Assembly: GCA_938002965.1 (NCBI GenBank)
Contig: CALKZY010000013.1
Coordinates: 1 to 64,000, forward strand
Direction of reading: 5' to 3'
Length of the DNA stretch: 64,000 nucleotides
From: an uncultured Acidimicrobiales bacterium
GTDB lineage: Bacteria; Actinomycetota; Acidimicrobiia; Acidimicrobiales; SZUA-35
The notes under the pieces: generated by a model
Told to the model about the DNA's origin: nothing
Seen by the model: the letters and a program-made list of their open reading frames with translations, nothing else
The model's database searches: none
Position numbers and translations under genes: made by a program
In this document: positions 1 to 64,000 of the stretch, piece after piece
How the letters are laid out: every line of letters begins with the position of its first letter
Numbering within the stretch: the stretch's first letter is position 1

Positions 1-1
1 A

Positions 2-91
2 ATCATCGTCACCGAAACCGGACAACTCCTACGGCACCTCACCCTCAACCCAGAACGCGACTACCAACCCCAAAAACCAGAAACCCCCTGA
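2..91 (+). mobile_element. C-terminal end of an IS481-like transposase (cut by window start)
   Basis: The first bases read as an open frame of 29 codons ending in TGA at 91. The peptide contains ETGQLLRHLTLNPERDYQP, the kind of tail seen in IS481-type DDE transposases of actinobacteria (…TGELLRELTLDPTRDYQP). Only the tail is visible, so the catalytic DDE residues and the IS ends cannot be checked, and I cannot tell an intact element from a remnant. It ends 48 bases from the 3' end of a tRNA gene. Confidence 0.6.
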
Positions 92-139
92 CACCGCGTA
101 GGTTCAGAGGGTTTCCAATGTCGCGAAGCACGACAAACG

Positions 140-222
140 TGGGCCGGGTAGGATTTGAACCTACGTAGGCGTAAGCCAGCGGAGTTACAGTCCGATCCCT
201 TTGGCCACTCGGGCACCGACCC
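140..222 (-). tRNA. tRNA-Tyr (GUA)
   Basis: On the minus strand the arms GGGTCGG (5') and CCGGCCC (3') pair over 7 bp with one G-T pair. The anticodon loop reads CTGTAA with anticodon GTA at 186-188. A T-loop GGTTCAAATCC and a long variable arm are present, as expected of bacterial tRNA-Tyr (class II). The discriminator base is A at 140, and CCA is not encoded. Confidence 0.95.
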
Positions 223-295
223 AGGAACAATTAGGTTACCCCGTCAACCCTCTGTTCGTGGCCGATTTCGGAACATTCGCGTCTAGGTTGTAGCC

Positions 296-790
296 ATGCC
301 GAGTTTCGACGTTGTTTCAGAAATAGATATGCAGGAAGTCCGCAACGCCGTTGACCAGACGGACCGTGAAGTAACCAACAGGTACGACTTCAAGGACACC
401 GGCTCAACTATCGAGCTGAAAGACTCCGACATGGTCATCAGCCTGGAATCAGCCAGTCAAGATCGCATGATGGCTTTCCGTCAGGTGCTTGAGGAGAAGC
501 TGATCAAGCGGAAGATCTCTCTCAAGTCAGTCGACTTCGGGGACGTCGAAGATGCAGCAGGTGGCCGGGCCCGGTTGACCGTGGACCTGAAAGCCGGTAT
601 CTCCTCCGAGATGGCAAAGAAGATCAACACCCACATCAAAGACATGAAGCTGAAGGGCATCCAGTCTCAGACCCAAGGCGATCAAGTTCGGGTGTCGAGC
701 AAGAAGCGTGACGCCCTGCAGGACGTCATCACTTCGCTCAAGGAAGCAGACTTCGACCTGCCCCTTCAGTTCGAGAACTTCAGGGACTGA
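296..790 (+). CDS. yajQ: YajQ family nucleotide-binding protein
   Basis: A 164-residue protein, the usual length for the YajQ/UPF0234 family. It starts with the characteristic MPSFDVVSEID and contains NRYDFKDT, and it ends FENFRD as family members do. The fold is two ferredoxin-like domains. Some members bind cyclic di-GMP and affect gene expression; others are described only as nucleotide or RNA binding. A GGDEF-EAL protein lies further along the window, so a c-di-GMP role is possible, but the sequence does not show it. ATG at 296 gives the canonical N-terminus. Confidence 0.93.
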   Translation: MPSFDVVSEIDMQEVRNAVDQTDREVTNRYDFKDTGSTIELKDSDMVISLESASQDRMMAFRQVLEEKLIKRKISLKSVDFGDVEDAAGGRARLTVDLKAGISSEMAKKINTHIKDMKLKGIQSQTQGDQVRVSSKKRDALQDVITSLKEADFDLPLQFENFRD

Positions 791-794
791 ACGG

Positions 795-1640
795 CTAGCT
801 CCGCCACTCTTCGGAACGCAACGCAGCCACGCGGGCTTCCGGCGCAGGGTGGGTGGCAAACATGTTGGACATGTTGATCCGTCGGTTAGCTAACGGGTTG
901 ACAATGTAGTGGCTGGCCTGAGGCGGCGGGACGCTGGACTCGATTTCAAGTGAGTAGCCGTGCAGTTTTTCCAGTGCTCGGGCCAACGGTTCACCGTCAT
1001 TCATCAGCTTGGCTGCTTGGCGGTCGGCTTCGAATTCACGGCTGCGACTGATGGCCATCTGAATGAGCGACGCCGCCATGGGGGCCAAGATGGCGAAGCC
1101 GATCATGACTATCGGGTTCCCATTGTCACGGTTCGAGCCTCTGCCCCTAGCCCCCCACATGGCCATATTGGCGGCGTAACTCAAGGTGGTGGCGATCATG
1201 GCCGCCACTGAACCAATGAGGATGTCGCGGTTGCGGATGTGAGCCAATTCGTGAGCCAAGACACCGCGGATCTCATCCCATGACAGCGTCCGCAGCAGTC
1301 CCTCGGTAACGCACACTGCGGCGTTCGACGGGTTTCGGCCAGTGGCAAAGGCGTTGGGCTGCTGCTCGGGACTGACGTACAACATGGGCATCGGCATTTC
1401 GGCTCGGGCGGTCAGCTCCTCCATGATGTCGAAGTACTCGGGAAGTTGAGAGCGCTCCACTGGTACGGCCCGGGCTGAGCGGATGGCGATCTTGTCGCTG
1501 AAGAAGAACGAGCCCCCGATCATCACCAGCGAGATGACGAAGGCGATTGTCAGGCCGCTCTGGCCGAAGAAGGAGCCGAATAACAGCAACAACCCGGCCA
1601 ACGCAGCAAGCAACGCAGCGGTTTTGACTCCGTTTCTCAT
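795..1640 (-). CDS. htpX: HtpX-like M48 zinc metalloprotease (membrane)
   Basis: 281 residues. Two N-terminal hydrophobic segments (about 7-25 and 29-48) are followed by the M48 domain. The zinc site is HELAH at about 130-134, with the third ligand in SREFEAD near residue 204. A further hydrophobic segment follows the HExxH helix, as in HtpX. Members degrade damaged membrane proteins on the cytoplasmic face. The length and the early PNAFATGRNP motif fit the family closely. It converges with yajQ, with 4 bases between the stop codons, and is transcribed in the same direction as the sigma/anti-sigma pair upstream. Confidence 0.92.
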   Translation of the reverse strand: MRNGVKTAALLAALAGLLLLFGSFFGQSGLTIAFVISLVMIGGSFFFSDKIAIRSARAVPVERSQLPEYFDIMEELTARAEMPMPMLYVSPEQQPNAFATGRNPSNAAVCVTEGLLRTLSWDEIRGVLAHELAHIRNRDILIGSVAAMIATTLSYAANMAMWGARGRGSNRDNGNPIVMIGFAILAPMAASLIQMAISRSREFEADRQAAKLMNDGEPLARALEKLHGYSLEIESSVPPPQASHYIVNPLANRRINMSNMFATHPAPEARVAALRSEEWRS

Positions 1641-1657
1641 GCTCTAAATCTATTACG

Positions 1658-2947
1658 TCAGCCGTACAGTAACAGGAAGCCTGCTGTGAAATCCTCGAAC
1701 GTGGTTGGATCAGCCTGGCGACCGAGAGTGGCCACGCCTCCGTCGTCGATCTCATTCAACGTAATACAGCCAAGCTCAGCGGTCCCAGCGGCGGTTGAGA
1801 GCTTCGACCGAACGTCGTCGGTGATGTCGTCCATCCACGGGGGCCGTTCAAGGCCAGCGGTCTCAGGAGAATTGGTCCGGGATCCCGACAAGGACAACGC
1901 CTCGGCGTAGAGACAGGTGCTCTGCCAGAACTCTCGCATTACCAAGATGTCTTCACCGTTGGACGTGATATGTCCGTTGTAGATCCAGTCCGGCCCATCG
2001 GTGTCGGTGATAACTCGGCGTTCGACTTCAATCAGCTCATCGGTCTCAAGGTTGAGAGCCAGGATGGAGACCTCAAGGTGGACGTCCTCACCCGGAGCCG
2101 GTGCGAGGTTCACAAGCTGATCAATGAACAAGTAGAACGTTCCCTCGACCGACGCAAGGTCAGTAGGCCACCGTTGAACCACCTCGGCGTCAATTGATGG
2201 GAGCTCGATGGGCACGAGCGAGCCGTCGGATCGCTGATGGAGAAGGCCTGCTTCGGCGTCGATAACGAGAGATCCGCCGTACCCGTCGCTCAGCACTTGG
2301 CCCGGTGCGGCCTGACCGGCGGTGCCGGGGTCGCCGCAGTCCGTACCGGTGTACACGAACTCCGGCCCGGCGACGGTGGCCAGATCCTCGCTGAAACCAA
2401 ACATGCGGAGTTCTTCGAGGGACTGCTGTTGCCCTTCGGATTCGTACGAGCCTTGGGCCCGTACCCGTAAGCCATCAGCCTGTCCTTCACCTCGGAAGCG
2501 AAAGACAAACCCAGGGTCGTCGGTGCTGCCTCGCACTCGACTCTCGTCGACCGAGACGTTTCCGTCTTCCTCCAGGCTCACTGCAAGCGTGCCTGCTCCT
2601 GAAGTGTTGTCGTAACCAAAGCACAGTTCAGACGCAGCGGAAAGAGCCGCAATGATCGGCTGCGACGGTGCGCTTGCGGCGGTCGTGGACGACGCGTCCG
2701 CAGCGTCGCCAACATCAAGATCGACTGACAGCGACCCGTCGGCGGCTTCGACCACGCTCGATGAACCGTTGACGGTATTGAGCAGACCGACGGCACCAAC
2801 GGCCAGCACAGCAAGAGAGGCTAGACCGGAGCCCACCCGCTTGTTGTGAGCCCGCGTTTGTGCCCGGGCGGCGATGGCCCCAAAGTCAGGCGAACCGTAC
2901 TGTTGAATAGTCAAGGCTCGCTGGAAGCGTGCTTCGAGATCGGTCAC
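1658..2947 (-). CDS. Single-pass membrane protein, probable anti-sigma partner
   Basis: 429 residues, GTG start. A short cytoplasmic N-terminus (1-37, starting MTDLEARFQRAL) resembles the head of ECF-linked anti-sigma proteins. One membrane helix at about 38-60 (SGLASLAVLAVGAVGLL) is followed by a long acidic extracytoplasmic domain without a family I recognise. That domain has few cysteines and many Asp, Glu, Gly and Ser residues. The GTGA start overlaps the stop of the upstream sigma-factor gene, so the two are translationally coupled. Topology and coupling suggest an anti-sigma factor, but no zinc-binding (ZAS) motif is visible, so the role is inferred from context. Confidence 0.6.
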   Translation of the reverse strand: MTDLEARFQRALTIQQYGSPDFGAIAARAQTRAHNKRVGSGLASLAVLAVGAVGLLNTVNGSSSVVEAADGSLSVDLDVGDAADASSTTAASAPSQPIIAALSAASELCFGYDNTSGAGTLAVSLEEDGNVSVDESRVRGSTDDPGFVFRFRGEGQADGLRVRAQGSYESEGQQQSLEELRMFGFSEDLATVAGPEFVYTGTDCGDPGTAGQAAPGQVLSDGYGGSLVIDAEAGLLHQRSDGSLVPIELPSIDAEVVQRWPTDLASVEGTFYLFIDQLVNLAPAPGEDVHLEVSILALNLETDELIEVERRVITDTDGPDWIYNGHITSNGEDILVMREFWQSTCLYAEALSLSGSRTNSPETAGLERPPWMDDITDDVRSKLSTAAGTAELGCITLNEIDDGGVATLGRQADPTTFEDFTAGFLLLYG

Positions 2948-3546
2948 GCTTCACCCCCGGCATAGCGAGGGGCGTACGCCTCGCCCAGGGTCTCGCGAAG
3001 ACTGGCCAAGCCGCGAGAAAGACGGCTCTTCACCGTTCCGGGGGAGATCTCCAATGCCGCTGCCGTGTCGGCTTCGGAGTAGTCCAGGACCATGCGGGCC
3101 ACCACCACCGCACGAAGTTTCATGGGCAACTCTCCGACGGCTGCAGCCAGGTCCGGGTCAGAGAAACTGTCCTCGTATTCCGTGGGAGGTCGGCGAGATG
3201 AGAGAAGCTCGATTTCACGACCCCGACGCCACTGCTTGCGGCGACCCCAGTTCAGGCCAACCCGGTAGACCCAGCCCGCCGGGTTCTTCATCGTCTCAAC
3301 TTTGGACCACCTCTCGAAGGCCCGGGCGAACGCCTCATCGGCCGCCTCTGAACCAAGATCCGGTGAGCCGAGTGCCCAGCCCAGGGCGTGAGCGACCGGG
3401 CCGTAGCTCTCCGCACAAAACTGCTCAAACGCAGCTCCGACCTTTGTTGTGACGATTGGGATCTGCGAAGTCACCGATGTTTTACCAAGTGTGGGCGCCG
3501 GCCAGGGATGGCCGCCTGGGAGTTCGAATGTCAGCAAAGCGCTCAC
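2944..3546 (-). CDS. ECF-type RNA polymerase sigma factor
   Basis: 200 residues as called from GTG. Region 2 runs about 36-100 (…EAADEAFARAFERWSKV…NPAGWVYRVGLN) and region 4 about 132-190, with a helix-turn-helix around SEADTAAALEISPGTVKSRLSRGLASLR. No region 3 or extra C-terminal domain is present. The first 30 residues are unlike the family and a later start near VTTKVGAAFEQF is possible. The gene overlaps its partner by 4 bases (GTGA). The closest general resemblance is to SigE/SACE-type actinobacterial ECF factors. The regulon cannot be read from this window. Confidence 0.88.
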   Translation of the reverse strand: MSALLTFELPGGHPWPAPTLGKTSVTSQIPIVTTKVGAAFEQFCAESYGPVAHALGWALGSPDLGSEAADEAFARAFERWSKVETMKNPAGWVYRVGLNWGRRKQWRRGREIELLSSRRPPTEYEDSFSDPDLAAAVGELPMKLRAVVVARMVLDYSEADTAAALEISPGTVKSRLSRGLASLRETLGEAYAPRYAGGEA

Positions 3547-3616
3547 ACCTAGTTAAAGACATGAGAGAACAGTAGCGTTCCGTTCCGGCCAACAATTATC
3601 GGGTAAGTTGAATTTT

Positions 3617-3664
3617 GGCCTAGTTGGAATAGGCCGGACGGATCAGGATTGGCCAGATATCTGG
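3617..3664. terminator. Two hairpins between acs and the sigma-factor gene
   Basis: GGCCTA (3617-3622) and TAGGCC (3630-3635) form a 6-bp stem. A perfect 12-base palindrome CCAGATATCTGG lies at 3653-3664, just past the acs stop. No U-tract follows in the minus-strand transcript, so these may end the acs message only weakly. Either could instead be a protein site in the leader of the sigma gene. Confidence 0.4.
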
Positions 3665-3669
3665 TGTGA

Positions 3670-5625
3670 TTAGTCCTCGTCGCCACCTTCAGCCGCCCGG
3701 CTGGCGATCTCGTTGACCACGCCGGGGTCGGCCAGCGTCGTGGTGTCGCCCAGTTCTCGGCCGTCGGCTACGTCACGCAGCAGGCGACGCATGATCTTGC
3801 CCGAGCGGGTCTTAGGCAGGTCGGGAACGATTATCACCGTTTTGGGTCGAGCGATCTTCCCTAGCTTGGTGCCAACGTGCTCACGTATCTCGTTGCCGAG
3901 CTCCAGCGAAGGCTCATTGCCTCCCCGCAGGATCACGTAGCCAATGATGGCCTGGCCCGTTACCTCGTCATTGGAGCCGACGACGGCAGCCTCGGCAACC
4001 GACGGGTGATCAACCAGAGCCGATTCGACTTCGGCGGTGGAAATACGATGACCTGACACGTTCATGACGTCGTCAACCCGGCCGAGCAGCCACAGGTAGC
4101 CGTCATCATCCAGCTTGGCGCCGTCACCGGCAAAGTACCGGCCCTCGAATCGAGACCAGTACGTGTCCTTGTATCGCTGCGGGTCACCCCAAATGCCGCG
4201 AAGCATGGAGGGCCACGGCTTAGTGATCGTCAGGTAGCCGCCACCATTGGAGACAACATTTCCGTCGTCGTCCACCAGTTCGGCGAACACGCCGGGAATC
4301 GGATGACAGGCCGAACCCGGCTTCGTGTTCGTCACCCCCGGCAACGGGGTGATCATGTTTCCGCCGGTTTCGGTTTGCCACCATGTGTCGACGATCGGTG
4401 TGTTCTCGCCACCAATGTGCTCGTGGTACCACATCCACGCCTCAGGGTTGATCGGCTCACCGACAGTGCCCAACACCCGCAAAGTAGACAGGTCGTGCTT
4501 CTCAGGCTCTTGAACTCCCCACTTCATGAACATCCGGATGGCGGTGGGAGCGGTATAGAGCTGGGTCACCTTGTAACGCTCGATGATGTCCCACAAGCGA
4601 TCTTTGTCCGGCGTGTCCGGCGTGCCCTCATACATGACCGACGTGACCCCGTTAGCCAGCGGGCCGTAGACGATGTAGCTGTGACCGGTCACCCAGCCGA
4701 TGTCGGCCGCACACCAGTAGATGTCGGTCTCGGGTTTGATGTCGAAGACGTACTTGTGGGTGAACGCCACCTGGGTGAGGTACCCGCCGACGGTGTGCAT
4801 GATGCCCTTAGGCTTGGCCGTGGTACCTGAGGTGTAAAGGATGTACAGCAGCTGCTCGGCGTCCATGGGCTCAGCCGGGCAGTCCTCGGAGGCATCGACC
4901 ATTGCCTCATGCCACCAGATATCGCGCCCGTCGACCATGTCCGGGTTGAGGTCGCAACGATTAGCCACAATGACCTTCTCCACCGATGGGGCACCGGAGG
5001 CCAAAGCAGCGTCCACCGTCGGCTTCAACGCGCTGGCTGCACCCTTACGGAAGCCACCGTCGGCGGTGATGATCACCTTCGCCTCGGCGTCATCGCAACG
5101 GTCGACAATGGCGTCGGCTGAGAAACCTCCAAAAATCACCGAGTGAGCAACGCCGATGCGGGCACAGCCCAACATGGCGATCGGCAGCTCCAGGATCATC
5201 GGCATGTAGATGGCGACCCGATCGCCCTTCTCCAGGCCAAGGCCTTTCAAGACGTTGGCGAACTTCTTCACTTCAGTCAGCAGCTCGGCGTAGGTCAGCG
5301 TCTTGGTGTCGCCCGGTTCGCCTTCCCACAGGTAGGCGACTTTGTCGCCGTTACCTGCTTCGACATGGCGGTCAAGGCAGTTGGCGGTGATATTCAGCTC
5401 GCCGCCCACAAACCATTTGGCGAACGGCAGATCCCACTCAAGGGTGGTGTCGAAGTCTTTGGACCAGGTCAGCAGCTCACGGGCCTGGCGGGCCCAAAAG
5501 GCCTCGTAGTCGGCGTCGGCTTCGGCGTACATCGATCGGTCGCCGGTGTTGGCCTGCCCAACGAAATGCTCCGGAGGCGGGAACACCCGGTTCTCATTCT
5601 CGAATACTCCGATCGTTTCCGACAT
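3670..5625 (-). CDS. acsA: Acetyl-CoA synthetase (AMP-forming)
   Basis: 651 residues, full family length. Converts acetate, ATP and CoA to acetyl-CoA through acetyl-AMP in the cytoplasm. Visible motifs: the P-loop TSGTTAKPKG (265-274, Ala where Gly is commoner), TWWQTETGG (414-422), and the hinge and CoA region GRVDDVMNVSGHRIST. PKTRSGKIMRR carries the conserved catalytic Lys at 610, which in studied homologues is inactivated by reversible acetylation. An AGTAGCC leader precedes ATG 5625. A TetR-type gene lies directly upstream on the same strand, with palindromes between them that resemble that regulator's own upstream site. Confidence 0.97.
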   Translation of the reverse strand: MSETIGVFENENRVFPPPEHFVGQANTGDRSMYAEADADYEAFWARQARELLTWSKDFDTTLEWDLPFAKWFVGGELNITANCLDRHVEAGNGDKVAYLWEGEPGDTKTLTYAELLTEVKKFANVLKGLGLEKGDRVAIYMPMILELPIAMLGCARIGVAHSVIFGGFSADAIVDRCDDAEAKVIITADGGFRKGAASALKPTVDAALASGAPSVEKVIVANRCDLNPDMVDGRDIWWHEAMVDASEDCPAEPMDAEQLLYILYTSGTTAKPKGIMHTVGGYLTQVAFTHKYVFDIKPETDIYWCAADIGWVTGHSYIVYGPLANGVTSVMYEGTPDTPDKDRLWDIIERYKVTQLYTAPTAIRMFMKWGVQEPEKHDLSTLRVLGTVGEPINPEAWMWYHEHIGGENTPIVDTWWQTETGGNMITPLPGVTNTKPGSACHPIPGVFAELVDDDGNVVSNGGGYLTITKPWPSMLRGIWGDPQRYKDTYWSRFEGRYFAGDGAKLDDDGYLWLLGRVDDVMNVSGHRISTAEVESALVDHPSVAEAAVVGSNDEVTGQAIIGYVILRGGNEPSLELGNEIREHVGTKLGKIARPKTVIIVPDLPKTRSGKIMRRLLRDVADGRELGDTTTLADPGVVNEIASRAAEGGDED

Positions 5626-5687
5626 GGCTACTCCTTTACCGTGACCAGGCGCCTAAGGGCCAGCCTGATTTTCCCCTTGGGCCGGGC

Positions 5688-5738
5688 ACTATCGATACCC
5701 GGCGGATCGAGACAAGTCTCGCCTACTGGGTCGATAGT
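5688..5738. promoter_or_regulatory. Nested inverted repeats upstream of acs
   Basis: Outer arms ACTATCGATACCC (5688-5700) and GGGTCGATAGT (5728-5738) are complementary except for a 2-base bulge. Between them sits a perfect palindrome CGAGAC-AA-GTCTCG (5708-5721). The outer arm shares ACTATCG with the palindrome in front of the TetR gene (6447-6463). I read this as a candidate operator for that regulator in the acs leader. A terminator for the TetR transcript is the alternative. Confidence 0.45.
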
Positions 5739-5816
5739 AGTTCCTGGGTTGATGTTGTTGCCACGCCCGACGTCCGATCGGTGTAAGAACATCCGTAGTC
5801 GGCGATGCCGACCCTG

Positions 5817-6443
5817 CTACAAGCTGGAAACCGACTTCGGGTTGTCAACGAGAGCCCTTGCCAGCATTTGGAGACCGACTTCGAATGCCGCCTCAGCATC
5901 GACCTGCTGGATATGGGAGAGATACTGCCGAACCTCAGGATCCTCGGCAGTGGGACAAGACTTCGCAGCCTCGGCGAGATCGGACACATATTGGTTGGTA
6001 AAGGCGAATCCGGTAACAAAAGCGGCTGTCAGACGGTAAGCCATAGCTGCCTCCTCAGGGTTCAAGCCGCGTCGGAGTAGTCGCGTTCCGCTCCACAACA
6101 CACCACGGGGCCCAGCCGGCGAGGTCGCCACCCTCCTGCTGTAAAGTTCAAGCGCCGCTGGATGCTCGAACATCCGGTGAATCGCCCGAAGCCAAGAGGC
6201 AAATGCATCGTCCGCTTCGTCAGGTGGGCCGGAGATGATCACGCTGTCATACAACCGCTCCAACATGACGTCCAGCAGATCGTCCTTGTTCTCAAAGTGG
6301 TAATACAGCGACATAGCATCAACATTGAGGCTCTCCCCCAAGCGGCGCATTGTCAGGTAATCGAACCCGTGGAGTTCAACCAACTTGAGTGCGGCATCGG
6401 CTATGACGGTACGGGAAAGCGGCAATCTACTGGCGGCGACCAT
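5817..6443 (-). CDS. TetR family transcriptional regulator
   Basis: 208 residues. The N-terminal HTH domain spans about 8-55 (LSRTVIADAALKLVELHGFDYLTMRRLGESLNVDAMSLYYHF, broken here by position only) and ends in the classic SLYYHFENKDDLL. The C-terminal half (about 75-200) is a helical ligand and dimer domain like the TetR_C class. It sits upstream of acs on the same strand and downstream of midA. A strong palindrome lies 3 bases before its ATG, suggesting autoregulation. The ligand is unknown. Confidence 0.92.
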   Translation of the reverse strand: MVAASRLPLSRTVIADAALKLVELHGFDYLTMRRLGESLNVDAMSLYYHFENKDDLLDVMLERLYDSVIISGPPDEADDAFASWLRAIHRMFEHPAALELYSRRVATSPAGPRGVLWSGTRLLRRGLNPEEAAMAYRLTAAFVTGFAFTNQYVSDLAEAAKSCPTAEDPEVRQYLSHIQQVDAEAAFEVGLQMLARALVDNPKSVSSL

Positions 6444-6446
6444 GAA

Positions 6447-6463
6447 TCGACTATCGTAGTCGA
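6447..6463. promoter_or_regulatory. Palindrome, likely TetR-type autoregulatory operator
   Basis: TCGACTA-TCG-TAGTCGA: perfect 7-base arms around a 3-base centre. It lies 3 bases upstream of the TetR ATG, between that gene and midA. Length, symmetry and position match operators of autoregulated TetR proteins. The half ACTATCG recurs in the acs leader. Confidence 0.55.
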
Positions 6464-6513
6464 AGCAACGCCATCAATGGTGTTAGCGATCAATGTGGTC
6501 AGAAAGCCAAGGC

Positions 6514-7488
6514 CTATTGCCCCCGCCAGAGCGCCACCAACCATGAGCCGAGGCCCGCCGAATCGGTTAGTGCGTCTGACTCCGCTATTCGGCTCCTCAT
6601 CCGAATAGCAGCCACGTCCGGCCGGGAGGCGTGAGCGGTCCAATACTCACGACCCTCGGCAACAAGAGCCTCAAGGCCGTGCCGGCGAAGAAAGTCCTCC
6701 TGGCGCTCAACGACAGCGCCGGAGGGAAGTTGATCAACGGCCACATCGGTCGTGATGTCACAAGGAACCGACTCGCCATAGAAGTCCTCGACCCGCTGAT
6801 GCTCACGATATGCCCGCATCCAGCCACCACGCTCGGCCAACGATGACGTAGACGACTCCCCATAGTCGATCATGCAGATCCGGCCCGGCCTTCGATCGAG
6901 CAGTCCCTGAACGAGCTCATGGGCCTCGTCGAGCAGCGGCAGCCGAGTACCGGGTGCAAGTTCGCCTGCGCCGGGCAGTCCCAGAACCCGGGCCGCGGCA
7001 GAATCAATGTCGAGGAGTGGGCGAATCTCCTCGCGTCCGGACTCGACGTACAATTCGCCAGGACCGGCTTCACCGATCTGCAGCACCCGAAACGGCACGT
7101 TGTCCAGCAGCTCGTTGCCCACAATCACGGCCTGTTCAAGACTCTCCGGCAGCTCACCATTGCCGTACTCTCCGGCCAAATCGACACCGACCAGGCGCCA
7201 CGACCGACAACCCTCATGATCAGCTCTGCCCTGAATGGCCAGATCCATCGACCGAAGGAGCGTGCCCGGCCCGGTTCCAAGGTCGACCACGGTGAATGGC
7301 TCCGGCGAATCCATCTCCTCCCACCAACTCAAGCAGGCGTTTAACATCACCTCACCGAACAGGGGCCCAACCTCGGGGCTGGTTATGAAGTCCCCTCGCC
7401 TCCGACCGGCCTGGCCTCCAACGGTATAGAAGCCGTCAGGGCCGTAGAGGCGGCGCTCCACGAAGCGGTCGAAGCGCTCAGCGCTCAT
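6514..7488 (-). CDS. midA: MidA/NDUFAF7-type SAM-dependent methyltransferase
   Basis: 324 residues, slightly shorter than the usual 350-390. The N-terminus (FDRFVERRLYGPDGFYT, GDFITSPEVGPLFGE) is diagnostic for COG1565/DUF185. The SAM-binding motif is DLGTGPGT at about 69-76 and the family motif GNELLDNVPFRVL follows. In mitochondria NDUFAF7 dimethylates one arginine of complex I subunit NDUFS2; the bacterial role is less settled. Here the gene follows nuoN of the nuo-A operon on the same strand, after a 91-base gap. NuoD-A carries that arginine (R69), so a complex I substrate is a reasonable inference. Confidence 0.9.
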   Translation of the reverse strand: MSAERFDRFVERRLYGPDGFYTVGGQAGRRRGDFITSPEVGPLFGEVMLNACLSWWEEMDSPEPFTVVDLGTGPGTLLRSMDLAIQGRADHEGCRSWRLVGVDLAGEYGNGELPESLEQAVIVGNELLDNVPFRVLQIGEAGPGELYVESGREEIRPLLDIDSAAARVLGLPGAGELAPGTRLPLLDEAHELVQGLLDRRPGRICMIDYGESSTSSLAERGGWMRAYREHQRVEDFYGESVPCDITTDVAVDQLPSGAVVERQEDFLRRHGLEALVAEGREYWTAHASRPDVAAIRMRSRIAESDALTDSAGLGSWLVALWRGQ

Positions 7489-7579
7489 CGGGCTTGAACA
7501 TCAAGTGGCGAATCACCAGGAGAGAGTCGTCTTAACAGCTTTCAGGCAGTCGCCTCACCACTGAGGGCCGGCCGCGATC

Positions 7580-9139
7580 CTATGGTGCCGCGGCGACTGC
7601 GGGGAAGTCGGCCCAGCTGGGCACCCAACCGGTAACACCGGTGAGCAACGTGACAATTACTGTGATTGCCACCGCAGCGGTCAGCGCTGGCGGAATGATA
7701 ATTGGCGAATTGTCGCCGTCCCGAGCGGGCAGGAACCACATCTGCTTAGCCACGTTCAAATAGTAGAAGGCGGCGATAACCGAGTTGACAGCGGCAATCA
7801 AAGCCAACAAGGTGCCCCAAAGCTCCCAGCCATCGGTGAGCACCTTGAACACCCAGAACTTGGCCCAGAAACCACCCATGGGAGGAATCCCGGCCAGGGA
7901 GAACAAGAAGACGGTCATGGCAGCGGTAAGCCCGGGAGCGTAGTGCAGCATGCCGCCGAAAGACTCAATGTCACCGGACCGAGTCTTGCGTGCGGTGATA
8001 ATTACCACGGCGAATGCCCCGAGATTCATAGCGGCGTAAATGACCAGGTAAATGACAACCGCCTGCTGAGCTTCGGCCAATTGACCGCCGTAGACCGCCA
8101 GCGGAGCCAACATGTAGCCGGCCTGAGCGATACCGGAATAAGCCAACATGCGGACCACGTTGTCCTGACGCAATGCGATCAGGTTGCCGACAGTCATGGT
8201 GGCTGCCGACAGGATCCACATGAACGGCTCGACCAGATTGGGCAGATCGCCGAAGGCAAACAAGATGATGCTGATCAAGCCCACGAAGCCAGCAGCCTTT
8301 GACGCCACAGCCAAGAAGGCGGTGAGCGGCGTCGGGGCACCCTCGTAGGTGTCGGGGGCCCAGGTGTGGAACGGGACGGCTGAAACCTTGAAGGCGAAAC
8401 CGATGATGGTGAACAAAACACCGAGAGTGATGAACGGAGCCGAGTCGGTCGAAGCCAACGACTCGCCGATAACGGTGAGTCTGGTATCGGCAGCCGCTCC
8501 GTAGAGCAACGACATGCCGTACAGGAGAATGGCCGAGGCAAACACGCCCATCAGCATGTACTTGAGGCCCGCTTCGTTGGACTTGAGATCTCGTTTGCGC
8601 CAAGCGGCCATCATGTAGGCCGGGATGGAAACCAGTTCCAGGGCGATAAAGATCGTGACTAGATCTCGCGCTGACGTCATGACCAACATGCCGAGCACTG
8701 AGGCGGCGATCAACTGATAGAACTCGGAGTCGTAGTAGTCGCCTTCGGCCATGTAGTTACTGGCCAGCAACACCACCACGTAGCCGCTGAGGAGGAATAC
8801 GCCCTTCAATAGCAGGGCGTAGTTGTCGACCACGTAGGCGCCGTCGAATAGAACTCGGGGGATCTCGCCACCCAGGTCCCACAGGGTAAGCACCGGCACC
8901 ATGGCCAAGAGGAAACCGATACCGGTCAACGGACCAATGATCCGACGAACCCGATCAAGTCCGATCAAGTCGACGATGGTCACCAGGGCACCCCAGCCGA
9001 CCAGGATCAGCTCCGGGGCGAAGGCATGCCAGTCGATGTGGGGGCGGACAAACTCCGCGGCTGAACCCTGGGCGACAAGACTTTGCCCGACAATAGCCTG
9101 ACCGACGGCGGTCTGGGTGAGAAGGCTCTGAGCCAGCAC
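7580..9139 (-). CDS. nuoN: Complex I subunit NuoN (nuo-A copy)
   Basis: 519 residues with about 14 membrane helices, an antiporter-like proton-pumping subunit. The conserved segment FKVSAVPFHTWAPDTYEGAPTP holds the functional Lys and His, and LELVSIPAYMM holds the helix Glu. The N-terminal 30 residues (from a GTG start at 9139) are Gln/Ala-rich and could be over-extended. It is the last nuo gene of nuo-A, 5 bases after nuoM, and the methyltransferase gene follows. Confidence 0.95.
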   Translation of the reverse strand: MLAQSLLTQTAVGQAIVGQSLVAQGSAAEFVRPHIDWHAFAPELILVGWGALVTIVDLIGLDRVRRIIGPLTGIGFLLAMVPVLTLWDLGGEIPRVLFDGAYVVDNYALLLKGVFLLSGYVVVLLASNYMAEGDYYDSEFYQLIAASVLGMLVMTSARDLVTIFIALELVSIPAYMMAAWRKRDLKSNEAGLKYMLMGVFASAILLYGMSLLYGAAADTRLTVIGESLASTDSAPFITLGVLFTIIGFAFKVSAVPFHTWAPDTYEGAPTPLTAFLAVASKAAGFVGLISIILFAFGDLPNLVEPFMWILSAATMTVGNLIALRQDNVVRMLAYSGIAQAGYMLAPLAVYGGQLAEAQQAVVIYLVIYAAMNLGAFAVVIITARKTRSGDIESFGGMLHYAPGLTAAMTVFLFSLAGIPPMGGFWAKFWVFKVLTDGWELWGTLLALIAAVNSVIAAFYYLNVAKQMWFLPARDGDNSPIIIPPALTAAVAITVIVTLLTGVTGWVPSWADFPAVAAAP

Positions 9140-9144
9140 TGAGA

Positions 9145-10707
9145 TCAGCCTCCGGTTCCTAGGGCCGAGCCCGAGGACATGTTTTCGAATACATCACCGA
9201 TCAACGAAACCGGCTCGTTGGTTACGTCGAAGATCAAGCCCGGCACGAAGCCGAGCACGACGATCAAAATCAGCATCGGGACCCAGGCCACCCACTCGGT
9301 GAACACCGTGTCGTGGATGTTGGGATCGTCTGCGAACTCTTCCGACGGCTCACCGAATGCGGTGCGCTGCAACAGCCACAGCAGGTAAGCGGCAGCCAGG
9401 ACAGTGCCGATGGCGGCCACCACCATATATACCCGGAACAGCGTAGTGTTGAGACCTGCGTTGGGGTTGTAGGCGGCCAGGATCGCCGGGAACTCGCCCC
9501 AGAAGCCAGCCAGACCCGGAAGGCCTAGCGAGGCCATCGAGGTAATACCAAGGATCCAACCCATACGCGGCGCTTGGATGAGCAGACCACCCAGACGCTT
9601 GATCTCCAGCGTGTGGAAACGCTCTTTGACCGAGCCGGCAATGAAGAACAACATGCCTGTGATAAGACCGTGAGCGACCATGCCGAAGATGGCGGCATTG
9701 ATACCGAAGTCGGTAAGAGTGGCGATACCCAGCATCACGTAACCCATGTGGGCCACCGAGGAGAAAGCGATGAGCCGCTTCATGTCGGTCTGCGCCAAGC
9801 AGCCGAGCGCACCATAGATGATTCCGATGACAGCCAGCAGGCCAATCCAGGGGGCCCAAGCGACAGCGCCCTCTGGCAGGATCGGCAAGGCGATTCGAAC
9901 AAAGCCGTAGGTGCCGAGCTTCAACAGCACGGCGGCCAGGATCACCGAACCCTGGGTTGGGGCCTGAGTGTGAGCGTCAGGCAACCAGGTGTGGAAAGGG
10001 AACATCGGCACCTTAATGCCGAAGCCCAGGAACATGCCGCCGAACAGCACTGTTTGCTCAGTTGACGTGAGGCCCTCACTTTGAACCCGAGCCGCCAGCT
10101 CAACCATGTTGAAGGTCTCGGAGCCGGTCAGCCAATACAGGGCCAGGAAGCTGACCAACATGAAGGCCGAGCCGAACAGGGTGTAGAGGAAGAACTTGAT
10201 CGAGGCGTAGAGACGATCCTCGCCTCCCCACACGCCGATCATGAAGTACATCGGCAGCAGCACCACTTCGAAGAACACGAAGAACAGCACCAAGTCTCGG
10301 GCTACGAACGTACCGAGCATGCCGGTGTGCAGCACCAGGATGAGCATCAGGAACGCTTTGGCGTTACCGGGCGATGGAATGTGATTCCAGCTGTAGATGA
10401 TGACCAAAGGCGTGACCAGCAAGGTCAGCGCTATCAGTGGCAGCGACATGCCGTCGAGGCCAATGGCGTACCGGGCGTTGATGATGTCGATCCAGCTGCG
10501 GTCGACGGTGAACTGCATCGTTCCGCTGGCGCCGTAGTCGAAGTTGGTCAGCAACAGGGCGCCGACGATGAACGACACCGCCGAGGCGACGAGCGCCACC
10601 ATCTTGTGCAGCTCCTCATCCCGCTCGGGGATAAGCATCATCACGACGGCTCCCACCAACGGTGCGAACACCATGGCCGTCAATCCCCAGGAATTCAGGA
10701 AGTCCAT
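9145..10707 (-). CDS. nuoM: Complex I subunit NuoM (nuo-A copy)
   Basis: 520 residues, polytopic antiporter-like subunit. Key residues are visible: Glu in FFEVVLLPMYF and Lys in GIKVPMFPFHTWLPDAHTQAPT. Another conserved stretch is DMKRLIAFSSVAHMG. Length is normal. A 58-base gap separates it from nuoL and a 5-base gap from nuoN. No unusual insert is seen, in contrast to the nuo-B copy, which has an acidic His-containing tail. Confidence 0.96.
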   Translation of the reverse strand: MDFLNSWGLTAMVFAPLVGAVVMMLIPERDEELHKMVALVASAVSFIVGALLLTNFDYGASGTMQFTVDRSWIDIINARYAIGLDGMSLPLIALTLLVTPLVIIYSWNHIPSPGNAKAFLMLILVLHTGMLGTFVARDLVLFFVFFEVVLLPMYFMIGVWGGEDRLYASIKFFLYTLFGSAFMLVSFLALYWLTGSETFNMVELAARVQSEGLTSTEQTVLFGGMFLGFGIKVPMFPFHTWLPDAHTQAPTQGSVILAAVLLKLGTYGFVRIALPILPEGAVAWAPWIGLLAVIGIIYGALGCLAQTDMKRLIAFSSVAHMGYVMLGIATLTDFGINAAIFGMVAHGLITGMLFFIAGSVKERFHTLEIKRLGGLLIQAPRMGWILGITSMASLGLPGLAGFWGEFPAILAAYNPNAGLNTTLFRVYMVVAAIGTVLAAAYLLWLLQRTAFGEPSEEFADDPNIHDTVFTEWVAWVPMLILIVVLGFVPGLIFDVTNEPVSLIGDVFENMSSGSALGTGG

Positions 10708-10765
10708 GACTTGTGGTCCTTCTGCTCTCTAACTCAAAATCAAACTGATTGAAACCGTTGCAGCC

Positions 10766-13063
10766 CTACACCACAACAATGAATACTGCGACCAGCACCG
10801 TGGCGGCACCGAACATTAGCGTGGCGTACTGGCGGACCTGGCCCGACTGCATCCCACGAAGAAGTTGCCCCAACCTTGACGCCGTCGAACCGGAGGCGTT
10901 GACCGTCCCGTCGACGACACCCTGGTCAATGAAGCGGTAAACGAAACGACCGGCCAGCACAGAGGTGGCTCCCACCGCGTTGACGAACCCATCCAGAATG
11001 TTCTGGTTGGTCCAGTTGGCCGCTCGGGCCAGCGGGCCCTTGGTGGCTCCGGCAATCACACCGGTGTACAGGTGGTCCAGGTAGTACTTGTTTTCCAGCA
11101 CCCGATGGCCAACAGCCAAGGGCGGGATGCGCGAAGCCATGCCGTTGGCGTACTCAGTGGCCTTGGGGTCCATGGCGTACAGGCGCTTGTAGTAGGTCCA
11201 AACCAAGAACCCGGCGCCGACGGCCAGAGCGGTGGCCACGATAGCCAGCGACAAACTGGGCTTGGCGTGAGTGAATTTGTTGGCTTCTTTGGAAACAAAG
11301 GTGGCAACACCGGCCGGTTCCACCCAGTCTTCGAACTTGTGGGCCCAGCCTTCGGGCAGTCGGAGGGCCTTCACGAAGCCGCTCGGCATATTGAAGAAGC
11401 CGACAACGACCGCCATCGAGGCCAAGATGACCAGCGGCACAGTAATGCGAGGCCCGGACTCGTGCGGTTCCTCGTGGCCTCGGTAGTCACCGAAGAAGGT
11501 CAGCCAGACGGCCCGGGTCATGTAGGCGGCGGTCATGGCGGCGGTGATCATACCGAAGATGAAAGGAATGGTGTAGGTGCCGTTGCCTTCGGTCCCCGGC
11601 CAGACACCGGCGCCGACGAGAATTTCGTCCTTCGACCAGAACCCGGCGAGAGGGGGAATTCCGGCCAGGGCAGCCGTGCCAATCATGAAGGTGGCGAAGG
11701 TGGTGGGCATGTACTTGCGCAGCCCGCCCATGTCAGCCTTCATATCGAAGCTGTGATGGCAGGCGTGGCTGACCGAACCAGCACCCAGGAACAGGCAAGC
11801 CTTGAAGAACGCGTGGGTGAAGAGGTGGAACATACCTGCGGTGTAGGCACCCATGCCGAGTGCCAGAACCATGTAGCCCAGCTGTGAGACCGTTGAGTAG
11901 GCCAACACTTTCTTGATGTCGCGTTGGACGAACGCCAACAGGCCTCCACCGACGCAGGTCAGTCCACCGATGAAAGCCATCACGTTGATGGTTCCTCCGG
12001 CGATCCCGAAACCGACGAAGAACACCGGGTAGAGACGGCCGATCATGTAGACACCGGCTACAACCATGGTGGCGGCGTGGATGAGAGCCGAGACCGGCGT
12101 CGGTCCGGCCATAGCGTCCGGCAGCCAGGTGTGAAGAATGAACTGGCCGGACTTTGACATCACGGCCGCCATCAGGCACAGAGCGGCGATCCTCAGCGTT
12201 CCTTTGCTGATGTCTCCGGCCACAGCCATCTCGTTGATGGTCTTGATGCTGAAACTCTGGTCGGCGGCGAAGTAGAGGATGGTCATGCCGATGAGCAGAC
12301 CGATGTCGCCGACACGGTTGGTCAGGAAGGCTTTGAGAGCCGCATCTGAGTTGGCCTGATCCTCCCACCAGTGCCCAATCAAAGCGAACGAGCAGACGCC
12401 GACCAACTCCCAGCCAACGATGAGCTGCAGCGTGCTAGAGGACAGCACCATGAACAACATCGAGGCGGTAAACAGCGACAGGAAAGCGAAATAGTGGGTG
12501 TAGCGCCGGTCGCCGTTGACGTAATCGGTCGAGTAGACGTGGACGAGCAGAGAGATGAAGGTGACGACGAACAACATCATCACCGACTGCCCATCAACCC
12601 AGGTGCCGATGGAGATGCTGAATCCCTTGTCCTCGGCATGGCCATCTTCGTCGCCTGCAGCGTCGCTATGACCGTTGGCCTCGGTGCCGAGGGTGGAGCG
12701 GTTGGCGTCAGTACCGATACCGAACCATTCGACCTCGTTGATGACCGGAGCTCCTCGGACCTCGCCCTCTTCGGCGGTCAGATCGACGGCAACGGACTCG
12801 CCGCCGTCGACCACTAAGGAGAGAGCCTCTTCGGAGTGCCCTCCAGAGTCGGCGATGTCACCAATCCATGTGAAGGTGGTGAGGACGGCCAAGATGAAGG
12901 CCGTGACGATGGCAGCGATGCCGATCTCGGCACCCTTATTCGGTAGGCGTTTGCCGAAGAAGAGAATCAGCACGAAGGCAGCCGCAGGCAACGCGGGAAT
13001 CAGCCAGGCGTTGTCATACAGCCACGAGTGGGCGACAGCTTCTTCAGCAGCAAGCAGGAACAC
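10766..13063 (-). CDS. nuoL: Complex I subunit NuoL with periplasmic-loop insert (nuo-A copy)
   Basis: 765 residues, against about 610-650 for typical NuoL. The core is intact: the WELVGVCSFALIGHWWE region and HTWLPDAMAGPTPVSALIHAATMV, and the C-terminal lateral-helix region continues to the end. The extra length is mainly an acidic, Gly/Ser/His-containing stretch at about 70-148, in the loop after the second helix. That loop should face the outside. The GTG start at 13063 follows the nuoK stop by 3 bases. Confidence 0.95.
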   Translation of the reverse strand: MFLLAAEEAVAHSWLYDNAWLIPALPAAAFVLILFFGKRLPNKGAEIGIAAIVTAFILAVLTTFTWIGDIADSGGHSEEALSLVVDGGESVAVDLTAEEGEVRGAPVINEVEWFGIGTDANRSTLGTEANGHSDAAGDEDGHAEDKGFSISIGTWVDGQSVMMLFVVTFISLLVHVYSTDYVNGDRRYTHYFAFLSLFTASMLFMVLSSSTLQLIVGWELVGVCSFALIGHWWEDQANSDAALKAFLTNRVGDIGLLIGMTILYFAADQSFSIKTINEMAVAGDISKGTLRIAALCLMAAVMSKSGQFILHTWLPDAMAGPTPVSALIHAATMVVAGVYMIGRLYPVFFVGFGIAGGTINVMAFIGGLTCVGGGLLAFVQRDIKKVLAYSTVSQLGYMVLALGMGAYTAGMFHLFTHAFFKACLFLGAGSVSHACHHSFDMKADMGGLRKYMPTTFATFMIGTAALAGIPPLAGFWSKDEILVGAGVWPGTEGNGTYTIPFIFGMITAAMTAAYMTRAVWLTFFGDYRGHEEPHESGPRITVPLVILASMAVVVGFFNMPSGFVKALRLPEGWAHKFEDWVEPAGVATFVSKEANKFTHAKPSLSLAIVATALAVGAGFLVWTYYKRLYAMDPKATEYANGMASRIPPLAVGHRVLENKYYLDHLYTGVIAGATKGPLARAANWTNQNILDGFVNAVGATSVLAGRFVYRFIDQGVVDGTVNASGSTASRLGQLLRGMQSGQVRQYATLMFGAATVLVAVFIVVV

Positions 13064-13066
13064 GGG

Positions 13067-13366
13067 TCAGCCTTTGAGAATGTTGGCTTCGGCGACGTTA
13101 ATACTGCGCCGATTGCGGTAAATCAAGAGAACAATGGCCAAGCCCACGCCAACCTCGGCGGCAGCAACGGCAATAACAAACAGAGCAAAGACCTGCCCGG
13201 ACAGATGCTGGTGGAACGCTCCAAAAGCCACAAGGTTAATGTTCACGGCGTTGAGGATCAGCTCGATCGACATCAACACCAAGACACCGTTCTTGCGGGT
13301 CAGCACCCCGTACACACCGATGCAGAACAGCACGGCGGCCAGGATCAGGAACTGATTCAGGAACAC
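13067..13366 (-). CDS. nuoK: Complex I subunit NuoK (nuo-A copy)
   Basis: 99 residues with three membrane helices and GTG start. It contains [28 protein letters not shown], given here in two parts as [14 protein letters not shown] and [14 protein letters not shown], holding the conserved membrane Glu of this subunit. A second Glu is in [15 protein letters not shown]. It starts 6 bases after the stop of the 28-codon ORF. Confidence 0.96.
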
Positions 13367-13372
13367 CGGCCG

Positions 13373-13459
13373 CTACCTCTCCCGGTTCAGCCTGGAAGCC
13401 AAGGCGAACACAATCACAAAGAGGATGAGACACAACAGTGCAAGTAGTAGTAGCGACAT
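13373..13459 (-). CDS. 28-residue membrane peptide inside nuo-A (undescribed)
   Basis: Between nuoJ and nuoK, the minus strand has ATG (13457-13459) followed by 27 codons and TAG (13373-13375). The peptide starts MSLLLLALLCLILF, continues with hydrophobic Val, Ile, Phe and Ala, and ends in basic SRLNRER. That is one membrane helix of about 20 residues with a positively charged C-terminus, so the C-terminus should stay inside. An AGAAGGG stretch lies about 12 bases before the ATG. It starts 29 bases after nuoJ ends and stops 6 bases before nuoK begins, so it would be co-transcribed. The nuoJ-nuoK gap of nuo-B has no such ORF. I do not recognise it. A single-helix accessory subunit or assembly peptide is an inference. 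Confidence 0.65.
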   Translation of the reverse strand: MSLLLLALLCLILFVIVFALASRLNRER

Positions 13460-13488
13460 ATCGATCTAAACCCTTCTCGATCGTCCAG

Positions 13489-14100
13489 CTAGTCGCGCCT
13501 GGCTACAACGACAGCACCGATCAAGGCGGCCAGCAGTAGCACAGACAGTGCTTCAAACGGAACGATGTATGTACTAAAAATCTCGTCGGCAACAGCCTCG
13601 GTTCGTTGGGGAACCTGATCGGCCGGCAACCTTATGTCGCCGAAGCCCTCCCACAGCGAATAAACCATGACTGCGCCCAGACTGGCGGCGACCAAAGCCC
13701 CGATCCACTTCTGATCGTGGTCCAGGTCCGTCTCGGCTCCGATTTTGGCCCTGGTCAACATGACACCGAACAGCAGCAGGACCATGATGGCTCCCAGATA
13801 CACCAGGATCTGCGTCGCAGCGGCGAACTCGGCACCCAGAATCACATAGGTGGCAGCCACCGCCGACAGGACGACCAGCAGGTACAACGAGGCGTGGACC
13901 ACGTTATTCGTGGTCACCATGCGGAGCGCGGCCACAACAGCCACCGCGGCGATGATGTAAAAGAAGATATTGGCGATCCACGCACCAGTATCAGTGAGTG
14001 CGGTCTCTTGAGCCAGCAAAGCTGTCTGCCGATCCAGCACGGCGAGTTTTGGCAAGGTCAAAACTCGGCTAGTGAGCGAAGCGAACGGTACGAAGGGCAT
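13489..14100 (-). CDS. nuoJ: Complex I subunit NuoJ (nuo-A copy)
   Basis: About 203 residues from ATG 14100, which overlaps the nuoI stop by one base (TGATG). Five membrane helices, with the conserved ILVYLGAIMVLLLFGVML helix. The first 20 or so residues are encoded by a hairpin-containing repeat (14043-14088), and family homology starts only around GAWIANIFFYI. The native start may therefore be GTG at 14040, giving 183 residues. If so, the repeat is leader, not coding sequence. Confidence 0.93.
   Translation of the reverse strand: MPFVPFASLTSRVLTLPKLAVLDRQTALLAQETALTDTGAWIANIFFYIIAAVAVVAALRMVTTNNVVHASLYLLVVLSAVAATYVILGAEFAAATQILVYLGAIMVLLLFGVMLTRAKIGAETDLDHDQKWIGALVAASLGAVMVYSLWEGFGDIRLPADQVPQRTEAVADEIFSTYIVPFEALSVLLLAALIGAVVVARRD
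14043..14088 (-). repeat. Hairpin repeat, copy 1 (nuoI-nuoJ junction)
   Basis: On the minus strand this begins CCGTTCGCTTCGCTCACTA and ends in an 8-bp hairpin, CGAGTTTT…AAAACTCG with a 9-base loop (14043-14067). The first 19 bases differ at one position from a second copy at 16885-16927, which lies in the opposite orientation. It overlaps the annotated start of nuoJ. Confidence 0.6.
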
Positions 14101-14603
14101 CAAGGTCGCGGCACCTTCTTCTGCTTGACCTCGGCTCCGGGCTCATAGGACTCGAATTCCGGAACGGTCTCCATCCACTGACCAAGGCGTTCCTTGTCGT
14201 GAAGCAGGTCGGCGATGCGGGGCTCGGAGTACTCGTACTCCGGGCTCCAGAACAAGGCCTCGAAAGGGCATACTTCGACGCAGATCCCGCAGTACATGCA
14301 GAGGCCGTAGTCGATGTCGAAGCGATCAAGCTTGTTGACCGAACGGGGCTTGCCACCCGCTCGTCGAGGCGGGGCGAGAGTCTTGTGGCCCTCAATGTAG
14401 ATACACCAATCAGGACACTCACGGGCGCACAGCATGCACGAGGTGCAGTTGTCCTCGTGCAGAGCGATCACGCCACGGGCTCGGGGGGCGGGATTCTCTT
14501 TCTCATGCGGGTACTGCACGGTGTGCGAACCCTTGGTGACCGTCTTGGTGATCTCGCCAAACGTAACGCCGAGACCTTTGATGACGCCGGGGAGTTTAGG
14601 CAT
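14100..14603 (-). CDS. nuoI: Complex I Fe-S subunit NuoI (nuo-A copy)
   Basis: 167 residues. Two [4Fe-4S] motifs, CTSCMLCARECP and CMYCGICVEVCP, bind clusters N6a and N6b, which pass electrons towards N2. In nuo-A these would be the entry clusters, because NuoEFG are missing. The Lys/Pro-rich C-terminus is short and has none of the His-rich tail of the nuo-B copy. It starts right after the nuoH stop. Confidence 0.95.
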   Translation of the reverse strand: MPKLPGVIKGLGVTFGEITKTVTKGSHTVQYPHEKENPAPRARGVIALHEDNCTSCMLCARECPDWCIYIEGHKTLAPPRRAGGKPRSVNKLDRFDIDYGLCMYCGICVEVCPFEALFWSPEYEYSEPRIADLLHDKERLGQWMETVPEFESYEPGAEVKQKKVPRP

Positions 14604-15713
14604 CTAGAACACCACCTTGAGGACGCCGGTGACGGCGATGTTGACCAGCGAAATCGGGATGAGGACTTTCCAGGCAAACTTCTGGAGCTGATCCTCTCGG
14701 AACCGGGGGTAGGTGAACCGTACCCAGTAGACGATGAAGGTCAGGGCCAGCATCTTGACGAGCATCACGATGGGGCCGATGAGGTTGAACCACGGCGACA
14801 TGCCTGCAGCCGAGTTGCCACCTTCGGACAACACCGCTCCGGTGGCGTCCAACTCGGGAGCCAAGCCTGGGATGATGTCCATCAGGAACGGGGGAATCGA
14901 CCAGCCGCCAAGGAACAACGTTGCGCCCAGGAAGGCGAAGATGTTGGCGGTGGCGAACTCACCGATGAAGAACAGCAGGAACCGGAAACCTGAGTACTCG
15001 GTCATGTAGCCCGATACCAGCTCCGACTCAGCGATCGGCATATCGAACGGGGTCTGGGTCAGTTCGGCCTGGACCGCTATGAGGAAGATCATGAACCCGA
15101 CGAACTGGGTCAGGATGAACGGGTTACCGATGGCACCCCATCCGAAGATTTCTCCGTTGTGCTGAGCCATCACGATGTCCTGAAGGTTCAGCGAACCGGC
15201 CTGGATGACAACACCGACGACAGCCAACACCAGGGGAAGCTCGTAGGCGATCAGCTGACCTGCGGCTCGAAGGCCACCGAGGAGCGAGTACTTGGAGGCG
15301 CTGGCCCACCCGGCCATCAAGATGCCGATTACGGAGACAGAGCTGACGGCCATGGCAAAGAAAATGCCGGTTCCGAAGTTGGCGAAGAAGGCATCGGGAC
15401 CGAATGGCACGACCAATACCAACAAGAAGGTGGAAAGCAGCACCACATACGGCGATGCCTTGTAGACGAATTCGTCGGCTCGTGCCGGGACGATATCTTC
15501 CTTCTGCGCCCACTTGCCGACCTCGGCCACGAGCTGGAGCGAACCGTACGGGCCGGCTTCCATCGGGCCAAGGCGGCTTTGCATGAAAGACACCATCTTG
15601 AATAGATAGAGGTTCACGGTGGCGCCGGCCGGAATCAAAACGGCGACAAAGGCGAAGAGCAGCTTGAGGATGGTCTCTTGCCAGTAGGCAAGTTCGACAG
15701 CGAAGATGCTCAC
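14604..15713 (-). CDS. nuoH: Complex I subunit NuoH (nuo-A copy)
   Basis: 369 residues, about 8 membrane helices; forms the quinone chamber with NuoD and NuoB. Conserved patches: MQSRLGPMEAGPYGSLQLVA, the loop around DMPIAESELVSGYMTEYSG, and GWASASKYSLLGGLRAAGQ. GTG 15713 overlaps the nuoD stop (GTGA). In nuo-B the three genes nuoE, nuoF and nuoG lie before nuoG-nuoH at the equivalent point; here nuoD and nuoH are fused end to end with no remnant between. Confidence 0.95.
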   Translation of the reverse strand: MSIFAVELAYWQETILKLLFAFVAVLIPAGATVNLYLFKMVSFMQSRLGPMEAGPYGSLQLVAEVGKWAQKEDIVPARADEFVYKASPYVVLLSTFLLVLVVPFGPDAFFANFGTGIFFAMAVSSVSVIGILMAGWASASKYSLLGGLRAAGQLIAYELPLVLAVVGVVIQAGSLNLQDIVMAQHNGEIFGWGAIGNPFILTQFVGFMIFLIAVQAELTQTPFDMPIAESELVSGYMTEYSGFRFLLFFIGEFATANIFAFLGATLFLGGWSIPPFLMDIIPGLAPELDATGAVLSEGGNSAAGMSPWFNLIGPIVMLVKMLALTFIVYWVRFTYPRFREDQLQKFAWKVLIPISLVNIAVTGVLKVVF

Positions 15714-16882
15714 CGATCAATATCTCCAAGGATGAAGTACAAGGAAGCAAGGATAGTGATCACGTCGGGAACGTAGGTGCCCTTAAGCAGCCATGGGGTG
15801 ATCGACATGTTGGAGAAGCTGGCCGAACGAATCTTCACCCGGAACGGCTCCAAACCGCCTTGGCTGATTACGTAGTACCCCATCTCGCCTAGCGGGTTCT
15901 CGGTAGCCACATAGGCCTCGCCGGCGGGAACCTTGATGATGCGAGGCACCTTGGCCATGATTGGGCCCGAAGGAAGACCGTCCAAGAGCTGGTCGACCAT
16001 GTCACAGGCCTCGCGAGTCTCCTGCAAGCGAACCCAGTAGCGGGCGAATGAATCACCGTCGGGGTGGGTCCAAACCTTCCAATCCAACTGGTCGTAGACC
16101 AGACCGACCGGATTGTCCCGGCGGAGATCCCAGTCGACGCCGGATGCCCTGATATTGGCTCCGGAGAGACCGTACGACAGACCTACATCGGCAGGAATGA
16201 TCCCGATGCCACGAGTTCGAGCCTCAAAGATCTCGTTGCCGAGGAGCAGGTCTTCCATCTCGTCGCAGAAGCTTCGGATTGTCTCAAGCGCTGCTTTGGT
16301 GTCAGCGATCCACCCGGCGGGCAGGTCGTCTTTGACCCCGCCGATGCGATCGAAGTTCGGGTGGAAGCGGCCACCAGTGGCGGCTTCGATCTGGTTGAGA
16401 ATGAACTCCCGGTCACGGAAGGCGTAGAAGACCGGCGAGATGGCGCCAAGTTGCACGCCCATGTCGCCCAAGAACAGGGTTACGTTGGCGATGCGAGCCA
16501 TTTCGAACAACAGGGTTCGAATCCACTGGGCCCGAGGTGGTGCCTCGATCTCCATCAGCCGCTCGGCAGCCAGGATGAACGGCACCTCGTTGGCGAAGCT
16601 GCCAAGCCAGTCGATCCGGTTGATCAGCGTCGTGACCTGCGGATAGGTGCGAACCTCAGCCAGTTTCTCGTAGCCGCGGTGCATGTACCCCATGATGGGA
16701 TCAGCGGCCACCACCTCTTCACCGTCAAGGCGAAGCACGACACGCAACGTGCCGTGGGTGGCGGGGTGCTGGGGGCCGACGTTCAGCGTCATACCCTCGG
16801 CTTCAAGCTCGACGTTTACTCGAGCATCCGCAGCTTGAGAAGCGATGTACGCCATCTGCCGGCGATCAAGCATGTCGGTCAC
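15710..16882 (-). CDS. nuoD: Complex I 49-kDa subunit NuoD (nuo-A copy)
   Basis: 390 residues, GTG start at 16882 (ATG 16873 is an alternative). The quinone-site His is present in GPQHPATHG. GYMHRGYEKL has Arg at about 69, aligning with human NDUFS2 Arg85, the NDUFAF7 target. The nuo-B copy has HTG there. In the next conserved segment (human DRLDY) this protein reads NRIDW: Trp replaces the quinone-contacting Tyr. The C-terminus LGDIDR is complete. These differences suggest altered quinone handling. Confidence 0.95.
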   Translation of the reverse strand: MTDMLDRRQMAYIASQAADARVNVELEAEGMTLNVGPQHPATHGTLRVVLRLDGEEVVAADPIMGYMHRGYEKLAEVRTYPQVTTLINRIDWLGSFANEVPFILAAERLMEIEAPPRAQWIRTLLFEMARIANVTLFLGDMGVQLGAISPVFYAFRDREFILNQIEAATGGRFHPNFDRIGGVKDDLPAGWIADTKAALETIRSFCDEMEDLLLGNEIFEARTRGIGIIPADVGLSYGLSGANIRASGVDWDLRRDNPVGLVYDQLDWKVWTHPDGDSFARYWVRLQETREACDMVDQLLDGLPSGPIMAKVPRIIKVPAGEAYVATENPLGEMGYYVISQGGLEPFRVKIRSASFSNMSITPWLLKGTYVPDVITILASLYFILGDIDR

Positions 16883-16884
16883 AG

Positions 16885-16927
16885 CCGTTCGCTCCGCTCA
16901 CTACTCGAGTTTCGCCGTTGGCAAAAC
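16885..16927 (+). repeat. Hairpin repeat, copy 2 (nuoC-nuoD gap)
   Basis: CCGTTCGCTCCGCTCACTA, then CGAGTTT and a GCAAAAC end, on the plus strand. It is closely similar to the copy at 14043-14088 but has a less perfect hairpin. It lies immediately upstream of the nuoD start, against the direction of transcription. Confidence 0.55.
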
Positions 16928-16949
16928 ATCGGTCGGGACAAGACGATCA

Positions 16950-17711
16950 TCAGGCGTCACCGCCTTCGGCCGGTGCCGGCGTCTCAGAATCTGCCGAGCT
17001 GGCAGCCTCTGACTCCGGCGGCTCCTCCGGCATGGGTTCGACGTCGACGATGCCGGGCCAGGGCTTGATCAGCCGGGCCAACAGCGGATAGTCCTTGCGT
17101 AGCGGGTAGCCCTCAAACTCGACGGGAAGATAGAGATTTCGCATGTCGGGATTGCCAGTAAATGCAATCCCGTACATCTCGTGCGTTTCACGCTCGTGCC
17201 AGGCTGCACCGGCGTAGGTTTTGATCCATGTTCCGATGGCCAAGTCATCGCCGACATCGGCCTTCACGGTGACACCCAGGCCGGTTGAAAGACTGTATAC
17301 CCGAGCGAACACCTGGAATCTGGTGCCACCACCGGTGACGCCGTCTGCCCCAGTGCCGGTAAGACCCGAATCGTCGGAGTCGTCGTGCTCCTCGGACTCT
17401 GCCTGGGCTGGATCGATGTCAACGGCAGCCTCGAGGCTACGGCCGAACGGTGAGGGCATCCAGTCGATGGCGGCGAGCCATTCGAAGTAGCGGAAACGTT
17501 GACGCTCACGAAGATATTCGGCGGTATCGGACCAGGCCTCATTGGCAACCCGGACCCAAAGGTCCACACCAGGTTCCAGATGGCTGGCCACCAACGCATC
17601 ACCGAGCTCGCTGGTCATCGCCTCAAGCAGCGACTGACGAGCTTCGTCGGTTGCGGTCTCTTCGTTTTCGGAAGCCTGCGTGTCCTGATCAGCTGATGGC
17701 AAGAGGATCAC
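16950..17711 (-). CDS. nuoC: Complex I 30-kDa subunit NuoC (nuo-A copy)
   Basis: 253 residues from GTG 17711, which overlaps the end of nuoB by 23 bases. The frame is open further upstream, but that part is nuoB read in another frame. The family motif is [20 protein letters not shown] with YPLRKDYPL. Two acidic low-complexity parts are unusual: an insert rich in Asp, Glu, Ser and Gly in the middle (before [11 protein letters not shown]), and a C-terminal Glu/Pro/Ala tail of about 30 residues. Confidence 0.92.
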
Positions 17712-18189
17712 CCTTCCACTTCTCGGACATGTCCTCGTTCTGGATGCGCTCTTGAAGTAACACGATGCCTTCCAGCAACGCTTCGGGACGTGGCGGGCAG
17801 CCGGGCACGTAGACGTCAACCGGGATGATCTGGTCAACGCCCTTGGTCACTGAATAGCTGTCCCAGTACGGGCCACCACAGTTGGCGCACGAACCCATGG
17901 AAATTACGTACTTTGGCTCGGGCATCTGCTCATACAACCGACGAACTGCCGGGGCCATCTTGTCGGTCACAGTGCCGGAAACGATCACCAGGTCGGCTTG
18001 TCGGGGGCTGGCCGGCAGCGGGATAACGCCGAGTCGCATGACGTCGTAGCGAGGTGAGCCGAAAGCGGCTCCCATCTCAATAGCGCAGCAGGCAAGGCCC
18101 CACTGGTAGGCCCACAGCGAATACTTGCGGCTCATGTTGAGCAGCTTGCCGAGACCCTTTGGAATCTTGCCTGATTCAACTAGGCCCAT
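17689..18189 (-). CDS. nuoB: Complex I Fe-S subunit NuoB (nuo-A copy)
   Basis: 166 residues. Ligands of terminal cluster N2 are visible: the adjacent pair in CCAIEM, then Cys in GSCANCGG and in PGCPPRPEA. It binds NuoD and NuoH at the quinone site. The start overlaps nuoA by 10 bases. Confidence 0.96.
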
Positions 18190-18545
18190 CGCAACACGCC
18201 CTTTCGCCAGGCGTAGGCCAAGCCGAGCGCCAGAATGAAAATGAAGATGACCATCTCGATCAGACCGAACATTCCGTAGGCCTCAAGCCGGGTCGCCCAG
18301 GGAAAGATAAACACGGCTTCGACGTCGAACATCACGAACAACAGCGCAAATATGTAGTATCTGATCTGGCTTTGAGACCAGCCGGTACCAACGGGGTCGA
18401 CGCCGCTCTCGTAGTTCTGCAACTTGCCTGCAGTCGGGCGGTTCGGACGGAGAGCCGAAGCAAGGCCAATGAAGCCACCGACGACACCGATGGCAAGCAG
18501 GCCGAAAAGTAGGACGAGCAGGTACTCCCGCAGAAACTCGGACAC
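18180..18545 (-). CDS. nuoA: Complex I subunit NuoA (nuo-A copy)
   Basis: 121 residues, three membrane helices, GTG start. The loop between helices 1 and 2 reads YESGVDP, with Ser where mitochondrial ND3 and the nuo-B copy (YECG) have Cys. The conserved [11 protein letters not shown] helix follows. It is the first gene of nuo-A; about 220 bases without a gene precede it. Confidence 0.95.
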
Positions 18546-18693
18546 GACCGCTGACTCTACCGGCCGGAGGGCACTGAGCCCATGGTCGCGCTATGTGACT
18601 TTCTTGTTGAGATTTTCATGCAGCCCTCGGCAGTCATCTCGTACCGAACCGGTACCCATCCCTGTCCAAATAGTACCGATGCCAGACTCGGTT

Positions 18694-18732
18694 GGGGTGA
18701 CCCACTCTGCTATCGGTGTCGATCGTCACCCC
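18694..18732. terminator. Inverted repeat upstream of nuo-A
   Basis: GGGGTGAC (18694-18701) and GTCACCCC (18725-18732) form an 8-bp stem with a 23-base loop. It lies between the SRPBCC gene and nuoA on the same strand. It may end the SRPBCC transcript or be a regulator site for nuo-A. The rest of 18546-18767 shows no gene. Confidence 0.4.
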
Positions 18733-18767
18733 ACATCGACCGATCCCCCGGCGCAGCACACTCAGCG

Positions 18768-19221
18768 CTACTGGCGATCGCCATCAACACGAGCATTCAA
18801 CAATGCCTTGAGCCTGGCGTAGTCGGCCTCCACATTCCGCCTGACCATCAGCCTCGTTAGGGTTGAACACCTTCATCGGGCCCTGCGGGTCACCTTTGAT
18901 GACAGCGGTCAGAATGGTTCCACCATCAGGGAGGGGTTCGACCCTGCGGGTGATGTCAAGCGGGAGCGCGCTCTTAGTGGTCCGAATCCGCAACTGTCGG
19001 GCAACTTCGAACTCTACGACTTCAAACGACGACACAATTGGTCGGCCCAGGAAACGGGCGTGCTGATCATAGGTTGAGCCAAGTCGCAGCGGTCGTTCGC
19101 TGGTCCACTCGCATCGCTCCATGCCATCTTGCCACTCGGGGTTGTTCGACCAGTCGGCCCAGTAGGCGAAGACCGCCGACGGGTCCAAGTCGACCTCGAT
19201 GGAAACCGCAACCTCAATCAC
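18768..19221 (-). pseudogene. SRPBCC/polyketide-cyclase-like protein with a C-terminal frameshift
   Basis: ATG 19221 opens a frame (MIEVAVSIEVDLDPSAVFAY…) typical of the START-like SRPBCC family, which binds small hydrophobic ligands. After FNP, at about 18855-18865, the frame changes into a cysteine-containing tail that ends at 18784 and is unlike the family. In the neighbouring frame the expected C-terminal helix follows at once (RLMVRRNVEADYARLKALL) and stops at 18768. One indel therefore separates the two parts. It may be a real mutation or a sequencing error. Confidence 0.6.
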
Positions 19222-19332
19222 ATGTTCTCCTCAGATATCGCACGATGTTACCCCCACTGATGATGATGCATGGCGTGCAACAAGCCGACGCCAAGACTCG
19301 TCGCCCGATACCGCCTAACATCATGTGCAGCT

Positions 19333-20190
19333 ATGTCGACGCAGTACGAAAGGGAGCTTCGTCGGACTGTCGCCGAAGGACTGGCAGCTCTGAACGAACA
19401 CAACGGTGGCAGATTCCTGAGCCAGGTCGCCCGCACAGTCGGCGTCGACCGAACGACGGTGGGTCGCTGGAGCAAACAGTCGACTACAGCATCGGTCGAG
19501 CACTGCCGGTCACTGTCCGATGCCTACCCCGACTTTTTCGACCACGGCCTGCTCGTTGAGCTCCACGCTAACTCGGCATTAACCCCAACCGACACCTCAG
19601 CCCCGACGACCGCCGGCGTCGACATCCTGGACGGCAGTGCCGATGTGTTCGAAGCCGCCGCCAACGCCCTACTCGGCGATCCAGGGTCGGACGACAACCG
19701 CGTGCTCAAATTGGCTTCGCTACATGTCGAGCGTGTGGGCCTCGACTCTCTCAGAAGCGACCCTTACATCGACGACGAGACCAAAGTCCAAACGCAGCGA
19801 TTTCGACAAGCCATGGCCACAAGAGCGGCTGAAGGGTGGCGGGTCCGAATTGTCGTCTCGACAGCAAGTTCAGTCCGGCTGGATGCGATATGGCAGTTGG
19901 TCGAAGCCATCGACGGTCCTGATGTCGACATTCGCGCCTATCCAACCGCCCTTCCTCACGTTCTGTCGGCTGTGTTGGTAGCCAACCGGGAGGTCATCTT
20001 GTCATCGGACAGCCCCCGGTTCGAGCGGCCTGAGAGCGCGATAGTACTTCGATCACGGCCGATTATGAAGTGGGCAGACAGCTACTTCGCCGATCTCCAC
20101 CAGACTGCGCCCTATACGCTCCGATCGGTTCACGGAACGTCCAAAAGAGGATCGGACGCGCTGCGACGGCACATCGCAGCGCGTCCTTAG
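19333..20190 (+). CDS. HTH DNA-binding protein with unknown C-terminal domain
   Basis: 285 residues from ATG 19333 (MSTQYERELRR). The frame is open 21 codons upstream, but that part is unlike protein. Residues about 20-50 (GGRFLSQVARTVGVDRTTVGRW) form a clear helix-turn-helix. The C-terminal 180 residues contain alternating hydrophobic strands such as WRVRIVVSTASSVRLDAIW, VDIRAYPT and REVILSSD. This pattern suggests a sensor fold, perhaps related to phospholipase-D-like domains seen in some regulators, but no HKD motif is present. It lies alone, divergent from the SRPBCC gene and convergent with the GGDEF-EAL gene. I do not recognise the family. Confidence 0.7.
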   Translation: MSTQYERELRRTVAEGLAALNEHNGGRFLSQVARTVGVDRTTVGRWSKQSTTASVEHCRSLSDAYPDFFDHGLLVELHANSALTPTDTSAPTTAGVDILDGSADVFEAAANALLGDPGSDDNRVLKLASLHVERVGLDSLRSDPYIDDETKVQTQRFRQAMATRAAEGWRVRIVVSTASSVRLDAIWQLVEAIDGPDVDIRAYPTALPHVLSAVLVANREVILSSDSPRFERPESAIVLRSRPIMKWADSYFADLHQTAPYTLRSVHGTSKRGSDALRRHIAARP

Positions 20191-20216
20191 AGAGTGGAAA
20201 AACCACCTTCTGGTCA

Positions 20217-20234
20217 GGTCTCCGCCGCGAGACC
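20217..20234. terminator. Hairpin between convergent genes
   Basis: GGTCTC-CGCCGC-GAGACC, a 6-bp stem with a 6-base loop, midway between the stop codons at 20190 and 20270. A smaller GTGG-AAAAA-CCAC hairpin is just before it. No U-tract is seen. It could end both transcripts weakly. Confidence 0.35.
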
Positions 20235-20269
20235 CGAACAAAGATCGTACTCGTCGGCACTACTGCACG

Positions 20270-22231
20270 TCATGAACCACCTTGCCGCATGTTGTGCATC
20301 AAACCAGGCATCAAATTGGATCCATCGCTACCGTCGGACGCCCGGCTCGAAGCGCCGGCACCATATCGCAGTTCTCGGACCAGGTTTTCAATAGGCATCG
20401 GCCTGGAGAAAAGGAAGCCTTGGCCGATCCGGAAGCCGGCTGTCAAAAGCAACTCGACTTGGTGCTCATCCTCCACGCCCTCGGCAATGGGGGTCTGGCC
20501 GGTCCCTTCCGCCAGCGAGCAGATCGATGCCACCAAGTCGACACCACCAGGGCGGTGCATGGCCGTCACCAGCGACCGATCGATCTTGACGTGAGAAAAC
20601 GGCGTTTCGATCATCTGATTCAGCGACGACCACCCGGATCCGACATCGTCGGTGGCGACACCGATCCCGATGGACCGAAGCCGATCGAGCGCCTGCAATA
20701 ACATGTCGGGGTCAGTGACCTGTTCGGTCTCGGTCAACTCGACGAGCAGCCTCTCGGCGGCGACTCCCCGCCCAGCCAACTGGGCGTCGATGTAGTCGAC
20801 AAGGTTCGGGTCGACAATGTGCGATGCCGAGATGTTCACCGACAGAAATAGATGCTCTTCGTCAGGACGGCTGAGTCGCTCCAGCAGACTAATGGCCTGG
20901 CGTAGCATAATTCGCCCCAGGAAACGGCTGAGTCCGTGTGCCTCGATCACGGGAACAAACACGTTCGGCATAATCATCGACCCGTCAGCCTGCGGCCATC
21001 GCGCCAGCATCTCCGCTCCTAGCGCTTTGCCGGTTCGCATGTCGACGATCGGCTGAGCCCAAGGGACGATTTCATCGTTGTCGATCGCCGAGCGCACCTT
21101 GTCGGCCATCATGCGGCGCTCGGTCTCGGCCTCCAACAGCTGCGGTGTGGCGTCGACCACATTACCCCGACCCATGAGTTTGGCATGCTGAAGGGCGAGG
21201 CTGGCCTCGCTCATCAAGTCTTCCGCTCCAGAGCCCCCAGCGAGAGCACCAGATGTGCCAACGCTCATCGACAGTCGACGCAGCACCTCGTCGCTTTCCT
21301 GAACAGCAATCGCCGTCACCGAGTTTCGCTCAACCAACGTGAGACCTCGGTCATTGATTCCGAGAAACTCGTCACCGCCGAGCCGTGCCAGGAACCATCC
21401 GTCGAGACGGTCTCTCAACGACTCGGCCACCTGTTGCAGAGCCACATCTCCGTGGTGTTGACCCAAGTGGGTGTTGAGCCATTTGAAGTCGTCAAGGTCA
21501 CAAATGATGACATGGGTCTCCAACCCCAACTCTGCGCGCCGCTCCAGCTCCATAACAGCGCCCAGCCGAGACGCAAGACCGGTCAGAGCATCGGTGGCCG
21601 CCAAGCCCTCGACCCGCACTCGCTCTGCCAAGAGCGATGATTTCAAATGCTCATACCCGTAGATTCCAACAGCCAGGGGCGTCGCAATGATGAAGATGGC
21701 CGCCAGTTCCACGAACATGAGGCGACTCAGGAACGCCACGACATAGCTCAAGGTATAGAAGAACATGAGTGGCTGGGCTGAGACCTTGAACGTCTGAGGC
21801 AACAGAACGGCATCGGTGGCCAGGCCATAGGACAGGACAAAGATCACCACCCAGGCGACCCGATCGTCGTCCAATGACGCCCATGTCAGCCAGGGAAGAA
21901 GAGCCCAGGCTGCGCCGGACAACCAGACGCCAGTCGTTGCCACGTCCTCGCGACCGCCCGCCCGATCAAACCAACCGAGCGTCGTCAACGCGACCAGACC
22001 CGACCAAACCAGGAGACCGGCCTGATTGACGTTGTTCCACAAAGAGAGCGGAAGTAAGACTGCGATGGCAAGAATTCCAGCAGTGTCGATCGTTCCGACC
22101 CGCTCGTGCTGGGACGCCAGGATCTCGGTTTCGATTCGCTGGGCCGCGTCGTCGCCCAAGTCAGGGCCCGACGCTCCCTCGGAACCGAAGTCGACGAAGC
22201 CGCTTCTCAACCGTTGAGCGAAATCAGCCAT
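20270..22231 (-). CDS. Membrane GGDEF-EAL protein (c-di-GMP turnover)
   Basis: 653 residues. Five or six membrane helices (about 50-195), then GGDEF (about 200-360) and EAL (about 365-625). The cyclase site GGDEF at 285-289 and the metal Asp in CDLDDFK are intact, and the RxxD product-inhibition site is absent. The EAL signature is EML (407-409), and DDFG reads DDVG (528-531). Asn in SVNIS, Lys in VKID and Glu in AEGVE are present. Both activities are possible, with no direct proof. No separate sensor domain is seen apart from the membrane part. Confidence 0.93.
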   Translation of the reverse strand: MADFAQRLRSGFVDFGSEGASGPDLGDDAAQRIETEILASQHERVGTIDTAGILAIAVLLPLSLWNNVNQAGLLVWSGLVALTTLGWFDRAGGREDVATTGVWLSGAAWALLPWLTWASLDDDRVAWVVIFVLSYGLATDAVLLPQTFKVSAQPLMFFYTLSYVVAFLSRLMFVELAAIFIIATPLAVGIYGYEHLKSSLLAERVRVEGLAATDALTGLASRLGAVMELERRAELGLETHVIICDLDDFKWLNTHLGQHHGDVALQQVAESLRDRLDGWFLARLGGDEFLGINDRGLTLVERNSVTAIAVQESDEVLRRLSMSVGTSGALAGGSGAEDLMSEASLALQHAKLMGRGNVVDATPQLLEAETERRMMADKVRSAIDNDEIVPWAQPIVDMRTGKALGAEMLARWPQADGSMIMPNVFVPVIEAHGLSRFLGRIMLRQAISLLERLSRPDEEHLFLSVNISASHIVDPNLVDYIDAQLAGRGVAAERLLVELTETEQVTDPDMLLQALDRLRSIGIGVATDDVGSGWSSLNQMIETPFSHVKIDRSLVTAMHRPGGVDLVASICSLAEGTGQTPIAEGVEDEHQVELLLTAGFRIGQGFLFSRPMPIENLVRELRYGAGASSRASDGSDGSNLMPGLMHNMRQGGS

Positions 22232-22299
22232 CGGTACTTCACGTCGGCGGGCATAAGTCGCTGGTTGAGTAAACGGATGGCTTTAGTCACTACTCAAAA

Positions 22300-22680
22300 T
22301 CAGTAGGATTTGGCCGCTTGTAGCGGCTGCCACCGGGCCAATCGAACCAGGAGCCAAAGCACAATCGCAGCGGCCAGAAACCTAACTACCGCCGTGTACA
22401 ACGCCGACACAAATTGGAACCCGTCGAGCGCCCCGTAGGCCTCGTCCCCGGTGAAGATGTCGGCCAGCGAAGCGATGCCGAGAACAAGCGCTGTCAGAAA
22501 CATCAGCCAAAGGGCGACGACGACGAGCCAGCGGGCGAGCCCAAGCAACTGCAGCATCCTGGTTCTACTTGTGCTACCTGCGCTGTCGGGCATTGAACCC
22601 GTCGCTAGAGCACCCTCGGCTGAGTCCGGGTTGCGGGCATGTGTCACACCGTCACTGTCGTCAGAGGAAGTGCTGAACAT
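22300..22680 (-). CDS. Small two-helix membrane protein, unknown
   Basis: 126 residues. A Ser/Asp-rich N-terminus (1-40) is followed by hydrophobic helices at about 46-70 (LARWLVVVALWLMFLTALV) and 90-113, separated by an acidic loop, and a short basic end. It is upstream of the GGDEF-EAL gene on the same strand and divergent from the large envelope protein, with only 27 bases between start codons. I recognise no family. The regular hydrophobic layout makes chance coding unlikely. Confidence 0.65.
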   Translation of the reverse strand: MFSTSSDDSDGVTHARNPDSAEGALATGSMPDSAGSTSRTRMLQLLGLARWLVVVALWLMFLTALVLGIASLADIFTGDEAYGALDGFQFVSALYTAVVRFLAAAIVLWLLVRLARWQPLQAAKSY

Positions 22681-22707
22681 AAGGGCCGATCGACCGATTT
22701 GAGACCT

Positions 22708-25700
22708 ATGTCAGCTCCGAACCTGCTCGCGCCCGATGGCGACGAGGCAACAACTGTTGCCGAGAGTAGGTATTGGCCGCGCCTTCGACCCGAGCGGCGC
22801 TCAGCGCCAGAAAGCCTGGTTGCTCCCAGGAGGGCCGACTCACCGTCTACCTGGCCCGAGCTACCAGGCACCGACAGTGGGCAGGAGCCGGTGCCTCCCC
22901 CTCCGCCACAACACAGGGCGAACGAGGAAGACGAGCCGAGCTCTGGCGGTGATCAGAACAACACCAATGAGCCAGGCGACGACGAACCACTAGTTCCAGT
23001 CCGGCTTAGGTGGGCACTAGTTATCTGCGTGCTCTACCACGGTGGACTACTGCTGTTTCGTTCCTACGAGAGCACCTATGACGCCTACGTGCATATCTTT
23101 CTTGGCGACCACTACGCCAGAGGATGGTTCTCCACCTGGGATCAACGCTGGTACACGGGTTTCACGACAGTTTCCTACCCGCCAGGCACGCACATGGCCA
23201 TCGGCGCAGTTTCCAAGCTCACCAATGACCTCGAGCTGGCATTCGCCCTCCTGCAAATTTGTGCCCTCAACCTGCTGACCGTCGGCGTCTACCGCTTCTC
23301 TCGCATCTGGGTTCATCAGGAGGCAGCGGCCAACGCCGCTTTGCTGCTGGTGGGATCGTCGGCCATCGCCGAGACCGTTCACGTCTTCGGCCAGTTGCCG
23401 ACCACGTGGGCACTGGCCTTCTTGTTGAACTCGCTCCCCTACCTCCGCAACTGGGCATTCGAGGGACGCTTCGCCGACCTGGCCTCCGGCATCGCCGTCT
23501 TGGCCGCCTGCACTGCTGGCCACCACGTCACCACACTGTTCGGATCTGTCTTCTTCCTGGGCCCTGTGCTGGCTTATGGCCTGTTGAACGAGACTCGCAC
23601 CCCGGCGCCAGATGAACCTCCGGGGGGCGATCCCCCCCTGACCGCGGCCACAGCATTAGCACTCGCGGCACGACGATTCAGACGGGCCGGACCTGCCTTG
23701 GTTCGCTGTGTTGTTCTCGGTTTCGGAGTGCTGGGCGCCCTGGTCCTGGTGGTGCTCCCTTACTGGTGGTGGTCGGCAACTGACCCAATCACCCAGATCT
23801 CCATTCCCCACGGCAGTCGCAACAACTTCCTGGTCGATCGAAACATCGGTCTGGTGTTCTTCGTCATCCCGTGGGGGATGCTGATTTTTGTGTGGCCGTA
23901 CGCCATGGCCCGTGCAATCTTGGATCGGAAGTGGCCGATTGCCGCCTCTATTGGGCTGCTGTCTCTGCTGGGAACGGGCGGCACAACGCCGATCCCCCGC
24001 TTGATTCTGGGCCACGCTTTCGACGTGTTGACCTTAGACCGGTTCACGTTCTGGGCGTCGATGCAGATCTTGCCCTTGGCCGGGTTGTTCGTTGAATCGC
24101 TGGAGAAAGGCACTGTTGCCAGTTGGTTGCGATCGACCGGCGGCCCCATTCTCCTTCGGGGGTCCCAGATCGGATTTGTGTTGGGCCTGGCGGTCATGTC
24201 GTTGTTCTCAGCCACGTTGGCTCAGTACCGGAAGTTCCAGCCCCAGCGAATAGATACCGACCCGATCGTGGCCTTCATCGAGAAGGACCAGCACGACCGT
24301 TGGCGGTTTCTCACGCTGGGTTTCGGCGATCAAGTCGCCTGGTTGTCGGCCCAAACGACAGCAACCCAAGTGGACGGCAACTATCACTCCGTCCGACGTC
24401 TACCTGAACTCACCTCCACCTCTGTCGAGCGCTTGGAGGGGGCCAAGTATCGAGGCATTTCCGGGCTCGGCTCGCTGCAGCAGTTCTTGGAGGTGCCGGA
24501 AAAGTACAACCTGAAATATGTTTTCTCCAACGATCAGTTCTATGACCCTGTCCTCCACTTCACCGGATGGCAGCGACTAGGGCCGCTGGAAAACGGAATC
24601 GTCGTCTGGGAACGAGCCGACATACCGCCTTTGCCCGCTCAATTGCCAGTGCGCGAAGTTCCCCCGTGGCAGCGAATCATGTGGGGCACGGTGCCGCCGG
24701 CGGCCGTCATCGCCGCGCTACACCTGCTGGTCTGGAACCTGCTGGGGAGACCGGGCCTCGACCCCGGCAAGTTTGATCATCTTCGGGCCAATCAACGAAT
24801 GCTGTTCGGGCCGTTCGGTTGGTTCAGCCGATTCCTGTTTAGACGCCAGGCGAACCTCCCACAGGGCGATGACTCCGACCCCAGCGACACGACTCCGATG
24901 GCCCACCGACTGTTGGATGTCGTCCGTCGGCGATTCTCACGTAGACCGTCGCGTCGCCGTCAGGTGCTTCGGATGCTCGTTCTCGTCGTGGCACTCGGCT
25001 ACTTCCCACTACAAGCCGCGGCATCGGCCCTTCAACCACCATCTCCGGTTGAAGCGGTCGAAGAGTACTACGACCATCTCGACTTCCGCCGTTGGGAACT
25101 GGCTTATGATGCCCTCGACCCGGTGACCAAACCGGACTATGAGCTATGGCGTCTTCAGGTTTCGGTTCGAGGCGGCATGCTGGCCTCCTACGCCAAGCTC
25201 GACTCACTTGACGTCGAGGTCATCGAGCGGATTGACGAGCAGCGGGTGCGCGTCCGGGCATCGTTGCAATACCTGACCGCTTTGAACTGGTATCCGATCG
25301 AACGAGTCCATCTGCTTCACTTTCGAAACGGGAAGTGGTTCATCGAACCCGATGACACTGAAGTGTCAGTACCGCCGGACCAGCTGTCCCGACGAGCCGA
25401 CATCGACTATGTCATTCAGGGTCGCCGCCGCGTTACTTCGGGTACCACCGAGTTGACCGACGTTCAGGACCGCCCGGAGCTGTTCATCAAAACCGCCGAT
25501 GCAGTTTCGCTCGGCGGGGAACCGGTCATCGTCGGTGAGATCGTCAACCTCGACGTCGACCCCGGCGACGTCACCATTACCGGGGTTCTACGCAACTCCG
25601 ACGAGGAAATTATCGGCCGCTACAACGCCACTGAACACATCATTCACGCTCTGCGACCACGGGAGTCGACACCGTTCCTCATCCGGTTCGAGGAGGTCGC

Positions 25701-26199
25701 AGCCGGACAGAATCTTGACTTCGACCCATTCGCTTTTGAACCGTTGAAGATCACCGACGGCGTGGACACCATCGAGGTCTACGCCAAAGGCGTCGTGACA
25801 ACCGGAGGCCTGTACCGCGGGCTAGGTGTTAATCGGGCCGAGTTGGTCGAGAATCCTGACGGTTCACATCAACTGGTCGGCGAGCTTCGAAACGATGGTG
25901 TGCAGGAGGCTGTGATCCCGCGACTACTCATCAGCTTCCTGGATGAGAACGGGCGGGTCATGTGGGTCCAGAACTACTACATGGAGTACTCGGTTCGATC
26001 GCAACGTACCGGTTCGTTCAGTGTGCGACTTGAAGACGTCTCGAATCACGAGTTGATCGATCTCGATGTCATCGAGTTCCACAATGGAATCGCCCCACCC
26101 GGCGGCGAAGACATCGCCCGTTTGGACGCTCTCATTCCCGCCCCACCGGGAGCGTCCTATTCTTCCATTCGTATCGATACGTCGACCTTCCTCGGATAG
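22708..26199 (+). CDS. Large polytopic envelope protein with NTF2-like and beta-rich tail
   Basis: 1163 residues from ATG 22708 (MSAPNLLAPDG). The frame is open 23 codons further, but those overlap the divergent gene. A Pro-rich cytoplasmic head (1-95) leads into 9-10 membrane helices (about 100-510). The first outer loop has YDAYVHIFLGDHYARGW and WYTGFTTVSYPPGTH. That pattern recalls GT-C-like membrane enzymes and the PTPS-related membrane family. Two more helices lie at about 660-680 and 755-775, with an Arg-rich stretch before the second. Next come an NTF2-like domain (about 780-885) and beta-rich domains to the end. First gene of a probable three-gene operon. I infer a lipid-linked sugar or envelope polymer role, with low certainty. 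Confidence 0.75.
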   Translation: MSAPNLLAPDGDEATTVAESRYWPRLRPERRSAPESLVAPRRADSPSTWPELPGTDSGQEPVPPPPPQHRANEEDEPSSGGDQNNTNEPGDDEPLVPVRLRWALVICVLYHGGLLLFRSYESTYDAYVHIFLGDHYARGWFSTWDQRWYTGFTTVSYPPGTHMAIGAVSKLTNDLELAFALLQICALNLLTVGVYRFSRIWVHQEAAANAALLLVGSSAIAETVHVFGQLPTTWALAFLLNSLPYLRNWAFEGRFADLASGIAVLAACTAGHHVTTLFGSVFFLGPVLAYGLLNETRTPAPDEPPGGDPPLTAATALALAARRFRRAGPALVRCVVLGFGVLGALVLVVLPYWWWSATDPITQISIPHGSRNNFLVDRNIGLVFFVIPWGMLIFVWPYAMARAILDRKWPIAASIGLLSLLGTGGTTPIPRLILGHAFDVLTLDRFTFWASMQILPLAGLFVESLEKGTVASWLRSTGGPILLRGSQIGFVLGLAVMSLFSATLAQYRKFQPQRIDTDPIVAFIEKDQHDRWRFLTLGFGDQVAWLSAQTTATQVDGNYHSVRRLPELTSTSVERLEGAKYRGISGLGSLQQFLEVPEKYNLKYVFSNDQFYDPVLHFTGWQRLGPLENGIVVWERADIPPLPAQLPVREVPPWQRIMWGTVPPAAVIAALHLLVWNLLGRPGLDPGKFDHLRANQRMLFGPFGWFSRFLFRRQANLPQGDDSDPSDTTPMAHRLLDVVRRRFSRRPSRRRQVLRMLVLVVALGYFPLQAAASALQPPSPVEAVEEYYDHLDFRRWELAYDALDPVTKPDYELWRLQVSVRGGMLASYAKLDSLDVEVIERIDEQRVRVRASLQYLTALNWYPIERVHLLHFRNGKWFIEPDDTEVSVPPDQLSRRADIDYVIQGRRRVTSGTTELTDVQDRPELFIKTADAVSLGGEPVIVGEIVNLDVDPGDVTITGVLRNSDEEIIGRYNATEHIIHALRPRESTPFLIRFEEVAAGQNLDFDPFAFEPLKITDGVDTIEVYAKGVVTTGGLYRGLGVNRAELVENPDGSHQLVGELRNDGVQEAVIPRLLISFLDENGRVMWVQNYYMEYSVRSQRTGSFSVRLEDVSNHELIDLDVIEFHNGIAPPGGEDIARLDALIPAPPGASYSSIRIDTSTFLG

Positions 26200-26217
26200 C
26201 AGAGAGCCGATCGACTG

Positions 26218-27804
26218 TTGACCTTTCCGATTCTTGAACGCTTAAGCCGAATAGCCGAACACGCCGTTGATCGGTTCGTGGCCCGCATGAAGGATTCACC
26301 CATCCTCCAGGACCGGCCGCAGCGCATCTACTCCGTGGCCGTCGCCGCCATCGTCTCGGTTGTGGCCGTCGTGGCCGCGTTCATCGGGCTGCTCTCCGGG
26401 GGGTCGAACAACGCCAACTTCGTGGCCTCAGCCCTGGCCGTCGATGCCGAGACTCTTGTGCTCGACGCCCCGACCTCGGTCCAAGCGGGTCAAGCGATCC
26501 CGGTGACCGTCAGTGGTCTTCGGCCCGGCGTGCCGCTTGAATTGACAGTAGAGGCCGGCTACGGAATTCGCCCTCTTGTTGTTGAACCTAATGGCGACAG
26601 CATCGAAGTCAACATTCCGGCCATCGTTGGGCCGGCATCCGGGGCGGCGGTAATCACGGCCTTCCAAGGCTCCGACTCCACCGACGGCAACGATCCCAAG
26701 AGTGACGACGAGCAGTCGGTTCCAGGTCAGTTGGCCACTACCGAAGTCAACTCTCCAACCGGATCTGACGACACCAAAACAACACCTCTCGGCTGGGAAC
26801 AGCGACCGAGGGTGGCCACAGCCACCATCGAGATCGAGCCCGGCCCGCCAGTGGACCCGATGGACGCCTACCTCGGCCCCAGAACCGTCATTGCCGACGG
26901 CGCCCACTTTGTCATGATCGTGACCGTCCCCACTGACCGCTTTGGGAATCCGGTTCAACCGGGAACCGTCGTCGACTACACCGTGACCAGAGCCGACTTG
27001 GCTGTTGAAGAGTCCGAAGCCCCGACCGAACATCTGCTCAGCTGGTTCGAGGTCTTCTCCAACACCGTCGCCGGACGCACCAGAATAGGAGCCCAGGTCG
27101 TTCGCGACACCGGCATCCCGCTGCCGGACACCACCTCAAGCGAGCAAGACGACGGCGGACCGATAACAGCCAGCGAGCGGACATTCCTCGAAGTAGCCGG
27201 CATTCCGGTGGCCCACTCACTGGAGCTGCTCGACGCGGTTCCGGTGGCCGACGGACAGGCTCTCATTCGAGCACGAACCTCCGTTCTAGAAGACCGGTTC
27301 GGGAACGTGTTACCGGACGGCACTGTCGTGACTCTCGACGCCGACGGGGTAGGAGGAATCCGCCGACTCAACAGCCAAACCAACGGGGGCCAGGCCGAGT
27401 TCACCTACGAAGTTCCGGACCGGCCCGGCACTGTAACCCTCAAAGCCACCGCGTCGGGAGTCTCCGGGGCGCCCCTAACCCTTCGTTTCGAACAGGCGGT
27501 GGACTCGTTCAACGCCTGGATCGACCCTCAGCTCGAAACGGTCCAGGTCCACATTGGACCGGTGCGTTCCATCAGGGATTCCTACGTTCCCGAGGGTACG
27601 GTCGCTGAGGTAACCATGACGGGTGCTGACGGCGACGAGATCGTGCGCCGGGTTGACCTCATGGTCGGCGCAGGCACAGCGTTCTTCCCCAGTGATGTTG
27701 ACACCGGTAGTGCCACTGTTCAGGTGCTGGGCCAGAAGCTGGAGATCGAAGGCACCGAGCGCAACAGCAGACTCGACTCGGCACCTGTTGTGGGTGAACG
27801 ATGA
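26218..27804 (+). CDS. Membrane-anchored protein with Ig-like (Big-1-type) domains
   Basis: 528 residues, TTG start 18 bases after the previous stop. Cytoplasmic head 1-38, one membrane helix (about 40-62), then an extracellular part. A beta domain follows the helix, then a Ser/Asp/Thr linker (about 145-195). Two segments have the Big-1/invasin-type pattern: DRFGNPVQPGTVVDYTV near 240 and DRFGNVLPDGTVVTLDADG near 361. It may bridge the other two proteins of the cassette or stand on the surface. No enzyme motif is seen. The end overlaps the next gene. Confidence 0.75.
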   Translation: MTFPILERLSRIAEHAVDRFVARMKDSPILQDRPQRIYSVAVAAIVSVVAVVAAFIGLLSGGSNNANFVASALAVDAETLVLDAPTSVQAGQAIPVTVSGLRPGVPLELTVEAGYGIRPLVVEPNGDSIEVNIPAIVGPASGAAVITAFQGSDSTDGNDPKSDDEQSVPGQLATTEVNSPTGSDDTKTTPLGWEQRPRVATATIEIEPGPPVDPMDAYLGPRTVIADGAHFVMIVTVPTDRFGNPVQPGTVVDYTVTRADLAVEESEAPTEHLLSWFEVFSNTVAGRTRIGAQVVRDTGIPLPDTTSSEQDDGGPITASERTFLEVAGIPVAHSLELLDAVPVADGQALIRARTSVLEDRFGNVLPDGTVVTLDADGVGGIRRLNSQTNGGQAEFTYEVPDRPGTVTLKATASGVSGAPLTLRFEQAVDSFNAWIDPQLETVQVHIGPVRSIRDSYVPEGTVAEVTMTGADGDEIVRRVDLMVGAGTAFFPSDVDTGSATVQVLGQKLEIEGTERNSRLDSAPVVGER

Positions 27805-29698
27805 TCGGCCGCAAACGGTGACCGAGCTCAGCACCCGCAAGGCCAAAGCCAAACTGGCCGTACTCGCTCTGCTCGGCGTGATGACTCTCTTGGCCATGGT
27901 GGGTGTTGCGCGGGCCTTCAGCGGAATCACATCCTCGGAGCAGACCAACGAGATCTTCAACGCCGCAGCTGCGCTACCGCCGGATCTATTGCAGGCAATC
28001 ACCTGGGAGTCCGACGCCCCCGACCTGCCACGGGCCATGGAACCACTCACCCGAGTTGACGTGAGTTCAGCCTGGGTCAGAGCGTGGGAACAGCTGACGA
28101 TCGCCGCTCAAACCGGTGACACCTCGGGCATGGAGGTCTACTTTTCGAATTCGGCTTTGGAGGCTGCGAGGGAGCGAGCGGCTGACATGGGCGGGCGGCC
28201 GCTCCACCAGCTGTCGCACCGGCTCCGGGTCGACTTCTACTCTCGGGACGGCCAGGTGTTGGGGCTCACGGCTACCGAAGTTCGATTCGTTCGAGCTGTC
28301 CCCCTGGGCGACGAGCTCGGCTGGATGCACAGTGTTGAAACCTACGAGGCCGTCCTGCTGCTCGAGGACGGCAACTTCCGGATCCAGCATTGGGTTCGCC
28401 GAGACGTGGAGAATCGATGGTGGACTGAGCCGATAACCCCAGCGACCGACACCGAACGTCTTCCGGTTTCCGGGATTAACTACTATCCGCGTGAAACCCC
28501 TTTTGAGTTCTTCTGGCCGGAATATGACAGTCACACGGTGGCCGAGGACCTAGACCGTGTGGTCACGCTGGGGGCCGACTCGATTCGGATCTTCCTGCCG
28601 TTCGATCAGCTGGGCGGCCGATGGACCACAACCGAAGATATGAATCCGGTCGTTGACCTTCTCGACTTGGCCGGCGAGCGCGACCTCGGCGTCGTCGTAA
28701 CCCTCTTCGATGGGCGAACCGATCACCGAACCGACAAATGGGATTCCGACCGGGCTCATCTTGCCACTGTCGTATCGACGCTGGCCGAACACCCGGCGCT
28801 CGTAATGTGGGACGTCAAGAACGAGCCGGATCGAGACATCGGAGCCAACGGCGTCGACGAACAATTGATGTACGCCTGGCTGGGCGAGATGGCGCATCAA
28901 GTCAGAGCGATGGATGAAGCGACACCCATCACCATTGGGTGGTCGACACCTCAGGCGGCACTGGCCGCCCCGGTACAAACCGACGTTGTTTCCTACCACT
29001 ACTACGGCCCGGTCGATGAGCTGGCGGCATTGGGAAGAGCGGTCGAGCAACATGCCGAAGGGCGGCCGGTGCTGTTGACCGAGTACGGTCTACCAACCTG
29101 GAACAGCGTGTTTCCCGGAGGCCACACCGAAACTGAGCAGGCGGCCTACGTCGGTGGAATCCGTCAAAGCCAAGAGGCCGTTGGAATCACCGGCTCGATG
29201 ATCTGGACCCTGTGGGATCTCCAAACTGGGCCGGCGGATGCCGGTCGTCTGCCGTGGAACACCGGCCCGCAAACGTCTCTGGGGGTCCTCCGCGCTGACG
29301 GGTCACCCAAGCCAGCCGCCGCTCTCATCGCCGCCGGCAACATCGACGACGCCCCCGGAGTCAGTCCGATCAACCGACTGGGCAAGAGGTTCTGGCAGCT
29401 GGCAATCATGGGCGCAGTCCTCGGTGCCGCGTCAGCCGTGGCGTTTCGGCTATTGAGGCGTCTCGGTGTATTCCGATATCTGAGACGCCTGATCAGTGCC
29501 TTCTGGACTCGGTTTGGACCGCGACGCCTGTTGGCCGTCGTTCGTCGACTTGTCAACAGGTTCGTGCTACAGCCACTGAGGCGGCATTTTCTCGCGCCAG
29601 CGAGAGGTTTTGTCGCAAAGGCTGTTGGCCGTCTCGGCCCGCCTCGGTTGCCGCACGCCGTCCGGCGCGCCTATCACGCCATCCGAAGCCGCACGTAG
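27794..29698 (+). CDS. Membrane-anchored GH5-like glycoside hydrolase
   Basis: About 634 residues from GTG 27794 (GTG 27818 is also possible); the open frame starts earlier, inside the preceding gene. A membrane helix near 20-40 is followed by an NTF2-like domain (about 85-200) like the one in the first gene of this operon. The hydrolase domain spans about 210-510. The probable acid/base Glu is in MWDVKNEPD and the nucleophile Glu in VLLTEYGLPTWN, the clan GH-A arrangement. A second helix (WQLAIMGAVLGAASAVAF) and a long Arg-rich C-terminus follow. The substrate is unknown; processing of a sugar polymer made by the same cassette is my inference. Confidence 0.8.
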   Translation: MNDDRPQTVTELSTRKAKAKLAVLALLGVMTLLAMVGVARAFSGITSSEQTNEIFNAAAALPPDLLQAITWESDAPDLPRAMEPLTRVDVSSAWVRAWEQLTIAAQTGDTSGMEVYFSNSALEAARERAADMGGRPLHQLSHRLRVDFYSRDGQVLGLTATEVRFVRAVPLGDELGWMHSVETYEAVLLLEDGNFRIQHWVRRDVENRWWTEPITPATDTERLPVSGINYYPRETPFEFFWPEYDSHTVAEDLDRVVTLGADSIRIFLPFDQLGGRWTTTEDMNPVVDLLDLAGERDLGVVVTLFDGRTDHRTDKWDSDRAHLATVVSTLAEHPALVMWDVKNEPDRDIGANGVDEQLMYAWLGEMAHQVRAMDEATPITIGWSTPQAALAAPVQTDVVSYHYYGPVDELAALGRAVEQHAEGRPVLLTEYGLPTWNSVFPGGHTETEQAAYVGGIRQSQEAVGITGSMIWTLWDLQTGPADAGRLPWNTGPQTSLGVLRADGSPKPAAALIAAGNIDDAPGVSPINRLGKRFWQLAIMGAVLGAASAVAFRLLRRLGVFRYLRRLISAFWTRFGPRRLLAVVRRLVNRFVLQPLRRHFLAPARGFVAKAVGRLGPPRLPHAVRRAYHAIRSRT

Positions 29699-29703
29699 AA
29701 CAC

Positions 29704-29761
29704 GCCAGCCGCTACCAATCGGCGGCTACACACCGGGCCAGCCGCTACCAATCGGCGGCTA
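29704..29761. repeat. 25-base direct repeat copying the ALDH gene end
   Basis: The 25-base unit beginning GCCAGCCGCTACCAATCGGC occurs at 29704-29728 and 29737-29761, exactly repeated, with 8 bases between. The second copy contains the last codons and stop of the aldehyde dehydrogenase gene (29745). Each unit also has a 6-bp hairpin (AGCCGC…GCGGCT), so the pair forms tandem hairpins between convergent genes. Confidence 0.8.
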
Positions 29762-31202
29762 TGTACTTGGTTTCGAGGAACTCAAGCATCCCCTCGTGGG
29801 CCCCCTCACGACCAAGGCCAGATTGCTTGACCCCACCAAACGGGGCGGCCGGATCCGAGATTAGCCCTCTGTTGATCCCGACCATTCCGTACTCGATGGC
29901 CTCGGACAAGCGCATACCGCGAGCCAGGTCAGCGGTATACAGGTAAGCCGCCAATCCGTAGATGGTGTCATTGGCCAACGCGATGACTTCTTCGTCAGAG
30001 CTAAACGTGGTGACCGGAGCGATCGGACCGAAGATCTCCCGGGACATCACCGGATTGTCGGGCGCAACATCGGAGAGAACGGTGGGTTGGAAGTAGAAGC
30101 CCGGCGAGCGACCGGGGTCGCCACCAGTGGCGATCGCCGACCCGCCACCCACTGCGGCGGCCACGGAGTCAATCATGTCGTCCTGGGCGCTCTGGTTGAT
30201 TAGCGGTCCGAGCTCTACGCCCGACTCCAGACCAGGCCCAACCTTCAGAGCCCCCATTGCGGCCGATAATTTCTCAGTAAAGGATCCGGCTACGGCCTCG
30301 TGGACCAGGAACCGGTTGGCAGCGATACACGACTGTCCACCATTACGCATCTTGGCGATCATGGCCCCCTCGATGGCCGCATCGACATCGGCATCCTCGC
30401 ACACGATGAACGGAGCGTTGCCCCCCAGCTCCATAGCCGTCTTGGTCACCGTTTTGGCCGCTTCGGCCAGCAGGGTTCGACCCACCTCAGTCGAGCCGGT
30501 GAACGACACCATTCGTACCCGGTCGTCAGCCAACATGGTGGGCACAACCTTGGAAGATCGGTTCGACGGCAAGATGTTGAGCACGCCGTCCGGTAGGCCG
30601 GCGTCGGACATTAACTGCCCCAACGCCAACGCCGACAGCGGCGTGTCCGACGCTGGCTTAAGAATCATGGCGCAGCCAGCGGCAACAGCCGGGCCGATCT
30701 TGCGGGTGGCCATGGCCAGCGGAAAATTCCACGGTGTGATCAGCAGCGAAATACCAACCGGCTGACCGATAGCGATGATCCGCTTGTCTCCACCAGGCGC
30801 GGTGGAAATCGAGCCCATATTGCGGACCGCCTCACCGGCATACCAGCGATAGAACTCAGCGGCGTAGGCCACCTCACCTGCCGCTTCGGCTAACGCCTTT
30901 CCCATCTCCTGAACGACCAACTCGGCGAGCTCGTCTTTGCGCTCGGTCATCAGTTGGAAGGCCCGCTCCAAGACGTTGGCCCGCTCGCGGGGCGAGGTGG
31001 CAGCCCAGGCCCCTTGGGCGGCAGCGGCCGCTTCGACCGCGGCCACCGCATCATCCTCGCCTCCACTGGCCACAGATGTCAGCGAATCGGCCGTCGACGG
31101 ATCCAAAACGTCGATGCGCGTGCCGTCAGACGCTTCTCTCCACTCACCACCGATGAGCAGATGGGTGTATCCAGAGTTGTCGAGTCGATCCAGTAGAGAC
31201 AT
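29745..31202 (-). CDS. NAD(P)-dependent aldehyde dehydrogenase, succinate-semialdehyde type
   Basis: 485 residues, normal length. Motifs: the oxyanion Asn in TPWNFPLAMATRKIGPA, the NAD-binding SFTGSTEVGR, the general base Glu258 in MELGGNAPF, and the nucleophile Cys292 in NGGQSCIAANRF. The overall pattern (GQPVGISLLITPWNFP, QSAQDDMIDSV) is nearest to succinate-semialdehyde dehydrogenases (GabD), which feed succinate to the TCA cycle. The exact aldehyde cannot be fixed by sequence alone. No transaminase gene is beside it. Confidence 0.92.
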   Translation of the reverse strand: MSLLDRLDNSGYTHLLIGGEWREASDGTRIDVLDPSTADSLTSVASGGEDDAVAAVEAAAAAQGAWAATSPRERANVLERAFQLMTERKDELAELVVQEMGKALAEAAGEVAYAAEFYRWYAGEAVRNMGSISTAPGGDKRIIAIGQPVGISLLITPWNFPLAMATRKIGPAVAAGCAMILKPASDTPLSALALGQLMSDAGLPDGVLNILPSNRSSKVVPTMLADDRVRMVSFTGSTEVGRTLLAEAAKTVTKTAMELGGNAPFIVCEDADVDAAIEGAMIAKMRNGGQSCIAANRFLVHEAVAGSFTEKLSAAMGALKVGPGLESGVELGPLINQSAQDDMIDSVAAAVGGGSAIATGGDPGRSPGFYFQPTVLSDVAPDNPVMSREIFGPIAPVTTFSSDEEVIALANDTIYGLAAYLYTADLARGMRLSEAIEYGMVGINRGLISDPAAPFGGVKQSGLGREGAHEGMLEFLETKYIAADW

Positions 31203-31367
31203 AGCTCAGCAAGGATACTCGTCATCACTGTCTCCAGGCCAAAACAAGTCCGGAATCGCTGCGATACCACCAGCGGGACAAAATTTTGCATAAATCTGCA
31301 CCAGCATGTTTCCCAGGTTGCTAACAGCCTGCAATCGGCGAGGCCTTGGTCACCTAGTGTGCGATCT

Positions 31368-33080
31368 ATGACATCGCCCATCAGTGGACCAACTAGCTCC
31401 AGCAGACGCCAGCTCAAAGCAGGGATAGCGACACTTGCGGTCGTAGTCGCCGCCATCGCCGCAGTAGGCATGGTCAACGTCTCGGCCCAGGGCGCTCCCG
31501 AATGGGTAGTTGAAGAGAAGATGCGAGGGCAGGCGGCAGTCGACGCCCTGGGCTCGCGATTCCCCGAGGTGGCGCAGATCAACGGCATGCAACCCGAAGC
31601 CCTCCGTCGTCTGCTCGCAAGCGATGACACAGCATGGGTAGACGAGACTGGCGTCGTCCTCTATGTGGACACCCTCGACTTCGATCATTCCGCACCATTG
31701 GAGGCCGACCTCCACGACGACAACGCCGACGATGCGGCCCTGCCCGCCACCGTCCCACTAAGCGACACCTTCAAGTTGCACAGCCTGCCAGGAGCCAAGC
31801 GAGTGGTCTACCTGGACTTCGACGGCCACGACGCCGTCGGTTCACGTTGGGCCGAAGGCAAGACTGACACCTATGCCGAGCCGTTCACCCTCGACTCGAA
31901 TCCCAGCTTCAACGACGAGGAATTGGAGTGGATCCAAGAGGTGTGGCAGCGGATGGCGGAAGACTTTGCGCCGTTCGCCGTCGATGTAACCACCGAAGAT
32001 CCGGGAACCGAGAACATTCGCCGTACCAATGCCGGCGACGAGAATTACGGAACCAGAGTGGCGTTCTCCGCCAACATCATCTACGAATGTGGCTGCGGCG
32101 GAGTGGCCTACCTCGGTGTGTTCGACAACTACGGCACCCGCAGCGACGGCGTGTACAACCACGACTACTTCCAGCCTGCGTGGGTCAAGGTCGGATCTTC
32201 ATGGTCGGCCAAGTCAATGGCCGAGGCCGGAACCCACGAGGCAGGGCATAATCTGTCGCTGGGCCATGACGGTGACAACGAGTTCGGCTACTACCGAGGT
32301 CACGGTGACTGGGCTCCGATCATGGGCGTCGGCTACTACAAGAGCATCACCCAATGGAGCAAGGGCGAGTACGCCAATGCCAACAACACCCAAGACGACC
32401 TGGAACTGATTCAGCAGTCGGGTCTCCCACTTCGTTCGGACGATCACGGCAACGACGTGAACTCGGGGACGGCATTGACTACCAACACCGTCAATCAGCA
32501 GGGCGTCATCTCGTCCAGCTCTGACGTGGATGCCTTCACCTTCAGCACTTCCGGCGGGCAGGTGTCGGTCACGGTTGCCGGAGCCGACGTGGGCGGCAAC
32601 CTCGATGCATCACTTCGACTGGTCGACGCTTCAGGCACCTCGGTAGCGTTCGCCGACCCAGCCGGAGTCGCCGCAAGCCTCACCGCAACGGTGGGCTCAG
32701 GCACGTACGCCATCGTGGTGGACGGCGTCGGGGCGGGCAACCCTGCATCCGACGGGTATTCCGACTACGGCTCGCTTGGCGACTACATCCTCACTGGATC
32801 GGTCCCAGCTGACGGAGGTGGCGGTGGCGGAACCACAACCACGACGACGCAGCCAACGACCACAACCACAACTAGCCCGTCGACCACTACAACCGAACGC
32901 TCAACAACTACTACCGAGCGCTCAACTACTACAACCAAACCTTCGACCACAACCACCGCACCGGCAAGATCGACTACATCTATCGCCACGACAACAACGG
33001 AGCGGGTAACCACAACAACCGCACCGAGGACAAACAAACGGGGTAAGCCGATCGGCCGCAGGCCCAAGGGTCGCCGCTAG
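31368..33080 (+). CDS. Secreted metzincin-type zinc protease with PPC domain and Thr-rich tail
   Basis: 570 residues from ATG 31368 (GTG 31359 is also in frame). Signal or anchor helix at about 18-40, a propeptide-like region (about 45-135), and a catalytic domain with HEAGHNLSLGH at 290-300. This fits HExxHxxGxxH, and IMG at 318-320 is a likely Met-turn. A pre-peptidase C-terminal (PPC) beta domain follows at about 365-478. A Gly run and a Thr-rich linker (about 482-552) with repeated TTTTERS units lead to a basic end, KRGKPIGRRPKGRR. The tail has no LPxTG motif. A strong terminator follows. The divergent gap upstream holds an AT-rich palindrome, CAAAATTTTG (31279-31288). Confidence 0.85.
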   Translation: MTSPISGPTSSSRRQLKAGIATLAVVVAAIAAVGMVNVSAQGAPEWVVEEKMRGQAAVDALGSRFPEVAQINGMQPEALRRLLASDDTAWVDETGVVLYVDTLDFDHSAPLEADLHDDNADDAALPATVPLSDTFKLHSLPGAKRVVYLDFDGHDAVGSRWAEGKTDTYAEPFTLDSNPSFNDEELEWIQEVWQRMAEDFAPFAVDVTTEDPGTENIRRTNAGDENYGTRVAFSANIIYECGCGGVAYLGVFDNYGTRSDGVYNHDYFQPAWVKVGSSWSAKSMAEAGTHEAGHNLSLGHDGDNEFGYYRGHGDWAPIMGVGYYKSITQWSKGEYANANNTQDDLELIQQSGLPLRSDDHGNDVNSGTALTTNTVNQQGVISSSSDVDAFTFSTSGGQVSVTVAGADVGGNLDASLRLVDASGTSVAFADPAGVAASLTATVGSGTYAIVVDGVGAGNPASDGYSDYGSLGDYILTGSVPADGGGGGGTTTTTTQPTTTTTTSPSTTTTERSTTTTERSTTTTKPSTTTTAPARSTTSIATTTTERVTTTTAPRTNKRGKPIGRRPKGRR

Positions 33081-33099
33081 GTCCCACGACTGCACCTAG

Positions 33100-33147
33100 C
33101 CAAACCGGCGCAGATGCCTGATTCTCAGGCGGTCTGCGCCGGTTTGG
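33100..33147 (+). terminator. Strong hairpin terminator after the protease
   Basis: Perfect 15-bp arms CCAAACCGGCGCAGA and TCTGCGCCGGTTTGG, followed by TCGTTTTCG. It lies 20 bases after the protease stop and separates that gene from the signalling and polysaccharide region. Confidence 0.85.
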
Positions 33148-33245
33148 TCGTTTTCGACTAGCTCAATCGGTAGTTGGTTGGTCCGGACGACCCACGAGGA
33201 CAAAAACCGGTTTTGTCGCCTCTCGATCCTGCCGATGGGCTGAGC

Positions 33246-34106
33246 ATGATCGAATCCGACCACGCGGGAGAAGACCGTAGAGCCACGCCATCGCCGGGGG
33301 CTCGGCCGCGGGCTCTCGTTGTCGATGACAACGACGTCAATCGCAAAGTCATTATGGCGATGCTCGGCAAACTGGGAGTCGACTCGATCGAGGCCTGCGG
33401 GGGCCACGAAGCCCTCGTCTGGTACAAGAACGAAGCCTTCGCCGCCATCTTCATGGACTGGCACATGCCGGATATGGATGGCTTGGCCGCCACCGGCGAA
33501 ATCCGCCGCATGGAGTCAGAGTCAAAGGCCGCAGGCGGAGTGGCGGAACACATCCCGATCGTGGCCGTCACCGCCAGCGCTCTGGTCGGCGACCGCGAGC
33601 AATGCCTGGCAGCAGGCATGGACGACTACCTCTCCAAGCCGACCACCCTCGAAGGCCTCCAGGAGATGATTGACAAGTGGATCGTACCTCCTGACCACTC
33701 TGCACTGTCGGTCGGCGCGGCCGCAGGCGGCGCCCAACTGGACGAATCGGTGGCAGCTACTCTGCACAAGCTTTCTGACGAGTTGGGCGACGAGTCAATC
33801 GTTCACATGCTGATCGATACCTTCACCGACGAACTCCCGAAGTGGCGCTCCGGCCTGGAACAGGCAAAGCAGGCGGACGACGCCGACGGCATGGCATTGG
33901 CTGCCCACACCACCAAGTCGGCCGCTCGCTCACTCGGCCTCGATGCCCTCGCCGACCTCTGCGACACGCTGGAGACCGCCGGGCGAGACCCGAGCGGGTC
34001 GGAACACAATTTGCAGGCTCTGGCCACGGAGGTTCTCTCCTCGATGGACGATGCCACCAACAAGCTCCAGGCCTTCAAAAACAACCAAGCGGCCCTAGCC
34101 GGCTGA
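33246..34106 (+). CDS. Response regulator receiver-HPt phosphorelay protein
   Basis: 286 residues from ATG 33246; the frame is open upstream. Receiver domain about 20-145: acidic pocket VVDDND, phosphoacceptor Asp71 in FMDWHMPDMDG, Thr109 and Lys131 (LSKP). HPt domain about 165-280 with phosphorylatable His221 in AAHTTKSAARSLG. It has no DNA-binding or kinase part, so it must relay phosphate between partners. These are usually the C-terminal domains of hybrid kinases; a free-standing REC-HPt is less common. A GT4 gene follows 50 bases later on the same strand, and a single-domain receiver is at 40399. Confidence 0.9.
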   Translation: MIESDHAGEDRRATPSPGARPRALVVDDNDVNRKVIMAMLGKLGVDSIEACGGHEALVWYKNEAFAAIFMDWHMPDMDGLAATGEIRRMESESKAAGGVAEHIPIVAVTASALVGDREQCLAAGMDDYLSKPTTLEGLQEMIDKWIVPPDHSALSVGAAAGGAQLDESVAATLHKLSDELGDESIVHMLIDTFTDELPKWRSGLEQAKQADDADGMALAAHTTKSAARSLGLDALADLCDTLETAGRDPSGSEHNLQALATEVLSSMDDATNKLQAFKNNQAALAG

Positions 34107-34156
34107 CAGCGCCCTATACCGCTACCCAAACCCAAGATCACGACTGAGGAACAGGC

Positions 34157-35365
34157 ATGCACGGTACGCAACTCCGGATTGGATTCGTCACAGCGTTTCC
34201 ACCCGGCAGGAACAGTCTCAACGAGTTCGGCTTTCATTTCGTCAATCACCTGGCCGGTGCCGACGGCGTTGAGGCTCTGGTCGTCCTGGCCGACGAGACC
34301 GAGGCTGGACCACCCGACATCGACGAGATCCGGGCCAACAACCCTGGAGCGAACATCGAAGCCGAAGCAGTGTGGTCGTTCAACGACGCCACCAACCCGG
34401 TCCGAATCCTCCGTGCCGTGCGACGACACAAGCTCGATGCCGTCATCATCAATCTCCAGTTCGCCACCTTTGGCGATAGCAAGGTGCCGGGAGCGCTCGG
34501 CCTACTGACACCGGCTGCGCTGAGGGCCGCCGGTGTTCCCACCGGGTTGATTCTCCACAACCTTGCTGACAACGTCGACATGCAGGATGCCGGGTTCACC
34601 GACTCGGCCCTCATGGCGGCGGTAATGAATAAAGCGGGACGAGCACTGACCCGAGTACTCCTGCTGTCGGACTACGTAGCACTGACCATTCCCCGCTACG
34701 TCGAGTTCGTCAGAGAGAGCTACGGAGCGGGAAATGTTCTACTCGTCCCCCACGGCTCCTTCGAAGAGATGGAGGAGCCAAGGTTTGGTATCCCCGATGG
34801 TCCGACCCGGAAAATCCTTGCCTTCGGCAAGTGGGGAACATATAAGACGGTCGACGTTCTAGTCGAAGCGTTCCGGGATCTGATTAGTCGAGGCTACGAC
34901 GATCTCGAATTGGTGATCGCTGGGACAGACAGCCCTAACTCGCCCGGCTATTTGGACTCGATCGCCGCCGGATGCGCCGACCTGACCAACGTGAACTTCA
35001 CCGGCTACGTAGCCGAGGAGGACGTGGCCGAGCTGTTCACCTCATCATCGGTGACAGCGTTCCCTTACACCTCAACGACCGGAAGCTCCGGGGTGTTGCA
35101 TCAGGCCGGCTCCTACGGTCGTTCGGCCGCACTGCCCGACATAGGTGACTTCACCGAGGTGATCGAGGAAGAAGGCTTCATCGGCCAGTACTTCACACCA
35201 GGTGATGCCGCCAGCCTGGCCGACGCCCTAGCCAAGTTGCTCGACGATGAGGAACTCAACGCCGAGCACGGCGAGCGCAACTATCTTGCCGCCAGTGGCA
35301 TCCCGATGTCCGAGATCTGTGACTGGCACATCACCCACCTCAACAGAGTGATCGAAAAGAAATGA
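34157..35365 (+). CDS. GT4-like glycosyltransferase (GT-B fold)
   Basis: 402 residues; ATG preceded by GAGGAACAGG. The N-terminal Rossmann domain begins LRIGFVTAFPPGRNSLNEFG. The C-terminal donor domain has ILAFGKWGTYKTVDVLVEAF and LELVIAGTDSP, and then FTGYVAEEDVAELFTSSSVT, typical of GT4. The usual E-x7-E is partly diverged (VLHQAGSYGRSA). It should add a sugar in the cytoplasm to a surface-polymer precursor. The stop overlaps the next start (ATGA). Confidence 0.87.
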   Translation: MHGTQLRIGFVTAFPPGRNSLNEFGFHFVNHLAGADGVEALVVLADETEAGPPDIDEIRANNPGANIEAEAVWSFNDATNPVRILRAVRRHKLDAVIINLQFATFGDSKVPGALGLLTPAALRAAGVPTGLILHNLADNVDMQDAGFTDSALMAAVMNKAGRALTRVLLLSDYVALTIPRYVEFVRESYGAGNVLLVPHGSFEEMEEPRFGIPDGPTRKILAFGKWGTYKTVDVLVEAFRDLISRGYDDLELVIAGTDSPNSPGYLDSIAAGCADLTNVNFTGYVAEEDVAELFTSSSVTAFPYTSTTGSSGVLHQAGSYGRSAALPDIGDFTEVIEEEGFIGQYFTPGDAASLADALAKLLDDEELNAEHGERNYLAASGIPMSEICDWHITHLNRVIEKK

Positions 35366-37815
35366 CCGAGACCACAGAAGCTCGGACCGAGGCCCCCGAG
35401 GTCTCGTCGGCGTCAAGCAGCACCAAAACGCTGGCCACCGGCGGAGCCATCCTGGCCTTGGCCATGATGGCCGCCAACGCCGGCAACTACATCCTCAATG
35501 TGCTCCTGGCTCGATGGTTGACCCCGGCCCAGTTTGCCGACGCCAACCTGATGGTCACGCTGATGTTACTGATAACCGCAGTGGCCATCGGTCTGCAGTT
35601 GATCACGGCCCGTTACGCCGGAATCAACGCCGTAGCCGGAAGCGGCGAAGGTTCAGGTCCCGATGCCGCCGGGGACTTTGGCGCCACGACCGCTCTAGGA
35701 CAATGGTTGACGAGACGCTCGCTGGCTGTGGGCGCCGCCCTTGGCCTCATTCTCGGCGCCGGGGCACCGTTCTGGCGGGAGTTCTTTCGATCAGAATCCG
35801 CGCTCCCGTTTATCATTCTCGGAGTCGGAATGCCGTTCTACCTGGCGCAAGCGGTCGGCAGAGGTATCCTTCAAGGTGAACTTAGGTTCAAATCGCTGGC
35901 CGCCACCTTCGTATTCGAGATGGTGGTTCGGGTTGGCTTGGGCGTCTCTCTGGTCGCCATCGGCCTAGGGGTTGAAGGCGCCACCGCCGCTCTGACTGTG
36001 TCGTTCATCGCCACGTGGGCCCACGTCCACTACTTCAACCGGGGTAGGCCGAAGGGCACAATCGATCGAGACGGTCTACGCCCGGTTCTTCGCTACGCCG
36101 CCCCGGTAGGGCTTCTTTTACTGGCTCAGATCATCATCAACAACGGCGACGTGCTGATCGCCAAACGATTCCTCGATCCGTACACCGCCGGTATCTACGC
36201 CGCCATTGCCCTCGTCGGGCGCGCCGTGTTCTTCCTGTCGTGGTCGGTGGCCACCACGTTGTTCCCAGCCAGTGCACAACGACACGAGTCAGGCGAGAAA
36301 TCCAACGGCCTGATGTGGGCCGGGTGCGGAGTTCTCGTGGCGATCGGTGTGGCGGCAACAGTGGGAGCCCGACTGCTTGGTGGCACCGTGCTGGGCCGGG
36401 TCTTCGGACCCGAGTACGGCGACGTTTCGGTTCCACTGGCGTGGTATGCGTTGGCCACCAGCCTCTTCGCCATCGCCAACCTGATCGCAACTCACCATCT
36501 ATCTACCGGCCGGATTCGCGAGGCTTTTGTCCTCCTACTCGGCGGCGCGGTACAAACCAGCCTGTTGCTACTGGGGCGGGGCAACATCGACACGCTGGTG
36601 CGAGCGCAAGTCATCGCCATGTCGCTCCTGCTCTTGATGGTGGTGGTCAGTCACTTCCTTCCCCACCGACACAAAGACCCCAAGGCGCCGCCGAAAACAT
36701 CTGGTGACCTCAGTGAAAGAGAGACGGCAATGAGTACCGAGCCGGACGTGCCCACCAACCCGGATGCCAAAGCGGCATCCAAGCGACCAAAGTTCGAGAT
36801 GCCTGCAACTATGGCAGAGCTGCGAGATGCGGCCGGTGTCGATGCCACAGCCGACCTCCAATCGAACGGTGAATCAGCGGCCCTCCCTGATCTGGACAGG
36901 TACCGCCAATGGGCGAACGTTCCCCAATCCGGTACCCCGACGTACTCGATTGTCATTCCGATGTACAACGAGGAAATTCGCATCCTCCCGACGGTTGGGG
37001 CCATCGCCAATCACATGGTTGCCCTCGGCCAAGACTTCGAGTTGGTTCTGGCCGACGACGGTTCAACCGATTCGACTCTCGAACTGGTCCGAGATATGGG
37101 TCTGGCCAACGTCACAGTCTTGGAGGCTGAACGCAACGGCGGCAAAGGCAGCGCCGTGCGGCGAGGAGTCCTGGCCTCACGGGGCGACATTATCCTGTTC
37201 GCCGACGCTGACCAGTCAACTCCCATCGAGCAATTCGCCGAACTCGAAGACGTGCTACAAAAGGGCTTCGGTGTCGTGGTGGGATCTCGTGCCGCAGCCG
37301 GAGCCGAAGTAGCCAACAAGTCACTGGGTCGTCAGATTTTGAGCAACGGTCTCAAACTGCTGGTGCAGGGCTCCCTACGACTCCCGATCTCCGACACTCA
37401 ATGCGGGTTCAAGATGTTCACCCGGGATGCCGCTCACGCTGTGTTCAGTCGACAATTGATCGACGGGTTCTCCTTCGATCTGGAGGTGCTCTACCTGGCG
37501 AGGCGAATGGGGATCCGAGTCACCGAAGTCCCGGTTCAGTGGTACGACGCCCCCGGCTCCAAGGTGGACTCGGCCAAAGTGGCCGTCCGATTCCTACAGG
37601 ATCTCGTTCGGATCCGAGTAAACGCAGCCAAGGGTCGTTACGACCGGATCAATCACGCTCTCAGCCAAGCTCCCCGGGAGCCGGGCCTCGAAGCCAGCCC
37701 GCTCCATCACGCTGCGCCGTCGACCAAATCGAGCCAAGGGCTGGATTCCGTCGGCCCCCAGCCGACTGAGACTACGAGTGGATCGGTCCGATCCGGCTCG
37801 TCGACCGGTGTGTGA
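35362..37815 (+). CDS. Fusion of lipid-linked-sugar flippase and GT2 glycosyltransferase
   Basis: 817 residues. Residues 1-440 form a 12-14 helix polysaccharide flippase of the MOP/Wzx type (LATGGAILALAMMAANAGNY…). A Lys/Pro/Asp linker (about 440-530) follows, then a GT2 domain (about 535-770) with TYSIVIPMYNEE, ADDGSTDST, the DxD-like FADADQST and QCGFKMF. That is the pattern of dolichyl-phosphate glucosyltransferase/ALG5-like enzymes. An in-frame ATG at 36730 (residue 457), preceded by GAAAGAGAG, could also give a separate GT2. The fusion would couple making and flipping a lipid-linked sugar. Confidence 0.87.
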   Translation: MTETTEARTEAPEVSSASSSTKTLATGGAILALAMMAANAGNYILNVLLARWLTPAQFADANLMVTLMLLITAVAIGLQLITARYAGINAVAGSGEGSGPDAAGDFGATTALGQWLTRRSLAVGAALGLILGAGAPFWREFFRSESALPFIILGVGMPFYLAQAVGRGILQGELRFKSLAATFVFEMVVRVGLGVSLVAIGLGVEGATAALTVSFIATWAHVHYFNRGRPKGTIDRDGLRPVLRYAAPVGLLLLAQIIINNGDVLIAKRFLDPYTAGIYAAIALVGRAVFFLSWSVATTLFPASAQRHESGEKSNGLMWAGCGVLVAIGVAATVGARLLGGTVLGRVFGPEYGDVSVPLAWYALATSLFAIANLIATHHLSTGRIREAFVLLLGGAVQTSLLLLGRGNIDTLVRAQVIAMSLLLLMVVVSHFLPHRHKDPKAPPKTSGDLSERETAMSTEPDVPTNPDAKAASKRPKFEMPATMAELRDAAGVDATADLQSNGESAALPDLDRYRQWANVPQSGTPTYSIVIPMYNEEIRILPTVGAIANHMVALGQDFELVLADDGSTDSTLELVRDMGLANVTVLEAERNGGKGSAVRRGVLASRGDIILFADADQSTPIEQFAELEDVLQKGFGVVVGSRAAAGAEVANKSLGRQILSNGLKLLVQGSLRLPISDTQCGFKMFTRDAAHAVFSRQLIDGFSFDLEVLYLARRMGIRVTEVPVQWYDAPGSKVDSAKVAVRFLQDLVRIRVNAAKGRYDRINHALSQAPREPGLEASPLHHAAPSTKSSQGLDSVGPQPTETTSGSVRSGSSTGV

Positions 37816-37889
37816 TTGGAAGCACACACACCTGCCGGCGACCGGTGGGCCGATACCGCTCACAGTCAGGTCACGTACTGGAGGCCACC

Positions 37890-38246
37890 GTGCAAATTGA
37901 AACCGTTCCCCACCGTCAGGGCACCGACGACGACGCTTCGTCCCCGGACCAGCCCAATGGCGGCGCCTGGGCTTGCCGAATACTTGGCCGCTTCGACGCT
38001 CACGAGAGTGAACAGTTCCGAACCTATTTCGACGAGACTATCGCTCAGGGTGCAAAGATCTTCATTGTCGATCTGTCGGAGGTCGATTTCGTCGACTCGA
38101 CCGCCCTGGCTGAGCTCGTTCGAGCCATGAAGCAGCTCCGACAGGACGGCGGCAACCTTATCCTTCGCCGCCCATCCAATGCTGTACGCATCATTCTGGA
38201 ACTCACCAAGCTCGACCTGGCCTTCACCATCGAGGCTGCGGCCTAG
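37890..38246 (+). CDS. STAS-domain anti-sigma factor antagonist
   Basis: 118 residues from GTG 37890, which has a GGAGG site 5 bases before it. The frame is open back to 37812 but lacks such a site there. The STAS core is IVDLSEVDFVDSTALAEL with the likely phospho-Ser at 70. In partner switching, the unphosphorylated form binds the HATPase kinase and frees its target. First gene of a five-gene run with near-zero spacing. Confidence 0.87.
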   Translation: MQIETVPHRQGTDDDASSPDQPNGGAWACRILGRFDAHESEQFRTYFDETIAQGAKIFIVDLSEVDFVDSTALAELVRAMKQLRQDGGNLILRRPSNAVRIILELTKLDLAFTIEAAA

Positions 38247-38249
38247 CCA

Positions 38250-39482
38250 ATGACCCACACGAGCCCGTCACCTGTCGAGTCCTTGACCAAGGCTCTAGTC
38301 GAGGCCAACGACCAACTAGTCACACTCTACGAGTTGACCAGCGTGACCATGCAGTCGTTGGACGAACAAGAGACGGCATCGACCATCCTCGACAGGGCCG
38401 CTCATCTTCTCCAAGCCGACTTGCGGCTGTGGTGTACAGAACGGCGCTCAAGCTCTCCCGGACCTGACGAAAGTCTCGAAACGGGCGACGGTCACTACCT
38501 CCATACCCACGCGGTGAGCGTTGGAGGCGGCCAAGGCCCAGCCGACGACGATCACTCGATCTCGGTACAACTTCGCTCAAACGACAAACGTCAGACCGGA
38601 CGCCTGGAGGCAGTCAGGGTCGACCGACCCTTCGGTACCGCCGATCGCAAGCTGCTGACCGCAGTCGGCAACCTGGTTTCGGGTGCCATCAACGCCAGCC
38701 GACTACACGAAGTCGAGTTGAGCCAGGCCATGGTCGCCCGAGACCACGACACCGCCTCGGCCTTGGCCCGTCGCGCTCTCCCCACTTGGAGGCCGTCGGT
38801 TAACGGCCTCGAGGTCTACGCCGAATCCCATCCAGCCCGAGCAGCCGGTGGCGATCTCTTCTGCTTTTCGGTAGTCGACAACACCGTGCACTTCGCCGTC
38901 GGTGACGTCTCGGGCAAGGGACTCCCAGCAGCCATGATGATGACTACGGTTATCTCGGCTTCCACCGCCGCCTTTCAGGGTGCCGCTCGTGCTGGAGCCG
39001 CTGCGGCTATGACCGCCGTCGATGCCTGGGTGTACGAGTATCTGGCCGAGGCAGGCCTGTTCGTTACACTGGTCGTCGGCCAATTCGATACCAAGAGCCG
39101 GCGGCTCTCTCTAGTCAACGCTGGCCACTCCCCGGTCCTCATCGTTCAAGGTGGTAAAGCCAAACCCGTTCTGGCCGACATCGCTCCGGTCGGAGTTATG
39201 CCAGTCGCCGAAGGGCCCGACCTGATCGCTCAAGACTTCACCTTGTCCGATGGAGACCGCTTCATTATCTGCTCCGACGGACTTACAGAACAGGAAAATC
39301 CGGCAGGCGAAATGATCGGTGAAGAACATCTCAACGAAGCGGTCATCGACTGCACCGTCAACGCCCACCAGATCGGCCCTCGCGTCCTTGACCATGTCGA
39401 AGCATTCGCTGAAGGCCACCCACAGGCCGACGACCGCACACTCGTGATCTTCGAATTCGATTCTCGTGAGAAGGCTTCGTGA
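38250..39482 (+). CDS. GAF-like sensor plus SpoIIE/PP2C phosphatase
   Basis: 410 residues. A GAF-like region spans about 20-155, then the PP2C/SpoIIE domain about 180-405. Metal and active-site motifs: AAGGDLFCF, VGDVSGKGLPAAMMM, NAGHSPVLIV, ICSDGLTEQENP and ADDRTLVIFEF. RsbU-type phosphatases remove phosphate from STAS antagonists. The start is 3 bases after the STAS stop, and its own stop overlaps the HATPase start. Confidence 0.92.
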   Translation: MTHTSPSPVESLTKALVEANDQLVTLYELTSVTMQSLDEQETASTILDRAAHLLQADLRLWCTERRSSSPGPDESLETGDGHYLHTHAVSVGGGQGPADDDHSISVQLRSNDKRQTGRLEAVRVDRPFGTADRKLLTAVGNLVSGAINASRLHEVELSQAMVARDHDTASALARRALPTWRPSVNGLEVYAESHPARAAGGDLFCFSVVDNTVHFAVGDVSGKGLPAAMMMTTVISASTAAFQGAARAGAAAAMTAVDAWVYEYLAEAGLFVTLVVGQFDTKSRRLSLVNAGHSPVLIVQGGKAKPVLADIAPVGVMPVAEGPDLIAQDFTLSDGDRFIICSDGLTEQENPAGEMIGEEHLNEAVIDCTVNAHQIGPRVLDHVEAFAEGHPQADDRTLVIFEFDSREKAS

Positions 39483-39949
39483 ACACCGGAAGTCCCGAGA
39501 CGCTGACCGTGGCCGCAAACTTCGAGGCCATACGGGAGCTGGAGACCTGGCTGATGTCGACTGCCTCCGCTCTTGGCTTTGACAGCACCGACCCCACCAT
39601 GGCCGCTATTCACCTGGCCGTACACGAAGTGGCGACCAACTGCGTCGATCACGCCACCTCCGACGGCGACCATCTGATGTTGCGAGCCGATCGACGGCTG
39701 GTCCCCGACACCGAGCAGGGTGCAGGTCAGCCTGCACTGGTAGTCGAGGTTTGTGACGACGGCCAGAAGGCTTTTGCCGCCGCCGGTGTCGCTACGCCCG
39801 CCCCCGACACCCCCCAGGTCAGAGGCTACGGCCTGATGATCGCTGAGCAGGTGGCCTCTTCCGTGACCTACAAGCGCCAGTCCAACGACGATCAGTGGTG
39901 CAATCGCTGGACGCTAGTGTTCTCCAACGTGGTGGCGACAGAATCGTGA
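39479..39949 (+). CDS. RsbW-like HATPase (anti-sigma factor/serine kinase)
   Basis: 156 residues, GTG start in a GTGA overlap. The GHKL ATPase boxes are clear: N-box HEVATNCVDHA, G1 VEVCDDGQKAF, and G2 RGYGLMIAEQVASS. This class phosphorylates STAS antagonists and binds sigma factors or other targets. No sigma factor gene is adjacent; the ECF factor 36 kb away is not of the SigB class. The target may therefore be non-transcriptional. Confidence 0.9.
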   Translation: MNTGSPETLTVAANFEAIRELETWLMSTASALGFDSTDPTMAAIHLAVHEVATNCVDHATSDGDHLMLRADRRLVPDTEQGAGQPALVVEVCDDGQKAFAAAGVATPAPDTPQVRGYGLMIAEQVASSVTYKRQSNDDQWCNRWTLVFSNVVATES

Positions 39950-39970
39950 CTGCCGCCAACATCGGATCCT

Positions 39971-40402
39971 TTGCTAAAGGCGACCCGAGCGGCAACCGAA
40001 ACCAACCTTGTGACTGAGACACGCATAGACGAAGCCGAGAGCAGCCAAGGTCCCGGCGCTTCAATCGCCCAGCCGATACCGGCTGAGGTCGAGCTGATCT
40101 CGCTAGCGGGCCGCCTGGACGTGGTCAGCTCAAACACACTCCGACAGACGATCAAAGAACACATCGACGGGGGTCGAAATCGGCTGCTCATCGATCTCAG
40201 CGTTATTGACTTCGTCGATAGTGCCGGGCTGGCCGCCCTCGTCCGAGGCATGAAGCTCGCTCGCCAGGCCGGCGGCGACGTTCGACTTGTCCGACCCAGG
40301 CGATCTGACGCCATGAGAGTGTTCGAGCTCACCACCTTCGACAAGATTTTCGAAATGGGCGAGACCGCGCAGGAAATGGCCAGCCAATGGAGTGCGTCGT
40401 GA
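39971..40402 (+). CDS. Second STAS-domain protein
   Basis: Up to 143 residues (TTG 39971); GTG 40010 gives 130. STAS core LIDLSVIDFVDSAGLAALV with the likely phospho-Ser in VDSAG. Two different STAS proteins in one set suggest two outputs or two antagonists for one kinase. The stop overlaps the next GTG (GTGA). Confidence 0.87.
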   Translation: MLKATRAATETNLVTETRIDEAESSQGPGASIAQPIPAEVELISLAGRLDVVSSNTLRQTIKEHIDGGRNRLLIDLSVIDFVDSAGLAALVRGMKLARQAGGDVRLVRPRRSDAMRVFELTTFDKIFEMGETAQEMASQWSAS

Positions 40403-40797
40403 ACAAAGTTCTTGTCGTCGACGACGATGCGGTTTCCCGACTGATGTTGATCCATATTCTAGCCAACGAGGGATATGACGTCAGCGAAGCCGAATCGGCG
40501 GCGCAAGCACTGGAGCGCTTCGCCGACAATCCGACATCGTTGGTCATCTGTGATTATCACATGCCTGGTGGATCCGGACTTGAGATCGTCGAAACGTTCG
40601 TCGCACAGTCAGTACCGTTCATTCTCCTGACCGGAGTGGCCGAGCATGAGCAACTTGACGACCCTCGGGCCGATCTGGTTTCCGCCTACCTCACAAAGCC
40701 GGTCTCGTCTCAGGACCTGGCCGAGGCCATCACATCCGTTCTGGACCAGGGAGCCCTCGAAGAAGGCGTCGCCGACGAGGCCAAGGCCGCCACGTAG
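40399..40797 (+). CDS. Single-domain response regulator (CheY-like)
   Basis: 132 residues from GTG 40399, chosen because it overlaps the STAS stop; ATG 40387 is an alternative. Receiver only: KVLVVDDD, Asp52 in VICDYHMPGGSG, Lys in AYLTKPVSS. No output domain. It may receive phosphate from the HPt protein upstream or bind a target directly. Last gene of the signalling run; the wzt gene follows after 70 bases. Confidence 0.9.
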   Translation: MNKVLVVDDDAVSRLMLIHILANEGYDVSEAESAAQALERFADNPTSLVICDYHMPGGSGLEIVETFVAQSVPFILLTGVAEHEQLDDPRADLVSAYLTKPVSSQDLAEAITSVLDQGALEEGVADEAKAAT

Positions 40798-40867
40798 CCG
40801 CTCAACGCTCAACCGTGGAGAAAATCCCACGGCGTGACGTTCGCCCACCACTATCCTGGGCAATGAC

Positions 40868-42211
40868 ATGCAGCATGATCTCGATGATCAACCCGCCGCA
40901 GCTGCCACAGAAGCCGTTGCCATTGAAGTCAGCGACGTCTCAAAGACGTTCACCCTGACCCACGACCAGTCCGGAACCGTTAAGGACTGGGTCGTTCAAC
41001 GCGCCTCACGCGGCCGCTCAGACACCGATGACTCGCGAACCATCAACGCGCTCCAGCCGTTGACCTTCGACATCATGCAAGGCGAAACGTTCGGCATTCT
41101 CGGCCACAACGGGTCCGGCAAGAGCACCCTGCTTAAGATCATGGCCGGGGTGATCAGGCCGACCACCGGCAGGGTTCGAGCCCGCGGCACCATCTCGGCG
41201 CTGCTTGAACTGGGCGCCGGCTTCCACCCTGATCTCACCGGCAGAGAAAACGTCTACCTGAACGCCTCGATTCTCGGGTTCTCCAAAGAGTATGTCAACG
41301 ACATCTTCGACGACATCGTCGGCTTCTCCGAAATCGGAGACTTCCTCGACATGCAGGTTAAGTTCTACTCCTCCGGCATGCGGGCCCGGCTGGGGTTTTC
41401 GGTTGCCACCAACCTGGAGCCCGACATTCTGCTGGTCGACGAAGTACTGGCTGTGGGCGATGAACGGTTCAGGGCCAAGTGCATGGAGCGGGTCCACCGC
41501 TTCCGCAACATGAACCACACCATGGTCATGGTCTCTCACGGCCCCGAGCGGGTACGTGAACTCTGCAACCGGGCGGCAGTGTTGGACCACGGCCGACTTC
41601 TGTTCGTCGGCGACTCCGACGAAGCCATCGACGTGTACCGAGCGGCGCTGTACAGCACCAACGAAGGCTCCGGCGGTGACCAATCCGGATCGCCAAATCG
41701 AGCGGGCCGTACCGGCGCACGAAGCTTCGTTCTGACCGGAGCCGAAGTGGTCGAGTCGATGCGACCGAATGGGGTGTTCAAACCCGGAGACAATGTCAGC
41801 TTCGTCCTTGACTACGAAAGCGACACCGAACGCGACATCCACCTTTCGGTCGCTATCAAAGGTCGCAACGGCGAAGTAGTGATCCGCCAATCGACGGCCC
41901 AAATCGTCGGAGGCCCGATCACGGCTCTGAGCGGCCAGCACCAACTCCGCATGACCATCAATGAGCTGCCGTTACTCGATGATGTCTACAGCTTCACCTT
42001 CGTCGCCCGGGAGGCAGCCACCCGGGCCGAACTGGATCGCATCGGGCAAGGACCGGAGTTCACGGTGAAGGGTCCAGGGGCCCGTTTGGGCCGGGTTAGC
42101 GCCAAGATCTCGCTGGACCAAGACGACAAGACAACCGACGCTCAACCCGAATCGGTGCCCGATGTCGACCTGGCAGCAGCCGAGCCCGAGACCGCACCGT
42201 CGCCGTCATAA
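40868..42211 (+). CDS. wzt: Wzt-like ABC exporter ATPase with sugar-binding C-terminus
   Basis: 447 residues. ATPase about 15-265: Walker A GHNGSGKST (79-87), signature YSSGMRARLGFSVA, Walker B ILLVDEVLAVGD and H-loop VSHG. The C-terminal domain (about 285-420) is a beta-sandwich like Wzt_C, which recognises the finished polysaccharide in O-antigen exporters. It powers export of an undecaprenyl-linked polymer through the permease gene that converges with it. Confidence 0.9.
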   Translation: MQHDLDDQPAAAATEAVAIEVSDVSKTFTLTHDQSGTVKDWVVQRASRGRSDTDDSRTINALQPLTFDIMQGETFGILGHNGSGKSTLLKIMAGVIRPTTGRVRARGTISALLELGAGFHPDLTGRENVYLNASILGFSKEYVNDIFDDIVGFSEIGDFLDMQVKFYSSGMRARLGFSVATNLEPDILLVDEVLAVGDERFRAKCMERVHRFRNMNHTMVMVSHGPERVRELCNRAAVLDHGRLLFVGDSDEAIDVYRAALYSTNEGSGGDQSGSPNRAGRTGARSFVLTGAEVVESMRPNGVFKPGDNVSFVLDYESDTERDIHLSVAIKGRNGEVVIRQSTAQIVGGPITALSGQHQLRMTINELPLLDDVYSFTFVAREAATRAELDRIGQGPEFTVKGPGARLGRVSAKISLDQDDKTTDAQPESVPDVDLAAAEPETAPSPS

Positions 42212-42217
42212 CCGTTC

Positions 42218-42283
42218 GGCGAAGCCCGACGGCCAGAGTCACAGCCGACCGGCGAAGCCCGACGGCCAATGTCACAGCCGATC
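42218..42283. repeat. 33-base tandem repeat between wzt and wzm
   Basis: Two 33-base units, 42218-42250 and 42251-42283, begin GGCGAAGCCCGACGGCCA and differ at a few bases; a partial third starts at 42284. The second unit contains the stop of the permease gene (42272). The gene end is thus copied downstream, as at the ALDH gene. Each junction holds the palindrome GCCGATCGGC or a close form. Confidence 0.8.
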
Positions 42284-43222
42284 GGCGAAGTCACGCTCCA
42301 TTCGGGCGAACACCCACATTCCCGCATACAGGGCGATAGCAGCAACAAGCGCCGACCAAGCCAGATTCTGCAAGTACCACGACGTCGGCCGCAACATGAG
42401 AGCAAACGGCTCCTGCTGATCGGGGGTAAAGGCCGCCGGGTTGTAGAAGATCCGTTGGAAGGTAACCACCACCGGCACCAGCGGATTCAGCAGCATCAGG
42501 TACTCGCCGGACGGGCCGAACTGTCTGATAAGCCCCGCCGCCACCAAGTCGTAGGGATAAATGATGGGGGTCAGCCAGAACAACGCCATCAATACCATGT
42601 CGAGAAAGTGGCTGACGTCTCGGTACAACACGTTCAATCCGGCCAGCAGCATGCCGATTCCGGTGGCCAAGGCAACGGTGATCAAAACGGCCAAAGGAGC
42701 CAGCCACATCATCGACCACTCGGGCCGATGCCGGAACAGGATCAAGCCGACAACCAGAACCAGGAAGCGGCTTAAGAAGGTGACGACCTGAGCGGCAACG
42801 GTGGAAAACGGCAACACCTCCCGAGCGAACCAAATCTTCTTGATCAGCGGCGCTCCCTTGGTTACCGATGTGGTGGCCGCCGACACGCTGGTGGTGAACA
42901 ACCCCAACATGACCATGCCGGTCAACAGCTTGAGCGGTTGCCGGTGATAGCCGCTGCTGAGGATGATGGTGAACACCAGACTGTAGACAGTGAGGTGCAG
43001 CAGCGGGTTCAACAGATTCCAGAAGATGCCTATCAGGCTGTTGCGATGGCGGACCGTCAACTCCCGTTTGGTCAGGCTCAACAACAGATCCCGTTGCTGC
43101 CAGACCTGGCCCAGGCGATCGGCAATGCGAGTCGAACTAGACCCCGTCTCGACCAACTCGGGCACGCTGACCTGTGGGCAGGCAGCAGAAGAAGACGGTG
43201 CTTGTGCGGCGGGAGCAACCAT
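42272..43222 (-). CDS. wzm: Wzm-like ABC-2 permease for polysaccharide export
   Basis: 316 residues. An N-terminal cytoplasmic region with TKRELTVRHRNSLIGIFWNLLNPL, the ABC-2/TagG signature, is followed by six membrane helices. It forms the channel for the Wzt ATPase. Unusually, it lies on the opposite strand, converging with wzt, and not in tandem as in most known pairs. The end falls within a tandem repeat. Confidence 0.9.
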   Translation of the reverse strand: MVAPAAQAPSSSAACPQVSVPELVETGSSSTRIADRLGQVWQQRDLLLSLTKRELTVRHRNSLIGIFWNLLNPLLHLTVYSLVFTIILSSGYHRQPLKLLTGMVMLGLFTTSVSAATTSVTKGAPLIKKIWFAREVLPFSTVAAQVVTFLSRFLVLVVGLILFRHRPEWSMMWLAPLAVLITVALATGIGMLLAGLNVLYRDVSHFLDMVLMALFWLTPIIYPYDLVAAGLIRQFGPSGEYLMLLNPLVPVVVTFQRIFYNPAAFTPDQQEPFALMLRPTSWYLQNLAWSALVAAIALYAGMWVFARMERDFADRL

Positions 43223-43320
43223 GGCCTCAACGATACCATCGAGCCCCTGCTCGCCACGGTGAGCAGGATGAGCAACGCCGTTGTGAGTGAGAACAGAGCT
43301 GGACAGTACCCTTGTAGGTA

Positions 43321-44472
43321 ATGACCCTTACGACCGATCGGACCGCTACGGCTGATGCCCCTCTGCGCATCGGACCGATTGACGTGGACATCCCAGTGGT
43401 ACTTGCCCCAATGGCCGGGGTAACCAACGCTCCGTTCCGCCGTCTTTGTCGACGCTTCGGCGCCGGACTGTACGTGAGCGAAATGATTTCCGCCCGGGCG
43501 CTGTGCGAAGGCAACGCCAAGACGGATCACCTCGCCAGCTTCGCCCCCGATGAAACACCGCGGAGCTTGCAGTTGGCCGGAGTCGACCCGTATTACATGC
43601 AAGGCGCGGTGGAACGCCTGGTCGGACAAGATCGCATTGACCACCTGGACCTGAACTTTGGTTGCCCGGTCCGAAAAGTAACCCGCCACGGTGGTGGCGG
43701 TGCTCTGCCGTACAAGCGTCGGCTGTTCGAAGCGGTTGTCACCGCCGCGGTCAAAGCGGCCGGTGACGTGCCGGTGACGGTAAAGATGCGGGTTGGCATC
43801 GACGATGACCACATCACCTACCTTGACGCTGGACGCATCGCCCAAGACTGTGGCGTGGCCGCCGTCGCCCTGCACGGACGAACCGTCGCCCAGCTTTACT
43901 CTGGCACCGCCGACTGGTCGACCATCGCCCAACTCAAAGAAGCGGTCACCACCATCCCGGTGCTAGGCAACGGCGACATCTGGGAAGCGACCGATGCGCT
44001 GGCCATGATGAACGAGACCGGCTGCGACGGCGTGGTGATCGGCCGGGGCTGTCTTGGTCGTCCCTGGCTGTTCGGCCAGTTGGCCGCCGTATTCGAAGGG
44101 CGCCCGCTTCCCGAAGCACCCCGCACCGGTGAAGTGGCCGACATGATGACCGAACATGCCGCTCTGCTGGTGGAGTGGTTCGGCGGCCACAAAGGCATCC
44201 GAGAGTTCCGCAAACACACCGCCTGGTATCTCAAGGGCTATCCGGTCGGTGGGGAAATACGAGGCCTATTGGGCCGGGTCGACGGTCTCGACCAACTGGC
44301 CGAGCTGTTGTCGACGCTGCCCGACGCCCCCCTCCCCCCGGAGAACCTCCGCGCCATGCGCGGACACACTCGTGGGCCTCAGGTGGTCGCTCTGCCCGAA
44401 GGATGGCTGGGTGATCCGTTCGACCAAACACTGGCCGGTGCCGACGGCGACTCGGCCGCCTCCGGTGGGTAG
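43321..44472 (+). CDS. dusB: tRNA-dihydrouridine synthase (DusB type)
   Basis: 383 residues. FMN-dependent reduction of uridine in the tRNA D-loop. The N-terminal TIM barrel has VVLAPMAGVTNAPFRRLC and LNFGCPVRKVTRHGGGGAL (catalytic Cys). GNGDIWEATDAL and GVVIGRGCLGRPWLF hold FMN-phosphate-binding residues. The helical C-terminal domain follows. Divergent from wzm with 98 bases between. Confidence 0.94.
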   Translation: MTLTTDRTATADAPLRIGPIDVDIPVVLAPMAGVTNAPFRRLCRRFGAGLYVSEMISARALCEGNAKTDHLASFAPDETPRSLQLAGVDPYYMQGAVERLVGQDRIDHLDLNFGCPVRKVTRHGGGGALPYKRRLFEAVVTAAVKAAGDVPVTVKMRVGIDDDHITYLDAGRIAQDCGVAAVALHGRTVAQLYSGTADWSTIAQLKEAVTTIPVLGNGDIWEATDALAMMNETGCDGVVIGRGCLGRPWLFGQLAAVFEGRPLPEAPRTGEVADMMTEHAALLVEWFGGHKGIREFRKHTAWYLKGYPVGGEIRGLLGRVDGLDQLAELLSTLPDAPLPPENLRAMRGHTRGPQVVALPEGWLGDPFDQTLAGADGDSAASGG

Positions 44473-44485
44473 GACCAAACTTCGG

Positions 44486-45610
44486 ATGAGCCGAACCCAA
44501 CTGAATCGACTCTTTGCCTTGGGGCTGTTGACCGCACTTGTTGTCTCGGCCTGCTCCGGTCAGGATGACGCCGAAGACGCGCAGTCAACCACCACAACGG
44601 CCGTACAGGCCAGCTCAACAACCCCCACCTCGGAGGCCACGACCACATCGCAGGCGGTGACCGAAACCTCCGCAGGATCAGCCGGAGACATCGAGATGGC
44701 TTGCCCTGGCTTAATCCCCGGGCAGACCCAGCTGCAGCTCGACGTTCAAGGGGTGGTCTACCAAGCGCGAGTTCACGTTCCCGAGTCATACCTTGGGGCA
44801 CCCGACGCATCGGCTCCGGTCGTGATCAACTGGCATGGCCTCGGTTCAGACGGTTTTCAACAAGCCACCTACAGCGGTTACGAAACGCTGGCCGAGACCG
44901 AGGGCTTCCTCACCGTTCACCCCACCGGGCCGCCGATCCCGGGCAGCGATCAGAATGCCTGGGATCTTGCCCTGCTCACTGCCGATCAGATGGCCGACCT
45001 CGGTGCCGACCCCGGCGATCGCGACGACGTCGCCATGGCAGGCGAACTCATAGATACGCTGGTGGCCGACTGGTGCGTCGACCCCGACCGGGTCTATTCC
45101 ACCGGGTTGTCAAACGGCGGCTTTTTCACCGGCCGACTCATCTGCGAGATGGGCGACCGGATCGCCGCCGCCGTAGTGGTTGCCGGGCTGACCCACCCCG
45201 ACGACTGTGAACCGGCATCTGCCGTTCCCCTGCTGGCCTACCACGGCACCGATGACGCCATCGTCCCGTATGAGGGCGGCGGCACCCGAGACATTCCACC
45301 GCAGGCCCCACCAGAAGTCGCTGCCCTGTTCGACCAAACGATTGCTGGTGAGTTCGCCCAGTTCGCTGACAGCTTCGACTGCGCCACCGATCCGGTCACC
45401 GAGAACCGAACCGACGAGGTCACCGCCTACCGGTACGAGGGATGCGACAGTGACCGGTTCGCCATCACACTCTTCGAAATAGCAGGCGGCGGCCACACCT
45501 GGCCTGGTTCGCCGTTGGGCCTCGTTCTCGGTCCGCTACTGGGCGAGACCACCTACGATGTTGACGCCACAGTCGACGGCTGGGCCTACATGCGGGAGTT
45601 CACCCGATAG
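44486..45610 (+). CDS. Lipoprotein esterase/depolymerase of the LpqC-PHB type
   Basis: 374 residues from ATG 44486, 13 bases after dusB; the frame is open far upstream inside dusB. Lipobox VVSAC with Cys23, then a Thr/Ser-rich linker (about 30-65). Alpha/beta hydrolase domain: HGLGSDG oxyanion region, nucleophile Ser209 in STGLSNGGFF, Asp in HGTDDAIVPY and His in GGGHTWPG. Related enzymes hydrolyse polyhydroxybutyrate or feruloyl esters outside the cell. The substrate here is unknown. Confidence 0.87.
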   Translation: MSRTQLNRLFALGLLTALVVSACSGQDDAEDAQSTTTTAVQASSTTPTSEATTTSQAVTETSAGSAGDIEMACPGLIPGQTQLQLDVQGVVYQARVHVPESYLGAPDASAPVVINWHGLGSDGFQQATYSGYETLAETEGFLTVHPTGPPIPGSDQNAWDLALLTADQMADLGADPGDRDDVAMAGELIDTLVADWCVDPDRVYSTGLSNGGFFTGRLICEMGDRIAAAVVVAGLTHPDDCEPASAVPLLAYHGTDDAIVPYEGGGTRDIPPQAPPEVAALFDQTIAGEFAQFADSFDCATDPVTENRTDEVTAYRYEGCDSDRFAITLFEIAGGGHTWPGSPLGLVLGPLLGETTYDVDATVDGWAYMREFTR

Positions 45611-45623
45611 GCGACCGACTGGT

Positions 45624-47279
45624 CTAGCGGAGGGAAGCCAGGTCCCGGGCGGCGGCCCACAGAACGTCGGTACCGATGGGGAAGATGCCGAGCACCACAG
45701 TGGCCACTGCGGCAATGGCAATTGCGGCCAGCGCCGGACGTGGAGTGTGGCCCCACACCATGGGTTCAACCGGCTCTTCACCGTCGAGGTCGGGAACAAC
45801 TTCGGCATCGGTGTCTTGTTCAGCGTCGGGATCGGTGTCAGGGCCGATGGCATGGGCCACCGCAGGCTGCGACGTCATGAACATCGACACCACGACCCGC
45901 AAGTACAGCACAGCGCTGACAACGGCAGCCAACATGGCGATCCCGGCCAGCACATAAGAACCAGTGTTGGCCGCAGCCAAGATAACTCGGAACTTGGCGG
46001 TGAAACCGGAGGTGAACGGCACTCCGGCCTGGGCGAACAGCAACACGGCGAACATCGCCGCTAACAGCGGCTTGGCTTTGGCCATACCCCGATAGTCATC
46101 CAACGTGTGGCGACCGTCGCCTTCGGCGCCGACAGCGGTCAGTACACCGAACGAGCCGATGACCATGATGGCGTAAGCCAGCATGTAGAACAGCAGAGCC
46201 TGAGCGCCACCAACAGCGGCGCTAGCCGTCACCTCACCGTCAGATCCACCAGCCAGCGTGTTCACCGCTATAAGCATGAATCCAGCGTGGGTGATGGACG
46301 AGTACGCCAACATCCGTTTGATGTTGGTTTGGGCCAACGCCAAGAACGAACCAAGAACGAGACTGGCCACAGCCAGGACCGCGATCAAAGGGCGCCAGTC
46401 GGCGACGTAGTAGCCAAAGCCGTCCCAGAACACCCGAACCATTCCGGCGAACCCAGCCACCTTGACCGCCGAAGCCATGAAGGCAACAACCGGTGTGGGC
46501 GAACCCTGGTACACATCAGGCGTCCACATGTGAAACGGCACGGCAGAAACCTTGAAAGCAAACCCGACCATGAGCAACGCCATAGCAGCCAGGATCAGCG
46601 ACGAATCCTCCACCGGGTTCAAGCCGGCGGCATTGGCCGCTCGGGCCCCGGCGATGACCTCAAGATTGGTCGAGCCGGTGGCCCCGTAGGCCAGAGCAAT
46701 GCCGTAGAGCATGAGGGCCGAAGCCACCGCTCCAAGGATGAAGTACTTGAAGGCCGCCTCTTGAGAATCTGAGCGGCGCAGATGAAGGCCAGCCAGCACG
46801 TAGACGGCGATGGACAGGATCTCCAGTCCAACAAAGATCAAGATCAGGTCACGAGCAGCGGCCAGAAGCATGCCTCCAGCGGCCGACATCAGTAGCAGCA
46901 CATACCAGTCCGGACCGTCGAACCGTTCCCGACGCAGGTAGCCGTCAAGCAACCCGCCTACCAGGAACAGCGAAGCCAGCAGCACACCCCACACGAAGAC
47001 GGTGAACCCATCAATGGCCAGCGACCCAGCGACAATGTCGCGGGATCCCTCATCTCGAACCGTTGACCACAGTCCCCGCAGGAACCAGCCGGCCAACGCC
47101 GCGGCCAAAATGGTGAACGCAGCCGGGAAGCCGCCGGTACGCAAACGGGGAACCACCGACGTGATGGTGATCAGCAGAATGCCGCCGACAGCCACAACCA
47201 GGAAGGGGCTGAGCATCGACCACTCGATATCAGGTGTAGCAATCTCATTCACTACCGCTTGAGCCACAAGGTTCTTCAT
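45624..47279 (-). CDS. nuoN: Complex I subunit NuoN (nuo-B copy)
   Basis: 551 residues, about 14 membrane helices. Functional Lys and His in FKVSAVPFHMWTPDVYQGSPTP; Glu in GLEILSIAVYVLAG. The C-terminal part has an acidic insert rich in Asp and Glu (about 490-515, near DTDPDAEQDTDAE) before the last helix. Last gene of nuo-B, 5 bases after nuoM; it converges with the esterase. Confidence 0.95.
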   Translation of the reverse strand: MKNLVAQAVVNEIATPDIEWSMLSPFLVVAVGGILLITITSVVPRLRTGGFPAAFTILAAALAGWFLRGLWSTVRDEGSRDIVAGSLAIDGFTVFVWGVLLASLFLVGGLLDGYLRRERFDGPDWYVLLLMSAAGGMLLAAARDLILIFVGLEILSIAVYVLAGLHLRRSDSQEAAFKYFILGAVASALMLYGIALAYGATGSTNLEVIAGARAANAAGLNPVEDSSLILAAMALLMVGFAFKVSAVPFHMWTPDVYQGSPTPVVAFMASAVKVAGFAGMVRVFWDGFGYYVADWRPLIAVLAVASLVLGSFLALAQTNIKRMLAYSSITHAGFMLIAVNTLAGGSDGEVTASAAVGGAQALLFYMLAYAIMVIGSFGVLTAVGAEGDGRHTLDDYRGMAKAKPLLAAMFAVLLFAQAGVPFTSGFTAKFRVILAAANTGSYVLAGIAMLAAVVSAVLYLRVVVSMFMTSQPAVAHAIGPDTDPDAEQDTDAEVVPDLDGEEPVEPMVWGHTPRPALAAIAIAAVATVVLGIFPIGTDVLWAAARDLASLR

Positions 47280-47284
47280 GTCAA

Positions 47285-48982
47285 TCAGTTCCCCTCGCCC
47301 GCAGCATCTTCGTCGCCGTGGTCTTCGTCGCCGTGGTCTTCGTCACCGCTGGCATGGGCCTTCTCAGCGGCGTCCACCAAACCAGCTCGACCCTGTCGCT
47401 CGACGGCCACTGGTTCAGTCTCGTAGAAGTTGGTCGAGCGATTCTCGACATGTTCGATCAAGACGTCAACCGACGGCTCGATGCGGTCGAGCACCGGTTG
47501 CGGGTAAACGCCCATCACCACGATCAGAACGAGCAGCGGAAGGATCCCCAGCAGCTCGGACGGCCGCAGATCTTCCATCGTGGCGTTCTCACCCTCGGCC
47601 GGTCCGTGGAATGTGCGCTGATAAGCCCACAGAAGATAAAGGGCAGCCAGAATCACGCCAGACACAGCAATGATGGCCAGCCAGCGGGTCCAGGTATCGG
47701 AGGCGAAGGCCCCAAGGAGAATCAAGAACTCTCCAACAAAGCCGTTCAAGCCGGGAAGCCCAACCGAAGACAACATGACCAGAGTGAACACCCCGGCCAT
47801 CAGCGGAGCCGCTTTCTGCAGACCACCGAGCGCTGAAATCTGTCGGGTGTGCCGACGCTCGTAAATCCAGCCGACCAAGATAAACAAGGCGCCGGTGGAG
47901 ACGCCGTGGTTGACCATTTGCACCACTGAGCCGGTGAGGCCCTGGTTGTTCAAAGCAAAGATGCCGAGGACGATGAAACCCATGTGAGCCACCGACGAGT
48001 ACGCGACCAGGCGCTTCAAGTCGGTTTGCATAGTGGCCACCGCAGCCCCGTACACGATACCGATGACACCAAGAGTCAAGAAGAACGGCGCCAGGTTGAA
48101 CACCACATCGGGGAACAAGAACACGCCGAACCGAAGCAGACCGTAGGTACCCAGCTTCAACATGACGCCGGCCAGGATGACTGAACCGGCGGTCGGCGCC
48201 TCAGTGTGAGCGTCAGGCAGCCAGGTGTGAACCGGGAACACCGGCACCTTCACGGCAAAGGCCAATGCGAAAGCCAGGAAGATCAAGGTGGCAGCGGTAG
48301 AGCCTAGATTGTGATTAGCGGCCAGCACCGTTACATCGAAGGTCAAACCACCGACGTCAGGGGCGGCGAGGATCACCAGACTGGTGATAGCCACCAACAT
48401 CAACGCCGAAGCCGCCATCGTGTAGAGGAAGAACTTCATCGCCGAGTAGATGCGTTCCCCGTGACCCCAACCGCCGATCAGGAAGTACATGGGAACCAAG
48501 ACCACTTCAAAGAACATGAAGAACAGCAGCAGGTCGAGAGCCATGAAAGCTCCCATCGAGCCGGCCATCAACAGCATCAGCCACATGTAATACGGCTTGG
48601 CGTCGTGGTGTGGTTCGGTGGTTAAGATCGCCACCGGGAACAACAGCCCGGTCAACACCACCAGGAACAACGAGATGCCGTCGATTCCGAGGAAGAACGA
48701 AAGGCCCAACTCGGAGAACCATTCCCAACGGGTCACAAACTGCAGTCCGCCATCGGCGGCATCAAAGTTCCACAGCACGTAAGCGGAAACCGCTCCGGTG
48801 ATGACCGAACCAACTAGGGCCGCCAATTTCAAATAGTCGGCCCGACTCGAGGGTAGAAGCGCCAGCACCGCAGCGGTGAACAGCGGAATGATAACCAGTG
48901 TCGGCAGCGTGGCGAAGGCCACGCCTTCGGCCGCCTCGGCGGCAAACAGAGTGGCAGTGAGAAGATGAAGGCCGGCAATCAT
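47285..48982 (-). CDS. nuoM: Complex I subunit NuoM with acidic His-containing tail (nuo-B copy)
   Basis: 565 residues. Core residues: Glu in FFEVVLVPMYFLIGG and Lys in AVKVPVFPVHTWLPDAHTEAPT. The tail after about 530 is soluble and contains GDEDHGDEDHGDEDAAGE, three copies of a short acidic His unit. The nuo-A copy lacks it. ATGA overlap with nuoL. Confidence 0.95.
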   Translation of the reverse strand: MIAGLHLLTATLFAAEAAEGVAFATLPTLVIIPLFTAAVLALLPSSRADYLKLAALVGSVITGAVSAYVLWNFDAADGGLQFVTRWEWFSELGLSFFLGIDGISLFLVVLTGLLFPVAILTTEPHHDAKPYYMWLMLLMAGSMGAFMALDLLLFFMFFEVVLVPMYFLIGGWGHGERIYSAMKFFLYTMAASALMLVAITSLVILAAPDVGGLTFDVTVLAANHNLGSTAATLIFLAFALAFAVKVPVFPVHTWLPDAHTEAPTAGSVILAGVMLKLGTYGLLRFGVFLFPDVVFNLAPFFLTLGVIGIVYGAAVATMQTDLKRLVAYSSVAHMGFIVLGIFALNNQGLTGSVVQMVNHGVSTGALFILVGWIYERRHTRQISALGGLQKAAPLMAGVFTLVMLSSVGLPGLNGFVGEFLILLGAFASDTWTRWLAIIAVSGVILAALYLLWAYQRTFHGPAEGENATMEDLRPSELLGILPLLVLIVVMGVYPQPVLDRIEPSVDVLIEHVENRSTNFYETEPVAVERQGRAGLVDAAEKAHASGDEDHGDEDHGDEDAAGEGN

Positions 48983-51369
48983 GAGAACAAACCTCCCAGG
49001 AACCAGGCCAACACCAGCACCGAGCCGAGGCCGATGCTGAGGGCGTAGCTTCTGACAAAACCGGGTTGCAGACCTTTGAAGACTGTTCCCAGGCGGCTCG
49101 ACAAGGTGGCCACCCCTCCCACAGCTCCGTCAACCACGTTGCGGTCAAACCATGCCATGGCGTTGAACAGCTCTCGTCCAGGGCCACCGAAGAAGTTGGC
49201 GTACGAACGGTCGATACCCCAACCGTCGGCCAGAATCGGACGTTCGATGGAGGCCGGGTTGCCCTTGCCCCGCATGTAGACCGAGAAGGCGGCGAAGATG
49301 GCCACAGCACCGACCGTGATAGCGATGACAGCCAAGACAATCTTGGTGTTGGCGGTGGCGGTCACATGAACCTCATTGCCAAACAACGACGGCTCCAGCC
49401 AATGCTCCAGGAAGTGGAGCTCCTTGGTGAACGGCAGGTTGAGCCCTCCCCCAACGGCGGCCAGGACTGCCAACACCACCAGCGGCAACGTCATGGTTGC
49501 CGGAGACTCGTGTGGATGATATTCCTGACGATGGTGGTAGCTCTCGGGAAGGCTGTCGGCCAGATCACCGGGGTCGAGGGCTTCGCTCCGCGCCGTCGCA
49601 TGGATGGCGTCACCAGCGGCACCGTTTTGGCCCGCCGGACCTCCATCGGCCATCCGAGCCACGTCGGCCTCGGCGGCGCGCACCGCGGCGGCGGCATCTT
49701 GCATAGCGGCGGTGGCTTCTTCGATCTTGCCTTCAGCCTTGAGTACCGCGTCTTCAGCCTTGGGAACACCGGCCTCAGCCTTGGTCAGTGCTTTGACTAG
49801 CTTCTCGTACCCGTCGTCGGCCTCTGAAGACCCGTCGACCTTAAGCTGAGCCTCAGACAACTTGCCTTGGGCTTTGACCACGGACTCTTGCTTCTTGGCC
49901 ACCTCTGCTTTGGCCTTCTCAACCGCGGTGGCCGCCGACTCCTCGGCCACCTTGGCCTCATCCACTGTTGTGCGAGCGGCCGCCACACGGCTGTCCCAAG
50001 CCAGTGCCAACTCCTCGGGACGAACATCAAAGAATCGAGTCCGACCGAAGAACGTGAGAATCACCTGGCGGGTCATGTAGAAAGCGGTGAGTAGGGCGGT
50101 CACCAGACCGATAGCCCACAGAGCCTTGCCGCCGATGGCATCGGCGTTCCAGGCGTACAGCAGAATTTCGTCCTTGGACCAGAACCCAGAGAACGGCGGC
50201 ACCCCGGCGATGGCCAACCAACCGATGATGAAAGTGAATGCGGTGATCGGCATGAACTTGCTGACGCCACCCATGCGACGCATGTCCTGTTCTTCGTGCA
50301 GCCCGTGGATGACCGAACCGGAACCAAGGAACAACAGCGCCTTGAAGAAAGCGTGGGTGATCATGTGGAACATCGCTGGCACATAACCACCGACACCGAC
50401 AGCTAGGAACAGATAACCCAACTGCGACACCGTTGAGTAGGCCAACACCTTCTTGATGTCGTTCTGGGCCACGGCGATGGTGGCCGCCACCAAAGCGGTA
50501 ATAGCGCCAACCCAGGCCACAAGACCGGTCGACCACAAGTCGGCCTGAGCGAGAACCGGGTTGAGGCGGGTCAACAAGAACACGCCGGAAGTGACCATGG
50601 TTGCAGCGTGGATGAGCGCCGAAACCGGAGTCGGGCCGGCCATAGCGTCAGGCAACCAGACAAAGAGCGGCAGCTGAGCAGACTTGCCAGCAGCAGCCAA
50701 CATGAACAGCAACACCAACGCGGTGGCAGTCCCCGAGGACAGCTCATCGGCCCGGGTCAAGATGTCGTCGTAGTTGATCGAGCCCAGGCTGACGAAGACC
50801 AAGAAGGTCGCCAACATGTACCCGAAGTCGCCGATGCGGTTGGTGACAAAGGCTTTCTTGCCTGCACTGGCGTTTGACTCGTCGGCGAACCAGAACGAGA
50901 TCAACAGGTACGAACACGCCCCCACGCCCTCCCAGCCGAGGAAAGTGATCAACAGGTTGTCGCCCAAGACCAACAGAATCATGGAACCGATGAACAAGTT
51001 CAGGTAGATGAAGAACTTGGAGAAGTTCTCGTCACCGTGCATGTACCCGATGGAGTAGAGGTGAATGAGCGTGCCCACGCCGGTGACAAACAGGCACATC
51101 GTGATCGACAACGGGTCAACCAACAGCCCGGCATCAACGGTGAACGAGCCAACGTCGAGCCAGGTGAACAGCTTGATGATCTCGAACCGGTCATCGGCAT
51201 CACGGCCAACCAGACCGATGAAGGTAATAAGGGTGAAGACGAATGCTCCAGACGAGGCCAACGTGGCCAGCCAACCGGCGGCCGGCTCGCCCAAACGGCG
51301 GCCGAACAACACCAAAGAAGCGAACCCGAGCAGGGGAAGGGCGGGAATGAGCCAGGCCAATTCGATCAT
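48979..51369 (-). CDS. nuoL: Complex I subunit NuoL with a coiled-coil insert (nuo-B copy)
   Basis: 796 residues, about 150 above normal. The antiporter core (1-448) is standard, including FVWLPDAMAGPTPVSALIHAATMV. At about 450-620 a soluble Ala/Lys/Glu-rich segment is inserted (DNA about 49510-50022), with heptad-like stretches such as ATAVEKAKAEVAKKQESVV. The normal sequence resumes at HPHESPATMTLPLVVLAVLA. The insert sits between helices in the later part of NuoL, before the lateral helix. The reading frame is continuous on both sides, so this is not a frameshift. Confidence 0.94.
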   Translation of the reverse strand: MIELAWLIPALPLLGFASLVLFGRRLGEPAAGWLATLASSGAFVFTLITFIGLVGRDADDRFEIIKLFTWLDVGSFTVDAGLLVDPLSITMCLFVTGVGTLIHLYSIGYMHGDENFSKFFIYLNLFIGSMILLVLGDNLLITFLGWEGVGACSYLLISFWFADESNASAGKKAFVTNRIGDFGYMLATFLVFVSLGSINYDDILTRADELSSGTATALVLLFMLAAAGKSAQLPLFVWLPDAMAGPTPVSALIHAATMVTSGVFLLTRLNPVLAQADLWSTGLVAWVGAITALVAATIAVAQNDIKKVLAYSTVSQLGYLFLAVGVGGYVPAMFHMITHAFFKALLFLGSGSVIHGLHEEQDMRRMGGVSKFMPITAFTFIIGWLAIAGVPPFSGFWSKDEILLYAWNADAIGGKALWAIGLVTALLTAFYMTRQVILTFFGRTRFFDVRPEELALAWDSRVAAARTTVDEAKVAEESAATAVEKAKAEVAKKQESVVKAQGKLSEAQLKVDGSSEADDGYEKLVKALTKAEAGVPKAEDAVLKAEGKIEEATAAMQDAAAAVRAAEADVARMADGGPAGQNGAAGDAIHATARSEALDPGDLADSLPESYHHRQEYHPHESPATMTLPLVVLAVLAAVGGGLNLPFTKELHFLEHWLEPSLFGNEVHVTATANTKIVLAVIAITVGAVAIFAAFSVYMRGKGNPASIERPILADGWGIDRSYANFFGGPGRELFNAMAWFDRNVVDGAVGGVATLSSRLGTVFKGLQPGFVRSYALSIGLGSVLVLAWFLGGLFS

Positions 51370-51371
51370 GA

Positions 51372-51677
<306 letters not shown>

Positions 51678-51769
51678 AATCTCTCTCCCAATACGTCACC
51701 GATGCGGTGCGCTCCGGCCGTTCCCGGGGCCGGCGGTTGGTCGTCAGCCTTTCGGCTGGTCCCTAGCTT

Positions 51770-52360
51770 TCAGCCTCGAGCCGAACCCGGCTCGTCGACT
51801 ACAAGTTCCTCTGCACCACGGTTGCGCACCATAACCACCGCACCCACGGTGGCAATAGTGAGCAGCAACGCCGTGGCCTCGAAAGCCATGACATTGCGGG
51901 TAAACAAATCTTCGGCCAACAGCTGAACGTCGGAGTCCGACTCGTTCAATTGGCTGATCGGTGCTGTTCTCGACTTAGTACCGGTCAGGGCGACCGCTCC
52001 GTCGGCACCACCAGGGCCGGAAAGGAACAAGCCACCAAGAACGAGAGCCAGCACCATACCGGCGATGACGGCGGCCGCTGAGCGTTGCCCGGCCAACGGT
52101 TCGAATCGAAGGTCTTCGGTGCGATCCACACCAAGCAACATGATCACGAACAGAATCAGAACAACAATGGCTCCGGCGTAAACAACAACCTGAACAAAGG
52201 CCAAGAAGTGGGCGCCCTGGGCGACAAATAGCACCGCCACTCCGAAGAACGAGGCCACTAGCGAAAGAGCGGCATGCACTGGGTGGTTGTTCAACACAAC
52301 GCCGACCGCGCCGCCGAGAATGATGGTGGCGGCAACCAGGAATACGAGCAGTTCAACCAT
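51770..52360 (-). CDS. nuoJ: Complex I subunit NuoJ (nuo-B copy)
   Basis: 196 residues, five helices, with VVYAGAIVVLILFVIMLLG. The start overlaps the nuoI stop by one base (TAATG). The N-terminus begins directly with the first helix, which supports the shorter start proposed for the nuo-A copy. Confidence 0.95.
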   Translation of the reverse strand: MVELLVFLVAATIILGGAVGVVLNNHPVHAALSLVASFFGVAVLFVAQGAHFLAFVQVVVYAGAIVVLILFVIMLLGVDRTEDLRFEPLAGQRSAAAVIAGMVLALVLGGLFLSGPGGADGAVALTGTKSRTAPISQLNESDSDVQLLAEDLFTRNVMAFEATALLLTIATVGAVVMVRNRGAEELVVDEPGSARG

Positions 52361-53091
52361 TAGTGCCCGCCCTCACTGTCGTCATCATGGCTGTGGTCGT
52401 CGTGGCCATGGGCGTCGTGGCCATGGGCGTCGTGTCCATGGTCGTCGTGGCCAGCTGATTGGTCGGCCGACGATTCGATCTGCACTGCGGTCTGACCGGC
52501 CTCAGGGGCACGCACGCCGTAGCCGAGCTCGCCAGACCAACCGACCTTGCCTTCATATGCGGCTTTGCCCGCAGGGGAGGTTGCCCGCATCCAGCCTGAA
52601 GTGAACTCGTCCTCGCCGGGACGCCAATCCTCCCACGGCATATGTTGCGGCAGGCCGTCGTCGTCGACCAAGAGTTCGTTCTTGGTGTAGATGGCGTCAT
52701 CACGATTAGTGAATGAGAACTCGAAGAGCTTCGTCTCGGTGATGGCCTCGGTGGGGCAAGCCTCAACGCAAAGATCGCAGTGAATGCAGCGTAGATAGTT
52801 GATCTCGTAGACATAGCCGTAGCGTTCACCCGGCGACTTCGGATCGTCAGGCGGGTTATCGGCACCGCGAACGTAAATACACTTGGCCGGACAGACACCG
52901 GCGCACAACTCGCAACCGATGCACTTCTCCATGCCGTCCTCATAGCGATTCAGGACATGGCGACCGTGCAGACGCTCCGGCTTCGGGGCCTTGTCCCCAT
53001 CGGTCTTACCTTTGCCACCTCGATACTCGCGGGTGGTGACACCCTCAAAGATCTTCTTGAATGTAACTGGGAAGCCGTCAAGATAGCCCAC
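52360..53091 (-). CDS. nuoI: Complex I Fe-S subunit NuoI with a His/Asp-rich tail (nuo-B copy)
   Basis: 243 residues, GTG start. Two [4Fe-4S] motifs, CIGCELCAGVCP and CIHCDLCVEACP. After about 215 the tail is almost only His, Asp and Gly (HDDHGHDAHGHDAHGHDD, then more), encoded by a tandem 15-base DNA repeat near 52385-52450. Such tails often bind Ni, Zn or Co in other proteins. The nuo-A copy has no tail. The function here is unknown. Confidence 0.95.
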   Translation of the reverse strand: MGYLDGFPVTFKKIFEGVTTREYRGGKGKTDGDKAPKPERLHGRHVLNRYEDGMEKCIGCELCAGVCPAKCIYVRGADNPPDDPKSPGERYGYVYEINYLRCIHCDLCVEACPTEAITETKLFEFSFTNRDDAIYTKNELLVDDDGLPQHMPWEDWRPGEDEFTSGWMRATSPAGKAAYEGKVGWSGELGYGVRAPEAGQTAVQIESSADQSAGHDDHGHDAHGHDAHGHDDHSHDDDSEGGH

Positions 53092-54374
53092 TAGTCCCGG
53101 CCTCCTTCGACCGCGCCGACCAAGTCAACGCTACTGAGTGGATCTCGCTCGCCGGCGGCCGCCAACCGTTCCTGGCGGGCCGAGCGAATAGCGAGCGAAA
53201 GCAGAACAGCCCCCAACACCAGAACACCGATACTCACCAGCACCACCAGAGCAGCATCAAGGAACGAATCACCGGTGACGTCGATCTGACCGTTGCGGAC
53301 CAAGCGAACGGCCGACAAGACCAGCAACCAGCCCAGGGACACCGGAATCAGAATCTTCCAACCAAGGTCCATCAGCTGGTCGTACCGCAGCCGAGGCAAG
53401 GTGGCTCGGAACCACACGAAGGTGAACAGGAACACCAGGAGCTTGGCAAAGAACCAGACGAAGCCCCACAACCAGCCAGGCAGAATCCCGAAGTTGGGAC
53501 CGGCCGGTCCACCTAGGAAGAGCGTGACGATGATGGCAGACAAGGTCACCGTGTTCATAAACTCGGCCAAGAAGAATAAGGCAAAGCGAATCGATGAATA
53601 TTCGGTATGGAAACCGCCGACTAGTTCCTGCTCGGCCTCGACCAGGTCAAACGGCGGGCGGTTCAGCTCAGCGGTCCCGGCGATCAGGAAGACAACAAAA
53701 GGCACAAACCCGGTGACGATCAGATTCCACCTCGGCACGATGCCACCGAAGCCCTCGCCGGCTTGTACCTGCACCATCTCGTTGGTGCTCAGCGTGCCGG
53801 TGACCAGCAATACCGCGGCCAATGACAAACCCAAGGCCGCTTCATAAGAGATGGCCTGGGCCGATGCTCGGACCGAGCCGAGTAGCGGGTACTTCGAGCC
53901 AGAGGACCAACCGGCCAACATGATGCCGTAAACAGCCAACGAACTCATAGCCAGGAAGAACAAGATGCCCACTGGGGCGTCAGCCACCTGAAGGAACGTT
54001 TCCCGTCCGAAAATGGTTACTGCCCCGTTCTGCCCGTCGGAGAAATCCCCAGCAATCGGGACCACCGTGAACGTTAAGAAGGCTGGCACCAAAGCCAAAT
54101 ACGGTGCCAACTGGAACACGAAACGGTCGGCCCGGTCGGGGATGATGTCCTCTTTGAAGAACAGCTTGATGCCGTCGGCCAGCGTCTGGAACAAACCGAA
54201 AGGTCCAGCCACATTGGGACCGATGCGGTTCTGTAGACGGCTGACCACCTTGCGTTCGAACCAAACCATCAGCATGACGGCCACCAGCAGGACAGCGAAA
54301 GCTATTACTGCTTTGCCGACAGCCAATAGGACGTCGCCGAAGTCGACGCCGTCTCTCAGGTACGGTTCACCCAT
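53091..54374 (-). CDS. nuoH: Complex I subunit NuoH (nuo-B copy)
   Basis: 427 residues from ATG 54374, chosen because GGAGG lies 8 bases upstream; GTG 54383 is 3 codons earlier. RLQNRIGPNVAGPFGLFQTLADG and the loop PPFDLVEAEQELVGGFHTEYSS are intact. A soluble C-terminal extension of about 30 residues (RSARQERLAAAGERD…) is absent from the nuo-A copy. It overlaps nuoG by 8 bases. Confidence 0.94.
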   Translation of the reverse strand: MGEPYLRDGVDFGDVLLAVGKAVIAFAVLLVAVMLMVWFERKVVSRLQNRIGPNVAGPFGLFQTLADGIKLFFKEDIIPDRADRFVFQLAPYLALVPAFLTFTVVPIAGDFSDGQNGAVTIFGRETFLQVADAPVGILFFLAMSSLAVYGIMLAGWSSGSKYPLLGSVRASAQAISYEAALGLSLAAVLLVTGTLSTNEMVQVQAGEGFGGIVPRWNLIVTGFVPFVVFLIAGTAELNRPPFDLVEAEQELVGGFHTEYSSIRFALFFLAEFMNTVTLSAIIVTLFLGGPAGPNFGILPGWLWGFVWFFAKLLVFLFTFVWFRATLPRLRYDQLMDLGWKILIPVSLGWLLVLSAVRLVRNGQIDVTGDSFLDAALVVLVSIGVLVLGAVLLSLAIRSARQERLAAAGERDPLSSVDLVGAVEGGRD

Positions 54375-56883
54375 TGGCGTCACCTCCCTCGGTCGCAGCC
54401 GACAAATCGGCTGTTACACCCCGATCGGGAAGATGGAGGCGGACCTGAGTGATGGATCGACCGGCTGCCACCAATTGGCGAGCGTCAAACCCGGGAAGTC
54501 GGGCCGGCATCCACGCTGTACGAGGAATGACCGCCGGATCACTGACAAACGGCACTTCAACCTGGAAGTCGCCTTGATCGATGGCGACCACCTCGTTGCC
54601 GGCCAGCTCCATCAGCTGAACATCAGCCGGGGCCAGTCGAATGGCGGCTGTTTGCGACAGGCCGCCGAGGCCTTCCGCCTGCTGCGTTGTCGTTCCCATG
54701 TCCCACATCTTGCGGTCGACGATCAAACGGAAACCGTAGCCCGGGCCGGTGGGCAGATCGGCAGGCTGACCGAACTCAAGATCCCAATTGCGTTCGGTGG
54801 ACAACACCGGACCGTCGTCAGCTGCGGAAACGTCGTCCCAGCTGATGTCGGTGAACGACCCGGTGCTCGAACCCAGTTCCTCCCTGAGTTCGCCCAAGGT
54901 GACGAAACCGAGATCGGGACCGATGGCAAGCGACAGTTCAGCGGCGATCATCCAGTCCGGGCGACAACGACCAGGGGCCGTCACCTTGGCCCGCATCGGG
55001 CTGAGACGCCGTTCCATGTTGCAGAATGTTCCGTCGTACTCACCCCACATGGAGGCAGGCAAAATGACATCGGCCAGAGCTGAAGACTCCGTGATGAACG
55101 AGTCCACGCTGATGATGTTGTCAACTGAGGCCAACGCCTCGGCCGCCAACTTCTGATCAGGGAAGTCGCCCAGAGGATCGGCTCCCAGCAGAACGACCGT
55201 ATCGAACTCTCCGTTGACGCAGCCACGCAGAATGTTGTCGGTGTCCTTGCCCTCGAACTCCGGGGTACTGGGCCAGCGGCCAAAATTCGTTCGGCGATTG
55301 CGAATCCCGCCGGGGAGGAAACCGGGAGCGAGGCCCATCTCCAGTGCGCCGTGGACGTTGCCTCGACGTAATGCTGGAAGGAAACCGGCTTCAGGAACCA
55401 GACGACGCAGGCCACCCACGGCGTCGGCGACATAGCGAGCCGACTCAGCCAAATTGGCCCGGCCGAACACCATCGTCACCGGACGACCGCTGGTCAACAA
55501 CTCGTGGGCTTTGGCCAAATCAGCCGAAGCGACCGTTCCGACCTCGTCGTCCAAGCGACCGTCAGCCAAGGCGGCCATTACCTGACCGGCGGTTCCCGGG
55601 GTGGCAGCCAGGCGGACATCAGCCAGATTCGAAAGGCTGGTACCGCGAGGCGTCAGCTCGATCAGCGAAGCGCCGTCCTCAACAATGGCATGCCGCAGGC
55701 GCAAAAACAGCGTCGGCACTTCCTCTTTAGGGTCGGGTCCGACGAGAACGATGACACCACCGGGCTGGCAAGCCTCGGCGATAGTGGCCCGGTCGATACC
55801 AAGAACCAAGGCGGCTGGAAGACCATCACCCAACTGGGCGTCGACATGATCGGTTCCAAGAACGCCCTTCAAAAGCTTGGACCAGGCGAACTGGCTTTCC
55901 AGCGACATTCGGGAGCCGCCGATAGCGGCGATACGGCTGGCATCGCCTCGCAAAGCGCCGGCGGCCTGTTTCAGCGCCTCGCCCCAGCGGGCCGACTTCC
56001 GGCCGGAGCCGGTCATAACCTGCGGATCGGTGATTCGATCAGCCGAATTGTTGGCTCCGTAAGAGAACCGGTCTTTGTCCGACAACCAGCTCCAGTTAAC
56101 GGCGTCGCTATCGACACCGACCACCCGAACCAGCTTGTCCTGCGAAGACTGCAGCACCACTCGAGCACCGGTGGTGTCAACAGATGCAGTGGACTCGACC
56201 GCGTCGAGATCCCATGGGCGGGCCTTGAAACGATACGGAGCAGATGTCAACGCCCCTACCGGACAGATCTGAACCGTGTTGCCGCTGAAGTACGAGGCAA
56301 ACGGATGGTCAGGGAATGTGTTGACCTGAGTCTGCGAGCCACGGTCGATGAAGTGGATCAGCGAATCGCCAGCCACTTCCGAGGCGAAACGGGTGCAACG
56401 ATCACACAGAATGCATCGCTCACGATCCAAATGGACCAGGTCGCTGATGGGAATCGGCTTCTCATAGTGCCGCTTCTCCTCCACAAAGCGAGTCTCGCCC
56501 GGACCGAACGCATAGGCGTTGTCCTGCAACGGGCACTCGCCACCTTTGTCACACACCGGGCAGTCCAGCGGATGGTTGGCCAAGAGGAATTCCAGCACAC
56601 CATCTTGGGCTTCCTTGGTGGCCTCGGATTCGGTCTCCACTTTCATTTCCGGGGTAACCGGAAGCATGCAGCTTGGCTGCAAAGCAGGGCCACGACCAGT
56701 GTCGACCTCAACCAAGCACATCCGGCACATGCCGACTGGCTTCATCCGAGGGTGATAGCAAAAGCGGGGGATGTGAACGCCATGTCGCTCAGCGGCATCA
56801 ATCAAAAGCTCGCCGTTGTCGGCTTCAAGATCTTTACCATTCAACGTGAACGGAACGCCGGTCACGGCTTCAGTAGATGTCAT
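54367..56883 (-). CDS. nuoG: Complex I 75-kDa subunit NuoG (nuo-B copy)
   Basis: 838 residues. Cluster ligands: N1b Cys42, 53, 56 and 72; N5 His104, Cys108, 111 and 117; N4 Cys157, 160, 163 and Cys207 (VQICPVG). The position where many bacteria have the extra N7 site (after PWDLDAVES) reads TASVDTTGA, so N7 is missing. The molybdopterin-like domain follows to the end. ATGA overlap with nuoF. Confidence 0.95.
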   Translation of the reverse strand: MTSTEAVTGVPFTLNGKDLEADNGELLIDAAERHGVHIPRFCYHPRMKPVGMCRMCLVEVDTGRGPALQPSCMLPVTPEMKVETESEATKEAQDGVLEFLLANHPLDCPVCDKGGECPLQDNAYAFGPGETRFVEEKRHYEKPIPISDLVHLDRERCILCDRCTRFASEVAGDSLIHFIDRGSQTQVNTFPDHPFASYFSGNTVQICPVGALTSAPYRFKARPWDLDAVESTASVDTTGARVVLQSSQDKLVRVVGVDSDAVNWSWLSDKDRFSYGANNSADRITDPQVMTGSGRKSARWGEALKQAAGALRGDASRIAAIGGSRMSLESQFAWSKLLKGVLGTDHVDAQLGDGLPAALVLGIDRATIAEACQPGGVIVLVGPDPKEEVPTLFLRLRHAIVEDGASLIELTPRGTSLSNLADVRLAATPGTAGQVMAALADGRLDDEVGTVASADLAKAHELLTSGRPVTMVFGRANLAESARYVADAVGGLRRLVPEAGFLPALRRGNVHGALEMGLAPGFLPGGIRNRRTNFGRWPSTPEFEGKDTDNILRGCVNGEFDTVVLLGADPLGDFPDQKLAAEALASVDNIISVDSFITESSALADVILPASMWGEYDGTFCNMERRLSPMRAKVTAPGRCRPDWMIAAELSLAIGPDLGFVTLGELREELGSSTGSFTDISWDDVSAADDGPVLSTERNWDLEFGQPADLPTGPGYGFRLIVDRKMWDMGTTTQQAEGLGGLSQTAAIRLAPADVQLMELAGNEVVAIDQGDFQVEVPFVSDPAVIPRTAWMPARLPGFDARQLVAAGRSITQVRLHLPDRGVTADLSAATEGGDANG

Positions 56884-58328
56884 GCTCGTGCCTCTTCGAC
56901 TTGCCCCGACGTTTCATCCGAAGGGTGAAACTCGATGGAACCCGAAGGGTTCCCCGCTACCACTGGTGATGAAATTTTCGCTTCAAATTCGGGACGGAAC
57001 CGGCGTACCGCGGAGACGATCGGAGCCACCGACGACGGGCCCAACGGGCAGATGGTCGTCTGCTTCGGCGGGAACGGCACGGCCGTCTCACCGGCCGCTT
57101 CAAAGGCGGCGGCAGGATAAGGCCCGGGACTGATCTGTGAACCGATGTCGAGCAGGAGGTCGATGTCCTCCGGGCGACCATGGCCATCAAGGATGCGTTG
57201 GAGGATCTTCTCCTCCCAGGTCGTTCCCTCGCGACACGGCGTGCATTTACCGCACGACTCACGGGCAAAGAACCTCACTACTCGCAGGCAGGCCCTCACG
57301 GCGTCGGTGGTTTCATCCATCACCACGATGGCACCGGAACCGAGCATGGACCCCGCCGCTCCGACGTCGGCAGCTTCCAACGGCAGATCAAGCTGCTCTT
57401 CGAAGAACCACGGGGCCGAGCCGCCACCGGGAATAAACATCTTCAAGTCGTTGTCGTCGCGTATGCCCTGACAGTAGTTGTCGCCGTAGAACAGGTCGCG
57501 GAATGTGACCTTGCCCTGCTCGACCTCGTACACTCCGGGTCGCTTCACGTGGCCACTGATGGCCAACATGCGGGTGCCCGGTGATTTCTCGGAGCCGTAT
57601 TTCTTGTAGGCCTCGGGCCCGTTCAACATGATCCACGGCAGGTTGGCCAGGGTCTCCACGTTGTTGACAATGGTGGGCTTCATGTAGAGGCCCTTGGCCG
57701 CCGGGAAGAACGGTGGCTTCAACCGAGGCATGCCCCGGTTGCCTTCAAGACTTTCGATAAGCGCCGTTTCCTCGCCCACGATGTAGGCTCCGGCACCCCA
57801 GGTCAGCACCACGTCGATGGAGACGTCGGTTCCCATGATGTTGCGTCCCACGTAGCCCGCCTCGTAGGCGTCGTTCAACGCTTCGGCGATACGTTCCTGG
57901 GCCAAGGCCATCTCACCCCGGACGTACAGGAAGCAGGTGTTCAGCCCGAGGGCGTAACAGGTGATGATGCAGCCTTCGATTAGCTGATGAGGGTCCCGCT
58001 CCATGAGGAGGCGGTCCTTGTAGGTACCCGGCTCCGACTCGTCACCGTTGACCACCAGGTAGCGGGGCCAAACCGGAGGCATGAAGCCCCACTTGACACC
58101 AGCCGGAAATCCAGCACCGCCGCGACCCAACAAGACGGCTTCGCGGACTTGACCGTGGACCTCATCCGGCTTCATCTGGAGGACGGCTCGCAAGGCGCTG
58201 TAACCGCCTGTGGCCTCGGACCGATCAAGCTTGAAACTCTCCGGGTCACCAAATCTCGAGGTGACGATCTTCGGGCCGGCGTTGTCGACATAGCCAGGGG
58301 CGTGCTCGACGTAGGCGTTCGTTGCCAC
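56880..58328 (-). CDS. nuoF: Complex I NADH/FMN subunit NuoF (nuo-B copy)
   Basis: 482 residues, GTG start joined to the nuoE stop (TAGTG). FMN and NADH region GRGGAGFPAGVKWGFMP and GEETALIESLEGNRGMPR. Cluster N3 ligands in ESCGKCTPCREGT, with the fourth Cys in TTICPLG. It is the NADH oxidation site of nuo-B. No counterpart exists in nuo-A. Confidence 0.96.
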   Translation of the reverse strand: MATNAYVEHAPGYVDNAGPKIVTSRFGDPESFKLDRSEATGGYSALRAVLQMKPDEVHGQVREAVLLGRGGAGFPAGVKWGFMPPVWPRYLVVNGDESEPGTYKDRLLMERDPHQLIEGCIITCYALGLNTCFLYVRGEMALAQERIAEALNDAYEAGYVGRNIMGTDVSIDVVLTWGAGAYIVGEETALIESLEGNRGMPRLKPPFFPAAKGLYMKPTIVNNVETLANLPWIMLNGPEAYKKYGSEKSPGTRMLAISGHVKRPGVYEVEQGKVTFRDLFYGDNYCQGIRDDNDLKMFIPGGGSAPWFFEEQLDLPLEAADVGAAGSMLGSGAIVVMDETTDAVRACLRVVRFFARESCGKCTPCREGTTWEEKILQRILDGHGRPEDIDLLLDIGSQISPGPYPAAAFEAAGETAVPFPPKQTTICPLGPSSVAPIVSAVRRFRPEFEAKISSPVVAGNPSGSIEFHPSDETSGQVEEARA

Positions 58329-58960
58329 TAGGCCGTCTCCTTCTCCGACTCGGGTTCCGGTTCACGGTCGGCGAACCACTTGGGCTTGCCGGTTACCTCC
58401 GGTGATTCGATGCCGGCTGCACGCTCGGGGTCAAGATGTTGACGAACTCGTGCGAGCGTTCCATGATGAGGAACGTCATATCGGTTCCCGTCGCGCAAAT
58501 CGTTGATGAGCTTGTCGAAACCGTCGTTGTCGATCCGATATTCGTACCGGTAATTGACCTGCAGGCACGGGGCTTCAGTACAGGCGGCAATGCACTCGAC
58601 GTCTTCAAGGGTGAACATGCCATCGTCGGTGGTTCCACCGGGGCGAATGCCAAGAGTTTCCTCGGCGTGATGCAACAATTCTTCACCACCGTTGAGCTGG
58701 CAGGAAATGTTGGTGCAAATGTTCACCATGTACTTACCGACCTGTTCGCGCTTGAACATCTCGTAGAACGAACAGGTGCCGAGAACCTCAGCCGGAGTTA
58801 CCCCGACCAGCTCGGCGATGTGTTCCATGGCGTCGTTGCTGACGTATCCGGCCTGTTCCTGAGCTAAATGCAGCAGCGGAATGAGCGCCGACTTCGGGCG
58901 CGGGTAGCGGCCGACAATCTCTTTGGCCAGCAGTACGTTGTCCGGATTCAGGCGACTCAA
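58328..58960 (-). CDS. nuoE: Complex I 24-kDa subunit NuoE (nuo-B copy)
   Basis: 210 residues, TTG start overlapping the nuoD stop (TTGA). The [2Fe-2S] N1a ligands are in VNICTNISCQLNG and ECIAACTEAP. The N-terminal helical domain is complete (LLHLAQEQAGYVS). A charged C-terminal tail rich in Glu and Pro follows. Confidence 0.94.
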   Translation of the reverse strand: MSRLNPDNVLLAKEIVGRYPRPKSALIPLLHLAQEQAGYVSNDAMEHIAELVGVTPAEVLGTCSFYEMFKREQVGKYMVNICTNISCQLNGGEELLHHAEETLGIRPGGTTDDGMFTLEDVECIAACTEAPCLQVNYRYEYRIDNDGFDKLINDLRDGNRYDVPHHGTLARVRQHLDPERAAGIESPEVTGKPKWFADREPEPESEKETA

Positions 58961-60243
58961 CGGTCAACTTCTCCCAAAATGGGGTCAACACTGGAGATCA
59001 CAGCCACGGCATCAGCGATGAGTGAATCGGCCATCATGTGAGGCATGGTTTGAAGATTCACGAAGCTGGGACCCCGAATGTGCATGCGATAGGGGTGCGA
59101 CCCACCATCGGACACCATGTAACAGCCAAGTTCACCACGGGGAGACTCTACCGCCACGTACACCTCACCCTCGGGAACTTTGAAGCCCTCGGTGAAAATT
59201 TTGAAGTGGTGGATCAGAGCCTCCATCGACTCGTCGATCCTGGCTCTCGGCGGAGGGGTGACTTTGGCATCACCCGCCCGATAGTCACCTTCGGGCATCT
59301 TCTCCAAACACTGGTGAACGATGCGCATCGACTCACGAATCTCGTTGAGTCGGATGGCGTAGCGGTCGAACGAATCGCCGTAGCTACCGACCACAATGTC
59401 GAAGTCGACTTCGGGGTAAGCCAGGTACGGCATCTCCCGTCGCAAGTCCCACGGCAAACCGGTGGACCGAAGAATCGGACCGGTAGCCGACAGGGCGATC
59501 GCTTCGTCCCGGGTGATCACACCAACACCTTGGAGACGGTCACGCCAGATCGGCTGACCGGTCATCAAGATGTCGTACTCCTCCAAACGGGGAGGCAGCA
59601 TCTCCATAAGAGCCAGCACGTCGTCGCGCCAGCCATCCGGCAGATCGGCGGCCACTCCACCCGGACGGATGTAGTTGTGGTTCATCCGCAAGCCAGTGAC
59701 CTTCTGAAAGAAGCGAAGTACCTGCTCGCGTTCCCGCCAGCCGTAAATCATCATCGAGACCGCACCGAGATCCATGCCGTTGGTGGCCATGAACAACAGG
59801 TGGGACGAGATTCGGTTGAGCTCGCACATCAGCATGCGAATCCAGGTAGCCCGAGGCGGGATTTCCATCCCGATCAGCTCTTCGGTGGCCAACGAGAACA
59901 CAAGCTCGTTGAACAACGGAGCGGCGTAGTCCATGCGGGTCACATTGGTCGGGCCCTGGAGGAATGTCAGCGTTTCCGCTGTCTTCTCCATGCCGGTGTG
60001 GAGGTAGCCGACAACCGGCTTGGAGCGGATTACGGTTTCGCCGTCCAACTCCAGCATGAGGCGGAGCACGCCGTGGGTCGACGGGTGCGAGGGGCCCATG
60101 TTCATCAACATGGTCTGATCGTTCTCGCCAGCGATGGGCTCGCCGTCCATCAGTTCAGCCGCTCGCACCTCACTCATGCGCAACACGGCGTTGCGACGGG
60201 GAAGGCGGTCCAGCTGCCCGGTGACTTCCTCGACTGCGGTCAT
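58957..60243 (-). CDS. nuoD: Complex I 49-kDa subunit NuoD (nuo-B copy)
   Basis: 428 residues. Quinone-site His in GPSHPSTHG and the quinone Tyr in TRMDYAAPLFNE are both present. The position equivalent to NDUFS2 Arg85 is Thr (GYLHTGMEK, T83). This is the standard form; nuo-A differs at both points. The 35-residue N-terminal extension is typical of actinobacterial NuoD. Confidence 0.96.
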   Translation of the reverse strand: MTAVEEVTGQLDRLPRRNAVLRMSEVRAAELMDGEPIAGENDQTMLMNMGPSHPSTHGVLRLMLELDGETVIRSKPVVGYLHTGMEKTAETLTFLQGPTNVTRMDYAAPLFNELVFSLATEELIGMEIPPRATWIRMLMCELNRISSHLLFMATNGMDLGAVSMMIYGWREREQVLRFFQKVTGLRMNHNYIRPGGVAADLPDGWRDDVLALMEMLPPRLEEYDILMTGQPIWRDRLQGVGVITRDEAIALSATGPILRSTGLPWDLRREMPYLAYPEVDFDIVVGSYGDSFDRYAIRLNEIRESMRIVHQCLEKMPEGDYRAGDAKVTPPPRARIDESMEALIHHFKIFTEGFKVPEGEVYVAVESPRGELGCYMVSDGGSHPYRMHIRGPSFVNLQTMPHMMADSLIADAVAVISSVDPILGEVDR

Positions 60244-60815
60244 TCGCTTCCCTTTCCAGCGGGAGCCTTGAATTGAACCGGGATCACGCCAACCTCATAA
60301 TCCTTGCGGAGCGGATGCCCCTCCCAGGTTTCCGGCATCAGGATTCGGGACATGTCGGGATGGCCGACAAAGGTGATCCCCATCAGATCGAACACTTCGC
60401 GTTCCAGGTAGTCGGTTCCCGGATAGAGGGAATAGAGCGAACCGACCGTGGGGTCGTCGCTCGGGACCTGGACTCTGGCCCGGAGACGCTCAGCCCGTTG
60501 GTGCGACAGGAATGAAGCCACGACCTCAAACCGTTCGGCCGCCACGCCAGTCGGCAAATCACGGGCCACGCTGTAGGACAGATAGTCGACGCTGGTCACG
60601 TCGACACACATGTTCCACCCGTCGGCCAAGAGTTGGGCGGCCACCTCAAGCCACTGGTCCCGAACGGGGTGAATGACTTTCTGGTTGCGGGAGTACGTTA
60701 CCGCGCAGCCATAGGCCGCTTCGACCTCGGGAACCTGCTCCGCCGACTCACCGTCGGACTCAGGTTCTTCGGCCGCTTCAGTCTCTTCGAGTTCGGCTTC
60801 GGTGTCGTCCGACAT
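60240..60815 (-). CDS. nuoC: Complex I 30-kDa subunit NuoC (nuo-B copy)
   Basis: 191 residues with an acidic Glu-rich N-terminus (about 1-30). The family motif is DYLEREVFDLMGITFVGHPD and HPLRKDYEVG. Shorter than the nuo-A copy and without its mid-domain insert. ATGA overlap with nuoD. Confidence 0.94.
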   Translation of the reverse strand: MSDDTEAELEETEAAEEPESDGESAEQVPEVEAAYGCAVTYSRNQKVIHPVRDQWLEVAAQLLADGWNMCVDVTSVDYLSYSVARDLPTGVAAERFEVVASFLSHQRAERLRARVQVPSDDPTVGSLYSLYPGTDYLEREVFDLMGITFVGHPDMSRILMPETWEGHPLRKDYEVGVIPVQFKAPAGKGSE

Positions 60816-61405
60816 CAGGCCTTCTTCCCAATCTGAACGACCTGTGACACACCTTGACCGTCCAGCTGCTCAACAGTGAGGTTGGCGCCAGCACCGGTCT
60901 CTTGGCGACGCTGGAGCAGCTCGCCTGTTTCAATCTTGGTGTGCAGCGTAGTAATGGCGTGCAGCAAGGTCTCCGGGCCGGGCGGGCAACCGGGGGCGTA
61001 TACATCGACCGGGACGATCTGGTCGACACCCTGGACAATGGCGTAGTTGTTGAACATGCCACCGGACGAAGCGCAAACGCCCATGGAAATAACCCACTTG
61101 GGTTCCATCATCTGGTCGTAGATCTGTCGTAGAACTGGAGCCATTTTCTGACTGACCCGACCGGCGACGATCATCACGTCGGCCTGGCGAGGCGAAGCCC
61201 GAAAGACTTCCATGCCCAATCGGGCCAGATCGTAGTGAGACCCACCGGTGGCCATCATCTCAATGGCACAGCAGGCCAAACCGAAGGTGGCAGGCCACGA
61301 CGAACGGGCGCGAGCCCAGTTGACCAGTTGTTCGATCGGAGCGGTGATCACATTGTGATCGAGACCCTCGAGTCCATGGTCTTGAACGTTGGTGATTAGC
61401 GTCAT
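60815..61405 (-). CDS. nuoB: Complex I Fe-S subunit NuoB (nuo-B copy)
   Basis: 196 residues. N2 ligands: the pair in [11 protein letters not shown], Cys in MGVCASSGG and in [10 protein letters not shown]-terminal extension of about 35 residues ([18 protein letters not shown]…) is absent from the nuo-A copy. It starts right after the nuoA stop. Confidence 0.96.
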
Positions 61406-61927
61406 CTACCCTCCAACCTCCACAAGTTCCGTTGACTCTTCGAAGCGGCCTTCCAGGCCGACGCGACGAACAGTTGAGGTGGACGTCCGTTCAGGCGATC
61501 GCATGGAGGAGTCTTCCAGCGACGAAGCCAACGGCGCTGTGAGATCAGCATCTTGACGGCGGTTCAACTGAAGCGGGCCCCAGTCGAGCGCGCCCTTCGA
61601 GATGAGATACACAAACGACTCGAACACCATGGCCGAGAAGATAAGAATGGCCAGCAGACCGTACAGACCCAAGCGATCGTTGGCTACAGCCCACGGGTAC
61701 AAGAAGACGATCTCAATGTCGAAGATTACGAAGAGCATGGCGACCAGGTAGAAGCGCACAGGAAATCGTTCAGGTGGCTCCCGCCCCGGAATGATCCCGC
61801 ACTCGTACGGTGCGAACTTTTCAACTGTTGGGTTCCGGGGGGCCAGCAACTTCGACGCCACAAAACTTAGGGCGGCGAACAGCGTGGCCAGGATCAACAG
61901 GGCCAGGACCGGCAGGAACTGAGCCAT
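61406..61927 (-). CDS. nuoA: Complex I subunit NuoA with a soluble C-terminal tail (nuo-B copy)
   Basis: 173 residues against about 120 usual. Three helices with YECGIIP (Cys in the helix 1-2 loop) and FVIFDIEIVFLYPW. The last 50 residues are soluble, rich in Arg, Glu, Ser and Thr. The start has a strong AGGAGG site 4 bases before the ATG. First gene of nuo-B. Confidence 0.94.
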   Translation of the reverse strand: MAQFLPVLALLILATLFAALSFVASKLLAPRNPTVEKFAPYECGIIPGREPPERFPVRFYLVAMLFVIFDIEIVFLYPWAVANDRLGLYGLLAILIFSAMVFESFVYLISKGALDWGPLQLNRRQDADLTAPLASSLEDSSMRSPERTSTSTVRRVGLEGRFEESTELVEVGG

Positions 61928-61930
61928 GTG

Positions 61931-62007
61931 ACCTCCTCTATCTACTGGAACGAGATTGACTGGAACGATAAACGAACAGGTTCTAAACCCGGTCGGTCAC
62001 TCCTCAA
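61931..62007 (-). promoter_or_regulatory. Leader of nuo-B: RBS, direct repeats, possible promoter
   Basis: GAGGAGGT (61931-61938, minus strand) is the nuoA ribosome site. ACTGGAACGA occurs twice (61944-61953 and 61959-61968), 15 bases apart, which could be a regulator site. A weak -35/-10 pair reads TTGAGG (62002-62007) and TAGAAC (61980-61985) with 16 bases between. The stretch to 62059 holds nothing else I can name. Confidence 0.4.
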
Positions 62008-62059
62008 GTACTTCCGCTCGACGTTGCTCTGCGGCTCGCTGGGCGCGATCCGACAGGTA

Positions 62060-62986
62060 TCAGACGCCGGCCGCCGCTCGAATCTCCGCTTCCCGACGAT
62101 CTCGGTTATGCAGGCTCCAAGCGAAAGCTAGGAAGATGAGTCCGTTGAACATGGTGAACATAGCGGGTGTAAATCTCAGGCCACTGATAATGCTTGGAAT
62201 CGGCCCGCCCCGATCACGTTCCATGATGACGGTGACAAGGGGGGCGTCAGGGTCGATTTCAGCGACGGGTGGCGCTTGGCCCGGGAAACTCGGCTTCGGG
62301 ATGATGGCCCGTGTTTGAATGGCCATCAACTCTTGCGTGTGAACCGGGTTTAGGAAGGTTTCGTCGAAGAAGTGCCACACACGGTCGATGAGGTTGGCGT
62401 CCTCCACCAGAACCGGCTTGCCACCAGCGGTGAAACCACCGAACTGCAGCGGCAGATACTCACCGGCATCGTAGATGTGTTCTTCGAGGAGAATTGCGTC
62501 GGCAGAAGCTTGGGCTTCGCCTCGGATCGAGTCGGAGGTGGGCAGGTAGCGCCACTCCTCAAGATTCATTTCCCGAGCCTGTTCCAAGGCGGCCGTCTGG
62601 GCTTGATCCGGATCGTCGACTCCGGGCGCTGTCAACGTCACGCCGTGCAGTACCGGCGCCTCTTCAACTTCGGAGAAAAGCAGACCATCGTCCGAGTCCT
62701 CGACGTCGTCAACGTTTATCTCCACCAGCTCCCAGGTGGGAGGAGCTCCACGCCAGCCGATGCCGTAAATCGTCCAGATGATGCCCATGAGGAACATCCA
62801 TCCGAATAGGCCGGCCATCGAAATCATGAAGCCCGTGCGGGTACCAGTGTTGGTTGCGACCAGCAGGTAGGTGCCACCAATGAGCACGACTACGCCAACC
62901 AGCACGCTGAGAAGACCACGGAAGAACGGATCGAATCCGATGCCGTCGATGAAGGCGAGCGTCAACGCTGTTGCGAAACCAGTCAT
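62060..62986 (-). CDS. Membrane protein of unknown function beside cytochrome c
   Basis: 308 residues. Three N-terminal helices (about 4-22, 26-45, 52-76), a soluble acidic part (about 85-260), and one C-terminal helix (about 275-295, FTPAMFTMFNGLIFLAFAW). No haem, Fe-S or quinone motif is visible. The start overlaps the cytochrome c stop (TAATG), so they are co-translated. Position suggests a cytochrome-linked oxidase or bc-complex accessory. I do not recognise the family. Confidence 0.75.
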   Translation of the reverse strand: MTGFATALTLAFIDGIGFDPFFRGLLSVLVGVVVLIGGTYLLVATNTGTRTGFMISMAGLFGWMFLMGIIWTIYGIGWRGAPPTWELVEINVDDVEDSDDGLLFSEVEEAPVLHGVTLTAPGVDDPDQAQTAALEQAREMNLEEWRYLPTSDSIRGEAQASADAILLEEHIYDAGEYLPLQFGGFTAGGKPVLVEDANLIDRVWHFFDETFLNPVHTQELMAIQTRAIIPKPSFPGQAPPVAEIDPDAPLVTVIMERDRGGPIPSIISGLRFTPAMFTMFNGLIFLAFAWSLHNRDRREAEIRAAAGV

Positions 62987-64000
62987 TACAAACCTCGCTC
63001 GTACTCGACCACGGCCTGAATGTATTCAGGCGGCAGGATCTTGCCGAAGCCCGGCATCATACCGGCGGCGCTTTGACCGCCTCGACCGTAACCGGCTCCG
63101 GCCTCAGCACCGTTGAAGATGAAGTTGTATTGTGCCTGGCTGGTCCGGGGCGGCATCTCGACGATGGTGCAGCCGGCAACCAAACGCATGTCTTCCAACT
63201 GGATGACGTCGCCGACGTCGGCCAAGTCCTCGGCAGTAATCGGATCCGGGTCCAGGAAGGTGTGGGTTTCGTCGTCGTATACGACTTCGCCGTCTTGAGC
63301 AAAGGGGTAGCGCTGACCAGTGGCGAAGCCTTCAAACAACTCGCCTTCACCTGTACCGGTGTACTCCCAGAGCCCGGAAACGTAGTCGCACTGGGCCAGG
63401 TCACCGAGGCGATCAGGATCCTCCGGGTCGTCTCCCAGGATCAGGTACTGATCGCCGGAGCCGGTGACCGGGTTGCCCTGCTCGTTGAGATCAATGCGAG
63501 TTCCGTCGGAGGCCAGCACGTAGGTACCGTCGTATCCGGCCGGATTACCGGTGACAGGTACGGGGTCGCTGAGTTCGCTGTCGCTGGCCCGGGTGTACCA
63601 GGAGCCATCGGGAACGAGCCAGGTGTCGTTCGGGAACTTCTCAGCAGTCGAGCCGTTACAAAGGTTAAAGCCGATACCGGATGGATTACCGCCACCGCAT
63701 CCGGCCACGCCTTCGTCCAAAAGACCGGGGACCGCTTCGGGCCCGAGCGACCAGCCGGCCGTATGACATCGACCGCAAGACAGGGCACCGGCTGCGTACT
63801 TGGAGTTGAGGCCAAGGTTGAACACCGCTTCGCCCAACGTCTCAAACTCGCCTTCGGCCAACGAACGCTCGACTTCTTCAACGATGTCGGCTCTAATACT
63901 GTCGGCTTCTTCGAGAGCCAAAAGGCTCTCTTCGTCCCGAGCGTCGTTGGGGTCGCCAGCAGCGGCAATATCGAGCGGATCGAGACTCTGTTGCTGGAAC
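62986..64000 (-). CDS. c-type cytochrome (N-terminus beyond the window)
   Basis: The frame is open to the window edge, so the N-terminus is missing; at least 337 residues are visible. One haem site, SCGRCHTAGW, lies near the visible N-terminal third. The C-terminal GMMPGFGKILPPEYIQAVV supplies a likely Met ligand and the closing helix of a class I cytochrome. An unusually long region, including FNLCNGSTAEKFPNDTW, lies between them, so the domain is expanded. Probably exported, carrying electrons between respiratory complexes. Confidence 0.88.
   Translation of the reverse strand, partial: FQQQSLDPLDIAAAGDPNDARDEESLLALEEADSIRADIVEEVERSLAEGEFETLGEAVFNLGLNSKYAAGALSCGRCHTAGWSLGPEAVPGLLDEGVAGCGGGNPSGIGFNLCNGSTAEKFPNDTWLVPDGSWYTRASDSELSDPVPVTGNPAGYDGTYVLASDGTRIDLNEQGNPVTGSGDQYLILGDDPEDPDRLGDLAQCDYVSGLWEYTGTGEGELFEGFATGQRYPFAQDGEVVYDDETHTFLDPDPITAEDLADVGDVIQLEDMRLVAGCTIVEMPPRTSQAQYNFIFNGAEAGAGYGRGGQSAAGMMPGFGKILPPEYIQAVVEYERGL

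Follow-up and report, generated by a model that had tools for sequence, protein, structure and literature searches.

Results

The window (the whole stretch of 64,000 nucleotides that was analysed) carries an 11-gene nuo operon without nuoEFG, in whose nuoJ-nuoK junction lies a short open reading frame (ORF) on the same strand as its neighbours (Table 1). The frame begins 29 nt 3' of the nuoJ stop codon and ends 6 nt 5' of the nuoK GTG. Its product has one predicted transmembrane (TM) helix and a basic C-terminus, and by the positive-inside rule would adopt an N-out/C-in topology. The coordinates, the two spacers and a purine-rich upstream site, all part of the original prediction, were recovered, the last as GAAGGG. 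Within the leader, all three closest species keep GAAGGGTTTA and drift in the 5' part, which is the pattern expected of a ribosome-binding site.

Table 1. Features at the nuoJ-nuoK junction and the surrounding operon.
Feature	Position	Strand	Remarks
nuo-A operon	7580..18545	(-)	nuoABCDHIJKLMN, without nuoEFG
nuoJ	13489..14103	(-)	start codon uncertain
Spacer	13460..13488	(-)	29 nt, follows nuoJ
Candidate ribosome-binding site of the ORF	13471..13476	(-)	GAAGGG, 11 nt upstream of the ATG
ORF	13373..13459	(-)	28 codons, MSLLLLALLCLILFVIVFALASRLNRER + TAG, ATG start; in G032 and G024 intact and under purifying selection
Candidate ribosome-binding site of nuoK	13376..13383	(-)	GGGAGAGG in the ORF 3' end, 9 nt before the GTG at 13366
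nuoK	13067..13366	(-)	GTG start

The nuo-B junction had been described as free of such an ORF, and its nuoJ-nuoK gap of 92-98 nt holds no ORF of at least 18 aa. From ORF order and sequence, the second nuo operon of the window (45624-61927, reverse strand) has an apparently complete 14-gene set including nuoE, nuoF and nuoG, with a nuoK relative at 51375-51656. Two nuoK copies are also present in most family genomes searched.

The hydrophobicity of the ORF was compared with 40,000 random 122-nt sequences of 60% GC. An ORF of at least 25 aa occurred in 16% of these, an ORF with a hydropathy (over 18 residues) of at least 2.0 in 0.025%, and one of at least 3.0 in none of the 40,000. With a value of about 3.5 over 18 residues the window ORF thus exceeds chance expectation. 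No small ORF that lies for the most part in other intergenic sequence of the window rose above 1.5.

The ORF is intact in two close species, G032 (MSLLILAVLCLILFVIVFALASRLNRER) and G024 (MSLFILALLCLILIVVVFILASRLNREG), whose products are 93% and 79% identical to the window peptide. Neither stop codons nor frameshifts were found in these two closest species, and changes are concentrated at the first and third positions of the codons, none or one being at position 2: differences by codon position are 4/0/6 between the window and G032, 8/1/8 between the window and G024, and 6/1/10 between G032 and G024. The corresponding dN/dS values are about 0.08, 0.20 and 0.20. When the same substitutions were placed at random in the ORF, the non-synonymous count gave p = 0.002, 0.024 and 0.013 and the position-2 changes p = 0.011, 0.004 and 0.005, in the same order of pairs. 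Two pairs were re-tested with the last codons, which contain the putative nuoK ribosome-binding site, excluded, and the outcome stayed the same (p = 0.002 and 0.025). Non-synonymous divergence of the ORF is also far below the synonymous divergence of nuoK (p = 2e-10, 1e-7 and 2e-5). The three pairs have branches in common and are not independent of one another. A conserved frame and a synonymous excess, by which a coding gene is recognised, were therefore both found, and the uninterrupted frame together with the codon-position pattern makes it very likely that the window ORF is a real protein-coding gene. All genomes compared are metagenome-assembled genomes (MAGs) or draft assemblies.

Two other members of the genus, G028 and G029, have a nuoJ-nuoK gap of 226-229 nt with two single-helix ORFs end to end, ORF A and then ORF B (in G029 MAVGLLVVVVLIGVLGMVGLFAAGFLMNRTKTDRNGGDR and MLTIVVLLVLVIIVAVIDYLLFSRLNDGVGSWARER). 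The TAG of nuoJ is directly followed by the ATG of ORF A, and the A/B and B/nuoK junctions both read TGATG, so that coupling from nuoJ through to nuoK appears preserved. In G030 the gap holds one ORF, MSLVLLLAAVLGVAMLGIFAVGFMMNRKGR. Between G028 and G029, ORF A shows differences of 9/3/15 (simulation p = 0.004), and its non-synonymous rate is not significantly lower than the synonymous rate of nuoJ plus nuoK (p = 0.13). ORF B shows differences of 5/1/5, being weakly constrained in the simulation (p = 0.13), with p = 0.003 against the neutral rate. At the sequence level, the evidence for coding is strong for the window form, which is carried by three species only, and moderate for the tandem pair, carried by two only. 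The window peptide is 46% identical to ORF B. Similarity among the carrier peptides exceeds that of shuffles, the window-type peptides matching best with B and the G030 peptide best with A; A and B themselves share only a marginal likeness.

The genus sample comprised 12 genomes, draft MAGs of uncultured Acidimicrobiales/Acidimicrobiia. Six carry an ORF in the junction (the window form in G000, G032 and G024, the pair in G028 and G029, a single one in G030); it is absent from G025, G026, G027, G031, G033 and G034. Beyond the genus, the junctions of another 23 family members, 62 members of the order and 40 members of the phylum yielded no such ORF. In total, about 130 other nuoJ-nuoK junctions at genus, family, order and phylum level are without it. 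Nearly all ORF-free gaps measure -4 to 30 nt, and the few longer ones outside the genus (up to 316 nt) contain no TM ORF; a gap of 486 nt at locus L149 is an artefact of the start point, nuoJ itself having been included in it. The proposal that the ORF is specific to the 11-gene operon thus holds within this genome and fails as a general statement: most junctions of the 11-gene type are without it, including those of six of the 12 genus members, so the ORF as a general mark of the 11-gene form is unsupported. In another genus of the family (G018, locus L013), the 316-nt gap contains a 69-bp unit repeated 2.5-3.5 times (1840-2081). This repeat extends an open frame, in which a membrane helix pattern like that of the window ORF was not seen.

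In a tree built on NuoH, I, J, K and L, the six carriers and the non-carrier G025 form one clade of seven members with a support of 85/93, which is below the strong level, and a tree in which the six carriers form a clade that excludes G025 is not rejected (p = 0.16). With the window peptide as query (E up to 10), searches of the complete genus genomes gave matches only at the junctions of G000, G032 and G024. Searches with ORF A recovered only the junctions of G028, G029 and G030, apart from weak matches nearly all within large proteins, and order-wide profile searches gave weak matches only, mostly within large ORFs. The 29-nt spacer of the window is similar to the 3' end of ORF A in G028 and G029 (shuffle p 0.005-0.01), and may possibly be what remains of a first micro-ORF lost by deletion. 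The likeness is weak or absent in G032 and G024, which makes this deletion step tentative. The simplest reading of these comparisons would be an ancestral A+B pair followed by differential loss.

Discussion

Our analysis points, with somewhat better than even confidence, to a genuine translated, young microprotein that likely serves the 11-subunit complex I as an accessory or assembly subunit of its membrane arm. According to this scenario the ancestral sequence originated between nuoJ and nuoK in a single clade of the genus. It would probably have been a pair, A followed by B, with stop and start codons that abut or overlap and so couple it to nuoJ and nuoK. The window lineage would have retained one copy, most similar to B, G030 would have retained A, G028 and G029 both, and G025 neither. 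Synthesised beside NuoJ and NuoK, the peptide would insert as a single N-out/C-in helix and most likely pack on the membrane arm of the complex without NADH module, aiding assembly or stability, a role comparable to that of NdhP and NdhQ in cyanobacterial NDH-1 and of SdhF in mycobacterial complex II. The original prediction of a single-helix subunit is borne out as far as the coding gene, the one TM helix and the basic C-terminus are concerned; the subunit status itself is suggested by operon position, coupling in relatives and precedent. Position in the operon, translational coupling and single-helix topology together argue for a membrane-arm accessory or assembly subunit. Against such a role, the complex of G025 and of all other relatives works without the peptide. 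We conclude that the ORF, which gene callers miss, probably encodes an accessory or assembly subunit particular to this lineage.

The main rival is that the ORF is translated merely as a coupling element or spacer: an insertion would have widened the junction, and the ORFs would be kept only to let ribosomes pass from nuoJ to nuoK or to hold them at the membrane, with the residues of the peptide mattering little. The overlapping stop and start codons of G028 and G029, the candidate nuoK site inside the ORF end and a hydrophobicity kept more strictly than the residues would all fit. We nevertheless consider it unlikely, because the window trio shows constraint at the residue level even when the codons of the nuoK site are left out, the RLN/MNR boundary motifs are conserved in the peptides, and nuoJ and nuoK are coupled in relatives that have no spacer at all. 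Small TM proteins are often regulators of unrelated transporters, and the peptide could accordingly be a mere passenger of the operon that acts in another membrane complex or as a free regulatory peptide. The site inside the operon, the coupling to nuoJ and nuoK, the tandem pair at the same junction and the finding that the genus genomes hold no copy outside this junction make that quite improbable. Least credible is a chance ORF or a non-coding or RNA element. The frame has only 28 codons and the region is unremarkable in base composition, but a comparably hydrophobic ORF arises in fewer than one in 1000 random 122-nt sequences and the codon pattern is conserved in relatives. Predicted folding is not superior to that of shuffles (z +0.98), and a promoter and terminator search of the region gave no match.

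A further reading concerns the origin rather than the function of the ORF and is compatible with an accessory subunit: a partial gene duplication of the nuoJ 3' end, which encodes the last TM helix. The segment SLVLLLAAVLG of the G030 peptide aligns to SVLLLAALIG in the last helix of NuoJ (shuffle p = 0.003), and ORF B of G028 and G029 lies above codon shuffles at the DNA level (p about 0.01). No excess was seen in DNA or protein for the window ORF and its orthologues in the two close species (p 0.12-0.8), the answers differ between copies, and the sequences are of low complexity and hydrophobic. With this mixed evidence the duplication was not adopted and seems distinctly unlikely.

Among known small subunits, NdhP and NdhQ resemble the proposed microprotein subunit in being single-TM peptides of less than 5 kDa that belong to a complex I form without NADH module (PMC4131877, PMC7021789). 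NdhP is a single-TM subunit of less than 5 kDa that is needed for NDH-1L and its stable assembly, with the same predicted N-out/C-in topology (PMC4131877), and NdhP and NdhQ flank NdhD1 (PMC7021789). In contrast to both, the window ORF lies inside the nuo operon, and binding of its product to the complex is presumed. Homology was not adopted: four peptides gave no significant match in Pfam and NCBIfam, and PDB chains, NDH-1L included, gave no match (best E 1.3, to an unrelated transporter). SdhF of Mycobacterium smegmatis succinate dehydrogenase 2 is likewise a single helix of about 3 kDa, in an actinobacterial respiratory complex; it is found mainly in mycobacteria, was not seen on gels and was identified by cryo-EM and mass spectrometry (PMC7447783). 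SdhF, however, belongs to complex II, where it blocks a quinone site, and no sequence link to the nuo-encoded peptide was found. CydX of cytochrome bd oxidase shares the short single-TM form, the respiratory operon and a presence that varies among close relatives (PMC5322542). It serves another enzyme, its gene follows cydB, and its C-terminus is predicted to be periplasmic (PMC5322542), whereas that of the window peptide is predicted to be cytoplasmic. Membership in the CydX family was rejected given the site between nuoJ and nuoK rather than in a cydAB operon and the lack of a Pfam match. No account of an ORF of this kind in a nuo operon turned up in the literature searched.

We tentatively suggest, at slightly less than even confidence, that the ORFs form a new family, namely single-helix accessory subunits in tandem that belong to an 11-subunit complex I and whose birth, duplication or pairing, and partial loss all took place inside one bacterial genus. 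The core subunits of bacterial complex I are usually regarded as a fixed set, and gene callers overlook microproteins of fewer than 30 residues. If true, such a family would provide a snapshot of the addition of a supernumerary subunit to complex I, and sister species with two copies, one or none would be a directly testable case for the origin of a small accessory subunit. A single-helix gene that is under selection and limited to one young clade would also offer a candidate for an unseen helix in structures of the 11-subunit complex.

Long gaps also separate the aligned nuoD and nuoH in several members of the genus (298 nt at locus L034 of G029, 426 nt at locus L038 of G026). No small TM ORF was found in these gaps, part of which may be an unaligned NuoH N-terminus; they lie at the site that nuoEFG occupy in 14-gene operons.
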